Below, piece by piece: positions 1-64,000 of a DNA stretch of 64,000 nucleotides (positions within the stretch are counted from its first letter, which is position 1; each line of letters opens with the position of its first letter). The notes beneath the pieces were generated by a model. The model was not told where the DNA came from, searched no databases, and saw nothing but the letters and a program-made list of their open reading frames with translations. The DNA comes from Arenicola marina. Lineage: Eukaryota; Annelida; Polychaeta; Arenicolidae. Location: assembly GCA_964019135.1 (NCBI GenBank), contig OZ025257.1, positions 23,916,352 through 23,980,351 on the forward strand, written 5' to 3'. The position numbers and the translations under genes are program-made.

Positions 1-215
1 GGGGGGAGAACGTTCGAGCATTGGGAGCGGAGGGGGGGAGAACGTTCGAGCATTGGGAGGGGGGGACGTTCGAGCATTGGGAGGGGGGGGACGTTCGAGC
101 ACTTAGAAAGAGAGAACGTTCGAGCACTGAGAAAGAGAGAACGTTCGAGCACTGAGAGAGAGAGAACGTTCGAGCACTGAGAAAGAGAGAACGTTCGAGC
201 ACTGAGAAAGAGAGA
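1..215. repeat. 25-bp minisatellite, about 8 copies
   Basis: A unit containing AACGTTCGAGCACTGAGAAA recurs every 25 bp at the clean right side. The left copies are G-rich and more variable (CATTGGGAGGGGG). It lies in the next DDX1 intron and may extend beyond the window. Confidence 0.9.
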
Positions 216-243
216 TATAGAGAGAGCGTTCGCGGCGCAGTGA

Positions 244-495
244 GGGTTGGTTGTATATTCAGAACGCTTTAATCAATTCTGCACATCTCGCGTCAATGGG
301 AGAAGGAAAGGAAGAGCGGAGCCATGTCCCCGGGGTTATCCCCTACTCTTTGCGAAGAAGGACGTGGAATCTTTATCCTGCGACCACACAGACATGGCCA
401 CAGCAGGGCTCGAACCACCGATGACGTTAGGCTCTCAGGTGGCCAGAACACTCAATGCGAGTGCCCTAACCCACTGAGCTATCGAGGCGGCCCCC
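244..495 (-). mobile_element. tRNA-derived SINE, family 1, copy A
   Basis: Read on the minus strand, a tRNA-like head has an A box (GCTCAGTGGGTTAG) and a B box (GGTTCGAGCC). A body about 130 bp long follows, then a tail ending GAATATACAACCAACC. The same order recurs in full or in part at 16304, 18235, 18725, 29178 and 30103. It sits 39 bp from DDX1 exon 18. Confidence 0.85.
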
Positions 496-533
496 GCGCC
501 GCCAGGGAATGTCTGGCCAATGCTACCACTTAC

Positions 534-3500
534 CGCCATCTTTTTGACGTCGAAGGAGTGCAGCGTGGCGGAGCACACGACCATCTGGAGCCGCTTGCCG
601 TCCGGAGTGACGTTCGGGATCTGGCGGTGGATCCGGCTGATGAGGTCTCCGTACCCCGCAGACAACAGGCCGTCCTGAAGGAAGGCGAGCAGGACCCCGT
701 CATTACCTAGCGCAGGACGCCATGCCCCCCCCCCCCCCTCTCCGGTCAGAGCAGACCCGCGTCCTAGTATTAAACTCTGGACAGCGATTTTTCTGAAGTA
801 TGCAATATTTTACATATGCCCGCAAGAACTGTCCTGCTGCATTGTGGGAAGAAAACTAGTTCCTTGTGACCCATGACGTTGGATAGCGCACTCCGTGTGA
901 CAGAAATTGTGCGCGGCGGTCGACCGCGATGCGGCCCGGGATGTTGAGAGATATTGTACTTACGCACTGAGCCAGGATGTTTGGAGACCTTGTACTGACG
1001 CACTGAGCCTGGATGTTTGGAGACATTGTACTTACGCACTGAGCCAGGATGTTTGGAGACATTGTACTTACGCACTGAGCCAGGATGTTTGGAGACCTTG
1101 TACTGACGCACTGAGCCAGTATGTTTGGAGACATTGTACTTACGCACTGAGCCAGGATGTTTGGAGACATTGTACTTACGCACTGAGCCAGGATGTTTGG
1201 AGACATTATACTTACGCACTGAGCCAGGATGTTTGGAGACATTGTACTTACGCACTGAGCCAGGATGTTTGGAGATATTGTACTTACGCACTGAGCCAGG
1301 ATGTTTGGAGACATTATACTTACGCACTCAGCCAGGATGTTTGGAGACATTGTACTTACGCACTGAGCCAGGATGTTTGGAGACATTATTCTTACGCACT
1401 GAGCCAGGATGTTTGGAGACATTGTACTTACGCACTGAGCCAGGATGTTTGGAGACATTAGACTTACGCACTCAGCCAGGATGTTTGGAGATATTGTACT
1501 TACGCACTGAGCCAGGATGTTTGGATACATTATACTTACACACTGAGCCAGGATGTTTGGAGACATTGTACTTACGCACTGAGCCAGGATGTTTGGAGAC
1601 ATTGTACTTACGCACTGAGCCAGGATGTTTGGAGACATTGTACTTACGCACTGAGCCAGGATGTTTGGAGACATTATACTTACGCACTCAGCCAGGATGT
1701 TTGGAGATATTGTACTTACACACTGAGCCAGGATGTTTGGATACATTATACTTACACACTGAGCCAGGATGTTTGGAGACATTGTACTTACGCACTGAGC
1801 CAGGATGTTTGGAGAGATTGTACTTACGCACTGAGCCAGGATGTTTGGATACATTATACTTACACACTGAGCCAGGATGTTTGGAGACATTATACTTACG
1901 CACTGAGCCAGGATGTTTGGAGATATTGTACTTACGCACTGAGCCAGGATGTTTGGATACATTGTACTTACGCACTGAGCCAGGATGTTTGGAGACATTG
2001 TACTTACGCACTGAGCCAGGATGTTTGGAGACATTATACTTACGCACTCAGCCAGGATGTTTGGAGATATTGTACTTACGCACTGAGCCAGGATGTTTGG
2101 AGACATTATACTTACGCACTGAGCCAGGATGTTTGGAGATATTGTACTTACGCACTGAGCCAGGATGTTTGGATACATTGTACTTACGCACTCAGCCAGG
2201 ATGTTTGGAGACATTGTACTTACGCACTGAGCCAGGATGTTTGGAGACATTATACTTACGCACTCAGCCAGGATGTTTGGAGATATTGTACTTACACACT
2301 GAGCCAGGATGTTTAGATACATTATACTTACGCACTGAGCCAGGATGTTTGGAGACATTATACTTACACACTGAGCCAGGATGTTTGGAGACATTATACT
2401 TACGCACTCAGCCAGGATGTTTGGAGATATTGTACTTACGCACTGAGCCAGGATGTTTGGAGACATTATACTTACACACTGAGCCAGGATGTTTGGAGAC
2501 ATTATACTTACGCACTCAGCCAGGATGTTTGGAGATATTGTACTTACGCACTGAGCCAGGATGTTTGGAGACATTATACTTACGCACTGAGCCAGGATGT
2601 TTGGAGATATTGTACTTACGCACTGAGCCAGGATGTTTGGATACATTGTACTTACGCACTGAGCCAGGATGTTTGGAGACATTGTACTTACGCACTGAGC
2701 CAGGATGTTTGGAGACATTATACTTACGCACTCAGCCAGGATGTTTGGAGATATTGTACTTACACACTGAGCCAGGATGTTTAGATACATTATACTTACG
2801 CACTGAGCCAGGATGTTTGGAGACATTATACTTACACACTGAGCCAGGATGTTTGGAGACATTATACTTACGCACTCAGCCAGGATGTTTGGAGATATTG
2901 TACTTACGCACTGAGCCAGGATGTTTGGATACATTATACTTACACACTGAGCCAGGATGTTTGGAGACATTGTACTTACGCACTGAGCCAGGATGTTTGG
3001 AGAGATTGTACTTACGCACTGAGCCAGGATGTTTGGATACATTGTACTTACGCACTGAGCCAGGATGTTTGGAGACATTGTACTTACGCACTCAGCCAGG
3101 ATGTTTGGAGACATTATACTTACGCACTCAGCCAGGATGTTTGGAGATATTGTACTTACGCACTGAGCCAGGATGTTTGGAGACATTATACTTACGCACT
3201 GAGCCAGGATGTTTGGAGATATTGTACTTACGCACTGAGCCAGGATGTTTGGATACATTGTACTTACGCACTGAGCCAGGATGTTTGGAGACATTGTACT
3301 TACGCACTGAGCCAGGATGTTTGGAGACATTATACTTACGCACTCAGCCAGGATGTTTGGAGATATTGTACTTACACACTGAGCCAGGATGTTTAGATAC
3401 ATTATACTTACGCACTGAGCCAGGATGTTTGGAGACATTATACTTACACACTGAGCCAGGATGTTTGGAGACATTATACTTACGCACTCAGCCAGGATGT

Positions 3501-6500
3501 TTGGAGATATTGTACTTACGCACTGAGCCAGGATGTTTGGAGACATTATACTTACACACTGAGCCAGGATGTTTGGAGACATTATACTTACGCACTCAGC
3601 CAGGATGTTTGGAGATATTGTACTTACGCACTGAGCCAGGATGTTTGGAGACATTATACTTACGCACTGAGCCAGGATGTTTGGAGATATTGTACTTACG
3701 CACTGAGCCAGGATGTTTGGATACATTGTACTTACGCACTGAGCCAGGATGTTTGGAGACATTGTACTTACGCACTGAGCCAGGATGTTTGGAGACATTA
3801 TACTTACGCACTCAGCCAGGATGTTTGGAGATATTGTACTTACACACTGAGCCAGGATGTTTAGATACATTATACTTACGCACTGAGCCAGGATGTTTGG
3901 AGACATTATACTTACACACTGAGCCAGGATGTTTGGAGACATTATACTTACGCACTCAGCCAGGATGTTTGGAGATATTGTACTTACGCACTGAGCCAGG
4001 ATGTTTGGAGACATTATACTTACACACTGAGCCAGGATGTTTGGAGACATTATACTTACGCACTCAGCCAGGATGTTTGGAGATATTGTACTTACGCACT
4101 GAGCCAGGATGTTTGGAGACATTATACTTACGCACTGAGCCAGGATGTTTGGAGACATTGTACTTACTCACTGAGCCAGGATGTTTGGAGACATTGTACT
4201 TACTCACTGAGCCAGGACGTTTGGAGACATTGTACTTACGCACTGAGCCAGGATGTTTGGAGACATTGTACTTACGCACTGAGCCAGGATGTTTGGAGAT
4301 ATTGTACTTACGCACTGAGCCAGGATGTTTGGAGACATTGTACTTACGCACTGAGCCGGGATGTTTGGAGACATTGTACTTACGCACTGAGCCAGGATGT
4401 TTGGAGATATTGTACTTACGCACTGAGCCAGGATGTTTGGAGACATTGTACTTACGCACTGAGCCGGGATGTTTGGAGACCTTATACTTACGCACTGAGC
4501 CAGGATGTTTGGAGACCTTGTACTTACGCACAGAGCCAGGATGTTTGGAGACATTATTCTTACGCACTGAGCCAGGATGTTTGGAAACATTATACTTACG
4601 CACTGAGCCAGGATGTTTGAAGACATTATACTTACGCACTGAGCCAGGATGTTTGGAGATATTGTACTTACGCACTGAGCCAGGATGTTTGGAGACATTG
4701 TACTTACGCACTGAGCCAGGATGTTTGGAGACATTGTACTTACGCACTGAGCCAGGATGTTTAGATACATTATACTTACGCACTGAGCCAGGATGTTTGG
4801 AGACCTTGTATTTACGCACTGAGCCAGGATGTTTGGAGAGATTGTACTTACGCACTCGTCCAGGACGTAGAAGCGGCAGTTGGAGAGCTCCAGCTTGCCG
4901 GTTGAGATGAGGTCGTCCAAGCGACCCGGGGTGCCCACAACGATCTCAATCTATCAGCATGGTAAATAGGTCAGCATGGTTACTACTAATGCAACGCTTG
5001 TCAAAGCAAATAAAACCTAGAAGTAAAATACCTGACATTGTTCACTGTGTTGTTGCATATACATATATAGTACACCAAGCTCCAGTGGAATTATCTGTTT
5101 CCGAGTCACTCACGCGTATGGGAAGTAGATTACGCTTTATTAACTACAATACATGACTATCATAGCAAGTACTTAGGTAACTTTAATGTCATAAAGGGCC
5201 ACAGGCCTATGGTACACAAATATGTATTTGTGCCATACTTGAAGGAGGGGCTCCCGGCAGTAGCGAATAAAGTAGTCAATTTTACTTGATATGTGTTAAC
5301 AAGTGAAGCTGTCAGCTGTACGTACCCCATTGTAGAGGGCCTCAATCTGGTCCTTAATGCTGGTACCGCCCATTACCAGCAGCTCCCTGCAGGTACAGAC
5401 ATTACAAGCCATAGTCATTAAAACAAATGAGCGACATACATGATAACAAGTGGCCTCTTCAACTCATCACATCATTTATTTCATACCATATGAAATGGCG
5501 AAAAGTAGTGCAATTGTCGCAAAATAGTGGTATAGTCGTAAAATAAGATAAATGCCGTAAAATAATGACACTGTCGTCAAAGGCTGTTATGGTCAATAAT
5601 TGTCAATAGGACTTAGTTTCATGTTCTGGACTACAATTCCATTATGTATGTAGCAAGACCATACTGTTCCTTGTAGAAGTTGAAAAGTCAAGAATATAGA
5701 GCAGAACAGGCAAGACATTATTACCTAATGCGTTGGCCACTCAAATGCTTCTTGAACTTCTGTACTTGGGTAAAGGTCTAAAATAAAAATAACGAAATTG
5801 CGTTGCATTATGGCCGTCGCATATATTATAAAACAGTATTTTGCAAAGTTTGCGTCACAAGCAGCAAGTACACAAAATCACATATACCAAAACCAAGGAG
5901 CGTTGTTTTATACTTCGTGTTGATGGAACCAAGAATATAATTCTGACGCGGTGTGTGTATCACAAAATAATAACAGAAATGAAATCCAATGTCGGTATTC
6001 TACGCCGTTCTGGTGCACATGAAGGCTAAATTTGGCCAAGAAACCTCTGGAGACAAAGTGCCACAAAACAATACAAAAATGAAATTACCTGTTCTGCAAG
6101 TTCACGAGACGGCTGAAATATAGGAAAGAGAACCAGCGGTTAAAAAAATGAGTACTTAACATATGGTTATTTGGTTGGCGTCCGTCCGTTTGCGTAAAAC
6201 AATGGATTTCCATTATTGCTTATTTAGACACCTGGTGAATGAAATGCTAACAATAATATTTCATCTACAAAAGCGGATGTCCATTTATTTAGGACACAAC
6301 TTGTAAAGAAAATAATAATATATTATAATATAATATTTTAGCGCTGACCCCATTGATGTTGCCTTCATACCTACAAATTACAAATTTGCTGACATGGCAT
6401 AATGAGCCAGGTTAAGTGCCCCCGCCCGGTGGCGCCGCCTGGTGACTTACCTCTATAATGATGGCGTACGGGGCGTTAGGCTTGGGGGCCTTGCTCGCGG

Positions 6501-9500
6501 AGGCCGCTGCAGAACCTATCAACAAGGAAAAGCAACAACATGTTTGTATCCATCCACGTTAATACAGTATACATCGGTTGCACATCTCGCAGCTCTCGAT
6601 AGGATGAAATCCGCAGACCGAAATCTGACACCGCAAGGGCGTAGACAAGGATTACACTTCATTTAAAGGCCATTGCAACCAGACTTATCTGTATCGAGTT
6701 AACCGAAACATACATTGTATACACGCCATACCGTGCACGCATCTATATTAGCGTTCAAAATATCACGGCCTTTTGTCTTCATTAGAGATATAGGCTAATT
6801 TGGGGCATCGACTTCGATTTAACAACATATATATATATATAGTTTAAATGGTAGCTCAGTAGAAATGTCTATACATGTACGATGAGTATGCTGGTCATAA
6901 GAACGGCACTTGCTGCCGTCGTATAGTCGTCAAAAATGGCTTTAATATCAAGTTTGGTTTCAAACCTGTACAATACAACTTACAAAAATGATGCACCGAT
7001 ACTGTAAATTATCCGGTAGTAACATGTATACTGCGACTATACTCACCGCTACAACTGGAGTCCACCACCGTCTCTTTAGGCGCATTGCTCAGACCCCGGA
7101 AACCACCCTGCAATATATCAGAGATACGTTCACAATCTGTCTGATAAATCCGTAATCTGAGTCACCCACTACCGAACTTATGGTTTCTACCATCACTCAA
7201 CGCAATCCCGATTCACTGATAAAAGACATACAGCTACAAAGTGCATTGTTTGTTACCTGTCTGTAATATTTGAGATAAAATCTTTCCTGGTAGTAAATAA
7301 ATAGATACCTGTGGCTTGTAATCGAATGGACTGTCCCCGAAGTTGAATTTGAGTTCCGCATTCTGTAATAAAAATACGATATTATCTGGTTAGGTTGCCT
7401 GATGAACAAAATCGAGAAAATCTAAGGAGATTCAGGATAGCAGGACACTTCGTAACGGTTCCCATGACACGAAATATATGCTATATTATTATTTATAGTT
7501 GTATTTATTAATGACAAGTTCATGAAAAAGGCATGGATCTATTTTTTTTTATAATTATCTTATGAAAGACACATGATGAGCAGTTTCAATTGCAAGTTTC
7601 AATTGCACCTAAATGAAACGATACTACCGGTAGTTACATTTCTCAAACAAAATTGTTATGCGAATGTTACACACAGAATGTTATTTTCTCAACTATATAA
7701 CGGTAAATACAGTAGACGCGTTGTGTGGTTTCACGACACGCGTCTTCAACCTTTGCAAAACACGGAACCAGTTATCTGACCTTTAGACAGCAGGATGGGT
7801 AGAAAGCAACGCTGTGCAGGTTAGCAGGAATATCGTAGGCCTTTCCGAAGTCCACTCCTAGAGGATAGATATACAACATCAGCCAGAGGGTAAACTCACC
7901 CCCCCCCCCCCCCACCACCACACACACACACACACATCTCCAACGGGTTAACTATGGCGACAGTGTTACGAAGAGCACCATGCTAACATATTTATATAAA
8001 TGTATGATTTGTGCATGATATTACGAAGCACCTTCACCTGCTTCCAATGACACAGTCATACAATATTCTTCACATTGTGGGTTCGGCTGTCCGACTTTTA
8101 TGAAAACACGAAATAGGAGAAAAGATCATTCGACACGACAACAATCAAAACCGTTTTTTCAAAGCGGACGACGTGTGAAAAGAGCAGGTTCGACATCGTC
8201 TGTTGCTTAATGACGGTTTTCAGTTAATCCTAAATGGCAAATAAAGGAATGCTCAACTCTTACAGTTTTTCACTGGCACCAGGAATCCATTCCATATTAT
8301 TTACACGGAACAATAATACAAATCCACAGCATACCGTTTTTAGACCACTTGATGGACATCGAGTCGAGGTCGAGGTAGCAGCCTATCACATCGTCCATCC
8401 CATAGGACTGGAAAACAACAATTTCATAACAAATTACAGATATATTAAAGCTTTGTTAACAACACGTTTATGTACTACATGCAACCAGTGGTGCTCTCGG
8501 GAGGTTCACCAAGCGCGCAAAATAAAATCCGGAAGAGAGCGGTTTGTGATTTTGTGCGGCGTTTCATCCAGTGTCATCCCAAGACACTCCCTCCGAACTT
8601 GCTGTTCCACTTGACAACCTATCTTTATCACCTTCCCTTTTACCTTTATCTCTATCCTTTAACAAAAAACGAGTCGATATCTTCACCAGCCGCCACAGAT
8701 ATCGATAACAAGTAAGAGCTTCGCAAGGGTCAACAAACACACGTGTTACCTCTCCGTAGCTGTCGAATTGTCTGCCGAAAGATTTTTTCCCGGTTCCTCC
8801 GAAGCCGAAGCTTTCCCGATCTGTACCCAAATCGTGTTTAGCCTTCATTGTGGACCAGCCAACCCGACACAGGCCTTCATCAGTAACCTTGGCCTCGAAA
8901 TAGTGCTTTCCTGCAGCGAACAGCAAACATACATGTACGTGAGGGAGGATTCTATAATGATAGCGACACGCTAGATTGCCGATGACGAATGGGCCTCTAT
9001 GACGTCACGAATGGGCATCCCATGAGTGTCAGTGGCTGCAGTGTACGAAGAATCTCGTACTCACCGGTCTTTCTTTTACATAAATGGACACGTCAGTTGT
9101 ATTTCAACCTTCACTCACTGTATCAGTAAGGTTACCTGGCCTGTAAAAGTATGTTATATAAAACATTTTGCAAATATTTCGTCTCTCGAATACGTCCATC
9201 ATTGTAACTGATCCAGTTGATCATGGTTATAAGTCACTTCGCAATTAATTCAGTAATCAATTCAACTCATTCCAACCTATTATGGTTTTATGTTATTTTG
9301 CAGAAATCGTTATCGTTAAATCGCCAGCTTTCAGAAGTTCCGCAAGTGATCAAACTAAGGAACACTCATTTCACTTACCTTGGCCTGAAACTCCTTTGGT
9401 ACAGCGAGTTCCGTGCCACCCCCCTTGATCCCGGCTCTGACACAGCAGACCATCACTGGTATCGATAGCTTGAACATACAGTAAGATTATGAGACATACT

Positions 9501-12500
9501 TCCATTGGAACGGCGCCATCATTGTTTAACTCTTCAGGTGACAAGGTCAACCACAAATGAAAGTTCAGTAACTTTATCATAAAGTAACGCTTCCATTTAA
9601 ACTGCAATAATCGTATTATCATATATATAACAGCATAAATGTCGAGCAGTGTTTCGGCTTTATTATACATGGTCCACATGCAGTGTTCACTAACACTAGG
9701 GTTATCGGCCATCAGTCAATCAAATTACTACTCAATATACTCACCCATACATTCCGTTCTGTCAAAGACATTCATCTTCCATTTATTGGACCCTGCAAAG
9801 AGAAACGTTTCATAAATATGTACGCATTTAATCGCCATTCCTACAGTAGAACAAACCTGTTACATATACGCAGTCAAATTACTTTCGGACTGCACCCTTG
9901 AATAAATACCGTCAGTTAGACCAGACCATTAGAAGGCTGTGAATGTGACAAAGACGAATGTAACTTTTATGTATACTACGGATGGGTGTTTTTGGCGAAA
10001 GCGGAAGAAAATAATTAACATGAAGGGGTTTCTGTATTAACTTGTTGTTTAGTTTAGTTTATTTCGTACTATAGGCTGGCCTCAAGCCAAGGAACTTAAA
10101 CAAGACACAAACAAGAGAAGAAACGCACAGTCATGACAGTACATACAAACGATATGAAAAGTGAACGTGGGAAACTTCAATAACCACTCTGGTATTTTCT
10201 TTGGAGAGCCAAGCTTACAAATTTACGTAAATTAAACATAACTTGCTCGTTGTTTGTGGACATCAGCTCTACAAATTTATCCATTGTTGGGAACGCATAA
10301 TAGTAGTTTTTTACGTTGACTTTACGAATATCGTCATACAACGAGCACTTTAGTAAAAAGTGAGCTTGTGACTCGACTTCGTCCACCCCGACGCGTTGAC
10401 AATGGATGCATAGCCTTTCTTGAAAGGGTAAATGTAAATGTCTCCCTTTTTCGTTCATCAAATTATGATTGGCGCATCGGAATCTGCTATACACGCTACG
10501 CAAACGTTTGAATCGTATACATGTGAGGTAGCGCTCGGGGTTTAACCAAGTTTTATAGCAGCAATATTCTGGTGCCAGCTTTGTATTGTCACACACGCGC
10601 ATGAAACAATATTAACTTGTTCAACGTATCTGACCTGTACTGGCGCCGGGTCCCGCCTTCCCTCGTCCCTTGCCCTCCTTCATGTCTTGCAGGCTCTCAT
10701 ATACAATTTGAATGATAGGAATACAGAACGCCTGGAAGACAAGCATGTAAAGATATTGTAGATGTACGTTTAGTCACTTAAAAACGATATACATGTATAC
10801 AAACTTATAATATCCCAAGTCACCAGCATATTAATGTAAGTACCTATATTAAAAATTAATGACAATCTGCTGGTAATTATAACTATCAAACTCAGGTACT
10901 ATCCGGTATATGCATCAGATTGTAATTATCATGCATGAAAGAGTTCACAAATATATCATAAATCTACTGTTTATGAATACCGGATAGATATCATTAGAAA
11001 ATAATATAATAATAACTACCCCTGTCTTTCCACTTCCAGTTTCTGCTGCCTGAAATGTACAAGATATAAAAACTCCATTTAATTTCAATGGTGATAACTG
11101 GGGTTCAAAAAGTTCACAATCATATTTAATTGATGCATTAGTTGTTGGTGTCATAAGTGGTAAATTTTGTGTAATGTTTTTTGTAAATGTATGTAATGAG
11201 GTTGAAATAACATGATAAATATATTACAAGTCACATAATGAAATTATATTACATGTAAACCAATGACATTACATGTAATCCAATGACATTACATGTAAAC
11301 CAATGACATTACATGTAAACCAATGACATCACATGTAAACCAATGACATTACATGTAAACCCATGACATTACATGTAAAACAATGACAATTCATGCCACA
11401 TTAATACAAAACACAGGGTAACTTACCATAAGCACATCACCACCACCCAGGATCAATGGAATTCCTTCTGCTTGGATATCTGTTGGCAACCTGACATTAC
11501 ACATAAAAAGTTGTGAATTTACAAGAGTAGGCAGTTTCCTATTAAAAAAAGCTCACGAACCTTTAAAAATACTTTAAAAAACAAATTACATCTGTAAAAT
11601 CGTAAATTCAAAATTAGATGCATAAATATCTAAGTGGTATCATCATAAAAAAGCAAAGGGTAAATAACAGTAATTCTGTGTTTTTACTGTTTTGGGGATT
11701 GTATGTCAGTGTATTTTACCATTCTACACAAATAGCCCAATTTGATCTCATGCCTTTCAAGTAAGATTTCAACAGCCAACTTACCCCCACTCCATTTCCT
11801 CTACTGCCTGAGCTATCTCAGGCATCACACCCATTTCTGGAAATAAAATAAAATTTGCTATTATTTTTGCCAAGTACTTGTTCAAGCACTACCTACATAT
11901 TGGTCAGACTATTGGGGATGGTAGTGACATTCTATGCAACTAATATATCTTTCAGCTTTCAAGTATACAATTGCTGAGGACTTCTAATACAGATTAAAGT
12001 GTTTTTCCCCTCCAGTAACTGATAGCATTATCCCTCTAAGTCAGGGTATTAGCCAGAGACCTGCATGCCTGCCGGATGGGTGGGCAGTTTCAATTTTGGC
12101 GTGATAGTGATCAGACTTTAAACACCTGTGTTAATAGTTACCAAAGAGCATAAAGCAACTAACCACTCTAATGTGAGGAAATCAGTTAACCTTGACTATG
12201 TAATAATATATATAGAATTACAAAAAAAGAGGTTGATTGGAACAGTAATTGAAGCAGCCTACTTACTTGCACCATCTTATTGATTTTTTACATTTTAGAA
12301 TCAAGACTAAAAGTATCTCAAAATTATGATGCATATATGTTTTATTTCTTTTTAAGTTTGTAAAACAACAATGTCAACATAAAATTGCATGGTTTATTTA
12401 TATCGTGCGCTGACGTCCTAGCCAGCTGCTGTCGACATCACACAGAATATACCGAAAAGCGAACAGGCTAGCAGGAATATAAAGCCAGCTACCAACTTCT

Positions 12501-13775
12501 GCTCTGGTGAACAAATTTGCTTCTCTCCAGTTAGCCCACAGGTTTGTATGTTGGTATGTTGAAGATACACATGATCTTGATGTACCATTAGTCCAGATAG
12601 AGATAGTCTAATATTAATTGTATTCATTGCCAGTAATAACAGATATGTCTGTCTTCTGTCTGCGGAAGTGGCTCAAACTGCGAATGCATGCGCCATCTTT
12701 ATTTACAAATTTACTCCTTCACTGGCCACCAGGTGCCAGCACCTGCTATATACAACTGCATAAACTGTAGCGCTGTCTCCTGTTGGTGTTATCAGGTCAC
12801 CAAAGAACTAGAGGATTAAGTATTCCCCTTATATAGAATACCTGATATTGAGACCTTATCCGTTCCATGAATTTGTACGGTGCTATTATGATCAGATACA
12901 TGGGGAACATAGCGAATAATCCTTTTGCAATGCCAACACCAGATAATTCAAATTAGCAATTGACATATTTTTTAGCGATGCCAATACCTCAGGTAATTCA
13001 AATGCGCAATTGATACATTAAATTGCCACAGAGAGAAAAGTATAATTGAATTATCTGGGTCTCTAAGTCTTATAGCCTGTCTGAAAATTTCTGAGTGCTC
13101 ACTTCAATTTTAACAAAAAAATCAGCTAAAAACAGTGTGAATGGCATTAATGAATTTAACTTTAGTGTGAATTTTTATGCCGGTCTGGTTTGATCTATAT
13201 ATTGGTAATAAATTGATTTACGTCAAGTTATACTTGGCTTAGATATATTGCCTTCTATGTTTACCCTTAGTCAACAAGTGGCTCTTGCCAAATCTCAAAT
13301 AAAATCGATCTTCTGTGATGTTAAAGTATTCCATGCACCTCGGTTTTGGTATATTTAGGCTGGTTTTGGTCAGTTTCGATATAACGATATACCACATTTA
13401 CAGGAGGAGTTCAATTTACAAATTGCCATATTTATTTTCTACATCAAAAGGTGTTATGCTATGGGTGGAAAGGGGCTCTGTGTGCCTTATGGCATCGCTT
13501 TACAGTGCCCGTGAGTATCACTGATCATTCCTGTGTTGTGATGCTACAGACTTTAACAACTGAACATGCAACCGGTCTTCCACTGTCTGACAAAATCAGA
13601 TTAGCCTAAGTTCATGAAGTTAAAGTCTGACAGTGGATAAAGAAGGGGCACGACCCTGTGGCAACTCTCTTATTACACCCTTAAGCCAAATAACACTCTC
13701 ATAGAATACGCATACACTAAATAATGTGGCAAGTTTTGCTATATATGATTAAATTTTACCTTCAAATGCCGTCAT
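534..13775 (-). CDS. DDX1: ATP-dependent RNA helicase DDX1 (5' 18 coding exons; 3' end off window)
   Basis: DEAD-box RNA helicase with a SPRY domain inserted in the first RecA lobe. DDX1 is known from tRNA-ligase and RNA transport/processing complexes. Coding exons in transcript order: 13760-13775, 11785-11836, 11427-11490, 11020-11049, 10635-10731, 9745-9792, 9379-9468, 8750-8910, 8335-8407, 7781-7857, 7309-7362, 7047-7107, 6451-6506, 6089-6112, 5725-5777, 5326-5386, 4852-4950, 534-674. All have GT/AG ends and their phases join to 419 codons. Start is [20 protein letters not shown], as in vertebrate DDX1. Motifs seen: Walker [11 protein letters not shown] (45-54), SPRY residues about 90-260 ([20 protein letters not shown]), PSRELAEQ (294-301), GTPGR (345-349), DECD (370-373) where the family has DEAD, and SAT (407-409). 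Human DDX1 has 740 residues, so the second RecA lobe (about 320 residues) must lie left of position 1. Intron 17 is almost wholly a 36-bp tandem array. Confidence 0.97.
932..4857 (-). repeat. 36-bp tandem array (about 109 units) filling DDX1 intron 17
   Basis: On the DDX1 sense strand each unit starts TGCGTAAGTACAAT and ends ATCCTGGCTCAG. The period is 36 bp almost without indels, and copies differ by a few point variants. The array abuts exon 17: the exon's own donor (TGC, then GTAAGT) is the first unit's start. The other end decays at 932, leaving about 257 bp of ordinary intron with the acceptor CTTCCTTCAG at 675-684. Because 36 is divisible by three, the array is open in several frames on both strands. 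These frames are by-products and not separate genes. Longer-range order is seen (468, 612 and 1080 bp). Confidence 0.98.
6172..6215. mobile_element. LINE-tail-like fragment
   Basis: GGCGTCCGTCCGTTTGCG followed by an AATGGATTT segment matches the stretch at 18222-18240 and 18350-18380, next to a LINE 3' end. It is probably a short relic of the same element. Confidence 0.4.
7897..7937. repeat. Poly-C and CA microsatellite
   Basis: A run of C is followed by (CCA) and (CA) repeats, in DDX1 intron 9. Confidence 0.9.
10048..10602 (-). mobile_element. LINE 3' fragment (C-terminal zinc-finger-like segment)
   Basis: A 141-residue open frame (10602 to 10177, minus strand) carries [20 protein letters not shown] followed by [12 protein letters not shown]. 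This CxxC...E.HF...C..Y...R arrangement is typical of the region after the reverse transcriptase in several non-LTR retrotransposons of aquatic invertebrates. No reverse transcriptase domain is present, so it is a 5'-truncated copy. It lies in DDX1 intron 5. Confidence 0.65.
11249..11390. repeat. 20-bp minisatellite, 7 copies
   Basis: The unit ATTACATGTAAACCAATGAC repeats with a 20-bp period and one or two substitutions per copy, in DDX1 intron 3. Confidence 0.95.
12915..13015. repeat. Imperfect tandem duplication of about 50-60 bp
   Basis: GCAATGCCAACACC...AATTCAAATTAGCAATTGA is followed by a diverged second copy (GCGATGCCAATACC...AATTCAAATGCGCAATTGA), in DDX1 intron 1. Confidence 0.7.
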
Positions 13776-14156
13776 TTTGCCGGTTTTCCTTGCGACTTCT
13801 GCTAGATGTGCAATCTGAGTAAAGTGACCTATTAAACAGATCCTGAAAAGATTATGGGCTTGAGTAAAATAAATAACAGGCATGTGTTTTGATGTTATTG
13901 CGTTCGGAAAGAAATCTTATACACGCTGACCCCATTTAGTACTATTATATTATTTCACTGAAACTGTTTTGATTTAATCGTTTTTTCGTAATCGCATTTG
14001 CATGTTTAGGTTCAGAAATGGTCTAACGTGTTTCGCAACGTTACAACGCCTGCAACTGTCAATGGTGCCGTTCGGACTGCTCCTTTTCTAGTTTTCTGTA
14101 GGCTTTTCTAAGATCACTGATTCGACAAAGTAGTTTAATCGAAATCAGAAGATAAC
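13776..14156. promoter_or_regulatory. Probable shared bidirectional promoter of DDX1 and DHODH
   Basis: Only 381 bp separate the two divergent start codons, so both 5' UTRs and both promoters must fit here unless untranslated first exons lie elsewhere. No clear TATA box sits at a proper distance from either gene. Compact head-to-head housekeeping pairs commonly share one promoter. This is inferred from gene layout, not from a recognised motif. Confidence 0.55.
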
Positions 14157-17100
14157 ATGAGTGGTTCTGGACTATCAAGAGCGGTATGCCAACTTATGAT
14201 AACATTATATTAGTACCGTACTAAGTTGTTAACGTACTGACTAAGAAAATCGCCACCGGCATGACCAGCGGCAGCGGTCTCTTGACTTGAGACTGTTGAG
14301 TGCGGTCTGAAACCGGTCGGCCTGGCGATGCAGCATGCATGCATATATAGTATGCAGGCTACACGTCCACCAGACCCACTCCCCAGAGCTCTGTCATTTT
14401 ACTGCGTTCATGTCTGCCAGCTTTCTTTCTTTTGCATTCATAATATATATAGTCTCCTCCTAGTCTTGTATCTTGATCACACAGGCGCCATAAATCAGCG
14501 GGGGGGTGGGGGGATACGCTGGTTTATAAGGGTACCCCCCCCCCCCACTGATTTACGGCGCCTGTGCTTGATCACCCCTGCATAGTTGCAACATGGCCGG
14601 AACAGTATGGTCTGGATAGCTTGACCTGATCATTTGTCATTCATGATTCTTAGTGCCCTCCTAAATTTATCCAGTTCCTTTCATATTTCAATAGCATGCA
14701 AATGTTTTCACTTGAAAGAGTAGTACCATTTAGCCATTATAATAATATTTTATATATACCAGATTTAGAGATATAATATACTGCCTAACATTTGCCATGC
14801 AGAGATGCAGTAAGCTATATTGGAAATTCTTATGTCTTTGATACATCTTTACTAGTTTATGATATATGTAAACCTACTATTATATATTAATTGTTATATC
14901 ATTTCTCTGGTATATACCTCCTAAAACCAAGAATTAATTTTTGAAGTAGAATACACCTGTTTACATTAATTCCACATTAATTTCGCTTATATCAAGTCTG
15001 AAAACCTGTTTAGTTATTAATGTTGTCCTTCTTATATTTCAGAAAAAAGTCAAGTCTGCTTTGCAAGTTTTTATAGGTGGTCATATTGTATATGGTGGGA
15101 TTGCAACTTACTTGGGAAATGACACCTGGTACAAGAAATTTCTCATGCCATGTGTCCAGCTGTTTGGAGCAGAAACAGCTCACTGGTTAGCTGTAAAAGC
15201 AGCAAAGTACAAACTGGTTCCAAAAGTTACATATGAAGACCCCAAAGAACTGGTAAGTAGAAAAAAAAATTATATAAAATATACCAGTATATGGTTATTG
15301 TATCTAGTGACTAAAGTAATAAATAAACTTGTTAGTACCAGTAATTAGTATAGCTATAGTGTACTTGTCTAACCAGCAGATGAACCCTTTGATAAACTAG
15401 TTATTAAATTGTTATTCTGTTAATGATTACCATATGACTAAAAAACATATTTATCAATTTGTTACTAAAAGTAGGTTGAAACAGCTTCTACATTTTTTCC
15501 TCTTTCTTTTCTTATCTGTGAATGTGTGGTCAAACTACTTCATTACATGACTATATCTGTAATTATCACATTTATGCCTGGTGCTGTTCCTATCTGGAAT
15601 ATGTGGAGAAAAAGTACTGTGGTGCTGCCTACAGTCTGTCACCACACATATAGCTCTTTCGGATCGCCGATGCCTCTTATCCAAATCAAAACTGAAAGCC
15701 ATCCCAAGCCTTCATGCCAGCAAGCTATTTCGCTACTCCATCAGTTGGTTTATTACTGACAGCAACTTCCCCATAGACATGTGTCCTTGCATGCAATTGA
15801 CATGCATTTAGTTTTCCATCTTATTCAAATACACATCTCTTATATATAATACTGTTATATACTATACATAGTGCACGCGAAGCCAATGGCTACATATAGT
15901 TTGTATATGCTATTGGAATAAAAGGCCGGATTTTTTGCAGCACACTGAAATATGGGGCCGCCGGTTCAGCAATCCTCTTGGAATAGCAGCCGGCTTTGAC
16001 AAGCAAGGAGAAGCAGTGGATGGGCTGTTAAAGATGGGCTTTGGCTTTGTGGAAGTTGGTTCTATCACTCCCCAGCCACAGGAGGGCAATCCCAAACCCA
16101 GGGTGTTCCGGCTGAAGGAAGACAATGCCATAATTAACAGGTGACATATGCTTAGCAAAACTGATATTAAATCTGCTCAAACAGTAATTTCACATCTTTT
16201 GGTCTCTAAATATTGGCTTTTATTGGCAGATACGGGTTCAACAGTGAAGGGCACGATGCTGTTTACGCCCGGTTAAAAGAGAGAACAGAAACGCGCCAAG
16301 GTCAGTGTTGGAGGCGCGTCGCCTGTTGCTGGAGCCACCTGAGAGTCTAACGGCACGTGAATCGGTAGTTCGAGCCCCGCTGTGGCCATGTCTGTGTGGT
16401 CGCAGGATAAAGATCCCATGTCCTTCTTCGCAAAGAGTAGGGGGCTACCCCCTGGGGCATGGCTCTACTCTCCCCTCTTTCTCCCATTGACTCGATATGA
16501 CCAAAAGCAACTGAATATACAACCAACCTGGTGCTTAATCCATGACATACTGCTTACCAACGTCCTATAAAATGTTGCTAAATGAACTACAATGGTAATA
16601 TTGCTACGTCGGTCATGTGCAATATTCCTACGCCGGATACGCAACATAATTGCAGCAAAAGACGCTTGGTGACGGTAAACTGCCTGGGTTTTCTGGAACC
16701 TTACAGGCCCCGAAGTGCCTGATGACCGTAATATGCTGAATGAGAATCTCTGGAGTCCTGATCGGCCCACGTTTGTCGGCATCAGGAAGCCAGGTATGGC
16801 TTTCAGTGGTAGACTTGTGCCTCAATTTGCTGCTATTAATGGACACAGACGTTATATTTTGAGGTTCTGTTCCATGTTGCGTCTTATATACATGTACCTA
16901 ATTGTACGCGTCTATGTTTATAACGAAATTATGATGTGGTATTTATTTATCGATTGGGTTTGCTCATGGTGTTTTTGCCCGTTTGTTGGTTTGATTTCTC
17001 TTCTCTTTTGAAAATTGATCTGTTGATTTTTTCCAGAAGGCGGAATACTAGGTATTAACGTGGGGAAGAACAAGACCTCCACCGATGCTGTTGGGGATTA

Positions 17101-20100
17101 CGTGTTAGGGGTGAGGAAGTTCGGCGAGCTAGCCGACTACCTGGTCATCAACGTCTCTAGTCCCAACACCCCGGGGCTGCGCACTATGCAAGGGAGGAAG
17201 CAACTCCAGGAGCTGGTAGATAAGGTAAGCGTCCGTGACCCAGCTCCTTCTGACCGCACGCTGCCAGGGTGGTGGGGGGGAAGAGGGCCAACAATTGTCA
17301 GGATATCTCCGTTATATCCGCTACTACGCGACTAGTAAATTTCTAACAATGTCGACGTGTTACGATTGTCATTATTAAACAGGACATTAACTGAACGTAA
17401 AAAAAAAAAAATTAACGTACAATTTAGGAGCGCGCAGGTTTTGATACATACCGCTTCTATAGTGCACTACACGAGTTATAAGATGTGCATTATACGGAAG
17501 TGATAGTTAATACTAATTATGCGAATCAATGGTTCTTGTTAATATGAATTTAATTTTCCATTATAATTGTTCAGGTTTTAGAAGAAAGAAGTAAATTGCC
17601 AGAAGGGAAGAGACCCCCCGTGTTGGTGAAAATAGCGCCCGATCTGACTGACCAGGATAAGCTGGACATCGCGGCGGTGCTGGCCCGGAGACAGGTAGCG
17701 CCACTAGTGTCTGCTTAACGTACCATTCGTTAGATTCGTTTATCAAAGATTGTTACTATACAGTGACGGATCCAGGGGGAACGTGCCCCCCCCCCCCCAT
17801 TTGACGCGAAAATAGGTGAAAACGGGCACGCCCCCACCCCCTTTTTTTGAAGAAGGGGACATAGGGAGCACAGTAACTATTCTTTCTGTACAACCTCACC
17901 AGCATCCTTCCCCTCCCCTTTTCTCACTGGATAGTACTTAAAGAAATAAGTAATAACCTTTCGTAAATTCCTGAATCCGCCAGTGTTATATTACACTATC
18001 TATATTTCGCTATATTATACTATTGTTGTTGTTGTTGTTTCCCAGGGGGGCGTCGACGGGCTTATCGTGACCAATACGACCATTACTCGACCAGACAACC
18101 TGAAGAGCGCCAACAAGGCGGAGACCGGGGGCCTGAGTGGGGAGCCAGTGCGACAGCTGTCCACCAACACCGTACGCGACATGTACCGTCTGACGCACGG
18201 TGAGTGCATGGCCATGCCGCTGGTTGGCATCCGTCCGTCTGCGTAGGGGGTTACCCGCGGGGACATAGCTCCACTCTCCCTTCCTTCTCCCATTTTACGC
18301 GGTATGACCAAAAGTGGTTAAAGCGTTCTGAATATACAACCAACCAACCGTCCGTTCGTCTGCAAAAGACGATGGATTTTTGCAGCTTTTGTTTGTAAGA
18401 GTAGTAAGATTTGTTCGCGGCATTTGCGCTTATGACTAAGTAAGCCTATCTGTGACCGACTGAGCTTACCGCAGTCGTCGCATCGATAACCTGTCGTTTG
18501 GTCTAGGTTTATACTCACTGGATGCCTAGATTGGCGTTTCAAATCCAGTTTCTCAAACCAGTGTCTGTCGTGGTGGGCCATTCCCTCTCGCACGAGATGC
18601 ATGGCCTTACAGAGTATCCCTATCTCTACAAAGTGGAGAGAACTCCACCCGTGTAGGGATAGCACGGATCGCTGAACGAACGTTGATGGGTTGATTAATT
18701 GATTTAAGTAGGAACCTTTAACCTGTGTCGGTCATATCGCGACAATCGGAAGGGTCAAGTTAGAGAGGATCGAGCCATGTCGCCGGGGGTAACCCCCTAC
18801 TCTGTGCAAAGAGAGACATGGGATCTTTATCCTGCACAGCCATAGACATTTGCACAAGTGGGGTGCGAACCCCACACCCGGTGGCCTAGTAGGTAGCTCG
18901 TTCGGTCATTGCCGAGTGGGCTCGCCCGATGCTTGGTTGGACCAACCTCGGTGTGAAGTGGTTGGTTAATCATAACGTCCTACATTACTTGTGAAAAAGT
19001 ATAGTACATGTTAGGAGATCGAAGCTATCTGCGTGGAACCTTTCGCTGGACCCCATGTCCGTCTTTTGGGTCGAGGCACCGCTGCAGACCGTAATGGGAT
19101 GTCCTACATCATTCGTTATGATAACATCAACAGTATATACATACATGGCACGTTCTACACGTTGGGTGCAGCTAGCCTATGTTCTCTCGCCTTTGCCTTG
19201 GTAGATTTTAGCGCATTATGATGACAGGTGTCAAATGTAAGCCAGTTAAATAATTCTTGAAAGGGTTTTCTTGTGGGTGGCAGTTGCATTTAATATATTG
19301 GGAACACAAGAACATAAAAAAAACACAGTGAATGTTTAAGTTTAAAAAGAGCTGCTGAGCGAATGACGTGGTCGCCTGCCCATCATAGGCTGTGGCGGGG
19401 TGTACAGCGGTCGGGATACCTGTTAGAATTAATTTGATATGTTATAATGGTTGCCTTCAGGTCGCGTGCCCATCATAGGCTGTGGCGGGGTGTCCAGTGG
19501 TCGGTAGGCCTATGACAATTAACTTGATATGTTATAATGGTTGCCTTCAGGTCGCCTGCCCACCATAGACTGTGGCGGGGTGTCAAGTGGTCGGGATGCC
19601 TATGAGAATTAATTTGATATGTTATAATGGTTGCCTTCAGGTCGCCTGCCCATTATAGGCTGTGGCGGGGTGTCCAGCGGTCGGGATGCCTATGAGAAGA
19701 TCCGGGCTGGAGCGTCCCTGATCCAGATATACACGGCCCTGGCCTACGACGGACCGCCCCTGGTATCCAGAATCAAGCGTGAACTCGCCGATATCTTACA
19801 GTGAGTCCCATCAAATATCTCATTGCTGGTAAATACATATAGATTGCTTGTTGGGAACTTTAATTAAAGTGCAATCCGTTGACATTATGACGTCATAGTA
19901 TCAACGGAAAACCAGGCGTTCTCTGGTCATTTCTGCTAAAGTTTTCGTGATACATTCCGTGTACAGTTTTCCACTATTTTTTTCATTCGTGCTTGTCATT
20001 TTAATTGGAAATATATATAATGTATAGATACAAGTTAATTGAATTGTATTACGGTACTCTTCCAGGAATGAAGGATTCAAGAATGTATCTGACGCTGTGG

Positions 20101-20129
20101 GTGCCGATTTCAAAGACCTGTCCTCGTGA
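14157..20129 (+). CDS. DHODH: Dihydroorotate dehydrogenase (quinone), mitochondrial
   Basis: Oxidises dihydroorotate to orotate with FMN and ubiquinone at the mitochondrial inner membrane, in de novo pyrimidine synthesis. Exons: 14157-14183, 15043-15252, 15941-16140, 16230-16300, 17037-17224, 17575-17694, 18046-18199, 19641-19800, 20066-20129. Together they give 397 residues plus stop; human DHODH has 395. An 87-nt candidate exon (16707-16793) is listed separately. The N-terminus is short and basic (KKVK), followed by one hydrophobic segment at residues 15-33, as in class 2 enzymes anchored in the membrane. Seen: [13 protein letters not shown] (96-108), [31 protein letters not shown] with the catalytic serine at residue 211, [20 protein letters not shown], and the FMN-phosphate segment [20 protein letters not shown]. 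Ends [13 protein letters not shown]. It is divergent from DDX1, with start codons 381 bp apart. Exon 9 is preceded by tandem copies of its own acceptor. Confidence 0.97.
14480..14566. mobile_element. Short MITE with 8-bp target duplication (hAT-like)
   Basis: It is 87 bp long. The ends are inverted copies starting CACAGGCGCC(A/G)TAAATCAG, each running into G or C homopolymers. It is flanked on both sides by CTTGATCA (14472-14479 and 14567-14574). An 8-bp target duplication is characteristic of hAT elements. It lies in DHODH intron 1; I see nothing else in that intron. Confidence 0.75.
16304..16528 (+). mobile_element. tRNA-derived SINE, family 1, copy B (head damaged)
   Basis: The B box (AGTTCGAGCC), body and tail (GAATATACAACCAACC) match copy A, but the A-box side is rearranged. 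It begins a few bases after the DHODH donor at 16301. Confidence 0.8.
16707..16793 (+). other. DHODH: Candidate symmetric cassette exon of DHODH (87 nt)
   Basis: It lies between the exon ending at 16300 and the exon starting at 17037. It has a TTACAG acceptor and a GTATGG donor, is 87 nt long (29 codons), and both ends have phase 1. Including or skipping it therefore keeps the DHODH frame. It contains no stop and would read [20 protein letters not shown] and onward. Known DHODH proteins have no such insert here; the direct join [16 protein letters not shown] matches the family. It could be an alternative exon, an exonised repeat (a SINE ends 180 bp upstream), or chance. Confidence 0.35.
17761..17985. 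mobile_element. MITE-like element with CAGTG(G/A)CGGATCC ends, copy 1
   Basis: The left end CAGTGACGGATCCAGGGGG and the right end CCTGAATCCGCCAGTG are inverted copies; length 225 bp. The interior has C runs and a GGGCACGCCCCC segment. Related copies lie at 37771, 42597 and 58103. No convincing target duplication is seen. It is in DHODH intron 7. Confidence 0.65.
18235..18349 (+). mobile_element. tRNA-derived SINE, family 1, copy C (3' half)
   Basis: Body and tail only, ending GAATATACAACCAACC. It is flanked on both sides by a CCGTCCGTCTGC-like sequence, suggesting insertion into the LINE tail that follows. In DHODH intron 8. Confidence 0.75.
18350..18665 (-). mobile_element. LINE 3' fragment with terminal CxxC...HxxxC motif
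   Basis: The minus-strand open frame includes [20 protein letters not shown] followed by RKC. This zinc-finger-like motif occurs at the very C-terminus of several non-LTR retrotransposon proteins. Only the 3' end of the element is present. In DHODH intron 8. Confidence 0.55.
18725..18872 (-). mobile_element. tRNA-derived SINE, family 1, copy D (partial, diverged)
   Basis: Matches the body of family 1 (GAGCCATGTCGCCGGGGGTA, GGGATCTTTATCCTGC) and ends at a B-box-like GTGCGAACCCC. More diverged than the other copies. Confidence 0.65.
19371..19640 (+). repeat. 90-bp tandem repeat of the DHODH intron 8/exon 9 junction
   Basis: Three units (19371, 19461, 19551) each carry about 56 bp of exon 9 start (GTCGCCTGCCCATCATAGGC...) followed by about 34 bp of intron end (GATATGTTATAATGG, TTGCCTTCAG). 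The true exon at 19641 follows as the fourth exon copy. Two decoy acceptors, at 19460 and 19550, match the real one exactly over the last 20 intronic bases. Each partial exon copy meets an in-frame stop, so only the last acceptor yields a full enzyme. Confidence 0.95.
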
Positions 20130-20665
20130 CCTGGACACCAATTGGACCACATGTCTGTGAAGGAGCCATACAGAGACTGTACCCCACACGCGTTTGGGGG
20201 TCGACCGTCTTAGCAACGCGCTGAACGCTATAGTCGTCATGGAGATGGGGGGTGGGGGGGTGTATGCCCCGTGCGTCTTGCCAGGTGTGTGTGCGCTCGA
20301 AAGTGGACGCCGTGGAGAAGATTTCTACTTCCGGTTCTTCGCGTGTTAATATATCGAGATTTGTGTGTGGCTTGCCGTCGTATATGATACGATTGGCATA
20401 TATTTGTGGACAATTCTCTTCCGTTCGAAAATCTGGAATTCACGGTGTGCAACTCAGTGTCGAAAATCACCGGGTATGAGGTGTCTAACGGGATGAGATA
20501 TTTGTTCAGGGGGTTGACACTCGCATAGCGGAGTGGAAATCGAATGGTGCGTTCGTCATTAACATCAGTCATTGTGCGTGGTCTATGCGGCGTGATGTAT
20601 GTGTTCAAGAAATACGCCGAAGACCAGTATTTATGAGGGCAAAATAAACAGTTATTTGATATCAA
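20130..20665 (+). other. Probable DHODH 3' UTR with AATAAA
   Basis: A candidate polyadenylation signal AATAAA lies at 20643-20648, about 515 bp after the stop codon. It is the first one I found downstream. The true end is not proven. Confidence 0.4.
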
Positions 20666-21901
20666 TTGTCTCGCGTTGGTTTCTCATCTGACAAGGTGGC
20701 CCAATTTAGGTCTTCGTCGATGAGCGAAAGGTTGCAGCTGCAGCGATACCAGGCCAGTTGTAACAGACGCTATGGTGCATGTGTAGTCTGGCTGGTTCCC
20801 GGCTCCATTGCTCTGAGAGAGTGTTACCACCGGAAGTCATCGGCTAGCTGGTTCCCGTGAGCGCTAAGCGCTAAGCGCACGCGTGGCTGGTTCCCGCCTA
20901 TACACATCAGCATTTGTATCGTTTTACCACCTGAAGCCATATGCTCATTAGCGACAAGCTGACGTCAACAAAAGCCCCATACTTGTCAACATGTTTGTTT
21001 TGTATTCCGTGTTTGTGCACATCAAGGCTACAATGGGCCCAGAAGCCTTCCGGATATTACCCTGGATGAGATGTCCCCGGATGCAGTCGGAAGCAGATCA
21101 TTTCATTGCAGTATATCGTTCACGAGAGGTACAAAAGACAAAGAAACAGACACGAATTATAAATGTGTTCTTGTTATTGTAACAATCGCTACATGACTGC
21201 AAGTCAGTGTACACATTGTCAATATTAGGTTACTTGGAACTGCCACAATCCATCTATGTAGATGCTACTTTTTACCCTCCTACTTTTCGTGGAACCGTGC
21301 AAACATAGCGCGTTAATATCGGGTCAGGTTTTTGCATAAAATTATCTGCATAAGCATTCAAGCAGCAACGTAATGTTAATTGTAACACGGCAATATGTAC
21401 ATCACAGATATTTGATCCCCTTCGATATATGTCGTCGCATTTCCTCAAATCACAGGACTAACAAGCAAATCAGGCGCTACAGCGCACTACAATGTGCTAA
21501 ATGCCGTACAAACCGAAGCAAATCGGTTTTAGTCAAAGCGTAAATCTGTTCGCAAATACTTATATATAATCACTCACTCATCGGGCGTCCTACGCCATAT
21601 TTGTGCTTCGTCGCGAATGTATGTTACCCCATTTGTGCAAATTATCGGCAGCAAGCTGGGAGACAATAACAAAACTTGTCTTAACTGCGAAATAGGGTTG
21701 AAAATACTGCTCAGCAACCACTGGATCCAATAGGGTCCGCGATATATTGGTCTACCGCCTCCACCACATTTTACTCTACATGGCATCTACAACTACGTGC
21801 CGTACGTGTGGCGTCTGGGGAATATGCCAGGACATGGCCGTCAGTTGTGACAATACTTCAATGATAATAATATGCTTACAGGCGGTGGGTGTCGTACGGT
21901 A
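20666..21901. other. Intergenic, no feature recognised
   Basis: Between convergent DHODH and carbonic anhydrase. Short open frames show no recognisable domain. Confidence 0.5.
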
Positions 21902-22241
21902 AAATGAAGGAATAGACGCCTCGTGCGGTAAGATGAAGGCGTCGAACGACGCCTCGTGCGGTAAGATGAAAGCGTCGAACGACGCCTCGTACGGGAAGAT
22001 GAAGGCGTCGAATGACGCCCCGTACGGTAAGACGAAAGCGTCGAACGACGCCTCGTACGGGAAGATGAAGGCGTCGAATGACGCCCCGTACGGTAAGATG
22101 AAAGCGTCGAACGACGCCTCGTACGGGAAGATGAAGGCGTCGAACGACGCCCCGTACGGTGAGATGAAGGCGTCGATCGATGCCTCATACGGTAATTTGA
22201 AGGCGTCGAACGACGCCTCGTACGGGAAGATGAAGGCATCG
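21902..22241. repeat. 33-bp minisatellite, about 10 copies
   Basis: The unit contains GCGTCGAACGACGCC and TACGGGAAGATGAAG. It is open on both strands because 33 is a multiple of three (11-residue repeats such as KASNDASYGKM). I do not call a gene: the open frames start and end in unrelated sequence. Confidence 0.92.
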
Positions 22242-22413
22242 AAGTTAAAATGGTTATATAGACTCGTATCAGTCGCTGAAATTACTAAACACATTGCAAA
22301 TGCTGCTCGGTGGGGAATAAATACAGCCACTTCAGTAACAACAGACGTCTTCCAACAACGGCCACCCGTCCATAGCGACCAAATACGTTTCACAAACCAG
22401 ACCGCATATAACT

Positions 22414-22740
22414 TGCATATTATTAAACGGCATATCATGACAATCTGATCTTTGAAAACCACCACCGCGAGTAACTCGCATGTTATTTAACGGCATATTA
22501 CGACCATCAGTCTGAAATCTGAAAACAGCCACTTCACAAGACAGACCGCATATAACTTGCATATTATTAAACGGCAAATAGCGACAATCTGAAAACTTTG
22601 AAAACCACTCCCGCCGGTAACTTGCATATTATTAAACTTCATTTTACGACTATCTGATCTTTGAAAACCACTACCGTAAATAATTTGCATATTATTTAAC
22701 GAAGTATACCGATCATCTGATCTTTGAAAACAACCACGGC
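22414..22740. repeat. Degenerate 63-80 bp tandem repeat, 5 copies
   Basis: Units begin near TTGCATATTATTAAACG and contain ATCTGATCTTTGAAAACCAC. One copy carries an insert of about 17 bp. It directly follows the 33-bp array. Confidence 0.8.
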
Positions 22741-24184
22741 GAGTACATTGCAGGTCATGTGACCATTCTTATATAGCGATTATGTGATTGTAACACTTTT
22801 AAAAACAGCAACCGCATAACTAGTATTTTCGTTAACCCCTATGTTACCCTATAACGGGCCCATTAGTAGGTCTACATCCGTTATTACGGCCAGACCATAC
22901 AACCATGATTAGACCAGAGGTTTCATTCATATGGCCTTCCTCTTTCCTGATATTACCACGGCCAATGGCGATGACATATATAATTGTATGCTATGCTATA
23001 TGATAACATACCAGACTATTGTATTTATTAAGTTCTATCGCATATATAACCAACAGCCATTGCTATTATTACCCTATGTCTAAAGACACACGTTCTGACT
23101 CATGGAAACAAGCAATGTACTGTCACTATACATTGATTGAGTGTATGCAGGCAATCGATTTCTAAACTGAAAAAGGTATGCAAGCATTATCCGTGTCAAG
23201 AGGTTCTACTACTCTGGATCTCCTGGCGAGCCCGCGTGGCACACCCCTATGTAGCCACGCAACGACGGCAAGATTGAGACCATGGCATATTTAGCCAAAG
23301 TGGGCGGTTGCATCCACCAAGAGTATGAAGTTCAACATGCATGAAACTCCTCTCGTAATTCTAACAAGTTAAGACCCCGGTTAAGACATGTAGATATATC
23401 TATCAACCAGATGACAAGAAGTCTTCAAGCTTGTGGCTCGCAATCTACAACCTCTGACGACGCTAGATGAATGCATCGTACTATCATACCTATTATTATA
23501 AGAGACCTAAAGTACATAACAAGACTATATCTTAAGCAAATATTGTCAGTGTAAGCATTAGGATACATTGAGACTAGTCAATCGAACTAGTACATACATG
23601 GCATGATATGCCTAATATGTAAATAATTGCGGCATTATAACAACGATTGCAACAATCCAATAAACTTGTGCATATGTGTCTGCAGATAATCTCTGTATTT
23701 ACATTCTACCACCTTCCCTCCTTCATCACTTTGTTGCCGTTAAAAAGTTAATCGATAACATACCTCAAGTATATCACACACCACTTCAAGTCATGTAAAC
23801 ACGTCGATATGAGTTTTAGTAATATTTGCATACGATATACCCAGCTAGTTTACATGTATATTTATAGATACATAAATAACACGGAAATCCTGCAAACCAC
23901 GTGCATGTGATATACCGAATCATTGCTTTTGCCCTTTTTTTCACTTTGATTTGAGCAGATTAGGCCTTCGGCTTCGCCTCGCTTTTACCTCGGAATATAA
24001 TTTGGCACACTAGCTCTGAAATTAGCTAAATTGCGGTGCCGCGTGACACAGGTCACGTGATCACAACGATAAATCACCTCATTCATGTGGAATCATGGGG
24101 TTTAATTCCGCATCACGATGTCTCTCAGTAGAGTGGATTGACCACGTGTTTGTGGTTACATCCGGGTGCCTGGCGGGGCACTCT
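22741..24184. other. Intergenic and probable carbonic anhydrase 3' UTR
   Basis: AT-rich, with no domain-bearing open frame. The 3' UTR of the minus-strand carbonic anhydrase must lie in the right part; I did not find a convincing polyadenylation signal. Confidence 0.45.
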
Positions 24185-27100
24185 TCACTGGAAGGAGGCG
24201 CGGACCGTGCGGCCGTTGAGTGGCATGGGCGGACGGTAGTTCTCCACGATCTTGCCTGCGAGCTCATCGCTTGGCACGGCCTCCCCGTCCTTGATACTGT
24301 TGAGGGACCTCAACTTCTCCAACTGTCCGAACATATAAATATGTGACATTAAATATAAATAGTGACATAAATATAAATATCTGACGTGTATATAAATATG
24401 TGACATAAATATAAATATCTGACGTATATATAAATATGTGACATAAATGTAAATAGTGACATAAATATAAATTTGAGACATAAATATATGTGACGTATAT
24501 ATAAATGTGACATAAATATGTAAATGTAAATATGTGACATAAATTTAAATATGTGACATAAGTATAAATATGTGACATAAGTATAAATATGTGACGTATA
24601 TATAAATATGTGCCATAAATATAAATATGTGCAATAAATAAAAAATATGTGACATAAGTATATATATGTGACGTATATATAAATAGGTGACATAAATATA
24701 AATTTGAGACATAAATATACATATGACATAAATATACATATGACATAAATATAAATATGTGCCATAATATAAATATGTGAAAAAAATAAATATGTGACAT
24801 AAACATAAATATGTGACATAAATATCTAACAAATTATATGTCATAGATATATTTCTAATATTTCAAACAATTACCATGGATACATATACGTTTTTTCATA
24901 TTTTAAATAATTGTCATGTATACGAGAAACATCCTTTTTGTATGCCAAAGGAGCCTTAACTGATTGTTAGTAAACAATTTTGCATTCTTGTCTTGATCGT
25001 GGTTTCCAATTATTTTTTCCAACGTTATGTATAACAAGTAAGGGAACGAATAATGGACACCTCTACTATGTCGACCCCCCTCCCCCCCCCTCCCATGGCA
25101 TGATGCAGTACCGCCGACCCCCCCCCCCCCCCCCCGACATGCGAGGTCTATCTATCCCAGACCGCCAACGACATATGGCGTTCCTCTTCCCCAGACCCCA
25201 CACGACATAAAGGGTTCCTGCACCCCAGAACTACCCCCCCCCCCACCCCACCCCACCAACGGCATAAGGGGCTCGCTCCTGTACATCAGACTCACCACCC
25301 TACCCGGCATAACACATTAAGTTCCTGTACCCCATCTCCCACCAATGACATAAGGGGTTTCTGTACCCCGGACCCCCAGACTCCACCCCTCTTACCTGCT
25401 CCTCAGACAGCTCTACTGGGTCTTTGAAGAGCACCCACGTCACGGACTCATAGCAGGGTGGGGTGGTCAGGGACCCGGGGTACGTCCAGTACTTGGAGCG
25501 ATCCTCTGTAACCATGAAGCAAAACAGAAAAACTGTAGAAACGATGAAATGTTGTATCGTATTTGGTCGAGTCATATCATGCATCATTACAATTACAACG
25601 CACTAAAGGGAAGCATGGCTTATTGGGGGGGAAATGATGTATATGATAGTCGATCAGTCGTCTAGCCATGTCATTAATATCGGTATAGAGATAAGCATTG
25701 AGGAAAACTCAATATATAACATATCTTTCTTTATTTCGTCGAGCCATGTCATGAATTATTACAACGGACTCTGAATATAGCAGAACTAATTTCGTTACAG
25801 CAAGTGCTCTGAGTCCCCGATATTATCATGCAGTTTAATTCTCATCTCATCCCCTCACGCCGTTTCGAGCATCAATTATTTCTCAAGAACGAGGTAACCT
25901 TTTGCACATTCCGGTACCTTTGTGTTGTTGACTCATCTTATATTCAACGTAATTCCATCAATGTTGAGTGCCATGTGCCATTTAGTATCAAAAAAACTAT
26001 TCACATTACTACGCTCATGAAGTGCATTATTGACGAATGAGAGTGGCACGCATACGTCAGCCCGAGACAACATCGGCTGCGGAGCTACAATAGATTCCAA
26101 AATTGACTGAGCGCAGCTAAATGGTTCGAGAAAAGGTTGTTTCTATGCGAAACAGTTTGCAAATTCCGAATATGAAAGTCTGAGAAGTCCCAGAGGGGCC
26201 AAAGAGTGAGTAAGATGCCCTTGCATCAAATCACAAATAATTAAATCTGCCTCTAAAGAGCCGATTATTTCATTTGACGCAACAGAGATGCGAAATGTCG
26301 ACCCTAGATTTAATGCCTCCCCCTAAACAAAAGTGTGGGGGGGGGGGGGGTCAGAGTTTTATTCAATAATTTTGTTTCACATATTTCTACCTAAACACTG
26401 CATCTTTTCAACCTATCTCGACTTTCACATTGCATCATCCCAAACGACCATGACAGCAACACACAACACGACTTCCCCCCTCCCTCCTCTCCTTCTGATC
26501 CTGCATCCCCCCCCCCCCCCTCTACCCTTGCACCCCCCCCCCCTCCTCTACCCTTGCACACTCCCCCCCCCCTACCTAGAGGGCCTCCCTTGTAATGTCT
26601 GGCGGACGGAGCGGTTCTTACCAGGCAACAGACCCGCGGGATCCAGTTCTCCATGCAGATCCACCGTGTCCCCACTGAAGGGAATCCGGTCAAGGTGCTT
26701 AGACAGCGTCTTGAACCAGGGGTTCTCCGCCCCAGCCTGTAACCATGGCAATTGTAACTATGAATGAAGCATCTCTATGATGGATAACAGACATATTAGA
26801 TACATTGCATATCATTTCTTTGCTTTCTATATCCGCTCTAGATAAATGCATTGACCTTGATGATGAGTACTGCTTTGTGTTCGTTGTTCATGTTGCCATC
26901 ATCGTCAATTAACATCTGTTTATAGAATAATGTTTCACCTATTTTTACTTATGCCATATGATTTAGTTCTTAGGTTAAATGCCTGGACCTATTTGGTTTC
27001 TTATCGCATACAAGGTGATCCTCTACACGTGCATTCGCTGTTGAAATAAATAATGTTTATAAAAACTAAATGACCTTGACCTATATCAGGTCGACGTGAC

Positions 27101-30100
27101 GTCACAATTGCATATCATTTTGATCAATAGATTTATTTCGAGGTAAAATGTGTTTACAAGTATTTTTGCCGCGCCATTATCAACTACCAAAAAAGGGTCA
27201 TTCAAACTCACACCCTTTGTTAAAACTCGACATCATGTAATATTTCATCGATAATTACCTTGAGCAGAACTCCGAGCACACACAAACCCTTGTCCGCCGA
27301 GGCCGCCTCACCGACGCTCCCAAACAGATTTGTGTTGTAATGGACCAAATGGAACTGCGGAGAGCGAAAAAAAAACAAAGCCTTCTTGACGACGAGATCA
27401 AACATTCTATGTGTCCACAAAACAGATTCAAGTATCAAATATAAAGTAACATTTTTTTTTAATTACATGCCTCATGGTTTCATCAGTTACATGGCTTCCC
27501 TCTACACAATATACCGGATTCACCCAGTGACCGACTAGGTAGCGTGTTCGACTATGGTTGGGTGTGTTCTGTTATACTTTTTATGCGCTTTTGTGCATCC
27601 ATGTGCTACCCAAAACTGCGCCAAGGAACCTCCCGGGGACGATTAAGAATGGATGGCTTGATGAAACATGCCCCAGATTAGAGATTATATGCCCAGGCCG
27701 GGATTCGAACCTATGACCTATTGATTGGTTAGCGGTCTAGCGCGCTAACCACTACACCAGAGAGGCTCTTGCCCATGGCTGAAGCAGGGTCCCTGGGAAC
27801 TGACCTCGGCGGCGAAGGCCTTGCCATCCACGGTGTGCTCTGACCCGTGGTCGCTGGCGTTTCCCCAGTGAAAGTGAAACTGCGCGGCCTCGTACTTGTG
27901 CGAGAGTGGTCCACCTTCCAGCGCTGGAAGAACGTACACAACATTGCGTTTAAAATACAACTGTACCATGGTGTGAACAGTGGACTTTGATATGGAGCGG
28001 TGTAGTAGCTCTTGCTGAAAGTTACACTGTCGTAAAGTCGTTTTGTTATGTATTATGTACTTGTACCGCAACTCTGTAAGCAGTATCAGATAACATTGTG
28101 CTTAAATATGCAGGAGCTAGACTCCCGATCCTCACTCCGGCTCATCTTACTCATCGCGCTTTATATACAACTTTCCTCTCTCTCATCTCTCGTTCTATCT
28201 GTGTCTCTACTCTCTCTCTCTCTCTCTCTCTCCTCTTTCTTTCTACCTATCTCTCCTTCCTCTCTTTCTATGTCTCCTCTCTCCTTCAATGTCTCTCCTC
28301 TCTCTTTCTGTCTCTCTCCTCTCTTTCTATCCCCTCTTTCTCTCTTTCAATCTCCCTCCTCTCTTTCTATCTCCCACATCCCTTTCTATTTCTCTCCTCT
28401 CTCTTTCTATCCCCCTCCTCTCTTTCTATCTGTCTCCTCTCTTTCTATCTCCCTCCTCTCTTTCTATCTCTCTCCTCACTCTTTCTATATCTCTGTCTTT
28501 CTCCTCTCTTTCTATCCCCTCTCTCCCTCTTGCTATCTCCCTCATCCCTTTCTACCTCTGTCCTCTCTCTTTCAGTCTCCCTCCTCTCTTTCTATCCCCT
28601 CTCTCTCTCTCCTCTCTTTCTATCCCCCCTCTCTCTCTTTCTGTCTCCCTCCTCTCTCTTTCTATCAACTCTCTCTCTCTTTCTATCTCTCTCCTCTCTC
28701 TTTCTATCTCTCTCCTCTCTTACTATATCTCTCCTCTCTCCCTCTATCTCTCTCCCGTCTCATTCCATCACCCTCCTCTCTTTCCTATCTCTCTCCTATC
28801 GTCTCTCCTCTCTCCCTCGCTCTCTCTTCTCTTGCTATCTCTGATTTCTCCCTCTCTTTCTATCTCTCCTCATCTCTTTCATATCTTTCTCTCTCTCTCT
28901 CTCCCTCTTTCTAACAGGCTACAGCACAGTACTCACACGATCCCTGTCCGTCGATGGTGACCTGGGCGGAGTGGCCGTTGTTGGTCACGGACTTTGAGTT
29001 GGCCGGCACGTACGTGGTGCGGAAGGGAGTCTCGGCCAGCGTGCTGTCGTACAGAGCCTCGGCGGTCTGCACATCGATGGGAGACTGGCGAGTCCCCGCG
29101 GCAGCCGGCGCCACCTCCACCCAGCGGTCGGGTCCTGCCGGGGGAGAGAGGGGGGGAGAGGGACGAAACATCAGCAAGGGTTGGTTGTATATTCAGGACG
29201 CTTTAACTACTGTTGGTCATATCGCGTCCATTTGAGAAGGAAGGGAATGGAGCCACGTCCCCGGGGGTAACCCCCCTACTCATTGCGGAGAAGGACATGG
29301 GATCTTTATCCTGCGACCACATAGACATGGCCACAGCAGGGCGCGAACCACCGATCCACGTGCCCTTAGGCTCTCAGGTGGCCAGAGTACTCAGGGCGAG
29401 CGCTCTAACACACTGAGCCACCGGGCCGGCTCCGGGGCGAGAGGGAGAGAGGGACGACACATCAGCAGGGGACAATTATATAACTAGGCTTCCACGCGTG
29501 GCAAGTTTTCATCGACATCCAGACGGTAAGTTTGATATTTTGGGGCGTTTTTTCTGCATCTTTGCTGTTTGATACTACTACTCTTTGCAAAAGAGTGATA
29601 CATATGTCACCACATCAAGAAAGATACGGGTCTCCCGGTAGAGGGCGCTCTGCGCATCGTATGGTGAGTGCAAATATATAAACATGACACGTGACGTGCG
29701 GTAGCGTCTAGCGCGTAATGAGTATTCAGCCGACCTGGCAAAAACCGGAAGCGTGTAACATGTATTTACTCGACATTTGGTTCAACATTACTCAGGGGTA
29801 TCTTTTCTACTTACGCTCTGGACCATCGTTTCACCATGCTTTGCAACAAATACTGGTAAAGAAGTCCAGCTTTTAACGCACTTCGAACAGCAGCTATCGT
29901 TTTAACTTTGTCATGGAATGTCCGGAACTTTTTCTTTATGCGAGAAACGAATACCAAATTTGTATTCCTTACAAATACGTTACCACGGCTAATTTCTATA
30001 CAATAATGAAGACAACAGATGACAAGATGTTATGTAACCTGGCAGCCTACACGTATCATGGTAGTATGATTATGGATTATTATGGTGTGCACACGCGTCG

Positions 30101-30619
30101 GTTGTTGGTTGTATATTCGAATAACTACTGTTGGTCATATCGCGCCAAATCGGGTCATGTCCCCATGGTAAACCCCTACTCTTGGCGAAGAAGGACATGT
30201 GATCTTTATCCTGCGACCACACTGTCATGGCCACAGCGGGGCTCGAACCATCGATCCACGTGCCGTTAGGCTCTCAGGTGGCCAGAGCACTCAAGGCGAG
30301 CGCTCTAACCCACTGAGCTACCGCGCCGGCCCCTGCACATGCATTGCACGGAAAATATCGTTTCGTTTTCACGGATAATTGGCAACATACTTCTGACCTC
30401 AGCAAAAATCTCAGGTCATCAGATAATTTCAATGCATTGTATCAGATTATATTACTATTATCTGCAATATTAATTTAATATACCAAAAGCCACTCAATAG
30501 TAAGCTTCATACCGACTTCCTTTTCAAGTTTTCAAGGATGGCTCTACATCTACCTTGCTGCTCTATTGGGTTTCTAATGACGACTTACCATTATCTTTGG
30601 TGTATCCCCAGTGAGCCAT
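24185..30619 (-). CDS. Cytosolic-type alpha-carbonic anhydrase
   Basis: Interconverts CO2 and bicarbonate using zinc. Coding exons in transcript order: 30589-30619, 28937-29134, 27805-27923, 27259-27354, 26622-26736, 25396-25505, 24185-24322. Phases join to 268 residues plus stop (human CA2 has 260). No signal peptide or C-terminal anchor is seen: it starts [15 protein letters not shown], as cytosolic forms do. Catalytic residues are present: zinc ligands His93 and His95 in QFHFHWG and His118 in EFHLVHYN, the proton-shuttle histidine in NNGH (65), the gate glutamate in GSEHTVD (105), and threonine in SLTTPP (200). RQSPIDV and [12 protein letters not shown] are family signatures. It resembles the CA1/2/3/7/13 group, but I do not assign a vertebrate symbol because lineage duplications are common. 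Introns carry an AT-rich minisatellite (intron 6), a pyrimidine tract (intron 2) and SINEs. An upstream TTTCTAG at 30684-30690 may be the acceptor of a 5' UTR exon. Confidence 0.95.
24330..24830. repeat. AT-rich minisatellite of about 18-20 bp in carbonic anhydrase intron 6
   Basis: About 25 copies of an ATATGTGACATAAATATAA-like unit with frequent length change. It begins about 10 bp from the acceptor of the last coding exon and fills the branch-site region. Confidence 0.9.
27560..27772 (-). mobile_element. tRNA-derived SINE, family 2, copy 1
   Basis: On the minus strand it has an A box (TGGTGTAGTGGTTAGCGC) and a B box (GGTTCGAATCCCGG), then a body with CCCAGATTAT-like and CCAAGGAACC-like blocks and a tail with GCACAAAAGCGC. 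The head-body order matches 57785-57965. It ends 32 bp from carbonic anhydrase exon 3. Confidence 0.75.
28160..28912. repeat. Pyrimidine tract of CTCTCTTTCTAT repeats in carbonic anhydrase intron 2
   Basis: About 750 bp of nearly pure C/T on the plus strand, built from degenerate CTCCTCTCTTTCTATCTC units. It is purine-rich in the transcript. The long serine/leucine open frames here are by-products. Confidence 0.92.
29178..29432 (-). mobile_element. tRNA-derived SINE, family 1, copy E (near full length, with flanking duplication)
   Basis: Complete head-to-tail copy. The flanks (about 29153-29177 and 29443-29468) both read GAGAGGGACGA followed by ACATCAGCA, which fits a long target-site duplication. 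Inserted in carbonic anhydrase intron 1, 44 bp from the exon 2 acceptor. Confidence 0.85.
30103..30332 (-). mobile_element. tRNA-derived SINE, family 1, copy F
   Basis: Same head, B box and tail as copy E, with a short deletion near the tail. In carbonic anhydrase intron 1. Confidence 0.85.
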
Positions 30620-31869
30620 GGTCTGAGAGACTGTTGTCCAGTGATTCACTACAGCACTGTCTGCGCCGACTGAGGTTCTTGGTCTAGAAATAAACCAACT
30701 CAAGAGTTATCGCTAATGATAACGAGGCACGGACGAACTTCTGCCAGTAGCCGATGAGCCCTCTATACAATGTGGCATTCATAATGGAGACTGTGAAAAC
30801 ATCACATGATTAATTATGATATGTGTTGTGCTTCAATGGCGTCAAGACACATGTAAAATGATTCATAAATAGGGCTGAAACTTAATATCTGCAAATACAA
30901 AATTAGGCGTCTCGTCTAAAACACAACTCCGTCCGGGTGTTCGACCGCTGGAGACCGCTGTATGTGTATTATAGTAACGATCACAAGTGGGCTACTGGCC
31001 AAATGCGGGTAAAAACAGCAAGCGTAAACAGGGGAGTAGATCAAAAAACGCTAATGCACATGCTAAGGACATGTCTCAGGCTGTCGTTACATGGAACCGG
31101 GTAAGTACCCTAGATAAAAGAAGATATTGTATAGAAAAGAAGAGCTTGGCTATACGTGAGCGAGCCATGCAATCACGATTGATGCTAACCTCCCGGCAGA
31201 GGGCGCTGTGAACTTTTGTTTTCGTTGTGAGACTGATGTGAACTTCGATATGCGGGCCGGGAACTAGGCCCTGTCTGAACCGACTATGACGTCGGTCGAC
31301 ACACCGAGCCATAGCAAGTAAAGCACGTTGAATTAGGAAAATATAATCACCTTTTAAAATCCGTAACATATGGCTGTCAGTGGTGGTTATCAATCTCCCG
31401 TACCACTCAACTTGTGACTTAATATACCTATCGCGCTACTCCATAATGCAGATGTCCCATCTTCGATGTCAACAGCCTCGACAGAAATAGTTTAGACCTA
31501 CTACTAACCAGTCATTGCCCGGATGTACTGGTTGGACCAGCATTACCAGCCGGACATGTCATGGATGAGGGCATATTGACCATTGAGGAGGAGACAAAGT
31601 TAATGATCTCATGGTGCCGTTTACTGTAAGACCCGCAGGTCTATATATATATATATATATACATGTATGTATATGAATATACAACGGATTGGATGATGCT
31701 GGCTAGCTACAGCAACAATCACTATGCCCTTCACATATCAGTCAGGTCGTAGTGGTTTATGCATCTGTGTTTCTAAAGTCCCGTACGTACATACTAGCTA
31801 TGACGTAACCATTACTGTGGCGGGCGCTGAAAAGACACTCAGGCTGACTGGAAGGCTACCTCCGGAATG
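30620..31869. other. Upstream of carbonic anhydrase
   Basis: TTTCTAG read on the minus strand at 30684-30690 could be the acceptor of a 5' UTR exon starting at 30683. A TA microsatellite lies at 31642-31661. No coding region is recognised. Confidence 0.4.
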
Positions 31870-32825
31870 AACACCCAGCCGATGGACAGATGGAGAGAGA
31901 GACGCATGGCGGTGAGGCAGACAGAGAGCAAAAACGAAAGAGAAAGAGAGATATAGAACGAGAGGTAGAATGGGAGAGGGAGGGGCCAGGTTGCGGTGGT
32001 GAGGCAGAGAGAGAGAGATACAGCAAAAGCGAAAGAGGAAGAGAGAGGGGCCAGGTTGCGGTGGTGAGGCAGACAGAGACAGCAAAAGCGAAAGAGGAAG
32101 AGGGAGATATAGAAAGAGAGGTACAGGGTGAAAGAGGGAGATAGAGATATAGAAAGAGAGGTAGAGGGGGAAAGAGGGAGATAGAGATATAGAAAGAGAG
32201 GCTGAAGGAGAGAGAGTAGAGATATAGAAAGAGAGGTAGAATGGGAAAGCGGGAGATAGATATATAAACAGAGAGGTAGAATGGAAAAGAGGGAGATAGA
32301 GATATAGAAAGAGAGGAAGAAAAAGGGAGAGGGAGACAGAGATGTAGAAGGAGAGGTATAGAAGGAGAGAGTAGATAGAGATATAGAAAGAGAGGTGGAA
32401 GGAGAAAGAGGGAGATAGAGATATAAACAGAAAGGTAAATGGGGAAAGAGGGAGATAGAGATATAGAAAGAGAGGTAGAAGGAGAGAGTGGGAGAGAGAT
32501 ATACAAAGAGAGGTGGAAGGAGAGGGAGGGAGACAGAGATATAGAAAGAGGGAAAGAAGGAGAGGGAGATAGAGATATTGACAGAAAGGCAGAATGAGAG
32601 AGAGTGACATAGAGAAAGAGAGGTAGAAGGAGAGAGGGGGAAATAGAGATATACAAAGAGAGGTAGAAGGAGAGAGAGGGAGATAGAGATATAGAAAAAG
32701 AGGTAGAAGGAGAGCGAGGGTGATAAGAGATATAGAAGGAGAGGTAAAAGAAGAGGGAGATAGAGATAGAGACAGAGGTAGAAGGAGATAGAGGTAGATA
32801 GAGACATAGAAAGAGAGGTAGTTGG
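31870..32825. repeat. Purine tract of AGAAAGAGAGGTAGAAGGAG-type repeats
   Basis: About 950 bp of almost pure A/G on the plus strand, built of degenerate units of about 40 bp (GAGATAGAGATATAGAAAGA). A shorter GGCCAGGTTGCGGTGGTGAG motif interrupts it twice near the left end. Confidence 0.92.
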
Positions 32826-34437
32826 AGGAGAGAGCGCGGCGGGTCGCGGCGGTCCAACTGATCAAACCAGAGCCAGACGGAATGGCTTCCACGTCTCTGG
32901 CTGCACGACCGTTTTGATGACGACACATTAATAAAGAAAAAACGTATAGAACATGATTACCTCCCTCTGGTGAACCATTGCGTAGTTAACAGATGTGTTG
33001 CCCTTCTAAACCATCTAAAACCAGCCACTTAGTAATAATATTGCCACGGCCCGACGAGAAGATACCGCCTGGTGGCGCTGTAGCCTGCAGACATGGTTTG
33101 CAGCTGTCGATTAAGTGCACTGAGCCGCCACCAGTGGTGAGCGATGCAAACACTGCTGGGCGACCTGTAGCCACATTTTAGCGGACCGATTACGTAACAC
33201 GCGACCCAGAAGCCACCGCACGCACGTGCGGTTTACTGGGCTTCAGTGGCACGGCTTCTAAGGTCAACAACCGCTGCTCGCGTGCGAGTCCCCGCTTTTA
33301 ACACGTCTCCTAGCTCTGCCTCAATCTGACGTCACAGTCTGTTGATTGATACATAAGTGAATTGTGCGATGCCGTATGAACATTGTGCAGTCATATAGAA
33401 ATAGATAGATGTGAAAAAACGTAGTTTTATATAGTAACACCTCTGCCTAGAATGATAAATATATGTTGAAAGCAAGAACAAAAATATTAAATAAAAAAGA
33501 CCGACTTGATGCCTACCAGTGTCGCTTTACGGCAGAGAACGTAGATTTATATCATCAAAGCCTGCCAGTCGACACCATTACGCACAATCAAGTCACGTTA
33601 TACAGCTGTTGACAGCGATATCGGCTCGCACCAACAGCCCGGGCCAAACCACTTGTAATACCTGTGGCGGATTTCACGAAGTTAACGCAGTTTTGCGGAC
33701 TACGGGGCTTAGACGGCTGACGTTACCATGTAAATGATGTTAGCCGTCTAAACGCTGTAGCCGGCTAAATTCTGTTCGCGAAATAGACCACTAAACTGTA
33801 TATATTGAACTGTATATATATATATGAGGCCGGGCAAAAGCATGTTTAACCCAGCTAAACAGCCCTTCTGCAGACACGGCTGCATGGCTGCCGCCTTCGA
33901 AGGTAGGCCTACATTTCTCCTCCCCCCGGCAACATATGAACAAAAGAAGGTATTTCGCATTCTTCTACAACTGGCGGTATTCGTTACTGGCAAGAACACC
34001 GCGGCGCCCACCTCATCGATCATGAACATTTCATTTGCGTCTGTGTCACGTTTTTTGGTTAGACCCCCCTCCCACCCCCAGCCCCCTTCTCCGCCTCCCA
34101 GTGTTTTCCACCGCCGGTATTTCCGTTTAATGCGGCCATTTTCATCCAGGAATACCCGGATCCACCCATCCATCCATTCTCCACTCCATCCATCCATCTA
34201 TCCACTGCGCCGGCCCAGAGTCTCTATTGACCCCATGGTGTCCATGCGGAAAGATTTATTAACTGCCCGCATGATGTGAACGGATATCGACAACACGACC
34301 TTAAAGCGTGCGTCCTTGACAGTTGGGCCATTGGCCATCATGACCTTGAACAAGGTCATTGCAATACTAGAAACACGTACTCACCACCCGGGCCAGTGGA
34401 TTAGCTGGTCGCACTAATGACGGTGTTTGGCCAAACA
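32826..34437. other. Intergenic, no gene recognised
   Basis: Contains short hairpins (TTAGACGGCT and AGCCGTCTAA around 33707-33751). No domain-bearing open frame. Confidence 0.5.
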
Positions 34438-34845
34438 TTAAAGTTGCATGTCGAGCTCTTTCCCGCCAAAACTAATGAGGTCAAAATACATATAAGAATC
34501 AGTCCTTGAATCATTCAAAACTTCTTTTATCTATACTCCACCCATGCCAGACTGCCAAATAGTGTCTCTTAGCCTTGTCCGTGATATCAATTTACCACAA
34601 GTTTTCATTTTAGTGGTAAACGTCATCAGTTTGTGTGCTTCGCGATGCTTTGATATAAGTAGCAGTGCCGCGACCGAGTTCTGTGGTGTCCCGGGATAGA
34701 CACGTTTACCACACCACAGCCGAAACGGCGATGTTTATCAGGTTTCTGAATTTATAGAATGAAACAATCGAGTTTTCTGCAAAGTTTGATACAAATTTCG
34801 CCTAGGCTTAGTTTTGGCGGGAAAGAACTCCACATGCAACTTTAA
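34438..34845. mobile_element. MITE with long inverted ends and TTAA at both borders
   Basis: The ends are inverted copies: AGTTGCATGT, then GAG, then TCTTTCCCGCCAAAACTAA, about 37 bp with few differences. Both borders read TTAA, the piggyBac-type target. About 408 bp, with no transposase. Confidence 0.65.
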
Positions 34846-36202
34846 ACATCTAAATTCACTTACCGAGACAAAGCGAAATTAAATCCCGACCCTGTGTGAT
34901 CCCAGCGGGTGTGTGGTGAGTGATAAGGGGAGGGCTGCCGCACAAGTGGTAGGCGCAGTGAGTGTGCCTGTATGAGCAACCAGAGAGATATCTGCCTCCT
35001 TTATATATCGCTTGGTGATTGCGATTGTGTCTCAGGCAGCGCCTGGTACAGGCAAGTAGTAAGTCGATGGACCAGAAAACGAGAAAAACTTTGGGAGATA
35101 ACTAGTAACTCATGCCGCAATGTAGCTGAGGGAATGTTGAACCGTAACAAGAATAAAACACTTGACTGTAAAAATATCAAATCATGTTTGGCAACTGCCA
35201 ACGGCAATCTACGACGTCGATGGTATCGGGGGTAGAGGTAATGGATATATACAATGTACCTGCAAAACGACGCCGTATCTATAGCGCGGTCCCTGACACC
35301 GCATGAGAACTGGTGGTGGGGTGTGGGGGCAGGGAGTGGGGTTTATCAAAAATACCGAGGAACTGTCTTCTTGCCGTACCACAAGGGGCCAGGCAACAAG
35401 GGGGAATTCGGCAGCGCCGGTGGGCAGTTATTTAACTGCTAGAACTGACCCTCTGAGCGCACCCTAAATTTAGCTGGTATTACAACGGGTCGCCACCTAC
35501 CGGCGGGTCAAACACCTTGTCAGTTGGCCGCTACGCGCTTCCATCGGTTGGTGGCGCTATATAGAACACCAGCGCCGTCTTCACGGAGACCAATCAGCCA
35601 TGGCGTGGGGGGAGGGGGGGGGGGAGACCGCCGGTCAATAAATAGCCATGTGCGAGGTGCAGAGTATGGCAGGAGGGGGGGCGGGGTGGAGGGCGTAGGT
35701 GTTTTGTTATGACCGAGGGATCAGGTAAATAATGACTTGTAGGGGCAACCCCGAACACAATGTGTGGAGAGCGTGGAGAACTTCCTAGCGACGATGCACT
35801 CAACTCGGTGACGACACCACAAGATTAATCCCTAGTCTCCTCCACAGCCCCCCGCTGAGTGGCCAGCTCACTCAGTTTGGGTCTGTAAACGGCTAAATTA
35901 AGTGACGTCACAAAAAAAACCATCAGCCTCCGCGGCATCTCACCAACAAAGATTGCGACTACTGGTGCAGGTACCAACTCAGCAAAAATAGGTCGCAAAC
36001 CGGCTGAGCCTGAGGGGCGAACCATTTGATCCCAAGTGCGAGAGGGCGATGGTTTTGTTTCAATTTTAACTTAGAAATATGGAAGTCTATTTTTCCAGGC
36101 AAAACGTTGTAATGTTAACAATCAATTTTATATGTTTAAAATCTAGCCACAGCTAGGCAGAGAGAGGGAAAAGGGGGTAGCCCTGTTGCATGACCCCGCC
36201 GG
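34846..36202. other. Intergenic, no gene recognised
   Basis: Mixed sequence with G-rich stretches near 35610-35700. No recognisable domain. Confidence 0.5.
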
Positions 36203-36457
36203 CTATTCCGTTGTGGACCGCGCCGGAGCGGGCTCTCTCGTCTCCCTATCGTGTGAGGTGAAAAAGGCATGTTTCAGGACTAGAGTGAGGGAGGGGGAGA
36301 GGGAGTGCGAGTATTGGGTCCGTGTACACCCCCCCCCCCCTCCAACCGGCCACCTCGCTGAACTGGAAAGTAAACATTCTTGATTTTCGCGAAATTTGAG
36401 CCAAAACTCTTTCACTTTCTCCAAAACTTTGTCAACGGCGGCCATGATGCATCGCAC
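36203..36457 (-). CDS. Candidate first coding exon or chance open frame, function unknown
   Basis: The minus-strand frame starts at ATGGCC (36457) in a good initiation context and reads MAAVDKVLEKVKEFWLKFRE, then NQECLLSS. Upstream on the same strand is ATTGGCTGTG, an inverted CCAAT box. The C-terminal part runs into low-complexity GGGG, so only the first 30-40 residues look plausible. I do not recognise the protein and found no following exon. Confidence 0.2.
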   Translation of the reverse strand: MRCIMAAVDKVLEKVKEFWLKFRENQECLLSSSARWPVGGGGGCTRTQYSHSLSPSLTLVLKHAFFTSHDRETREPAPARSTTE

Positions 36458-37159
36458 TCAGCACAGCCAATGAGAATATTCGAAACAGGCAGAGCGCGTG
36501 GCCCTGTTGACCAACCCCTGCCAAGCTTACATTAGCCGTCTACAGCCCTACATGGAGCGAGCGGAGGTGGGGCTGTGGAAGAGCCTAGATTAATCCCTTG
36601 CTGTCACAGACCAAGGGTCGTTGATCTCTGACACAATCGGAAAAAGCGTGGGAGGTGAGAGGTGTTTTTTATTAGCTATGTCAATAGATGTAGCGGGGGC
36701 TGGGGAGCGTCCCACCCCCTCCCCACCCCACTACCCCCGACCGCAGTGCCATATCCATCCACCTCCCCCACGCCCCCGCCCCCTTCCTCAGTAACACATT
36801 CATGGTGCGCCCAGCACAGAAAAATCGGCTACAATGATACTATTGTTAGAATCCTCGACAGGTGAAGAGAGTACAAAGTATGAAGAATCCAACCTCCGAT
36901 AATATCATGAGGCAGGGGGAGGGGGGTGGGGGGGGGGCGGTGCAAGTCGCGTTACAGATACATGCTTTATTGACATGTGTTATTCATGTAATACGCGAAC
37001 TTTTATAATCTATAATAATCTTCAAACACTTATTTTCTCCTCCAAAACGGAAGAAAAGAAGGTATCAACATTCGACTTATTTTATTATGGCCTTGGTAGT
37101 GCACGACTATCCGTTCTTATCGTGAAACCTGCATCTAAAGCCTAGGGGTCTGGAAGTGG

Positions 37160-37380
37160 TGGATGGCGACACGCGACACAGGCATATTTAAAAAATCGAC
37201 ATTCGACATTGACCTCCCAAAATACGACACTGAGGTTCTGAAAACGCGACATCGACACAGATTTCAGAAAAAAAACGACACCGAACTTCGCCAAAAAAAG
37301 CGACACGGAATGTGGGGGAAAATCGACATTCAACACGGAGAATTTTGAAAAATCCACACTGGACCCCCTTTCAGACCCCT
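37160..37380. repeat. Degenerate repeats of about 25-28 bp with CGACA core
   Basis: CGACAC or CGACAT followed by short A-rich stretches recurs about eight times with variable spacing. Weak periodicity. Confidence 0.5.
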
Positions 37381-37399
37381 ATCTATGGTAAGTTCGTTC

Positions 37400-37475
37400 A
37401 TCCCTATTTCGTCCCCATTTCATTGTCCCGGGAGGTTCCCTAGCCGTCAGGTGCACAAAAGTGGCCTAAACCCCA
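37400..37475 (+). mobile_element. SINE family 2 tail fragment
   Basis: TTCCCTAGCCGTCAGGTGCA followed by CAAAAGTGGCC matches the tail of the copies at 27560 and 57785. No head is present. Confidence 0.5.
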
Positions 37476-37770
37476 TCATCGCTTTGCCTTTCCATTGCTA
37501 TCACTACCATTCGTCGTATGCTGCCTGTGTATCATACATAAAACCATACCGTAATACAATAGTCGACTACACACAAACTCGTGACGTAGCACACAATGTC
37601 AAACTTTCCATCAGCTATATCCTGCTCAATCGCATATTATGTGTCGTCATATAGCTCTAATGGCTGTAGGACGGGCACAAATTGTAGACGGGTCATTTTA
37701 CCATTGCGATGACTCATTGACCGGTCAAGGTCGGGACCTTGACTATTGACCGAAGTCGCTGAAAAGCGGT

Positions 37771-37903
37771 CAGTTGCAGGGGCGGATCGGGGAAAATTTG
37801 GGACCGACATTTTGCACTGAAAAACGGCATTCAACTTCTAAAAGGGGGGGGGGGCGGCCTCCCTGGACACCCCCCCCCCCCCCCCCTCTGGATCCGCCCT
37901 TGA
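37771..37903. mobile_element. MITE-like element with GGCGGATC ends, copy 2
   Basis: It starts near GCAGGGGCGGATCGG, ends GGATCCGCCC and has a G run and a C run inside. Related to 17761-17985. Confidence 0.5.
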
Positions 37904-38679
37904 GTTGCGAGATGCTACGTTTGGTAAGCTAAAGTGGAAGCGCGTGGCTTGAAGTTTCTCGGCACATGGTTAACTAGAAAAATGTCATGTTTATCATCGA
38001 CCAATGCCCGTCGCCATGGAAACAAAACCACTTGACCGATCGCCATAATGCCTCACACATGTGGACTCAGCGGGTCAGCTGGCAGCTTTCAGCGACACCC
38101 TTAATGTGCTTGCAAAGTATGGTAACGATCGCTCTAAGCTTGAAGATTCTTCTTTTTTTTTACTCGTTAATTTTAAAATTTCCAGAGCCGGTAGCGTGAA
38201 AAACATTGATGATCTGAGTGCTTTGGCAGTAATACCGTGTCTCTATCTGTAACACTGTAATATCAAGCTAGCTAGGCCAGAACATGTGTTTAGGACGTAT
38301 GACGTCACCGGGACGTCGACCTTTGACCTTTGACCGATTTCGCCCATTAACAAACTTGACCCGAGATGTGTCCGACGACAGTTATTGGAAAAACAACACA
38401 CGGAAGTAGCACAGAGTGTGGGCGTATGGGGAGTAGGAGAGGGTGAAGGGTGCACCCCAAGGCAGGTCACAGCTGTAACCACCGCGTCCGGTCTTCTGTA
38501 CACCCGATCACCATAAACCGCTGACCTCTAGGGTACACACAACACGCGAGAGAAAGAGTACTGCACTTAACAGTTGGCTGTTATGTATATATATACGAGT
38601 GCTATGTAGCAACGAATTCCTCTTCAATCATATTGTTATGCTGACTCTTATCCCAGAGCAGAAACGTGGGTTATCGACG

Positions 38680-38950
38680 GGTGGGGGGGGGGGGGTCGGC
38701 GGGGGTAGGACGGAGGGGAGGGGGGGTGGAGGTAGGAGGGGGGTAGGAACACGGGTAGGTGGTATGGGGGGGGCGAGGTCGGAAGGGGGTAGGTAGGAAG
38801 GCGGGTATGTGGTAGGGCGTGGAGCTAAGAGGGGAGAGAGTTATGATGAGCGGGGAGGTAGTAAGGCCGGTAGGTGGTAGGGCGGGGAGGTCAGTGGGGT
38901 TAGGAGTGGGGGATTTATAAGGGGGTTGGCAAGAGGGGGGGTGTGACAGA
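38680..38950. repeat. G-rich tract, GGTAGG repeats
   Basis: Imperfect GGTAGGNGGG units on the plus strand with several G runs of five or more; a G-quadruplex candidate. Confidence 0.75.
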
Positions 38951-39189
38951 ACACGGATGAAATGCAGAATGGGGACGAATAAAAGATTCGAATGGACGAT
39001 GAATCACGGGGGTGGCTGGGCGTAGGAGGGGGGGGGGGGCAGCGACGGGCAGCGAACCCATAGCCGAACTGTTTATTATGTTTCGCTGTCCGACATGACG
39101 TATATGCGGTCATAAGGGAACCCTGACGGCAGACGCTATCAATTTAAGTACCCTAAAAGCGAGATAATGGTCTAGGTCTTACTATCATC

Positions 39190-39600
39190 TACCCCCCCCC
39201 CCCCCATCCCCGGTCACCGAAGGGAGCGCCCTATGTAAGAGTACCTGCAGTCGCGTTAGTGTGTCTGATAAAAACTGATCCCGGGCACTGTGCCACGGGT
39301 CGTTCACCCCGAGAGAAGCGTGGGTGAAATCCCCACCCCTACCTCCCACTTACCGTAGCCAAACCCTGCACCCGCTCTCCACCCAGCCCATCTCATTCCA
39401 CCCCAGCCTGCACCCCCCCCCCCCACAGCCTCGCCCCTCACCCCACCCTGTACCCCCCTTCCCTCCCCCCACTCTGTACCCCACCCTGCACCCTCCCAAC
39501 GACCCACCACCCCACCCCAGCCCATCCCACCTCCCGCTCACCCCACCTCACCTAACCCTGCACCACCACCCCCTCCCCTCCAACCAACCTCCACACACCT
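39190..39600. repeat. C-rich tract, CACCCTGCACCC repeats
   Basis: Low-complexity C-rich DNA with CCCCACCCTGTACCC-type units. Open frames here are by-products. Confidence 0.75.
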
Positions 39601-39975
39601 TCCGTGCCTGTGTGTCGCACGCAAGTTCTGGTGTCGTCACCAGCTGGGGGTAATGGTGGCTGAGTACCACACATGAATGAATGCCGGACAAGCCTTGAGC
39701 AAGGCCACATTCATCAAAACCCTTTTGTATACCAGAGCGATGGGCGCATGCCAACAACATTTCTATGGCTAAAAAGTCATGCCCTACTTTATCGGCCCAA
39801 ACGTCGGCAAACACGATCTCAATTCAACTGTAATATATAATAGTAATAGGTGCTATATAATAGTAAAACTTGTGTCTGATGCTACTGTTAATGCATGGTT
39901 TTTTATCACAATATGCTGGTGTACAGTACATTTTGAGCTGTAGTGTATCAATTGATGTAACATTGGAAATATGGG

Positions 39976-40519
39976 TTAGAATAGGCCATGGGCCATGACT
40001 CCAGCTATCAGCTGAACCCAGAATAGGCCATGGGCCTGGACCCCAGCTATCAGCTGAACCCAAGCCAGGCCATGGGCCTTGACCTTAGCTACCAGCTGAA
40101 CCCAGAATAGGCCATGGGCCTGGACCCCAGCTATCAGCTGAACCCAAGACAGTCCATGGGCCAGGACTTCAGCTATCAGCTGAACCCAGAATAGGCCATG
40201 GGCCATGACTCCAGCTATCAGCTGAACCCAGAATAGGCCATGGGCCATGACTTCAGCTATCAGCTGAACCCAGAATAGGCCATGGGCCATTACTCCAGCT
40301 ATCAGCTGAACCCAAGACAGTCCATGGGCCAGGACTTCAGCTATCAACTGAACCCAGAATAGGCCATGGGCCATGACTCCAGCTATCAGCTGAACCCAGA
40401 ATAGGCCATGGGCCATGACTCCAGCTATCAGCTGAACCCAGAATAGGCCATGGGCCATGACTCCAGCTATCAGCTGAACCCAGAATAGGCCATGGGCCAT
40501 GACTCCAGCTATCAGCTGA
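39976..40519. repeat. 42-bp minisatellite, about 13 copies
   Basis: The unit includes AGAATAGGCCATGGGCCATG and CAGCTATCAGCTGAACCC. It is open on the minus strand (14-residue repeat) because 42 is a multiple of three. Confidence 0.95.
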
Positions 40520-42596
40520 CTGGACCACCTCGCCCGCTCACACCACACAGGCGCGACAGGCCGCAAGATCTCAAGACACCTCGCCAAAAGACAGTCAAGA
40601 TATTTACCTCGTATCCGGACTGTCACTTGCCCCCACAAGGGGGTACAAGCTTGATCTGCAAGCCGCCAACATCATGGATTCTGTATGGGTCCTATTTCAG
40701 CCTTCCTGGAGAACCCCCGGTGATAATCCCGGGGCGTATAGAACCCAGCCTTCAAGATATGTGTCCTGGCTCTGGACCCGTGTCTTGGCCGTAGAATTCA
40801 GCCTCTCTAGGCAGCTCAAGGGGAGACCTGTGCCGCCATGACCGTCAGATTTGCCTGTTTGTGTCGATCCACACGCACACACACACCCACGGCAGCCAAT
40901 GCGTACAAGCGGCTCACCAGTGACCCTGCCCTTGCCTAGCAGCAGCTCATTCATTCAGCCGCTGAGCCGTTTAACACAGCTGGGGAAGGGACAGTGTCCG
41001 TCTTCCATGTTAGAGTCCACGAAATGAACGTTGGGCGAGCAGATTGTACCAGAGAGTGTTTGATTCAGCGACTGACCACCACTACCACACGCGCGGCCCT
41101 AGGCCACCATCCGATTGACGCGGTGTGAAATATCTCGCTCTACGCACGCCGGGTTTGTTTACGTGGTTCAGTACACCACGCCTGCTCAGTGCTGGCAGAA
41201 GGCGGGGGAGGAAACTCGCGGGTCGGATCGATCGGGCAGACGAGTCGTGACGTCACAGCGCTGCCGCTCCTCCCAATAATAGTTCCCGCGTCCGGCGTTC
41301 TTGGGCAGCTGGGGGTCAACTCAAGCAGACGATTTTTTTTGGTGTATGGCAATCCGTTTGTACCATTATTGGAGAAACAATTCGGGTTTATTGTCGTACG
41401 GTATGGATGACATACAATATATGTTCTATTGTATCTGATCAGATACGTGCACTCCAAATTGTGGACGGTCAGTTTTCACTCAATAGGAGGCGAACAGAAA
41501 TCGATGGAATGTCCGTCCGTTAGAGCCGACAGCCCAGCCAGCTTGTGCTGCGGGGCTATGATCCACCGAGGGGCCGACCCAGCAGGAATTCTATTTTAAC
41601 GTTTTTTTAACCCACACGTGTACACAAATACATATGCAGATGTAACGTCCTTGGGTGGGGGGGAGGGGAGATGCGATGCGTAGCCGCCGGTGTCAGGGGT
41701 TTGGAATAAATCATGCGGGCCCCGCTAACCAGCATGTATTTGTAATAAATAATCGCAACCGCACCCGCCCCCCCCCCCCACTCTACCTCAAACATAAATT
41801 GTATCATACCCGTGACTCCTCTACCCGCGAAACAAATTGTATCACACCCCTGACTCCTCCAACCCCCCCCCCCCCCCTCTCCCCTATCTCACAGGACACC
41901 CTATTTTCCCTGGATCGTAGAATTATATTTTTTGAGGACATGCCGAATGACGTAAATAACGAATGCCCTTGAAAGAATTTGCTGTGTCCTTGTGGTTCGC
42001 CTTGACCTTGTCAGCGAGCCAGTGCGGTAAGAGCGGCCGTCATGCATGGTAACCCAACCAACCGACCAATACACAGGCCTACCCTGCGACAGACATTAAT
42101 ATGCCATTTCGACTAAAAAGAGAAGGTAATTTAGTGTTGTAAGTGTGTGGCGTGGTGTTACGGTTTCGACCAGTGCTTATCCCTTCCGCCCCGGTTCCGC
42201 CCCCCCCCCCCCCCCCATCCCTTTTATTCATTTTTAGCGAGGATGCACGCTATCTTAGATGTGGACCCCCTCCCCCCGACTCGTTTTGTACTGGACCCCC
42301 CCCCCCCGCCCCCCGCCCATTTTTTGAGGGACTGGTTGTCCTACACCTGTGTGGCATGTTGTATGTCGTAGGTATGCCGAAGAAAGTGGGTCATATGTCA
42401 TTTGTAAGCAGAGCATGTCTCTTTTTCATTCTGTACATAAGTAAGAGCCTGGGTTCGTCCACCGGACCCCGGGTGATGTCGGATCCCTATGGAATGGCAC
42501 AGAGTGCTTAGAGTGCCCCACCCACCAACCCCACCGCCCACCCCCGCCCCTTCTAACTTGAGCCGCATCTATTACTAACTTATTTAAGTACTAACC
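40520..42596. other. Intergenic, no gene recognised
   Basis: Single-copy-looking sequence with C runs near 41770, 41860, 42200 and 42300. No domain found. Confidence 0.5.
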
Positions 42597-42777
42597 AGGC
42601 GCCGATCTAGTGAGAAACTTGCGACTGTCGATGAGAGAGGTTCCAAAAGAATGATGTGCCCCTTGTGCCCCCTTCTTCAGAGAACGTTTTTTTGCCTATT
42701 TCTCAGTGAAAGGGGGCGGGGAGTGCACGTGCCCCCTGTCCTTGCCCCCCTGGATCCGCCACTGGATCCGCCACTGG
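42597..42777. mobile_element. MITE-like element with GGATCCGCCACTGG end, copy 3
   Basis: The right end is present twice in tandem (CTGGATCCGCCA, then CTGGATCCGCCACTGG). The interior (TGTGCCCCCTTCTTC, GCACGTGCCCCCTGT) matches 58140-58257. The left end is weak. Confidence 0.6.
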
Positions 42778-42969
42778 TATCCAATTTTATTTGGCGAAAC
42801 CACGTGATGGGGACTAAATGCAGCTGGGGGTGGGGGCAAATAAATTGTTATATTCCTAGATCGACACGTGTTCAGATCGAGGATAATACTTCAATAATTA
42901 TAGGTTCAAGTTGAAGTTCAAATAGTTTTTTTTATAGTGACGTGCCAACATATATACATGATACACAAA

Positions 42970-43482
42970 TTATAGAAAATATCAGGTTGGCGCAGCCCTA
43001 TGGGCTTCCAAGTCACTCCATTTAACGACAATCTATTAGCTTTCACAAATTTAATTAATTTGATATTGTACGGACTTCCTCTGTTCTAAACAGTGTCTAG
43101 TGTATTTTGCTAATTGACGCAAACGAAGGTTAAAGATGTAAATTAGTTGTTGATCTCTGGTGAAACCACTGAAGGTAGGGCATCGATTACGTACATTATA
43201 CAACCAGTCATTCCTAAATTCGTTATTAGAGTTACATTCAAATACAAAATGAAGCTCATCTGCTATGGCGTTATCTTCACAAAATAGACATATACGTTCC
43301 TCTCGCGGTGTGTTGTTGAATCGTCCCGTTTCCACTCTCAATGGTAACATATATATAGGTATTATAGGTAGACTAAAGGCGGAGTCTTCAAAGCTACTAT
43401 CTCGTATTAATTGACGCATCGGTTTACTGTTACCTATTATTAAAAAATTGTGTGACGTCACGCCTTTGTCTGAAGTGTTCAT
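42970..43482 (-). mobile_element. LINE 3' fragment (C-terminal zinc-finger-like segment), second family
   Basis: The minus-strand frame reads RVETGRFNNTPREERICLFC, then a DELHFVFEC block. This ETGR..N.PR.ERIC..C...DE.HF...C pattern is typical of the region after the reverse transcriptase in many aquatic-animal LINEs. No reverse transcriptase core is present. It differs from the 10048-10602 fragment. Confidence 0.7.
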
Positions 43483-44879
43483 TATCTTGAAGAATGGATC
43501 GAAAAACAGACCTAGCCGTGTTTTATTAATGTAAGTGTGCGTTATTCAAATAAAGAACGGTAAAACAGTGCTTTATTTTAATAATGAACGGAAAAACTGT
43601 GCATTATCCAGATAAAGAACAGTTGTTAATACTGTTAGAACAGTTGTTGACACTCGTCAAGTGTCACGGTATAATCAGTCGAGCTGAGCTGAGCGAAGCC
43701 CAGTTGGCTGGTGTTGACAGAACTTGCCAATTTCAAGACAAACAATGGACTGCACAAGTCAATGTTAAGCACCAAAGGGGCGGGGGTTAGACATACATTT
43801 CTTATTATATCTGTCATATCGCTTTTCAGGGGGCGATGTTTTCACGAAACTAAGAAGCAATGACTTCCAAAATGTCTACTTCATCCACGCCTTCCCACCC
43901 CTACCCTCCCCCCTGGGGCTTCACGATGACGAACCGTTGTTTCCACAATGTGCCTCATGTATTCGTCGGGCAGTGCAACTGACACAATAGTCACTTCCTG
44001 TGTCCAAACGTGAGCACATGTCAGGCCTTGTTGTAACAATTTTATAAGTACGTTAAAGAACTCGCTGTCGTGCATTCCCCAAATAAGCCACTCGACGCTA
44101 TCGCGTCTCGTGCTTTATTTTGGCGAATGCACTCCAGCTCGTTATTTAACTAGTACATAATGGTAAAGGAGAATCAGGAACGGTTCGCATCGAAAAATTA
44201 GATTAATTACCATTAATTATAATAACTTTAGTATTACACCTGGTTATTATTGAATATTATAACGGCGACCATTTCTAGAATACAGGATTGGACACGGTTC
44301 AAATACTTTTATCTTACTTTTAGGGGTGACTTTTACTATTGGCCTCTAACAGCCATTACATATGTGCACTTTGTCTCTCACAATCAGGCCATAGAATGAA
44401 CGTACCCTCTATATATATACATATAATATATAGCGCTGAAGTGAGCTATATTTGTCTGCCTGAGAGCAGTGCAAATAAGGTCAATTGTGAATACGGTCCC
44501 TGCATACTTGAACGTTATCACAGCCGCTGTCTGTTTTGATCTATTTGTCAAGATAGTTTTATATCAGGGCTGGCTAGGCGACTGCTTAGCAGCCTGTAAC
44601 AGTTTCTTCTTTCTCTCCTCTTATCCGAACTGCCCTTGGAGATACCCGTGCTCGTTATTGTGAAGGTCAAGCCAACCTGAAGGTGACGCTTAGAGATCTC
44701 GCGCATTCGACTTGTCCTTGCGGTCACACGCCAAGGACAACTAAGTGAAAGGCGTCTTTCTTTTGCCAGCATGTATTGATCGTTTTGATTGGATTGCGGT
44801 TTAGCGACCATCAACCCCCCCCCCCCTCCACGTCTCGCGGGGGGATAGGGGGAGGGGGGAGGCATTATTATACAAACAT
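43483..44879. other. Intergenic, no gene recognised
   Basis: AT-rich DNA. Two related pieces near 43530-43620 (GGTAAAACAGTGCTTTATT and GGAAAAACTGTGCATTATCC) look like a short duplication. Confidence 0.5.
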
Positions 44880-46264
44880 GGTGAGGGGGTTCTCTGGTTG
44901 CCTAAGAGAGCGTCGGGGGTTCCGTGATGCCTGAGAGAGCGTGGTGAGGGGGTTCCCGTGATGCCTGAGAGAGCGTGGTGAGGGGGTTCCCGTGATGCCT
45001 GAGAGAGCGTGGTGAGGGGGTTCCCGTGATGCCTGAGAGAGCGTGGTGAGGGGGTTCCGTGATGCCTGAGAGAGCGTGGTGAGGGGGTTCCCGTGATGCC
45101 TGAGAGAGCGTGGTGAGGGGGTCCCGTGATGCCTGAGAGAGCGTGGTGAGGGGGTTCCCGTGATGCCTGAGAGAGCGTGGTGAGGGGGTTCCCGTGATGC
45201 CTGAGAGAGCGTGGTGAGGGGGTTCCCGTGATGCCTGAGAGAGCGTGGTGAGGGGGTTCCCGTGATGCCTGAGAGAGCGTGGTGAGGGGGTTCCCGTGAT
45301 GCCTGAGAGAGCGTGGTGAGGGGGTTCCCGTGATGCCTGAGAAAGCGTGGTGAGGGGGTTCCCGTGATGCCTGAGAGAGCGTGGTGAGGGGGTTCCCGTG
45401 ATGCCTGAGCGTGCGTGGTGAGGGGGTTCCCGTGATGCCTGAGAGAGCGTGGTGAGGGGGTTCCCGTGATGCCTGAGAGAGCGTGGTGAGGGGGTTCCCG
45501 TGATGCCTGAGAGAGCGTGGTGAGGGGGTTCCCGTGATGCCTGAGAGAGCGTGGTGAGGGGGTTCCCGTGATGCCTGAGAGAGCGTGGTGAGGGGGTTCC
45601 CGTGATGCCTGAGAGAGCGTGGTTAGGGGGTTCCCGTGATGCCTGAGAGTGCGAAGTGAGGGGGTTCCCGTGATGCCTGAGAGAGCGTGGTGAGGGGGTT
45701 CCCGTGATGCCTGAGAGAGCGTGGTGAGGGGGTTCCCGTGATGCCTGAGAGAGCGTGGTGAGGGGGTTCCTGTGATGCCTGAGAGAGCTTGGTGAGGGGG
45801 TTCCCGTGATGCCTGAGAGAGCGTGGTGAGGGGGTTCCCGTGATGCCTGAGAGTGCGTGGTGAGGAGGTTCCCGTGATGCCTGAGAGAGCGTGGTGAGGG
45901 GGTTCCCGTGATGCCTGAGAGTGCGTGGTGAGGGGGTTCCCGTGATGCCTGAGAGAGCGTGGTGAGGGGGTTCCGTGATGCCTGAGAGAGCGTGGTGAGG
46001 GGGTTCCCGTGATGCCTGAGAGAGCGTGGTGAGGGGGTTCCCGTGATGCCTGAGAGTGCGTGGTGAGGGGGTTCCCGTGATGCCTGAGAGAGCGTGGTGA
46101 GGGGGTTCCCGTGATGCCTGAGAGAGCGTGGTGAGGGGGTTCCCGTGATGCCTGAGAGAGCGTGGTGGGGGGGTTCCCGTGATGCCTGAGAGAGCGTGGT
46201 GAGGGGGTTCTCTGGTTGCCTAAGAGAGCGTGGTGAGGGGGTTCCCGTGATGCCTGAGAGAGCG
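44880..46264. repeat. 34-bp minisatellite, about 41 copies
   Basis: The unit reads GTGATGCCTGAGAGAGCG then TGGTGAGGGGGTTCCC. A few copies lack one base. Both edges carry the variant TCTCTGGTTGCCTAAGAGAG. The 473-residue minus-strand open frame is a by-product (three units give a 34-residue period). Confidence 0.97.
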
Positions 46265-49200
46265 GATATTGTTGATGAAAAAGATACAACTGATGTTTTA
46301 AAACTTGCTACGGGGGGAGGGGGAGGGGGGGGTGAGCGACTTTCCGTCTATAGAGCGGTTTGCTGTGACAAAAATAATACGGCTAGCGAATCTGCATTGA
46401 GCGGCGAGAGAGGTTAATGGAAAAAAGCTACCCCTTTCGAAACCTAGTAAGTACACCCCCCCCCCCCCCCCACAATCCCCCGCCCCCCGGGCGCGGCTCT
46501 TTCAGCAATGTCAAATCGTGTCAGGTCAGTTTGGTGGAATTTGGATGCCAATGTCAGGTGTCGATTTTTTCGAAACAGCAATTAAAAATATATATATATG
46601 AATATACAATGAGCACGTGGCGAACATACGGGCATTATCAATAATACCTGTCCCTGATGGATACAGGTGGGGGATCCAGGGAGTCCGGACCCAACCACCA
46701 CCCCCTTGCTGGAGCGTGAACCACCGTCTCTGGTGCAAATTGTTCAACACATTAAACATTAAACAAATAAGCATAAAAGCCTAAATGTCATATCACGATT
46801 AGTAATGCTCGAATAAACCCTTAAGGTTGGCTAGACCTCGAAGCTGTATAATCAATGTGACTAATACCGGTCTCTATCAATGAATCACATAGATAAAAAC
46901 CTGCCAGTCGATGCAAGTACACATGTGGACCAATCCAGGCATTCAAGTGGGACGTAGTAACGACTTGGCTCGCACCAGCGTGAAGTGCTCAACGTACGAT
47001 AGCGAGGCAGAGCGTTAGCCCCTCTACCACGCGTTCAATACCAGTCGCGACAAGTCTGCGGAACCCGTATGTGAACCAACCCCGATCGGGGTAAAAAGTT
47101 ATTTTTCGCGAGCAATATATATTGGTAGAGTTTTTGTGACCTATACTTGTGTGATGTGTGCCCTGGTTCTCGACGAGGCAGATTATCGCGTTACCTGGAT
47201 AGACCCAACTCGAACCCGATCGAGTGTCGTCGGATCGTTATCTACTCTAACGAGCGACAATGGGTCCTATAATGTTATTGTACTTCGTCCACGCGTGATC
47301 TTATGCAAATACAATAACACCAGAGTTCTCTCGTCCTTATTTTATCATGATGCCGGGTCGATATATATAAATATAAGCATATATATCATAGTAGTCCAAA
47401 TAAATCGCTTTGGGATTTTGTTTCTGGGTTACGCTCAATAAATGCAATGAGGGGCGGATCCAGATATCTGGAATAGGGATAGGGGGACCGGTTTCAGGGT
47501 CTGATCCAGATATCCTGCATAGGGTAGGGGGGCGGTTTTGGTGTTCGTATGTTAAATGGTATAAATTTCGCCCCTAAAAGGAGGGGGGGGGGCGTAAACT
47601 GCAGTGGCAACATACATCTACAAAGAAATAAGTTAAATGGGACATTTATTTATCGCAATTTGTACACGAAAATTGTAGAAATAATCGGTTCATGTATCTC
47701 GTGTAATGTCTCGTAGCGGCTACATTGTATTTTTGGGCCACGTTGATGCGCAGTTCAATGCGAACATAAACGGTAGGTATGTGTGGGCTCAGGCCGGGGA
47801 GGGGGATACAAATCTGGTGAGGAGGGGGGGGGGGGTCCGCGAGTGCTCCTTGATGCCTGAGAGAGCGAACATTTGTGATGAAAAAGATACCCTTACAGAA
47901 CGGATATTTTAAAACGTGGGACCCGGTGGGGTCTCTGAAAATGTGCGATCTTCCGAGTGGATTTTGGCGGTAAAACGCCCCGACCGAACGAATTTTGGCG
48001 GCGAAAGAGGGCTTTACCGCGGACCCCCCCCCCCCCCTTCCCCCCCTCCCAACCCAGCAATGTATTAAGTATCCCTCTCCCGTGTGTATGGTCTTATTGC
48101 GGGTGTTGCTGGCATTGATCTTCTGCTACATTGAAACAGTTGTTTCCATCCAAAACCATGCAAGGATATAAAGTTGTTACATTCTAAGGCCTGATTAGTG
48201 CAAGAATGCTTCATGTGTTTCACTTAGTTGAAACAAAAAAATATTGCCTGGAGCCTGCTCAGCATCCATAAAAATGGTGCAAGAAACCGTGAACTACACA
48301 CAAATCTGTGACGTAGTTCCCATAGTTTTCAACTTGCGGTCAGCTGTCAAGCAAAAAATTAGTCCGTAAGGAACGACAATGTGGTGTTTTTCACACGGTT
48401 TGCATTCTATATATATGTTTTAAATTTATTTAGTTTGGTCGTTGCGACCTGCCGACGCTACATATGAACCACGTGCGAAGTCAAACGCAACTTGGCTGGA
48501 GTATAGGGGGTGCGGGGCGCTCCAGAGGTGAAACGTATGACTAGGGACGGTGGGCGCTTCAAAAGCTCATTAATTACCGGGATGCTTTAGAGGGATTGAC
48601 CTGCCATCCTTCCTCCGATTGTACCCCCCCCCCCCGCCCCCCCGTCTCTCCATGGTATCCCGGCTCAACGATGGACCAACAGACGGCGTTAACAGCCACA
48701 TCGATCAATGGTTCCTTAGGACTTTGAGGTCGCAGGTGGCGCTCTCGTAATGCCTACGACGGGGAATGAATTTAATACTGATTAGTTTATCTATCTAAAG
48801 GCTTATTGTAATGGGCTCAGACCGTCGTCACATTTATTGACCCTGCCAGCAGTATTAGTTAGTAGCTGGCTGCGTTTCTCCCTTCTCAAAGACAATGGTC
48901 GCAGGTGGCTATGGCGTAAAGATGGAATGAGGAAAGAATACATTTCGGGACGGATCCGGCGGGTGGCCGGGAGTAGGGAGGAAGGGTGGGGTAAAGGGGT
49001 AAGGCTGCAGGGATGGCGACATATCTCTTTGGGTAAAATAGGTACGCTTTGATTGCCCAATGCGAGGAGTGGTCGACGTGGGGGTTGACGTAGCTGTTGG
49101 CGGGGGCTCTTGAAAGAGAAATGACACCCTCCACCCACCTTCCTTGCCCTGCCCCCCCCCCCCCACCCCGCCCTTCCATCCACCCCCCACGACGCTCCCA

Positions 49201-50747
49201 AGTTGATTAGTTCTGATACGGGGCATTGTGTTCAAAGACGTTATCACCGTCTTTGTTCGCCTACTATAATACTGATTATCTTGGGGTGGCCTTTATTAGC
49301 CACGCCTCGTCGTACTCGAGGACCGTCTCCAAGCATCTACTCCCTCAACCTCTATAGGGGGGAGGGGGGGGGGGGCACATTTTCCGATCTCCGTGACTGG
49401 CATCCATTAATTTTGGGAGATTCGCTATTAGATTTTGGGAATTTTTGGGGATCGTTATCCGAAAAATTCCTGGTTCAACGCGATCAGTTATAGCAGACTG
49501 TGAATTCCTCGATATTAGTGATATCAGTTTTAACGAGTTCGATTTCCCTCTTTTTCCTCATTCTCGCTCTCCAACTCTGTCTCTCTCACATGATTTAATG
49601 TCTCTTTTTACTCAGTCTAACCGTCTTTCTATCTGTATCTAACCTACATCTCTGCCTGTGTCTGGTATTCTCTATCTATCTAACTTACTCCCTCCCGTTT
49701 CTTTTTTCCAGGAGACCTGTGATCTGTCCGCCATTTTGCTACCTGATACCGATCTCCCGCCAGAGGGCGTTCCGCATATGTGTAACGTACCCCCTTTTTA
49801 TATATAGGGGGTAGTGTTTAGCCAGTGCGATGGTGGGATATCCCTATCCACAGTACCTTCGCCTATCCTTCAATCTCGACTTCTCGTTGTGTACTTTTAA
49901 AACTCTGAACTCAAACGTATGAGGAGACAACCTCTGGTTCGTTCCTTAAACTGACCTGGGCTCACTATTAACTAACCTTCCTGCAAATATAAATTCCTAA
50001 ATGTCCGTAACTAAGACTCCCAAACTTCGGAACTCAACCCGCATAAAACGATTACGCTACTATACGACAAGGAAACAACGTACGAGACACCGCCAAACAA
50101 CACTGATAGTGATCAGTCAATTCATTACTTTATTCTATGCTACGAAATTCGATACATATACGACGAAGGTATGAGCCAAGACAAAACCACGAGGCATCCA
50201 TAACCTAACCGGTTCCAACCGGTTTCAACCGGTTGACCACGCCTGAACTTACGCCTGAACTTAGGCAAACAACTCACCAGCTCTCTGCAGCACCAGTCCA
50301 TACATATAACGTCCGCTCAATGAATTCTAACTAAGGTAACTTGCGACACACTGCCGCGTTAAACCCGTGTAATGGGTATCACCCTCCCCATGACCGATCC
50401 AGCTAAGGTCTATCAGTATCACCTGTCTCAAATACAGCGTGATCCGGAGCTATGGGTGTCCAGCCTCTCGGGATGGCCCACCGTTCCGCCTGGCGACGTA
50501 ACTGGTCGCGGAATGATCCGCTTTTAGTCACCCTCAGGGAAGAACTGCTCCAGAGCACTGGGCACCCGCTTTTATGGGGGCTCTGGGGGAAGGCGCAATG
50601 AATTCTGGGCATCCTTACTGTCTAGCCTCGTTCCCTCCCCCATAACCGTGCCCAAAACATGGCTGCACACCCGTGATAATAGTGAAACATGTAAACTATA
50701 CCACAGAAAATAACGGACTACCTGCCGTGATACAACTAAAGCTAAAC
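46265..50747. other. Intergenic, no gene recognised
   Basis: Contains a single-copy relative of the 34-bp unit at 47840-47915 and many poly-G/C runs (46318, 46457, 47586, 48026, 48626, 49153). No recognisable protein domain. Confidence 0.5.
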
Positions 50748-50947
50748 NNNNNNNNNNNNNNNNNNNNNNNNNNNNNNNNNNNNNNNNNNNNNNNNNNNNN
50801 NNNNNNNNNNNNNNNNNNNNNNNNNNNNNNNNNNNNNNNNNNNNNNNNNNNNNNNNNNNNNNNNNNNNNNNNNNNNNNNNNNNNNNNNNNNNNNNNNNNN
50901 NNNNNNNNNNNNNNNNNNNNNNNNNNNNNNNNNNNNNNNNNNNNNNN
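50748..50947. other. Assembly gap (200 N)
   Basis: Exactly 200 N, a conventional size for a gap of unknown length. It stands at the edge of the next tandem array, so the array is probably longer than shown. Confidence 1.
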
Positions 50948-53900
50948 TACCCACCCACTCCCCCTCCTCACCATCTCTCCACCATTACACACCCCCTCCC
51001 CCTCCTCGCCATCTCTCCACCATTACACACCCCCTCCCCCTCCTCGCCATATCTCCACCATTACACACCCTCTCCCCCTCCTCGCCATCTCTCCGCCATT
51101 ACACACCCCCTCCCCCTCCTCGCCTTCTCTCCACCCTTACACACCCTCTCTCCCCCTCCTCGCCATCTCCCCCCACCCTTACACACCCTCTCCCCCTCCT
51201 CGCCATCTCTCCACCCTTACACACCCTCTTTCCCTCCTCGCCATCTCTCCACCATTACACACCCCCTCCCCCTCCTCGCCATCTCTCCACTCTCACACAT
51301 CCCCTCCCCCTCCTTGCCTTCTCTCCACCCTTACACAGCCCCTCCCCCTCCTCGCCATCTCTCCACCCTTACACACCCCCTCCCCCTCCTCGCCATCTCT
51401 CCACCCTTACACACCCCCCTCCCCCTCCTCGCCATCTCTCCACCATTACACACCCCCTCCCCCTCCTTGCCTTCTCTCCACCCTTACACACCCCCTCCCC
51501 CTCCTCGCCATCTCTCCACCATTACACACCCCCTCCGCCTCCTCGCCTTTTCTCCACCCTTACACACCCCCTCCCCCTCCTCGCCATCTCTCCACCCTTA
51601 CACACCCCCTCCCCCTCCTCGCCTTCTCTCCACCCTTACACACCCCCCTCCTCGCCATCTCTCCACCCTTACGCACCCTCTTTCCCTCCTCGCCATCTCT
51701 CCACCGTTACACACCCCCTCCCCCTCCTCGCCATCTCTCCACTCTTACACATCCCCTCCCCCTCCTTGCCCTTCTCTCCACCTTTACACACCCCCTCCCC
51801 CTTCTCGCCATCTCTCCACCCTTACACACTCCTCCCTCCTCCTCCCATCTCTCCACCGTTACCCACCCCCTCCCCCTCCTCGCCATCTCTCCACATTTAC
51901 ACACCCCTCTCCCCCTCCTTGCCTTCTCTCCGCCCTTACAACACCCCCCTCACCCTCATCGCCATCTCTCCACTGTTACACATTCCCCTCCCCCTCCTTG
52001 CCTTCACTGCACCCTTACACACCCCCTCCCCTCCTCGCCATCTCTCCACCCTTACACACCCCCTCCCCCCTCCTCGCCATCTCTCCACTCTTACACATCC
52101 CCTCCCCCTCCTTGCCTTCTCTCCACCCTTACACACCCCCTCCCCCTTCTCGCCATCTCTCCACCCTTACACACCCCTCCCCCTCCTCGCCATCTCTCCA
52201 CCCTTACACACCCCTCTCCCCCTCCTTGCCTTCTCTCCACCCCTTACACACCCCCTCCCCCTCCTCGCCATCTCTCCACTCTTACACATCCCCTTCCCCC
52301 TCCTTGCCTTCTCTCCACCCTTACACACCCCCCTCCCCCTCCTCGCCATCTCTCCACCCTTACACATCCCCTCCCCCCTCCTTGCCTTCTCTCCACTCTT
52401 ACACACCCCCTCCCCCTCCTCGCCATCTCTCCACCGTTACACACCCCCTCCCCCTCCTCGCCATCTCTCCACTCTTACACATCCCCTCCCCCTCCTCGCC
52501 ATCTCTCCACCATTACACACCCTCTCCCCCTCCTTGCCTTCTCTCCACCCTTACACACCCCCTCCCCCTCCTCGCCATCTCTCCACCATTACACACCCTC
52601 TCCCCCTCCTTGCCTTCTCTCCACCCTTACACACCCCCCTCCCCCTCCTCGCCATCTCTCCACTCTTACACATCCCCTCCCCCTCCTTGCCTTCTCTCCA
52701 CCCTTACACACCCCCTCCCCCTCCTCGCCATCTCTCCACCCTTACACACCCCCTCCCCCTCCTCGCCTTCTCTCCACCCTTACACACCCTCTCCCCCTCC
52801 TCGCCATCTCTCCACCCTTACACATCCTCTTTCCCTCCTCGCCATCTCTCCACCGTTACACACCCCCTCCCCCTCCTCGCCATCTCTCCACTCTTACACA
52901 TCCCCTCCCCCTCCTTGCCTTCTCTCCACCCTTACACACCCCCTCCCCCTCCTCGCCATCTCTCCACCCTTACACATCCCCTCCCCCTCCTCGCCTTCTC
53001 TCCACCCTTACACACCCCCTCCCCCTCCTTGCCTTCCCTCCACCCTTACACATCCCCTCCCCCTCCTCGCCATCTCTCCACTCTTACACATCCCCTCCCC
53101 CTCCTCGCCATCTCTCCACCATTGCACACCCCCTCCCCCTCCTCGCCATCTCTCCACCGTTACACACCCCTCTCCCCCTCCTCGCCATCTCTCCACCTTT
53201 ACACACCCCTCCACCTCCTCGCCATCTCTCCACCCTTACACACCCCCTCCCCCTCCTCGCCATCTCTCCACCGTTACACACCCCTCTCCCCCTCCTCGCC
53301 ATCTCTCCACCCTTACACACCCCTCCCCCTCCTCGCCATCTCTCCACCCTTACACACCCCCTCCCCCTCCTCGCCATCTCTCCACCCTTACACACCCTCT
53401 TCCCCTCCTCGCCATCTCTCCACCATTACACACCCTCTCCCCCTCCTTGCCTTCTCTCCACTCTTACACATCCCCTCCCCCTCTTTGCCTTCTCTCCACC
53501 CTTACACACCCCCTCCCCCTCCTCGCCATCTCTCCACCCTTACACACCCCCTCCCCCTCCTCGCCATCTCTCCACCCTTACACACCCCCCTCCCCCTCCT
53601 CGCCATCTCTCCACCATTACACACCCCCTGCCCCTCCTTGCCTTCTCTCCACCCTTGCACACCCCCTCCCCCTCCTCGCCATCTCTCCACCCTTACACAC
53701 CCCCTCCGCCTCCTCGCCACCTCTCCACCATTACACACCCCCTCCCCCTCCTCGCCATCTCTCCGCCATTACACATCCCCTCCCCCTCCTTGCCTTCTCT
53801 CCACCCTTACACACCCCCTCCCCCTCCTCGCCATCTCTCCACTCTTACACACCCCCTCCACCTCCTCGCCATCTCTCCACCCTTACACACCCCCTCCCCC

Positions 53901-53951
53901 TCCTAGCCATCTCTCCACCATTACACACCCCTTCCCCCTTCTCGCCGTCTC
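50948..53951. repeat. 37-38 bp pyrimidine-rich minisatellite, about 80 copies
   Basis: The unit reads CTCCTCGCCATCTCTCCACC then CTTACACACCCCCTCCCC. Because 38 is not a multiple of three and the unit has no stop in any plus frame, several plus frames stay open for 750-1077 residues. These are not genes. Confidence 0.97.
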
Positions 53952-56591
53952 TCCACTTTTTCCGTTACCATATAACAAGATGAGTTCTGCCAATGCTCTG
54001 CAGACTATAATGCAGATAAATTACCCTGAAACATAGCTCCGGTCTTTTCGTAATTCCAGCCTCCTTTCGTGACAGGACATAAAACTCACAGAACGCGTCA
54101 ACGGTAAACCATGGAGGCAGCCCATTTAATGACATCCTTTCTCTCGTCTATACCACTAGCGTTTTTGGCAGGAACCATTTTGTCTTAAAAACGCCCATCC
54201 TTTTATCTGTTCACCGGCAGGCTTATATCATTGAACGAGACGAGGAGGGGAACAAAGGAGGGGAACAAAGGAGGGGAAGTTGGTGGAAATGCATTGGATA
54301 AGATGGCATTGTTAGTGTCTCGGCGAGATCAGGTTGGTAAATTTTTCCAAAACAGACTTTAGGTGACGCCATGCAACGACGCGTTTGCATGGCGTCTTGG
54401 CAAAACTATGTATAGCATCCAATGGCTGTAAACGTCACAAATCCCCCTCATAGGTATATATAGCTATATAATATATATTTACAGTAGAATCTCAATCAAC
54501 CGTGAATGTGCGATATATTCGGTCTGCATATCCGGTTTTAACAGGATAAAGTTTCGAGTACGAACGTTTCTTTTCTGGTCCGGGAAAAATTTGCTCCTAT
54601 ATATTATTGGCTGGGGCTCGGTTTAGATTACTCAGAGTTAGGTAGGCCTAATAAAGAAGGTTTTTTTACTATATATAAAGATCGGCCTGAATAAAGCCTT
54701 ATTTCTGTGCAGCAGCATCGATCTATATATATATCTCATATATCATTAAAACATCTCTAGATATCTAAGGTCAGTGAGTGCATCGCAAAGTTTTCCGGAG
54801 CTGCAACATCACATTCTGCTAACATACATCAGGACCAATGCACATTTAACATTGGCATAAGCATAAATTGAGGATGCATACGATTCATTCTGAAAGGGCT
54901 AAAAGTAATAAGGAGTTTAATCAGTCATACAATCTTCAGTTAAGTCTTTTTGAATTGATAGTTTTCTATACCAACATGTTGGGCTTCGCTCTACAATATT
55001 TTAAATAAACCATAACAGAACACCTTCATTCGCTAGATGGCGCTCCGTCCCTCGACCCAGGTATACTGTTGCTGGGAGGTACTGTGTATGGTCCTGGAAG
55101 CAATTTACCGGGACGTTCCACTATTCTATGTTATAAAAATGAATCTGCACGTGTTATAGATAACACCGTATGGACCATATGGATAAAGGGGAATTAGATT
55201 GTCCGGTATCCTTTGTTAGATTGGGCGTGGGGCGGGGGGCTCTCCTTATAGGGAAAAGGAGGCACTATTTTAAATTAAATTTAAAACGAATAAATAAACG
55301 CACTCCCAACCTTCAGGTTTAAGTTTCTTTCGGAAGGATATAACTGCCATGTAAGTTCCTCGATTAGAGGTGTTACCCCCGGGATAAGACTCCGTTCCGC
55401 CCTTCACCCTCCTCAGTGATATCATATATGGCCCTTGGGTAGGTTAAGGTGTCCTTCTGAAATGAGCCAAGCAACCAAAATGGCGCCTGATCTGTATTTA
55501 TAAATTATCTCTCTATATATATATGACCTGTTTACTTATTCAGCTTATCATAATGGGTGAGACCATTGTTCGCGGCTCTGGTGATCCGATGGCTACAACA
55601 CGTGGCCCCGGTGAGACCAGCCAGCTCGCGATAATATTTTAACTATAAACCACATACCGCTGAGAGACTGCCGCCGTTGGCCCAGACACATCCAGGGTAG
55701 GATGAATACCGCCACTTAAATAGTGGCAGACACCACCGTCAGCAAGGCAACCAATTAAGCAGCCAAGAAACTAAGAATAATTTCCACCTTCGTAGCAACG
55801 AAAATATCGGGTCCAGGTCCATGTTTATACAGGACAGTGCAGCTGGGTAGAGAATTTAAGGACGCCTTGACTTGTACACCTAAGGTCGTATGTATATTAT
55901 ATTGTCGCCACAGGAAGAATCAGGGGTCTGCCATAGGCCTGCCATTCAAAAATGTGTGGTTCCCAGTCAGTAGTCGCTCGGGCAAACGTTCCACTTGTTA
56001 TACTGCTATAGCATGCACAAACGTGGCCCAAACAGCCAATCCACTATGTGGACAGGGACGACCCCCCCCCCCACCCCCCCCCCCCCCTTCTACCCACCGC
56101 AAACTGACATTGATTAGTTGGTCCAACAACATCCTTCGTTCCGCATACATGGGATGTTATCTAATTCCACACGGCGATAAAGGATTAATCATCTAAAAGA
56201 GTTACCATGGCAGTGAGTCTTCAATGAGGCACGTGACAGTCGGGTTGCCGAGCGAGAAGTATGTCATCAAATACAAAGTCCGGTCTGAGCGCGTATGCCA
56301 AGGTCATTGCACCACACATCGCCCAGCGGTCGTTATACCATAGGCTATTGTTCACGGGTTCCCGGAGAGGGGGGGGGGGGGGCCGGGGGCACTACACTAT
56401 ATAGTTATAGTTATACATATGTGCCGCTCAAATAACCCCTTTGTTCGCCTTCTTTCTCTCAATCCCCGAAGCAGAAAGCTGCAATTTCTCTCGATGTTTT
56501 TTTCTCAAAATTGCAGTTCTTGACTCTAGATGTAATCTAGTTGATATCGAAAGTGCTCAACTGGAATAATTAAGCTTCAGACACTTTGAGT

Positions 56592-56735
56592 GTCAGTACC
56601 TATTTTTATGCCCTTTTTAACCACAAATTTCTGTCAGTGGATATTTTTGATGCCTTTTTAACCACAAATTTCTGTCAGTGGATATTTTAGATGTCTTTTT
56701 AACCACAAATTTCTGTCAGTGTCCATTTTAGATGC
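56592..56735. repeat. 41-bp tandem repeat, about 3.5 copies
   Basis: TTTTTAACCACAAATTTCTG followed by TCAGTGGATATTTT repeats with a 41-bp period. Confidence 0.9.
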
Positions 56736-57784
56736 ATTTATATACAACAACAAATTATCTCTCGATGACCACAAATTCGCGCACTTATCTCTCACTCTCC
56801 AAATGTTCTCCATGGCTTGGGCGGCACACCCCCGTCACTGTAGTAATGTAGTGCCCCCCCCCACCCACCGCCCGCCGGGGTTAGGTTATCGCTTTCAATA
56901 TGTAATGTTTAAACGGCCTCCACTAACTACGCTAACGAGGATCCGGTGTTGAGATAGAAACCTGGGCTTGTAGACATAAACAGGTTTCAGACTCATGCGC
57001 TTTTTAATAGTGCCTTCCAGTAACAGCAAACGTGGATGGAGGGACGGCGCCCCATCTAGCGGACGGAGGGGTTTTATTCTGGTTTATTTATGATTAGAAC
57101 TTTGTGGACCAGCTATTTATCAACAAAGGACTACATAAAATGTGAACATAAACAACATGTGTTTTAGCTTACATGAGGAAAGCCTGATGTTTCTATAAAA
57201 CAGAAGCCTGGTTTCTGAAGGAAGTGTGTGGATGGTGCTGGGCGGATGTACATGTCGTCACCAAGACAAAAATGAACTAATTTCGTGAAAATTATCTTCA
57301 TCATTATTTGTCCCGATGTAGCCCATTAAAAATGAGGCAATTTCCAGATCAAGGAATGAGGCTATTTCCAGATCAAATATTACCTCCCTAGCTTCGTTCT
57401 AACATGCAGTAAGTACTGCAATTATCGCCTGACTAGCATGCTAATAATGAGCACAATAAGTAGTCTAGACCTACTAAATAGGTAGTTAATTTCCAGCAAC
57501 CCTTCGCTCCGTGGCACGTGGATTGCCTGCCGCCTGGCAACGGAGCCCCCCGCACCCCAGCCCCAACCCCCCCTACCCTTCCTACCCCCGGCTCATGCCA
57601 GACTGCTGCTAATGGCCTCATCGAGGAAAGTATCGGATATATATAGTCAGACATATATCTCATGACTGTAAACCTCGGCTGGTTCCGGTGGCTTGGAGCA
57701 GATACTGCTTGAGAATTGTGGCATCTACTGGGGTATGACATGATTGAAGACCGGATCCTGGTAGGGGAGGGGAGCGGGGGTTCT

Positions 57785-57965
57785 CCATGGCGCGCGCAGT
57801 GGGTAGCGCCCTAGACTGCGGATCAATTGGTCCTGGGTTCGAATCCTGACTTGAGCCCATAATCTGGGGAATGTGTTTTTCAAGCACCCGTCATTGTCAC
57901 TTTCAGGTTCCTTGGCCCAGTTTAGCCCTTGTGTGCACAAAAGCGGCCCAAAACACCAATTTATT
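57785..57965 (+). mobile_element. tRNA-derived SINE, family 2, copy 2
   Basis: Head with A-box-like GCGCAGTGGGTAGCGCC and B box GGGTTCGAATCC, then CCCATAATCTGGGGAATGTG, a GTTCCTTGGCCC block and a GTGCACAAAAGCGG tail. Same layout as 27560-27772. Confidence 0.75.
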
Positions 57966-58102
57966 TCATTTTATGTAATTGAAGACTGATCGAAGTAATG
58001 GAAATCAAGAAGCAGCTCATCGACCTGGTGTAACAGTTATATAATATACATGTAAGTAATATCGCCTCCCCACCACCCCGTCCACCTCTGGTTCCCGAGA
58101 TT

Positions 58103-58257
58103 CAGTGGCAAATGAGGGTGTGGATCCGGAGAGAAACTAGCGACAGGGGAGGGGGGGGGGCGAGTGCCTTCTGTGCCCCCTGTGCCCCCCTTCTTCTGAG
58201 AAAGGGGGGGGGGGGCACGTGCCCCCTGTGCCCACCCACCCCCTGGATCCGCCACTG
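58103..58257. mobile_element. MITE-like element with CAGTGGC and GGATCCGCCACTG ends, copy 4
   Basis: Starts CAGTGGCAAATGAGG, ends CCTGGATCCGCCACTG, with G and C runs inside. Shares its interior with 42597-42777. Confidence 0.65.
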
Positions 58258-59514
58258 GGGATTGTAGGTCTTCCGCTATTCCTTCGATGATGCGCTTCTC
58301 GCACTAGCCTCCAATTCTCCGCGTTGTAACATTACCTCTCGGCTTCAGCGGGAGGGGACGTGTAGGTATTACGTATATTCGAACGTTTGCTTTCCGAGTA
58401 TTCAGCAGCCAGCAGCGATATAGTAGAAAATTGGGTTTCCCCACATGGCATATCGAGACAATGGTAAAATATGGATGGTTAACATTATAAATTCATGTCC
58501 ATGTCCGCTTGATGATGCATGACTGGATATCTATCTGGTTTTCATGCTGTTCTTATGGATATATTGTTGAATTTGCGCCGGTCCCACGTCTAACAACATT
58601 GTATTCACACTGATTTCAGCTCAGCGAGGCATTATCAATTATTGCTTGGAATGTATTATTTATTTTATGTCTACATTATTCCCCAGGACCTCGTCCACTG
58701 CATGTACATACGGTTGTCATCAGGGGATCAAACGTTAAACCTCTGATTCTAGCTTCATACAAATACAGTCTTTTAAGACCTGAATCCCAATATAGCGTGT
58801 CATCAAGGTACAATATCCGTGAGTTTTATTTGGGTGCACAATTAGAAATATTTCTCTTTATTTCATTTGATGCGTTAAAACATCAAGAAATAGTCAGCGG
58901 CGACCATTCGAGGCTTCGTGACGGCAACGTAGGTTCCCTTTTGTAGAGCCGCATGGTGCGCAGTACGCATGAGACGTGCAGTCACACTGTTCATTTCGGC
59001 AAAAACTTCGCTAGGTAAAGTAATATTCCAGATATTATAAATTCAACACATCGAACACGTACCAAGTTACCTTGCCTCCAAAACGCCAATCGACCTGCCT
59101 ATTTAGATAAATTCGGAACCTGTCTATGATTAAAGTAGCATGATCAACAGTTAACCCGGAACATACGTCTACGTCACTTGGCGTGAAAATTTCAGCTACT
59201 ATTGTTCAGAGTTTATGCCCAAACTATTTCAGATTTCGTGACTGAGAAGTACCACACTTACCATACTAAGTGCCTTATATTTGGCACCACCATCTAGATT
59301 GTTTAATCGTTTTACACTTCTATGAGTAAATTATATTAATAGTGCGAATTAATTGCCATCCAAACAGCTTTCGATGGCATATGTTTTTGAGACATAGCTG
59401 TACATGCCTATTTTTAGATTATTTTTTTCGATTATCAAAATTCCTTTAGTGATAAGCACCGCGGACTAATATCAAAACGCGCTCAGTGATACGAAACGCG
59501 AACTAATATGAAAA

Positions 59515-59650
59515 CTAATAATAACTTATTGTGAATAATAACTTATGGTGAATAATAACTTATTGTGAATAATAACTTATTGTGAATAATAACTTATTGT
59601 GAATAATAACTTATTGTGAATAATAACTTACTGTGAATAATAACGTATTA
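59515..59650. repeat. 17-bp minisatellite, about 8 copies
   Basis: The unit GTGAATAATAACTTATT repeats with a 17-bp period; decayed copies continue to about 59720. Confidence 0.95.
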
Positions 59651-59917
59651 TAAATAATGAATAATTGTGAATAATGGCGAATAAGAATTTATTTCGAATA
59701 ATGTGAAATAAAACTTTATTTCGAATCTTGGTAAATAATAATTGTTTATGCATAATGGTAACTTCATCGTGCGAGAACTTACGGCTCCGTCTTCCCTTCT
59801 GGTATATTTTATGTTTGCGCTATGTCACCATCACGGTTGACGTTGGAGTCCTACAGGGGACCGGTATGATATTATTAGCCCCATAAAACGTCCCTTCGGT
59901 CGCTGTAAGTGTTGAGA

Positions 59918-60114
59918 AAACCCTCGTTACGGTAACCCTCGTTATGATAACCCTCGTTACGGTAACCCTCGTTACGGTAACCCTCGTTACGATAACCCTC
60001 GTTACGGTAACCCTCGTTACGGTAACCCTCGTTACGGTAACCCTCGTTACAGTAACCATCGTTAAGGAAACCCTCGTTACGGTAATCCTCGTGACGGTAA
60101 CCCTCGTTCGTAAC
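59918..60114. repeat. 15-bp minisatellite, about 13 copies
   Basis: The unit GGTAACCCTCGTTAC has a 15-bp period. It gives 5-residue TRVTV-like frames on both strands. Despite the TAACCC it is not the animal telomere repeat. Confidence 0.95.
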
Positions 60115-60776
60115 TCTCTTCGCGGTAATTGTGTGGCCAGTAGTACGTAATGATATCGATTCGTGAGGCTGTCACCAGCACGAATCGTGCGGTTTGCTTG
60201 GTCGAAAGGCTTTGTCTGATCCGAGTGTTTGAGGCTGGTTATTTTTAAACAGGTTTTCATCTAGTCACGTTTTTGTACTTAGGCATGGTATTGGTGGCTC
60301 CATTCTGTGGTGCTTGAGGCATGTGTCAGTGCGTACGGCCCGGTGTTTGTCCGTGTCCAAGGCTTTGTCACGCAACACTTTAGCCATTGCCCCTTGTTTT
60401 ATGTAAGATTTGTCATGTTCGTTCATTACTGAGAAAAATCTACCCCAACGTGAATAAGCCTATTTTGACCGAACTTCTTTTATTATTGTTCCGATTTTAC
60501 TTTGCTTTCAGCGACGTTGATCTTGAGATTACAACTACATTAGTTACATCGTATGTTAACTGCAGCGTTGTATTCTTAGTGGGTACAGTCTGCGTCGACT
60601 AATATCTGCACGTGTGCACTTCCTACGTCACAATCCTGCAGTCCGTTTATCGTTTCACTTGAAGATGTTGGATGGTGAGGGTCAGGGCAGAGGACATATG
60701 GGCAGCACGCCTATTCTAGGGTATTGAGTCTTTTCAATTCATTGTTCTTCTGTATAATCATATAGATTTGGTTATA
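60115..60776. other. Intergenic, no gene recognised
   Basis: No recognisable domain or repeat. Confidence 0.5.
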
Positions 60777-61733
60777 GGGCTATACAGTTCTCGCGATCGG
60801 GCCGCGAGACTTCAGTTTTGGGGACAAACAAACACACGTGCTCCATGTTGAAGCATAGGCAGCTGGAAGTCAATTTCTTTCCAGGTTTATTCTAAAGACT
60901 ATGAGTACCATTTCACTAAACATGGCTATGGGAGATATACGTTAAAATATTTGGAGGCGATGAAGCGCAGAACTTTGGGAATATACAAGGAAAAATCCGT
61001 CTTCAAAACACTCGAAAGCTAAAAATAACGTTCTAAATTTAGCCCTGCACCCGGGCTTTCGCAAGTTCACCAAACAGAGAGTGACGTCACAGAGTTTCGC
61101 GTGCCTCCGCGGTAACAAAAATGGCGAGAGCAAGTGAGCGACTTAACCATTCCGCTGTCAAAATGTGCAGTGCATGGAGTAACAACACACGGGTGCGTCA
61201 TTAAAAAACATGGTAAAGATAAAATAAGACCAGTTGGATGTTTTCGTATCACTTTTGGATCACGAAAAGACCAAGTTTCTTCATTTTTGTAAGTTTTCTG
61301 TTTGAAGCGTTGCGCCAACGTTGTCACCAGGGAGAATCTGTGTGACGTCATAATGCCTCGTTTTCGTAGGAAATGCCAAAAAACGTTAGTTTCTCAGTCG
61401 TATTGTCCCGTCATAACAAATATTCGTCACTGTGATGGCGTAAACGAATAAAAAATATGTCATCTATCCGTTTTGTGAAGCTATATTTCTTAAATATTCT
61501 TAATCATTGCGCTAGGCTTTCCGCAATGGACCCACCCCTCGGCGCCTGGCTTTTGCGCAGGTAGTCTGGTTCCCAGTCTCTCTCTTTGCGTAACATACAC
61601 GTCACGCCTACGTCACAGATAGTCAGGATACCAGTGTGCGCAGAGATTCTAAACTCGTTCCGAACACGTGCTTCGTTTGTTTGTCCCCAAAATGAGTAAA
61701 CCGGAAGTCTAATCGAACGAGACTTTATAGCCC
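60777..61733. mobile_element. DNA transposon relic, about 957 bp, with imperfect inverted ends
   Basis: The left end GGGCTATACAGT...GACTTC...TTTTGGGGACAAACAAAC...CACGTG and the right end (read inward on the minus strand) GGGCTATAAAGT...GACTTC...TTTTGGGGACAAACAAAC...CACGTG match in order. A TA stands outside each border. The interior has an ATGGCGAGAGCAAGTGAGCG start and short frames that I do not recognise firmly. Confidence 0.6.
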
Positions 61734-62609
61734 TATTGTCTGAATCCTAAGCTTTTTCAACGTGTCAAAATGGCTTTGAATGATCCTTTTATTTGTGGCA
61801 GCTAGGGTGTTTGGAAGTGACTTTTGCTCTGAAAAAAAAAGACGCTGAGGTTTCGATTGCCTGAGAAAGGGTGGTCGAATATCCCCCTCTCCGAGGTGGA
61901 CCTCGTCGATCTAGGGGTTAGCGCGTTTGCCAAGAGAAGTAAAGGTCGACTAAAACCCCAAAAATGTCACACGCGTGGGTTGAGAATAAATAGACAGACG
62001 GGAACAACAAGTTTCGATTTCTTTATTTCACTTGAAGGATCGAATAACACAAATATCGGATTGATAATAATATGCATATGTTGGTCACAAGCATTTTGAC
62101 GTGTCATTACTCGAATAGTAGTCCCGTTGTATGGCTTTCCCCTTTATCACTCACTCCGCTTGGATAGTGGGTCAGCTTAAAATGCTCTAATAATAGTTTA
62201 TGAAGGATTTTGCCTCTCGAATTGAAACAATAGTTATTTATTCATGTAGAAAAATTGATCTTTCATCAATAAAAAAAATATATTCAACAGTATAGTATTC
62301 AATTACTATATGTTAAATTTGACGTGGGGAAGAGGGATCTCTGCCGGGAGATCGTGTTCAGAGTGGTGACACGCACTAGTCTTACTAAACCATCCCCTGC
62401 GCATCCCCCTCCCACCCTCCTACACTTCTACCTACCCCACTCTCACCCCCTCCCCGCCTGTTATCCACCTGCAACCTCTTCCAGCCATGGCGGCTCACGC
62501 TCTGGCATGAAGTTGCGATTGCAGACTAGCAGATACGGATTAAAGCACCACATGTTTCTGGGGCCGTTTCATTAATTCATCTCATTGTTTCCAGAGTGGC
62601 TTGGCAGGG
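61734..62609. other. Intergenic, no gene recognised
   Basis: AT-rich, with a C-rich stretch at 62390-62480. No domain found. Confidence 0.5.
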
Positions 62610-64000
62610 AGATGTCATTCAATGCGTCACGCGATGCGTCATGCAGAGCGGAATAAAACACGTGCAATGTGTCATGCAATATATCATATTATACGTCATG
62701 CAAGAAAGACGTCATGCAATGCGTCATGCAGAGCGTAATAAAACAGTGCAATGTGTCATGCAATATATCATATTATACGTCATGCAAGACGTCATGCGAT
62801 GCGTCATGCAATACATCACGCAAAACATCATGCAGTAGGTCACGCCACACGCCGTACATAACCTCATAGAACACGTGCAATGTGTCATACAGTAGGTCAC
62901 GCCATACGCCATACAGAACGTCATAGAACACGTGCAATGTGTCATACAGTAGGTCACGCCATACGCCATACAGAACGTCATAGAACACCTGCAATGTGTC
63001 ATACACCAGGTCACGCCATACGCCATACAGAACGTCATAGAACACGTGCAATGTGTCATACACTAGGTCACGCCATACAGAACGTCATAGAACACGTGCA
63101 ATGTGTCATACAGTAGGTCACGCCATACGCCATACAGAACGTCATAGAACACGTGCAATGTGTCATACACTAGGGCACGCCATACAGAACGTCATAGAAC
63201 ACGTGCAATGTGTCATACAGTAGGTCACGCCATACGCCATACAGAACGTCATAGAACACGTGCAATGTGTCATACAGTAGGTCACGCTATACGCCATACA
63301 GAACGTCATAGAACACGTGCAATGTGTCATACAGTAGGTCACGCTATACGCCATACAGAACGTCATAGAACACGTGCAATGTGTCATACACTAGGTCACG
63401 CCATACAGAACGTCATAGAACACGTGCAATGTGTCATACAGTAGGTCACGCCATACGCCATACAGAACGTCATAGAACACGTGCAATGTGTCATACAGTA
63501 GGTCACGCCATACGCCATACAGAACGTCATAGAACACGTGCAATGTGTCATACAGTAGGTCACGCTATACGCCATACAGAACGTCATAGAACACGTGCAA
63601 TGTGTCATACAGTAGGTCACGCCATACGCCATACAGAACGTCATAGAACACCTGCAATGTGTCATACAGTAGGTCACGCCATACAGAACGTCATAGAACA
63701 CGTGCAATGTGTCATACAGTAGGTCACGCCATACGCCATACAGAACGTCATAGAACACGTGCAATGTGTCATACAGTAGGTCACGCTATACGCCATACAG
63801 AACGTCATAGAACACGTGCAATGTGTCATACAGTAGGTCACGCCATACGCCATACAGAACGTCATAGAACACGTGCAATGTGTCATACAGTAGGTCACGC
63901 CATACGCCATACAGAACGTCATAGAACACGTGCAATGTGTCATACAGTAGGTCACGCTATACGCCATACAGAACGTCATAGAACACGTGCAATGTGTCAT
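62610..64000. repeat. 57-bp minisatellite reaching the window edge, with decayed left edge
   Basis: From about 62875 the unit reads GTCATACAGTAGGTCACGCC, ATACGCCATACAGAACGTCA, TAGAACACGTGCAATGT (57 bp). Some copies lack the ATACGC duplication (about 48 bp). At 62610-62870 a looser array of GTCATGCA-type motifs precedes it. It is open in several frames because 57 is a multiple of three. Confidence 0.95.

Follow-up and report, generated by a model that had tools for sequence, protein, structure and literature searches.

A very large minisatellite spanning a splice-donor boundary of DDX1 in Arenicola marina

The DDX1 intron and its repeat units

The window, i.e., the whole stretch of DNA analysed here, comprises 64,000 nucleotides of Arenicola marina. 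On its minus strand it holds exons of DDX1 between 11843 and 534, as located by tblastn with human DDX1 as query; this set comprises neither the first coding exon nor a number of others, and at its 3' end the gene continues past the window. Two of these exons flank the intron of interest. The upstream one (4852..4950, minus strand, 99 nt) ends within the DEAD-box motif II with ...RFYVLDEC, the next one (534..674, minus strand, 141 nt) has the donor GCG/GTAAGT. Both lengths are multiples of 3. Joined from 4852 to 674, the two exons encode 80 residues, 79 of which are covered by a gap-free alignment to DDX1 of PDB 8tbx (E 4.9e-36), and they also match the Pfam family DEAD above its cut-off. The initial annotation had named DDX1 as the host gene and had placed the authentic donor, TGC/GTAAGT, at the exon end and the acceptor at 675/674; the gene is supported by the gap-free match and by Pfam, and both splice sites are supported, the donor at 4852/4851. 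Since the junction of this donor, donor 0, with 674 aligns gap-free to DDX1, a functional DDX1 mRNA should require donor 0.

The intron measures 4,177 nt, and 3,913 of them (94%) are array. TRF, applied to the window, reports a tandem array at 939-4856 with 0% indels, which bears out the earlier estimate of some 109 copies of 36 bp at 932-4857. With the exon end taken as the register, the array falls without any indel into 109 units of exactly 36 bp: the authentic junction (unit 0) plus 108 copies, all in perfect register and each of the 109 differing from the consensus at 0-5 positions. Unit 0 (4866-4831, minus strand) is made up of the last 15 nucleotides of the exon (GTCCTGGACGAGTGC) and the first 21 of the intron; it contains the authentic donor. 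Units 1-108 (4830-943, minus strand) have the consensus ATCCTGGCTCAGTGC/GTAAGTACAATGTCTCCAAAC and keep GTAAGT in 103 of 108 cases. Unit 1 (4795..4830, minus strand), the bearer of the nearest decoy donor, reads GTAAAT. Units 18 and 19 (4147..4218, minus strand; TGAGTAAGT) contain the only two stops in the exon frame, at 4206 and 4170. The non-array 3' part of the intron (675..942, minus strand) opens with a few bases of a partial unit and ends in the acceptor CTTCCTTCAG.

The claim that each unit carries the full 14-mer TGCGTAAGTACAAT was too strong, as just 54 of the 109 do so; TGCGTAAGT is present in 86. That most units hold a donor is nevertheless true of the donor itself, with GTAAGT being intact in 104 of 109. 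All these 104 are found on the sense strand of the array and none on the opposite one, while the rest of the window contains 31 on both strands together, which corresponds to 0.26 per kb per strand. By these counts, the donors of the array are not due to chance. The array is free of N. The sole N run of the window (50748-50947) consists of 200 N directly before a 38-bp array at 50948-53956 and is probably an assembly gap. In viral contigs, the unit pattern had 0 matches, and a peptide pattern derived from the joined DDX1 exons matched 10 stretches, none of them coding for a relative. An exact pattern of 21 bases, taken from an interspersed repeat, had 0 matches in genome contigs as well as in viral contigs. 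A search of Rfam yielded no match reaching the gathering score. Among the titles listed in literature searches, of which only one named DDX1, none was on the DDX1 array.

Arrays at splice boundaries

In the initial annotation, no comparable intron was known to have been described. This is wrong: the mirages of amphioxus and the donor-bearing minisatellites of human ABCA7 and IFI6 have been published (PMC3087553, PMC3902484, PMC5954066, PMC4526556). Amphioxus mirages are duplications that resemble minisatellites and take in an intron/exon boundary, which may lie at either side (PMC3087553). They are known in Adh3, in the globins BflGb6 and BflGb9, in PGBD5 and in TnC (PMC3087553, PMC3902484); PGBD5 is added by a paper that also cites TnC (PMC3902484). 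Data on Adh3 and RT-PCR of the globins suggested regular splicing; haplotypes differ in length, and somatic instability is mentioned with reference to work on Adh (PMC3087553). The globin units measure 150-160 bp and number 6 and 3 in two haplotypes of BflGb6, as opposed to some 109 units of 36 bp in DDX1; those of Adh3 range from 10 to 72 bp, to be compared with the 36 bp of DDX1. A related case is intron gain by tandem genomic duplication, the splice sites stemming from the duplicated boundary or from AGGT segments (PMC3087553; see also PMC4974935). The DDX1 array is alike in its duplicated boundary, which does not imply that the intron itself is new.

A second boundary-spanning array lies in DHODH, a gene on the plus strand with exons at about 15040-20114. 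This array (19370..19698, plus strand) has a 90-bp unit in about 3.7 copies, according to TRF, and the unit consists of the last 33 nt of an intron and the first 57 nt of an exon. The authentic acceptor, 19640/19641, sits in the last copy. Upstream of it there are three copies of the exon start, whose exonic parts match 51-52 of 57 bases; two carry the intron part as well (33 and 32 of 33 bases), the first does not (7/33 bases). A stop in the DHODH frame is found in two of the three. By its sequence, the DHODH array is an acceptor-type mirage.

Of 49 splice boundaries in the three genes inspected, 2 are spanned by one of the 11 arrays compared, which were taken from the TRF list; the boundaries were located by hand, their list is incomplete, and one DDX1 donor is one base off. 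Four more boundaries are within 60 nt of an array but not spanned, and two of these, in carbonic anhydrase, are within 25 nt. The carbonic anhydrase gene (24188-30613, minus strand) was recognised by tblastn with human CA2 as query; the arrays at 24333-24852 and 28174-28913 come within about 10 and 23 nt of splice boundaries of this gene, but span neither. Donor-like motifs also occur in arrays of other places. The one at 44879-46264 has a 34-bp unit in 41 copies and TGGTGAGG in its consensus, and no adjoining gene was recognised there by eye. Another, at 21915-22243, has a 33-bp unit in 10 copies, several with CGGTAAGATG, and lies between the 3' ends of DHODH and carbonic anhydrase. A dispersed repeat of about 160-230 bp, possibly a SINE, is seen at 291-520, 16334-16491, 29225-29433 and 30156-30336, the other copies being 82-86% identical to that at 291-520. 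ARAGORN found no tRNA in the window.

Donor strength and reading frame

In the reading that we consider likely, the DDX1 array is a mirage, an intronic minisatellite across an exon/intron boundary, and its copies are largely passive passengers. The claim that most copies are as strong as the authentic donor is supported by predicted U1 pairing: the authentic donor has a duplex energy of -7.1, and 95 of the 108 downstream units are equal or stronger. The authentic donor is middling also in comparison with 22 other scored donors of DDX1, DHODH and carbonic anhydrase, 14 of which are stronger and 8 weaker by predicted U1 pairing; the 22 include two alternative placements of one boundary, and three placements without GT were left out. 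So middling a sequence does not by itself account for the authentic donor prevailing over 95 copies that are as good or better. Exon definition, acting on an exon of 99 nt, would favour the first donor, and the junction of donor 0 with 674 would be the only one to yield an uninterrupted helicase. We infer that donor 0 dominates and expect the downstream donors to be used at a low level, each adding 12 residues per unit inside motif II. Unit 1, the nearest decoy, has a predicted energy of -1.9, which makes its pairing the weakest in the array. That the first of the 108 should also be the weakest was noticed after the fact and is a hint at most.

The donor core is changed in 5 of the 108 copies. 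Counted over all units, variation affects 5 of 648 core cells, versus 143 of 3,240 elsewhere in the unit; it is, however, mostly confined to six columns with recurrent variants, and chance alone would keep these columns out of the 6-column core with a probability of about 0.30, which is evidence neither for nor against selection on the core. We reject the idea that RNA structure hides the decoys. The exon with units 0-4 folds at -68.6 (shuffle mean -66.8, SD 5.6) and five consensus units fold at -34.2 (-37.0, SD 4.2), and neither is stabler than its 100 mononucleotide shuffles. An array of U1 sites that suppresses premature polyadenylation would be without an obvious target, as neither AATAAA nor ATTAAA occurs on the sense strand of the 4,177-nt intron.

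Read in the exon frame, the array has just the two stops mentioned in 1,304 codons and is stop-free across units 1-17. Use of one of the 17 decoy donors of these units would enlarge motif II by 12 to 204 residues, inserted between DEC and D and free of stops; use of a donor from unit 18 onward would bring in a stop. Of the other two frames, one has 18 stops in 1,303 codons, the third 156. Since a second frame is thus nearly open, too, the open exon frame is not evidence of selection. Nor could a meaning be assigned to the 12-residue repeat translated from the array: its Pfam match remained below the cut-off (19.2 vs 27 bits).

Donors borne by repeat units have also been described in human genes. 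The original work on the splice donors of the IFI6 (6-16) minisatellite is reportedly that of Turri et al. in 1995. In IFI6, two downstream repeat units act as donors, which leads to three mRNA species (PMC4526556); the DDX1 array likewise consists of units most of which carry a donor. In ABCA7, the first GT of a 25-bp VNTR in intron 18 is the donor of exon 18, and it is with this GT that the unit starts; the alleles comprise about 12 to 427 slightly varying units and reach up to about 10.7 kb (PMC5954066). The donor one unit downstream is used, whereby one unit is retained, and skipping of exon 19 is tied to expanded alleles (PMC5954066). The arrays of ABCA7 and DDX1 both take in and repeat the GT of the authentic donor. 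In contrast, the next donor of the 25-bp unit shifts the frame, while the 36-bp unit of DDX1 keeps it, and ABCA7 is backed by RNA evidence, the DDX1 array by sequence.

As expanded ABCA7 arrays change splicing, calling the DDX1 copies passive may be wrong. The array could instead tune DDX1 output: the longer it is, the more often splicing would shift to downstream donors or leave out the next exon. With a 36-nt unit that is stop-free for 17 units, part of the aberrant transcripts would stay in frame, evade nonsense-mediated decay and encode a helicase with 12n residues between DEC and D. The precedent of ABCA7, the open exon frame and the flanking exons of 99 and 141 nt fit this possibility. 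Yet, a unit length is divisible by 3 in one of three cases by chance, another frame has few stops as well, and there is no sign of selection for openness. We regard tuning as unlikely.

Motif II itself is altered. At the exon junction (4852-4854 with 672-674), the joined DDX1 exons encode VLDECD, where PDB 8tbx has VLDEAD; motif II of this DDX1 is DECD, not DEAD. DECD is found in the helicases UAP56/DDX39, which makes activity of the present DDX1 plausible. The change from Ala to Cys takes two base changes, and TGC stands at the corresponding place in 90 of the 108 copies. Both facts have been taken as the basis for a quite improbable, more ambitious proposal, namely that the array jointly rewrites and tunes its host gene: an exchange between array and exon would have overwritten the last exon codon, turning DEAD into DECD, the first 17 units, in frame and stop-free, would give a length-dependent pool of DDX1 isoforms, their motif II being enlarged by 12n residues, and GTAAAT would have disabled the nearest decoy donor. 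The TGC of the exon may have been written by exchange with the array, or the unit may have inherited it from the exon.

Origin and meaning of the array

The last 15 bases of the exon match the exonic half of the unit in 11 positions at the true register and in 0-6 at the other 35. Outside the array, 11 of 119,644 15-mers in the window match at least as well. If the terminal TGC is left aside, 8 of 12 bases match, a level reached by 297 of 119,662 12-mers, and upstream the match fades to 13/18 and 13/24. The exon stretch concerned encodes VLDE, which is shared with DDX1 of 8tbx and argues for copying most likely from the exon to the array; the unit is, thus, most likely a copy of the exon junction. 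The incomplete match, 11 of 15, speaks against a mirage. The unit contains exonic and intronic sequence of the real boundary by similarity, not by identity. An alternative is an unrelated satellite that landed in the intron and has GTAAGT in its unit by accident; in its favour, the array as given by TRF extends no more than 5 bases into the exon, and these 5 alone are shared perfectly and contiguously with the unit. Such a satellite we hold to be very improbable, because the 15-base match occurs at the exact register, unit 0 is in phase with the copies without an indel, and none of the 16-mers of the consensus unit is found elsewhere in the window.

Internally, the array holds exact recurrences: runs of 20, 16 and 12 units are found again 30, 13 and 17 units away. 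Recent duplication of blocks by unequal exchange would be the simplest reading, and the recurrences lend indirect support to an instability of length such as that of amphioxus mirages. The longest of them (20 units or 720 bp, 30 units apart) could also stem from a mis-joined repeat, yet an assembly that inflated the copy number is hardly credible in view of 26 different types of unit, ordered in a pattern that is partly shifted, and an array without N, which, if halved, would still hold more than 50 donors.

The preferred reading, a mirage with largely passive copies, would then run as follows. A stretch of 36 bp over the DDX1 exon/intron junction, 15 exonic and 21 intronic bases, would have been duplicated in tandem, and unequal exchange would have expanded this junction copy to 108 extra units, until they filled 94% of the intron. 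Judged by its units, the DDX1 array is a real and very large boundary-spanning minisatellite that is ordinary in kind, the kind being known from lancelets and humans. Worth following are its unusual details: the in-frame geometry, the altered motif II and, also, the nearest decoy being the weakest donor.

The array is a natural experiment, in which roughly a hundred donors, all predicted to be of nearly the same strength, follow one another in fixed steps of 36 nt. As its unit keeps the frame, unlike that of ABCA7, part of the mis-spliced products should not be lost to decay and could thus be counted. Finally, two boundary-spanning minisatellites in a 64-kb window, in adjoining genes, one donor-type and one acceptor-type, suggest that such arrays can be frequent.
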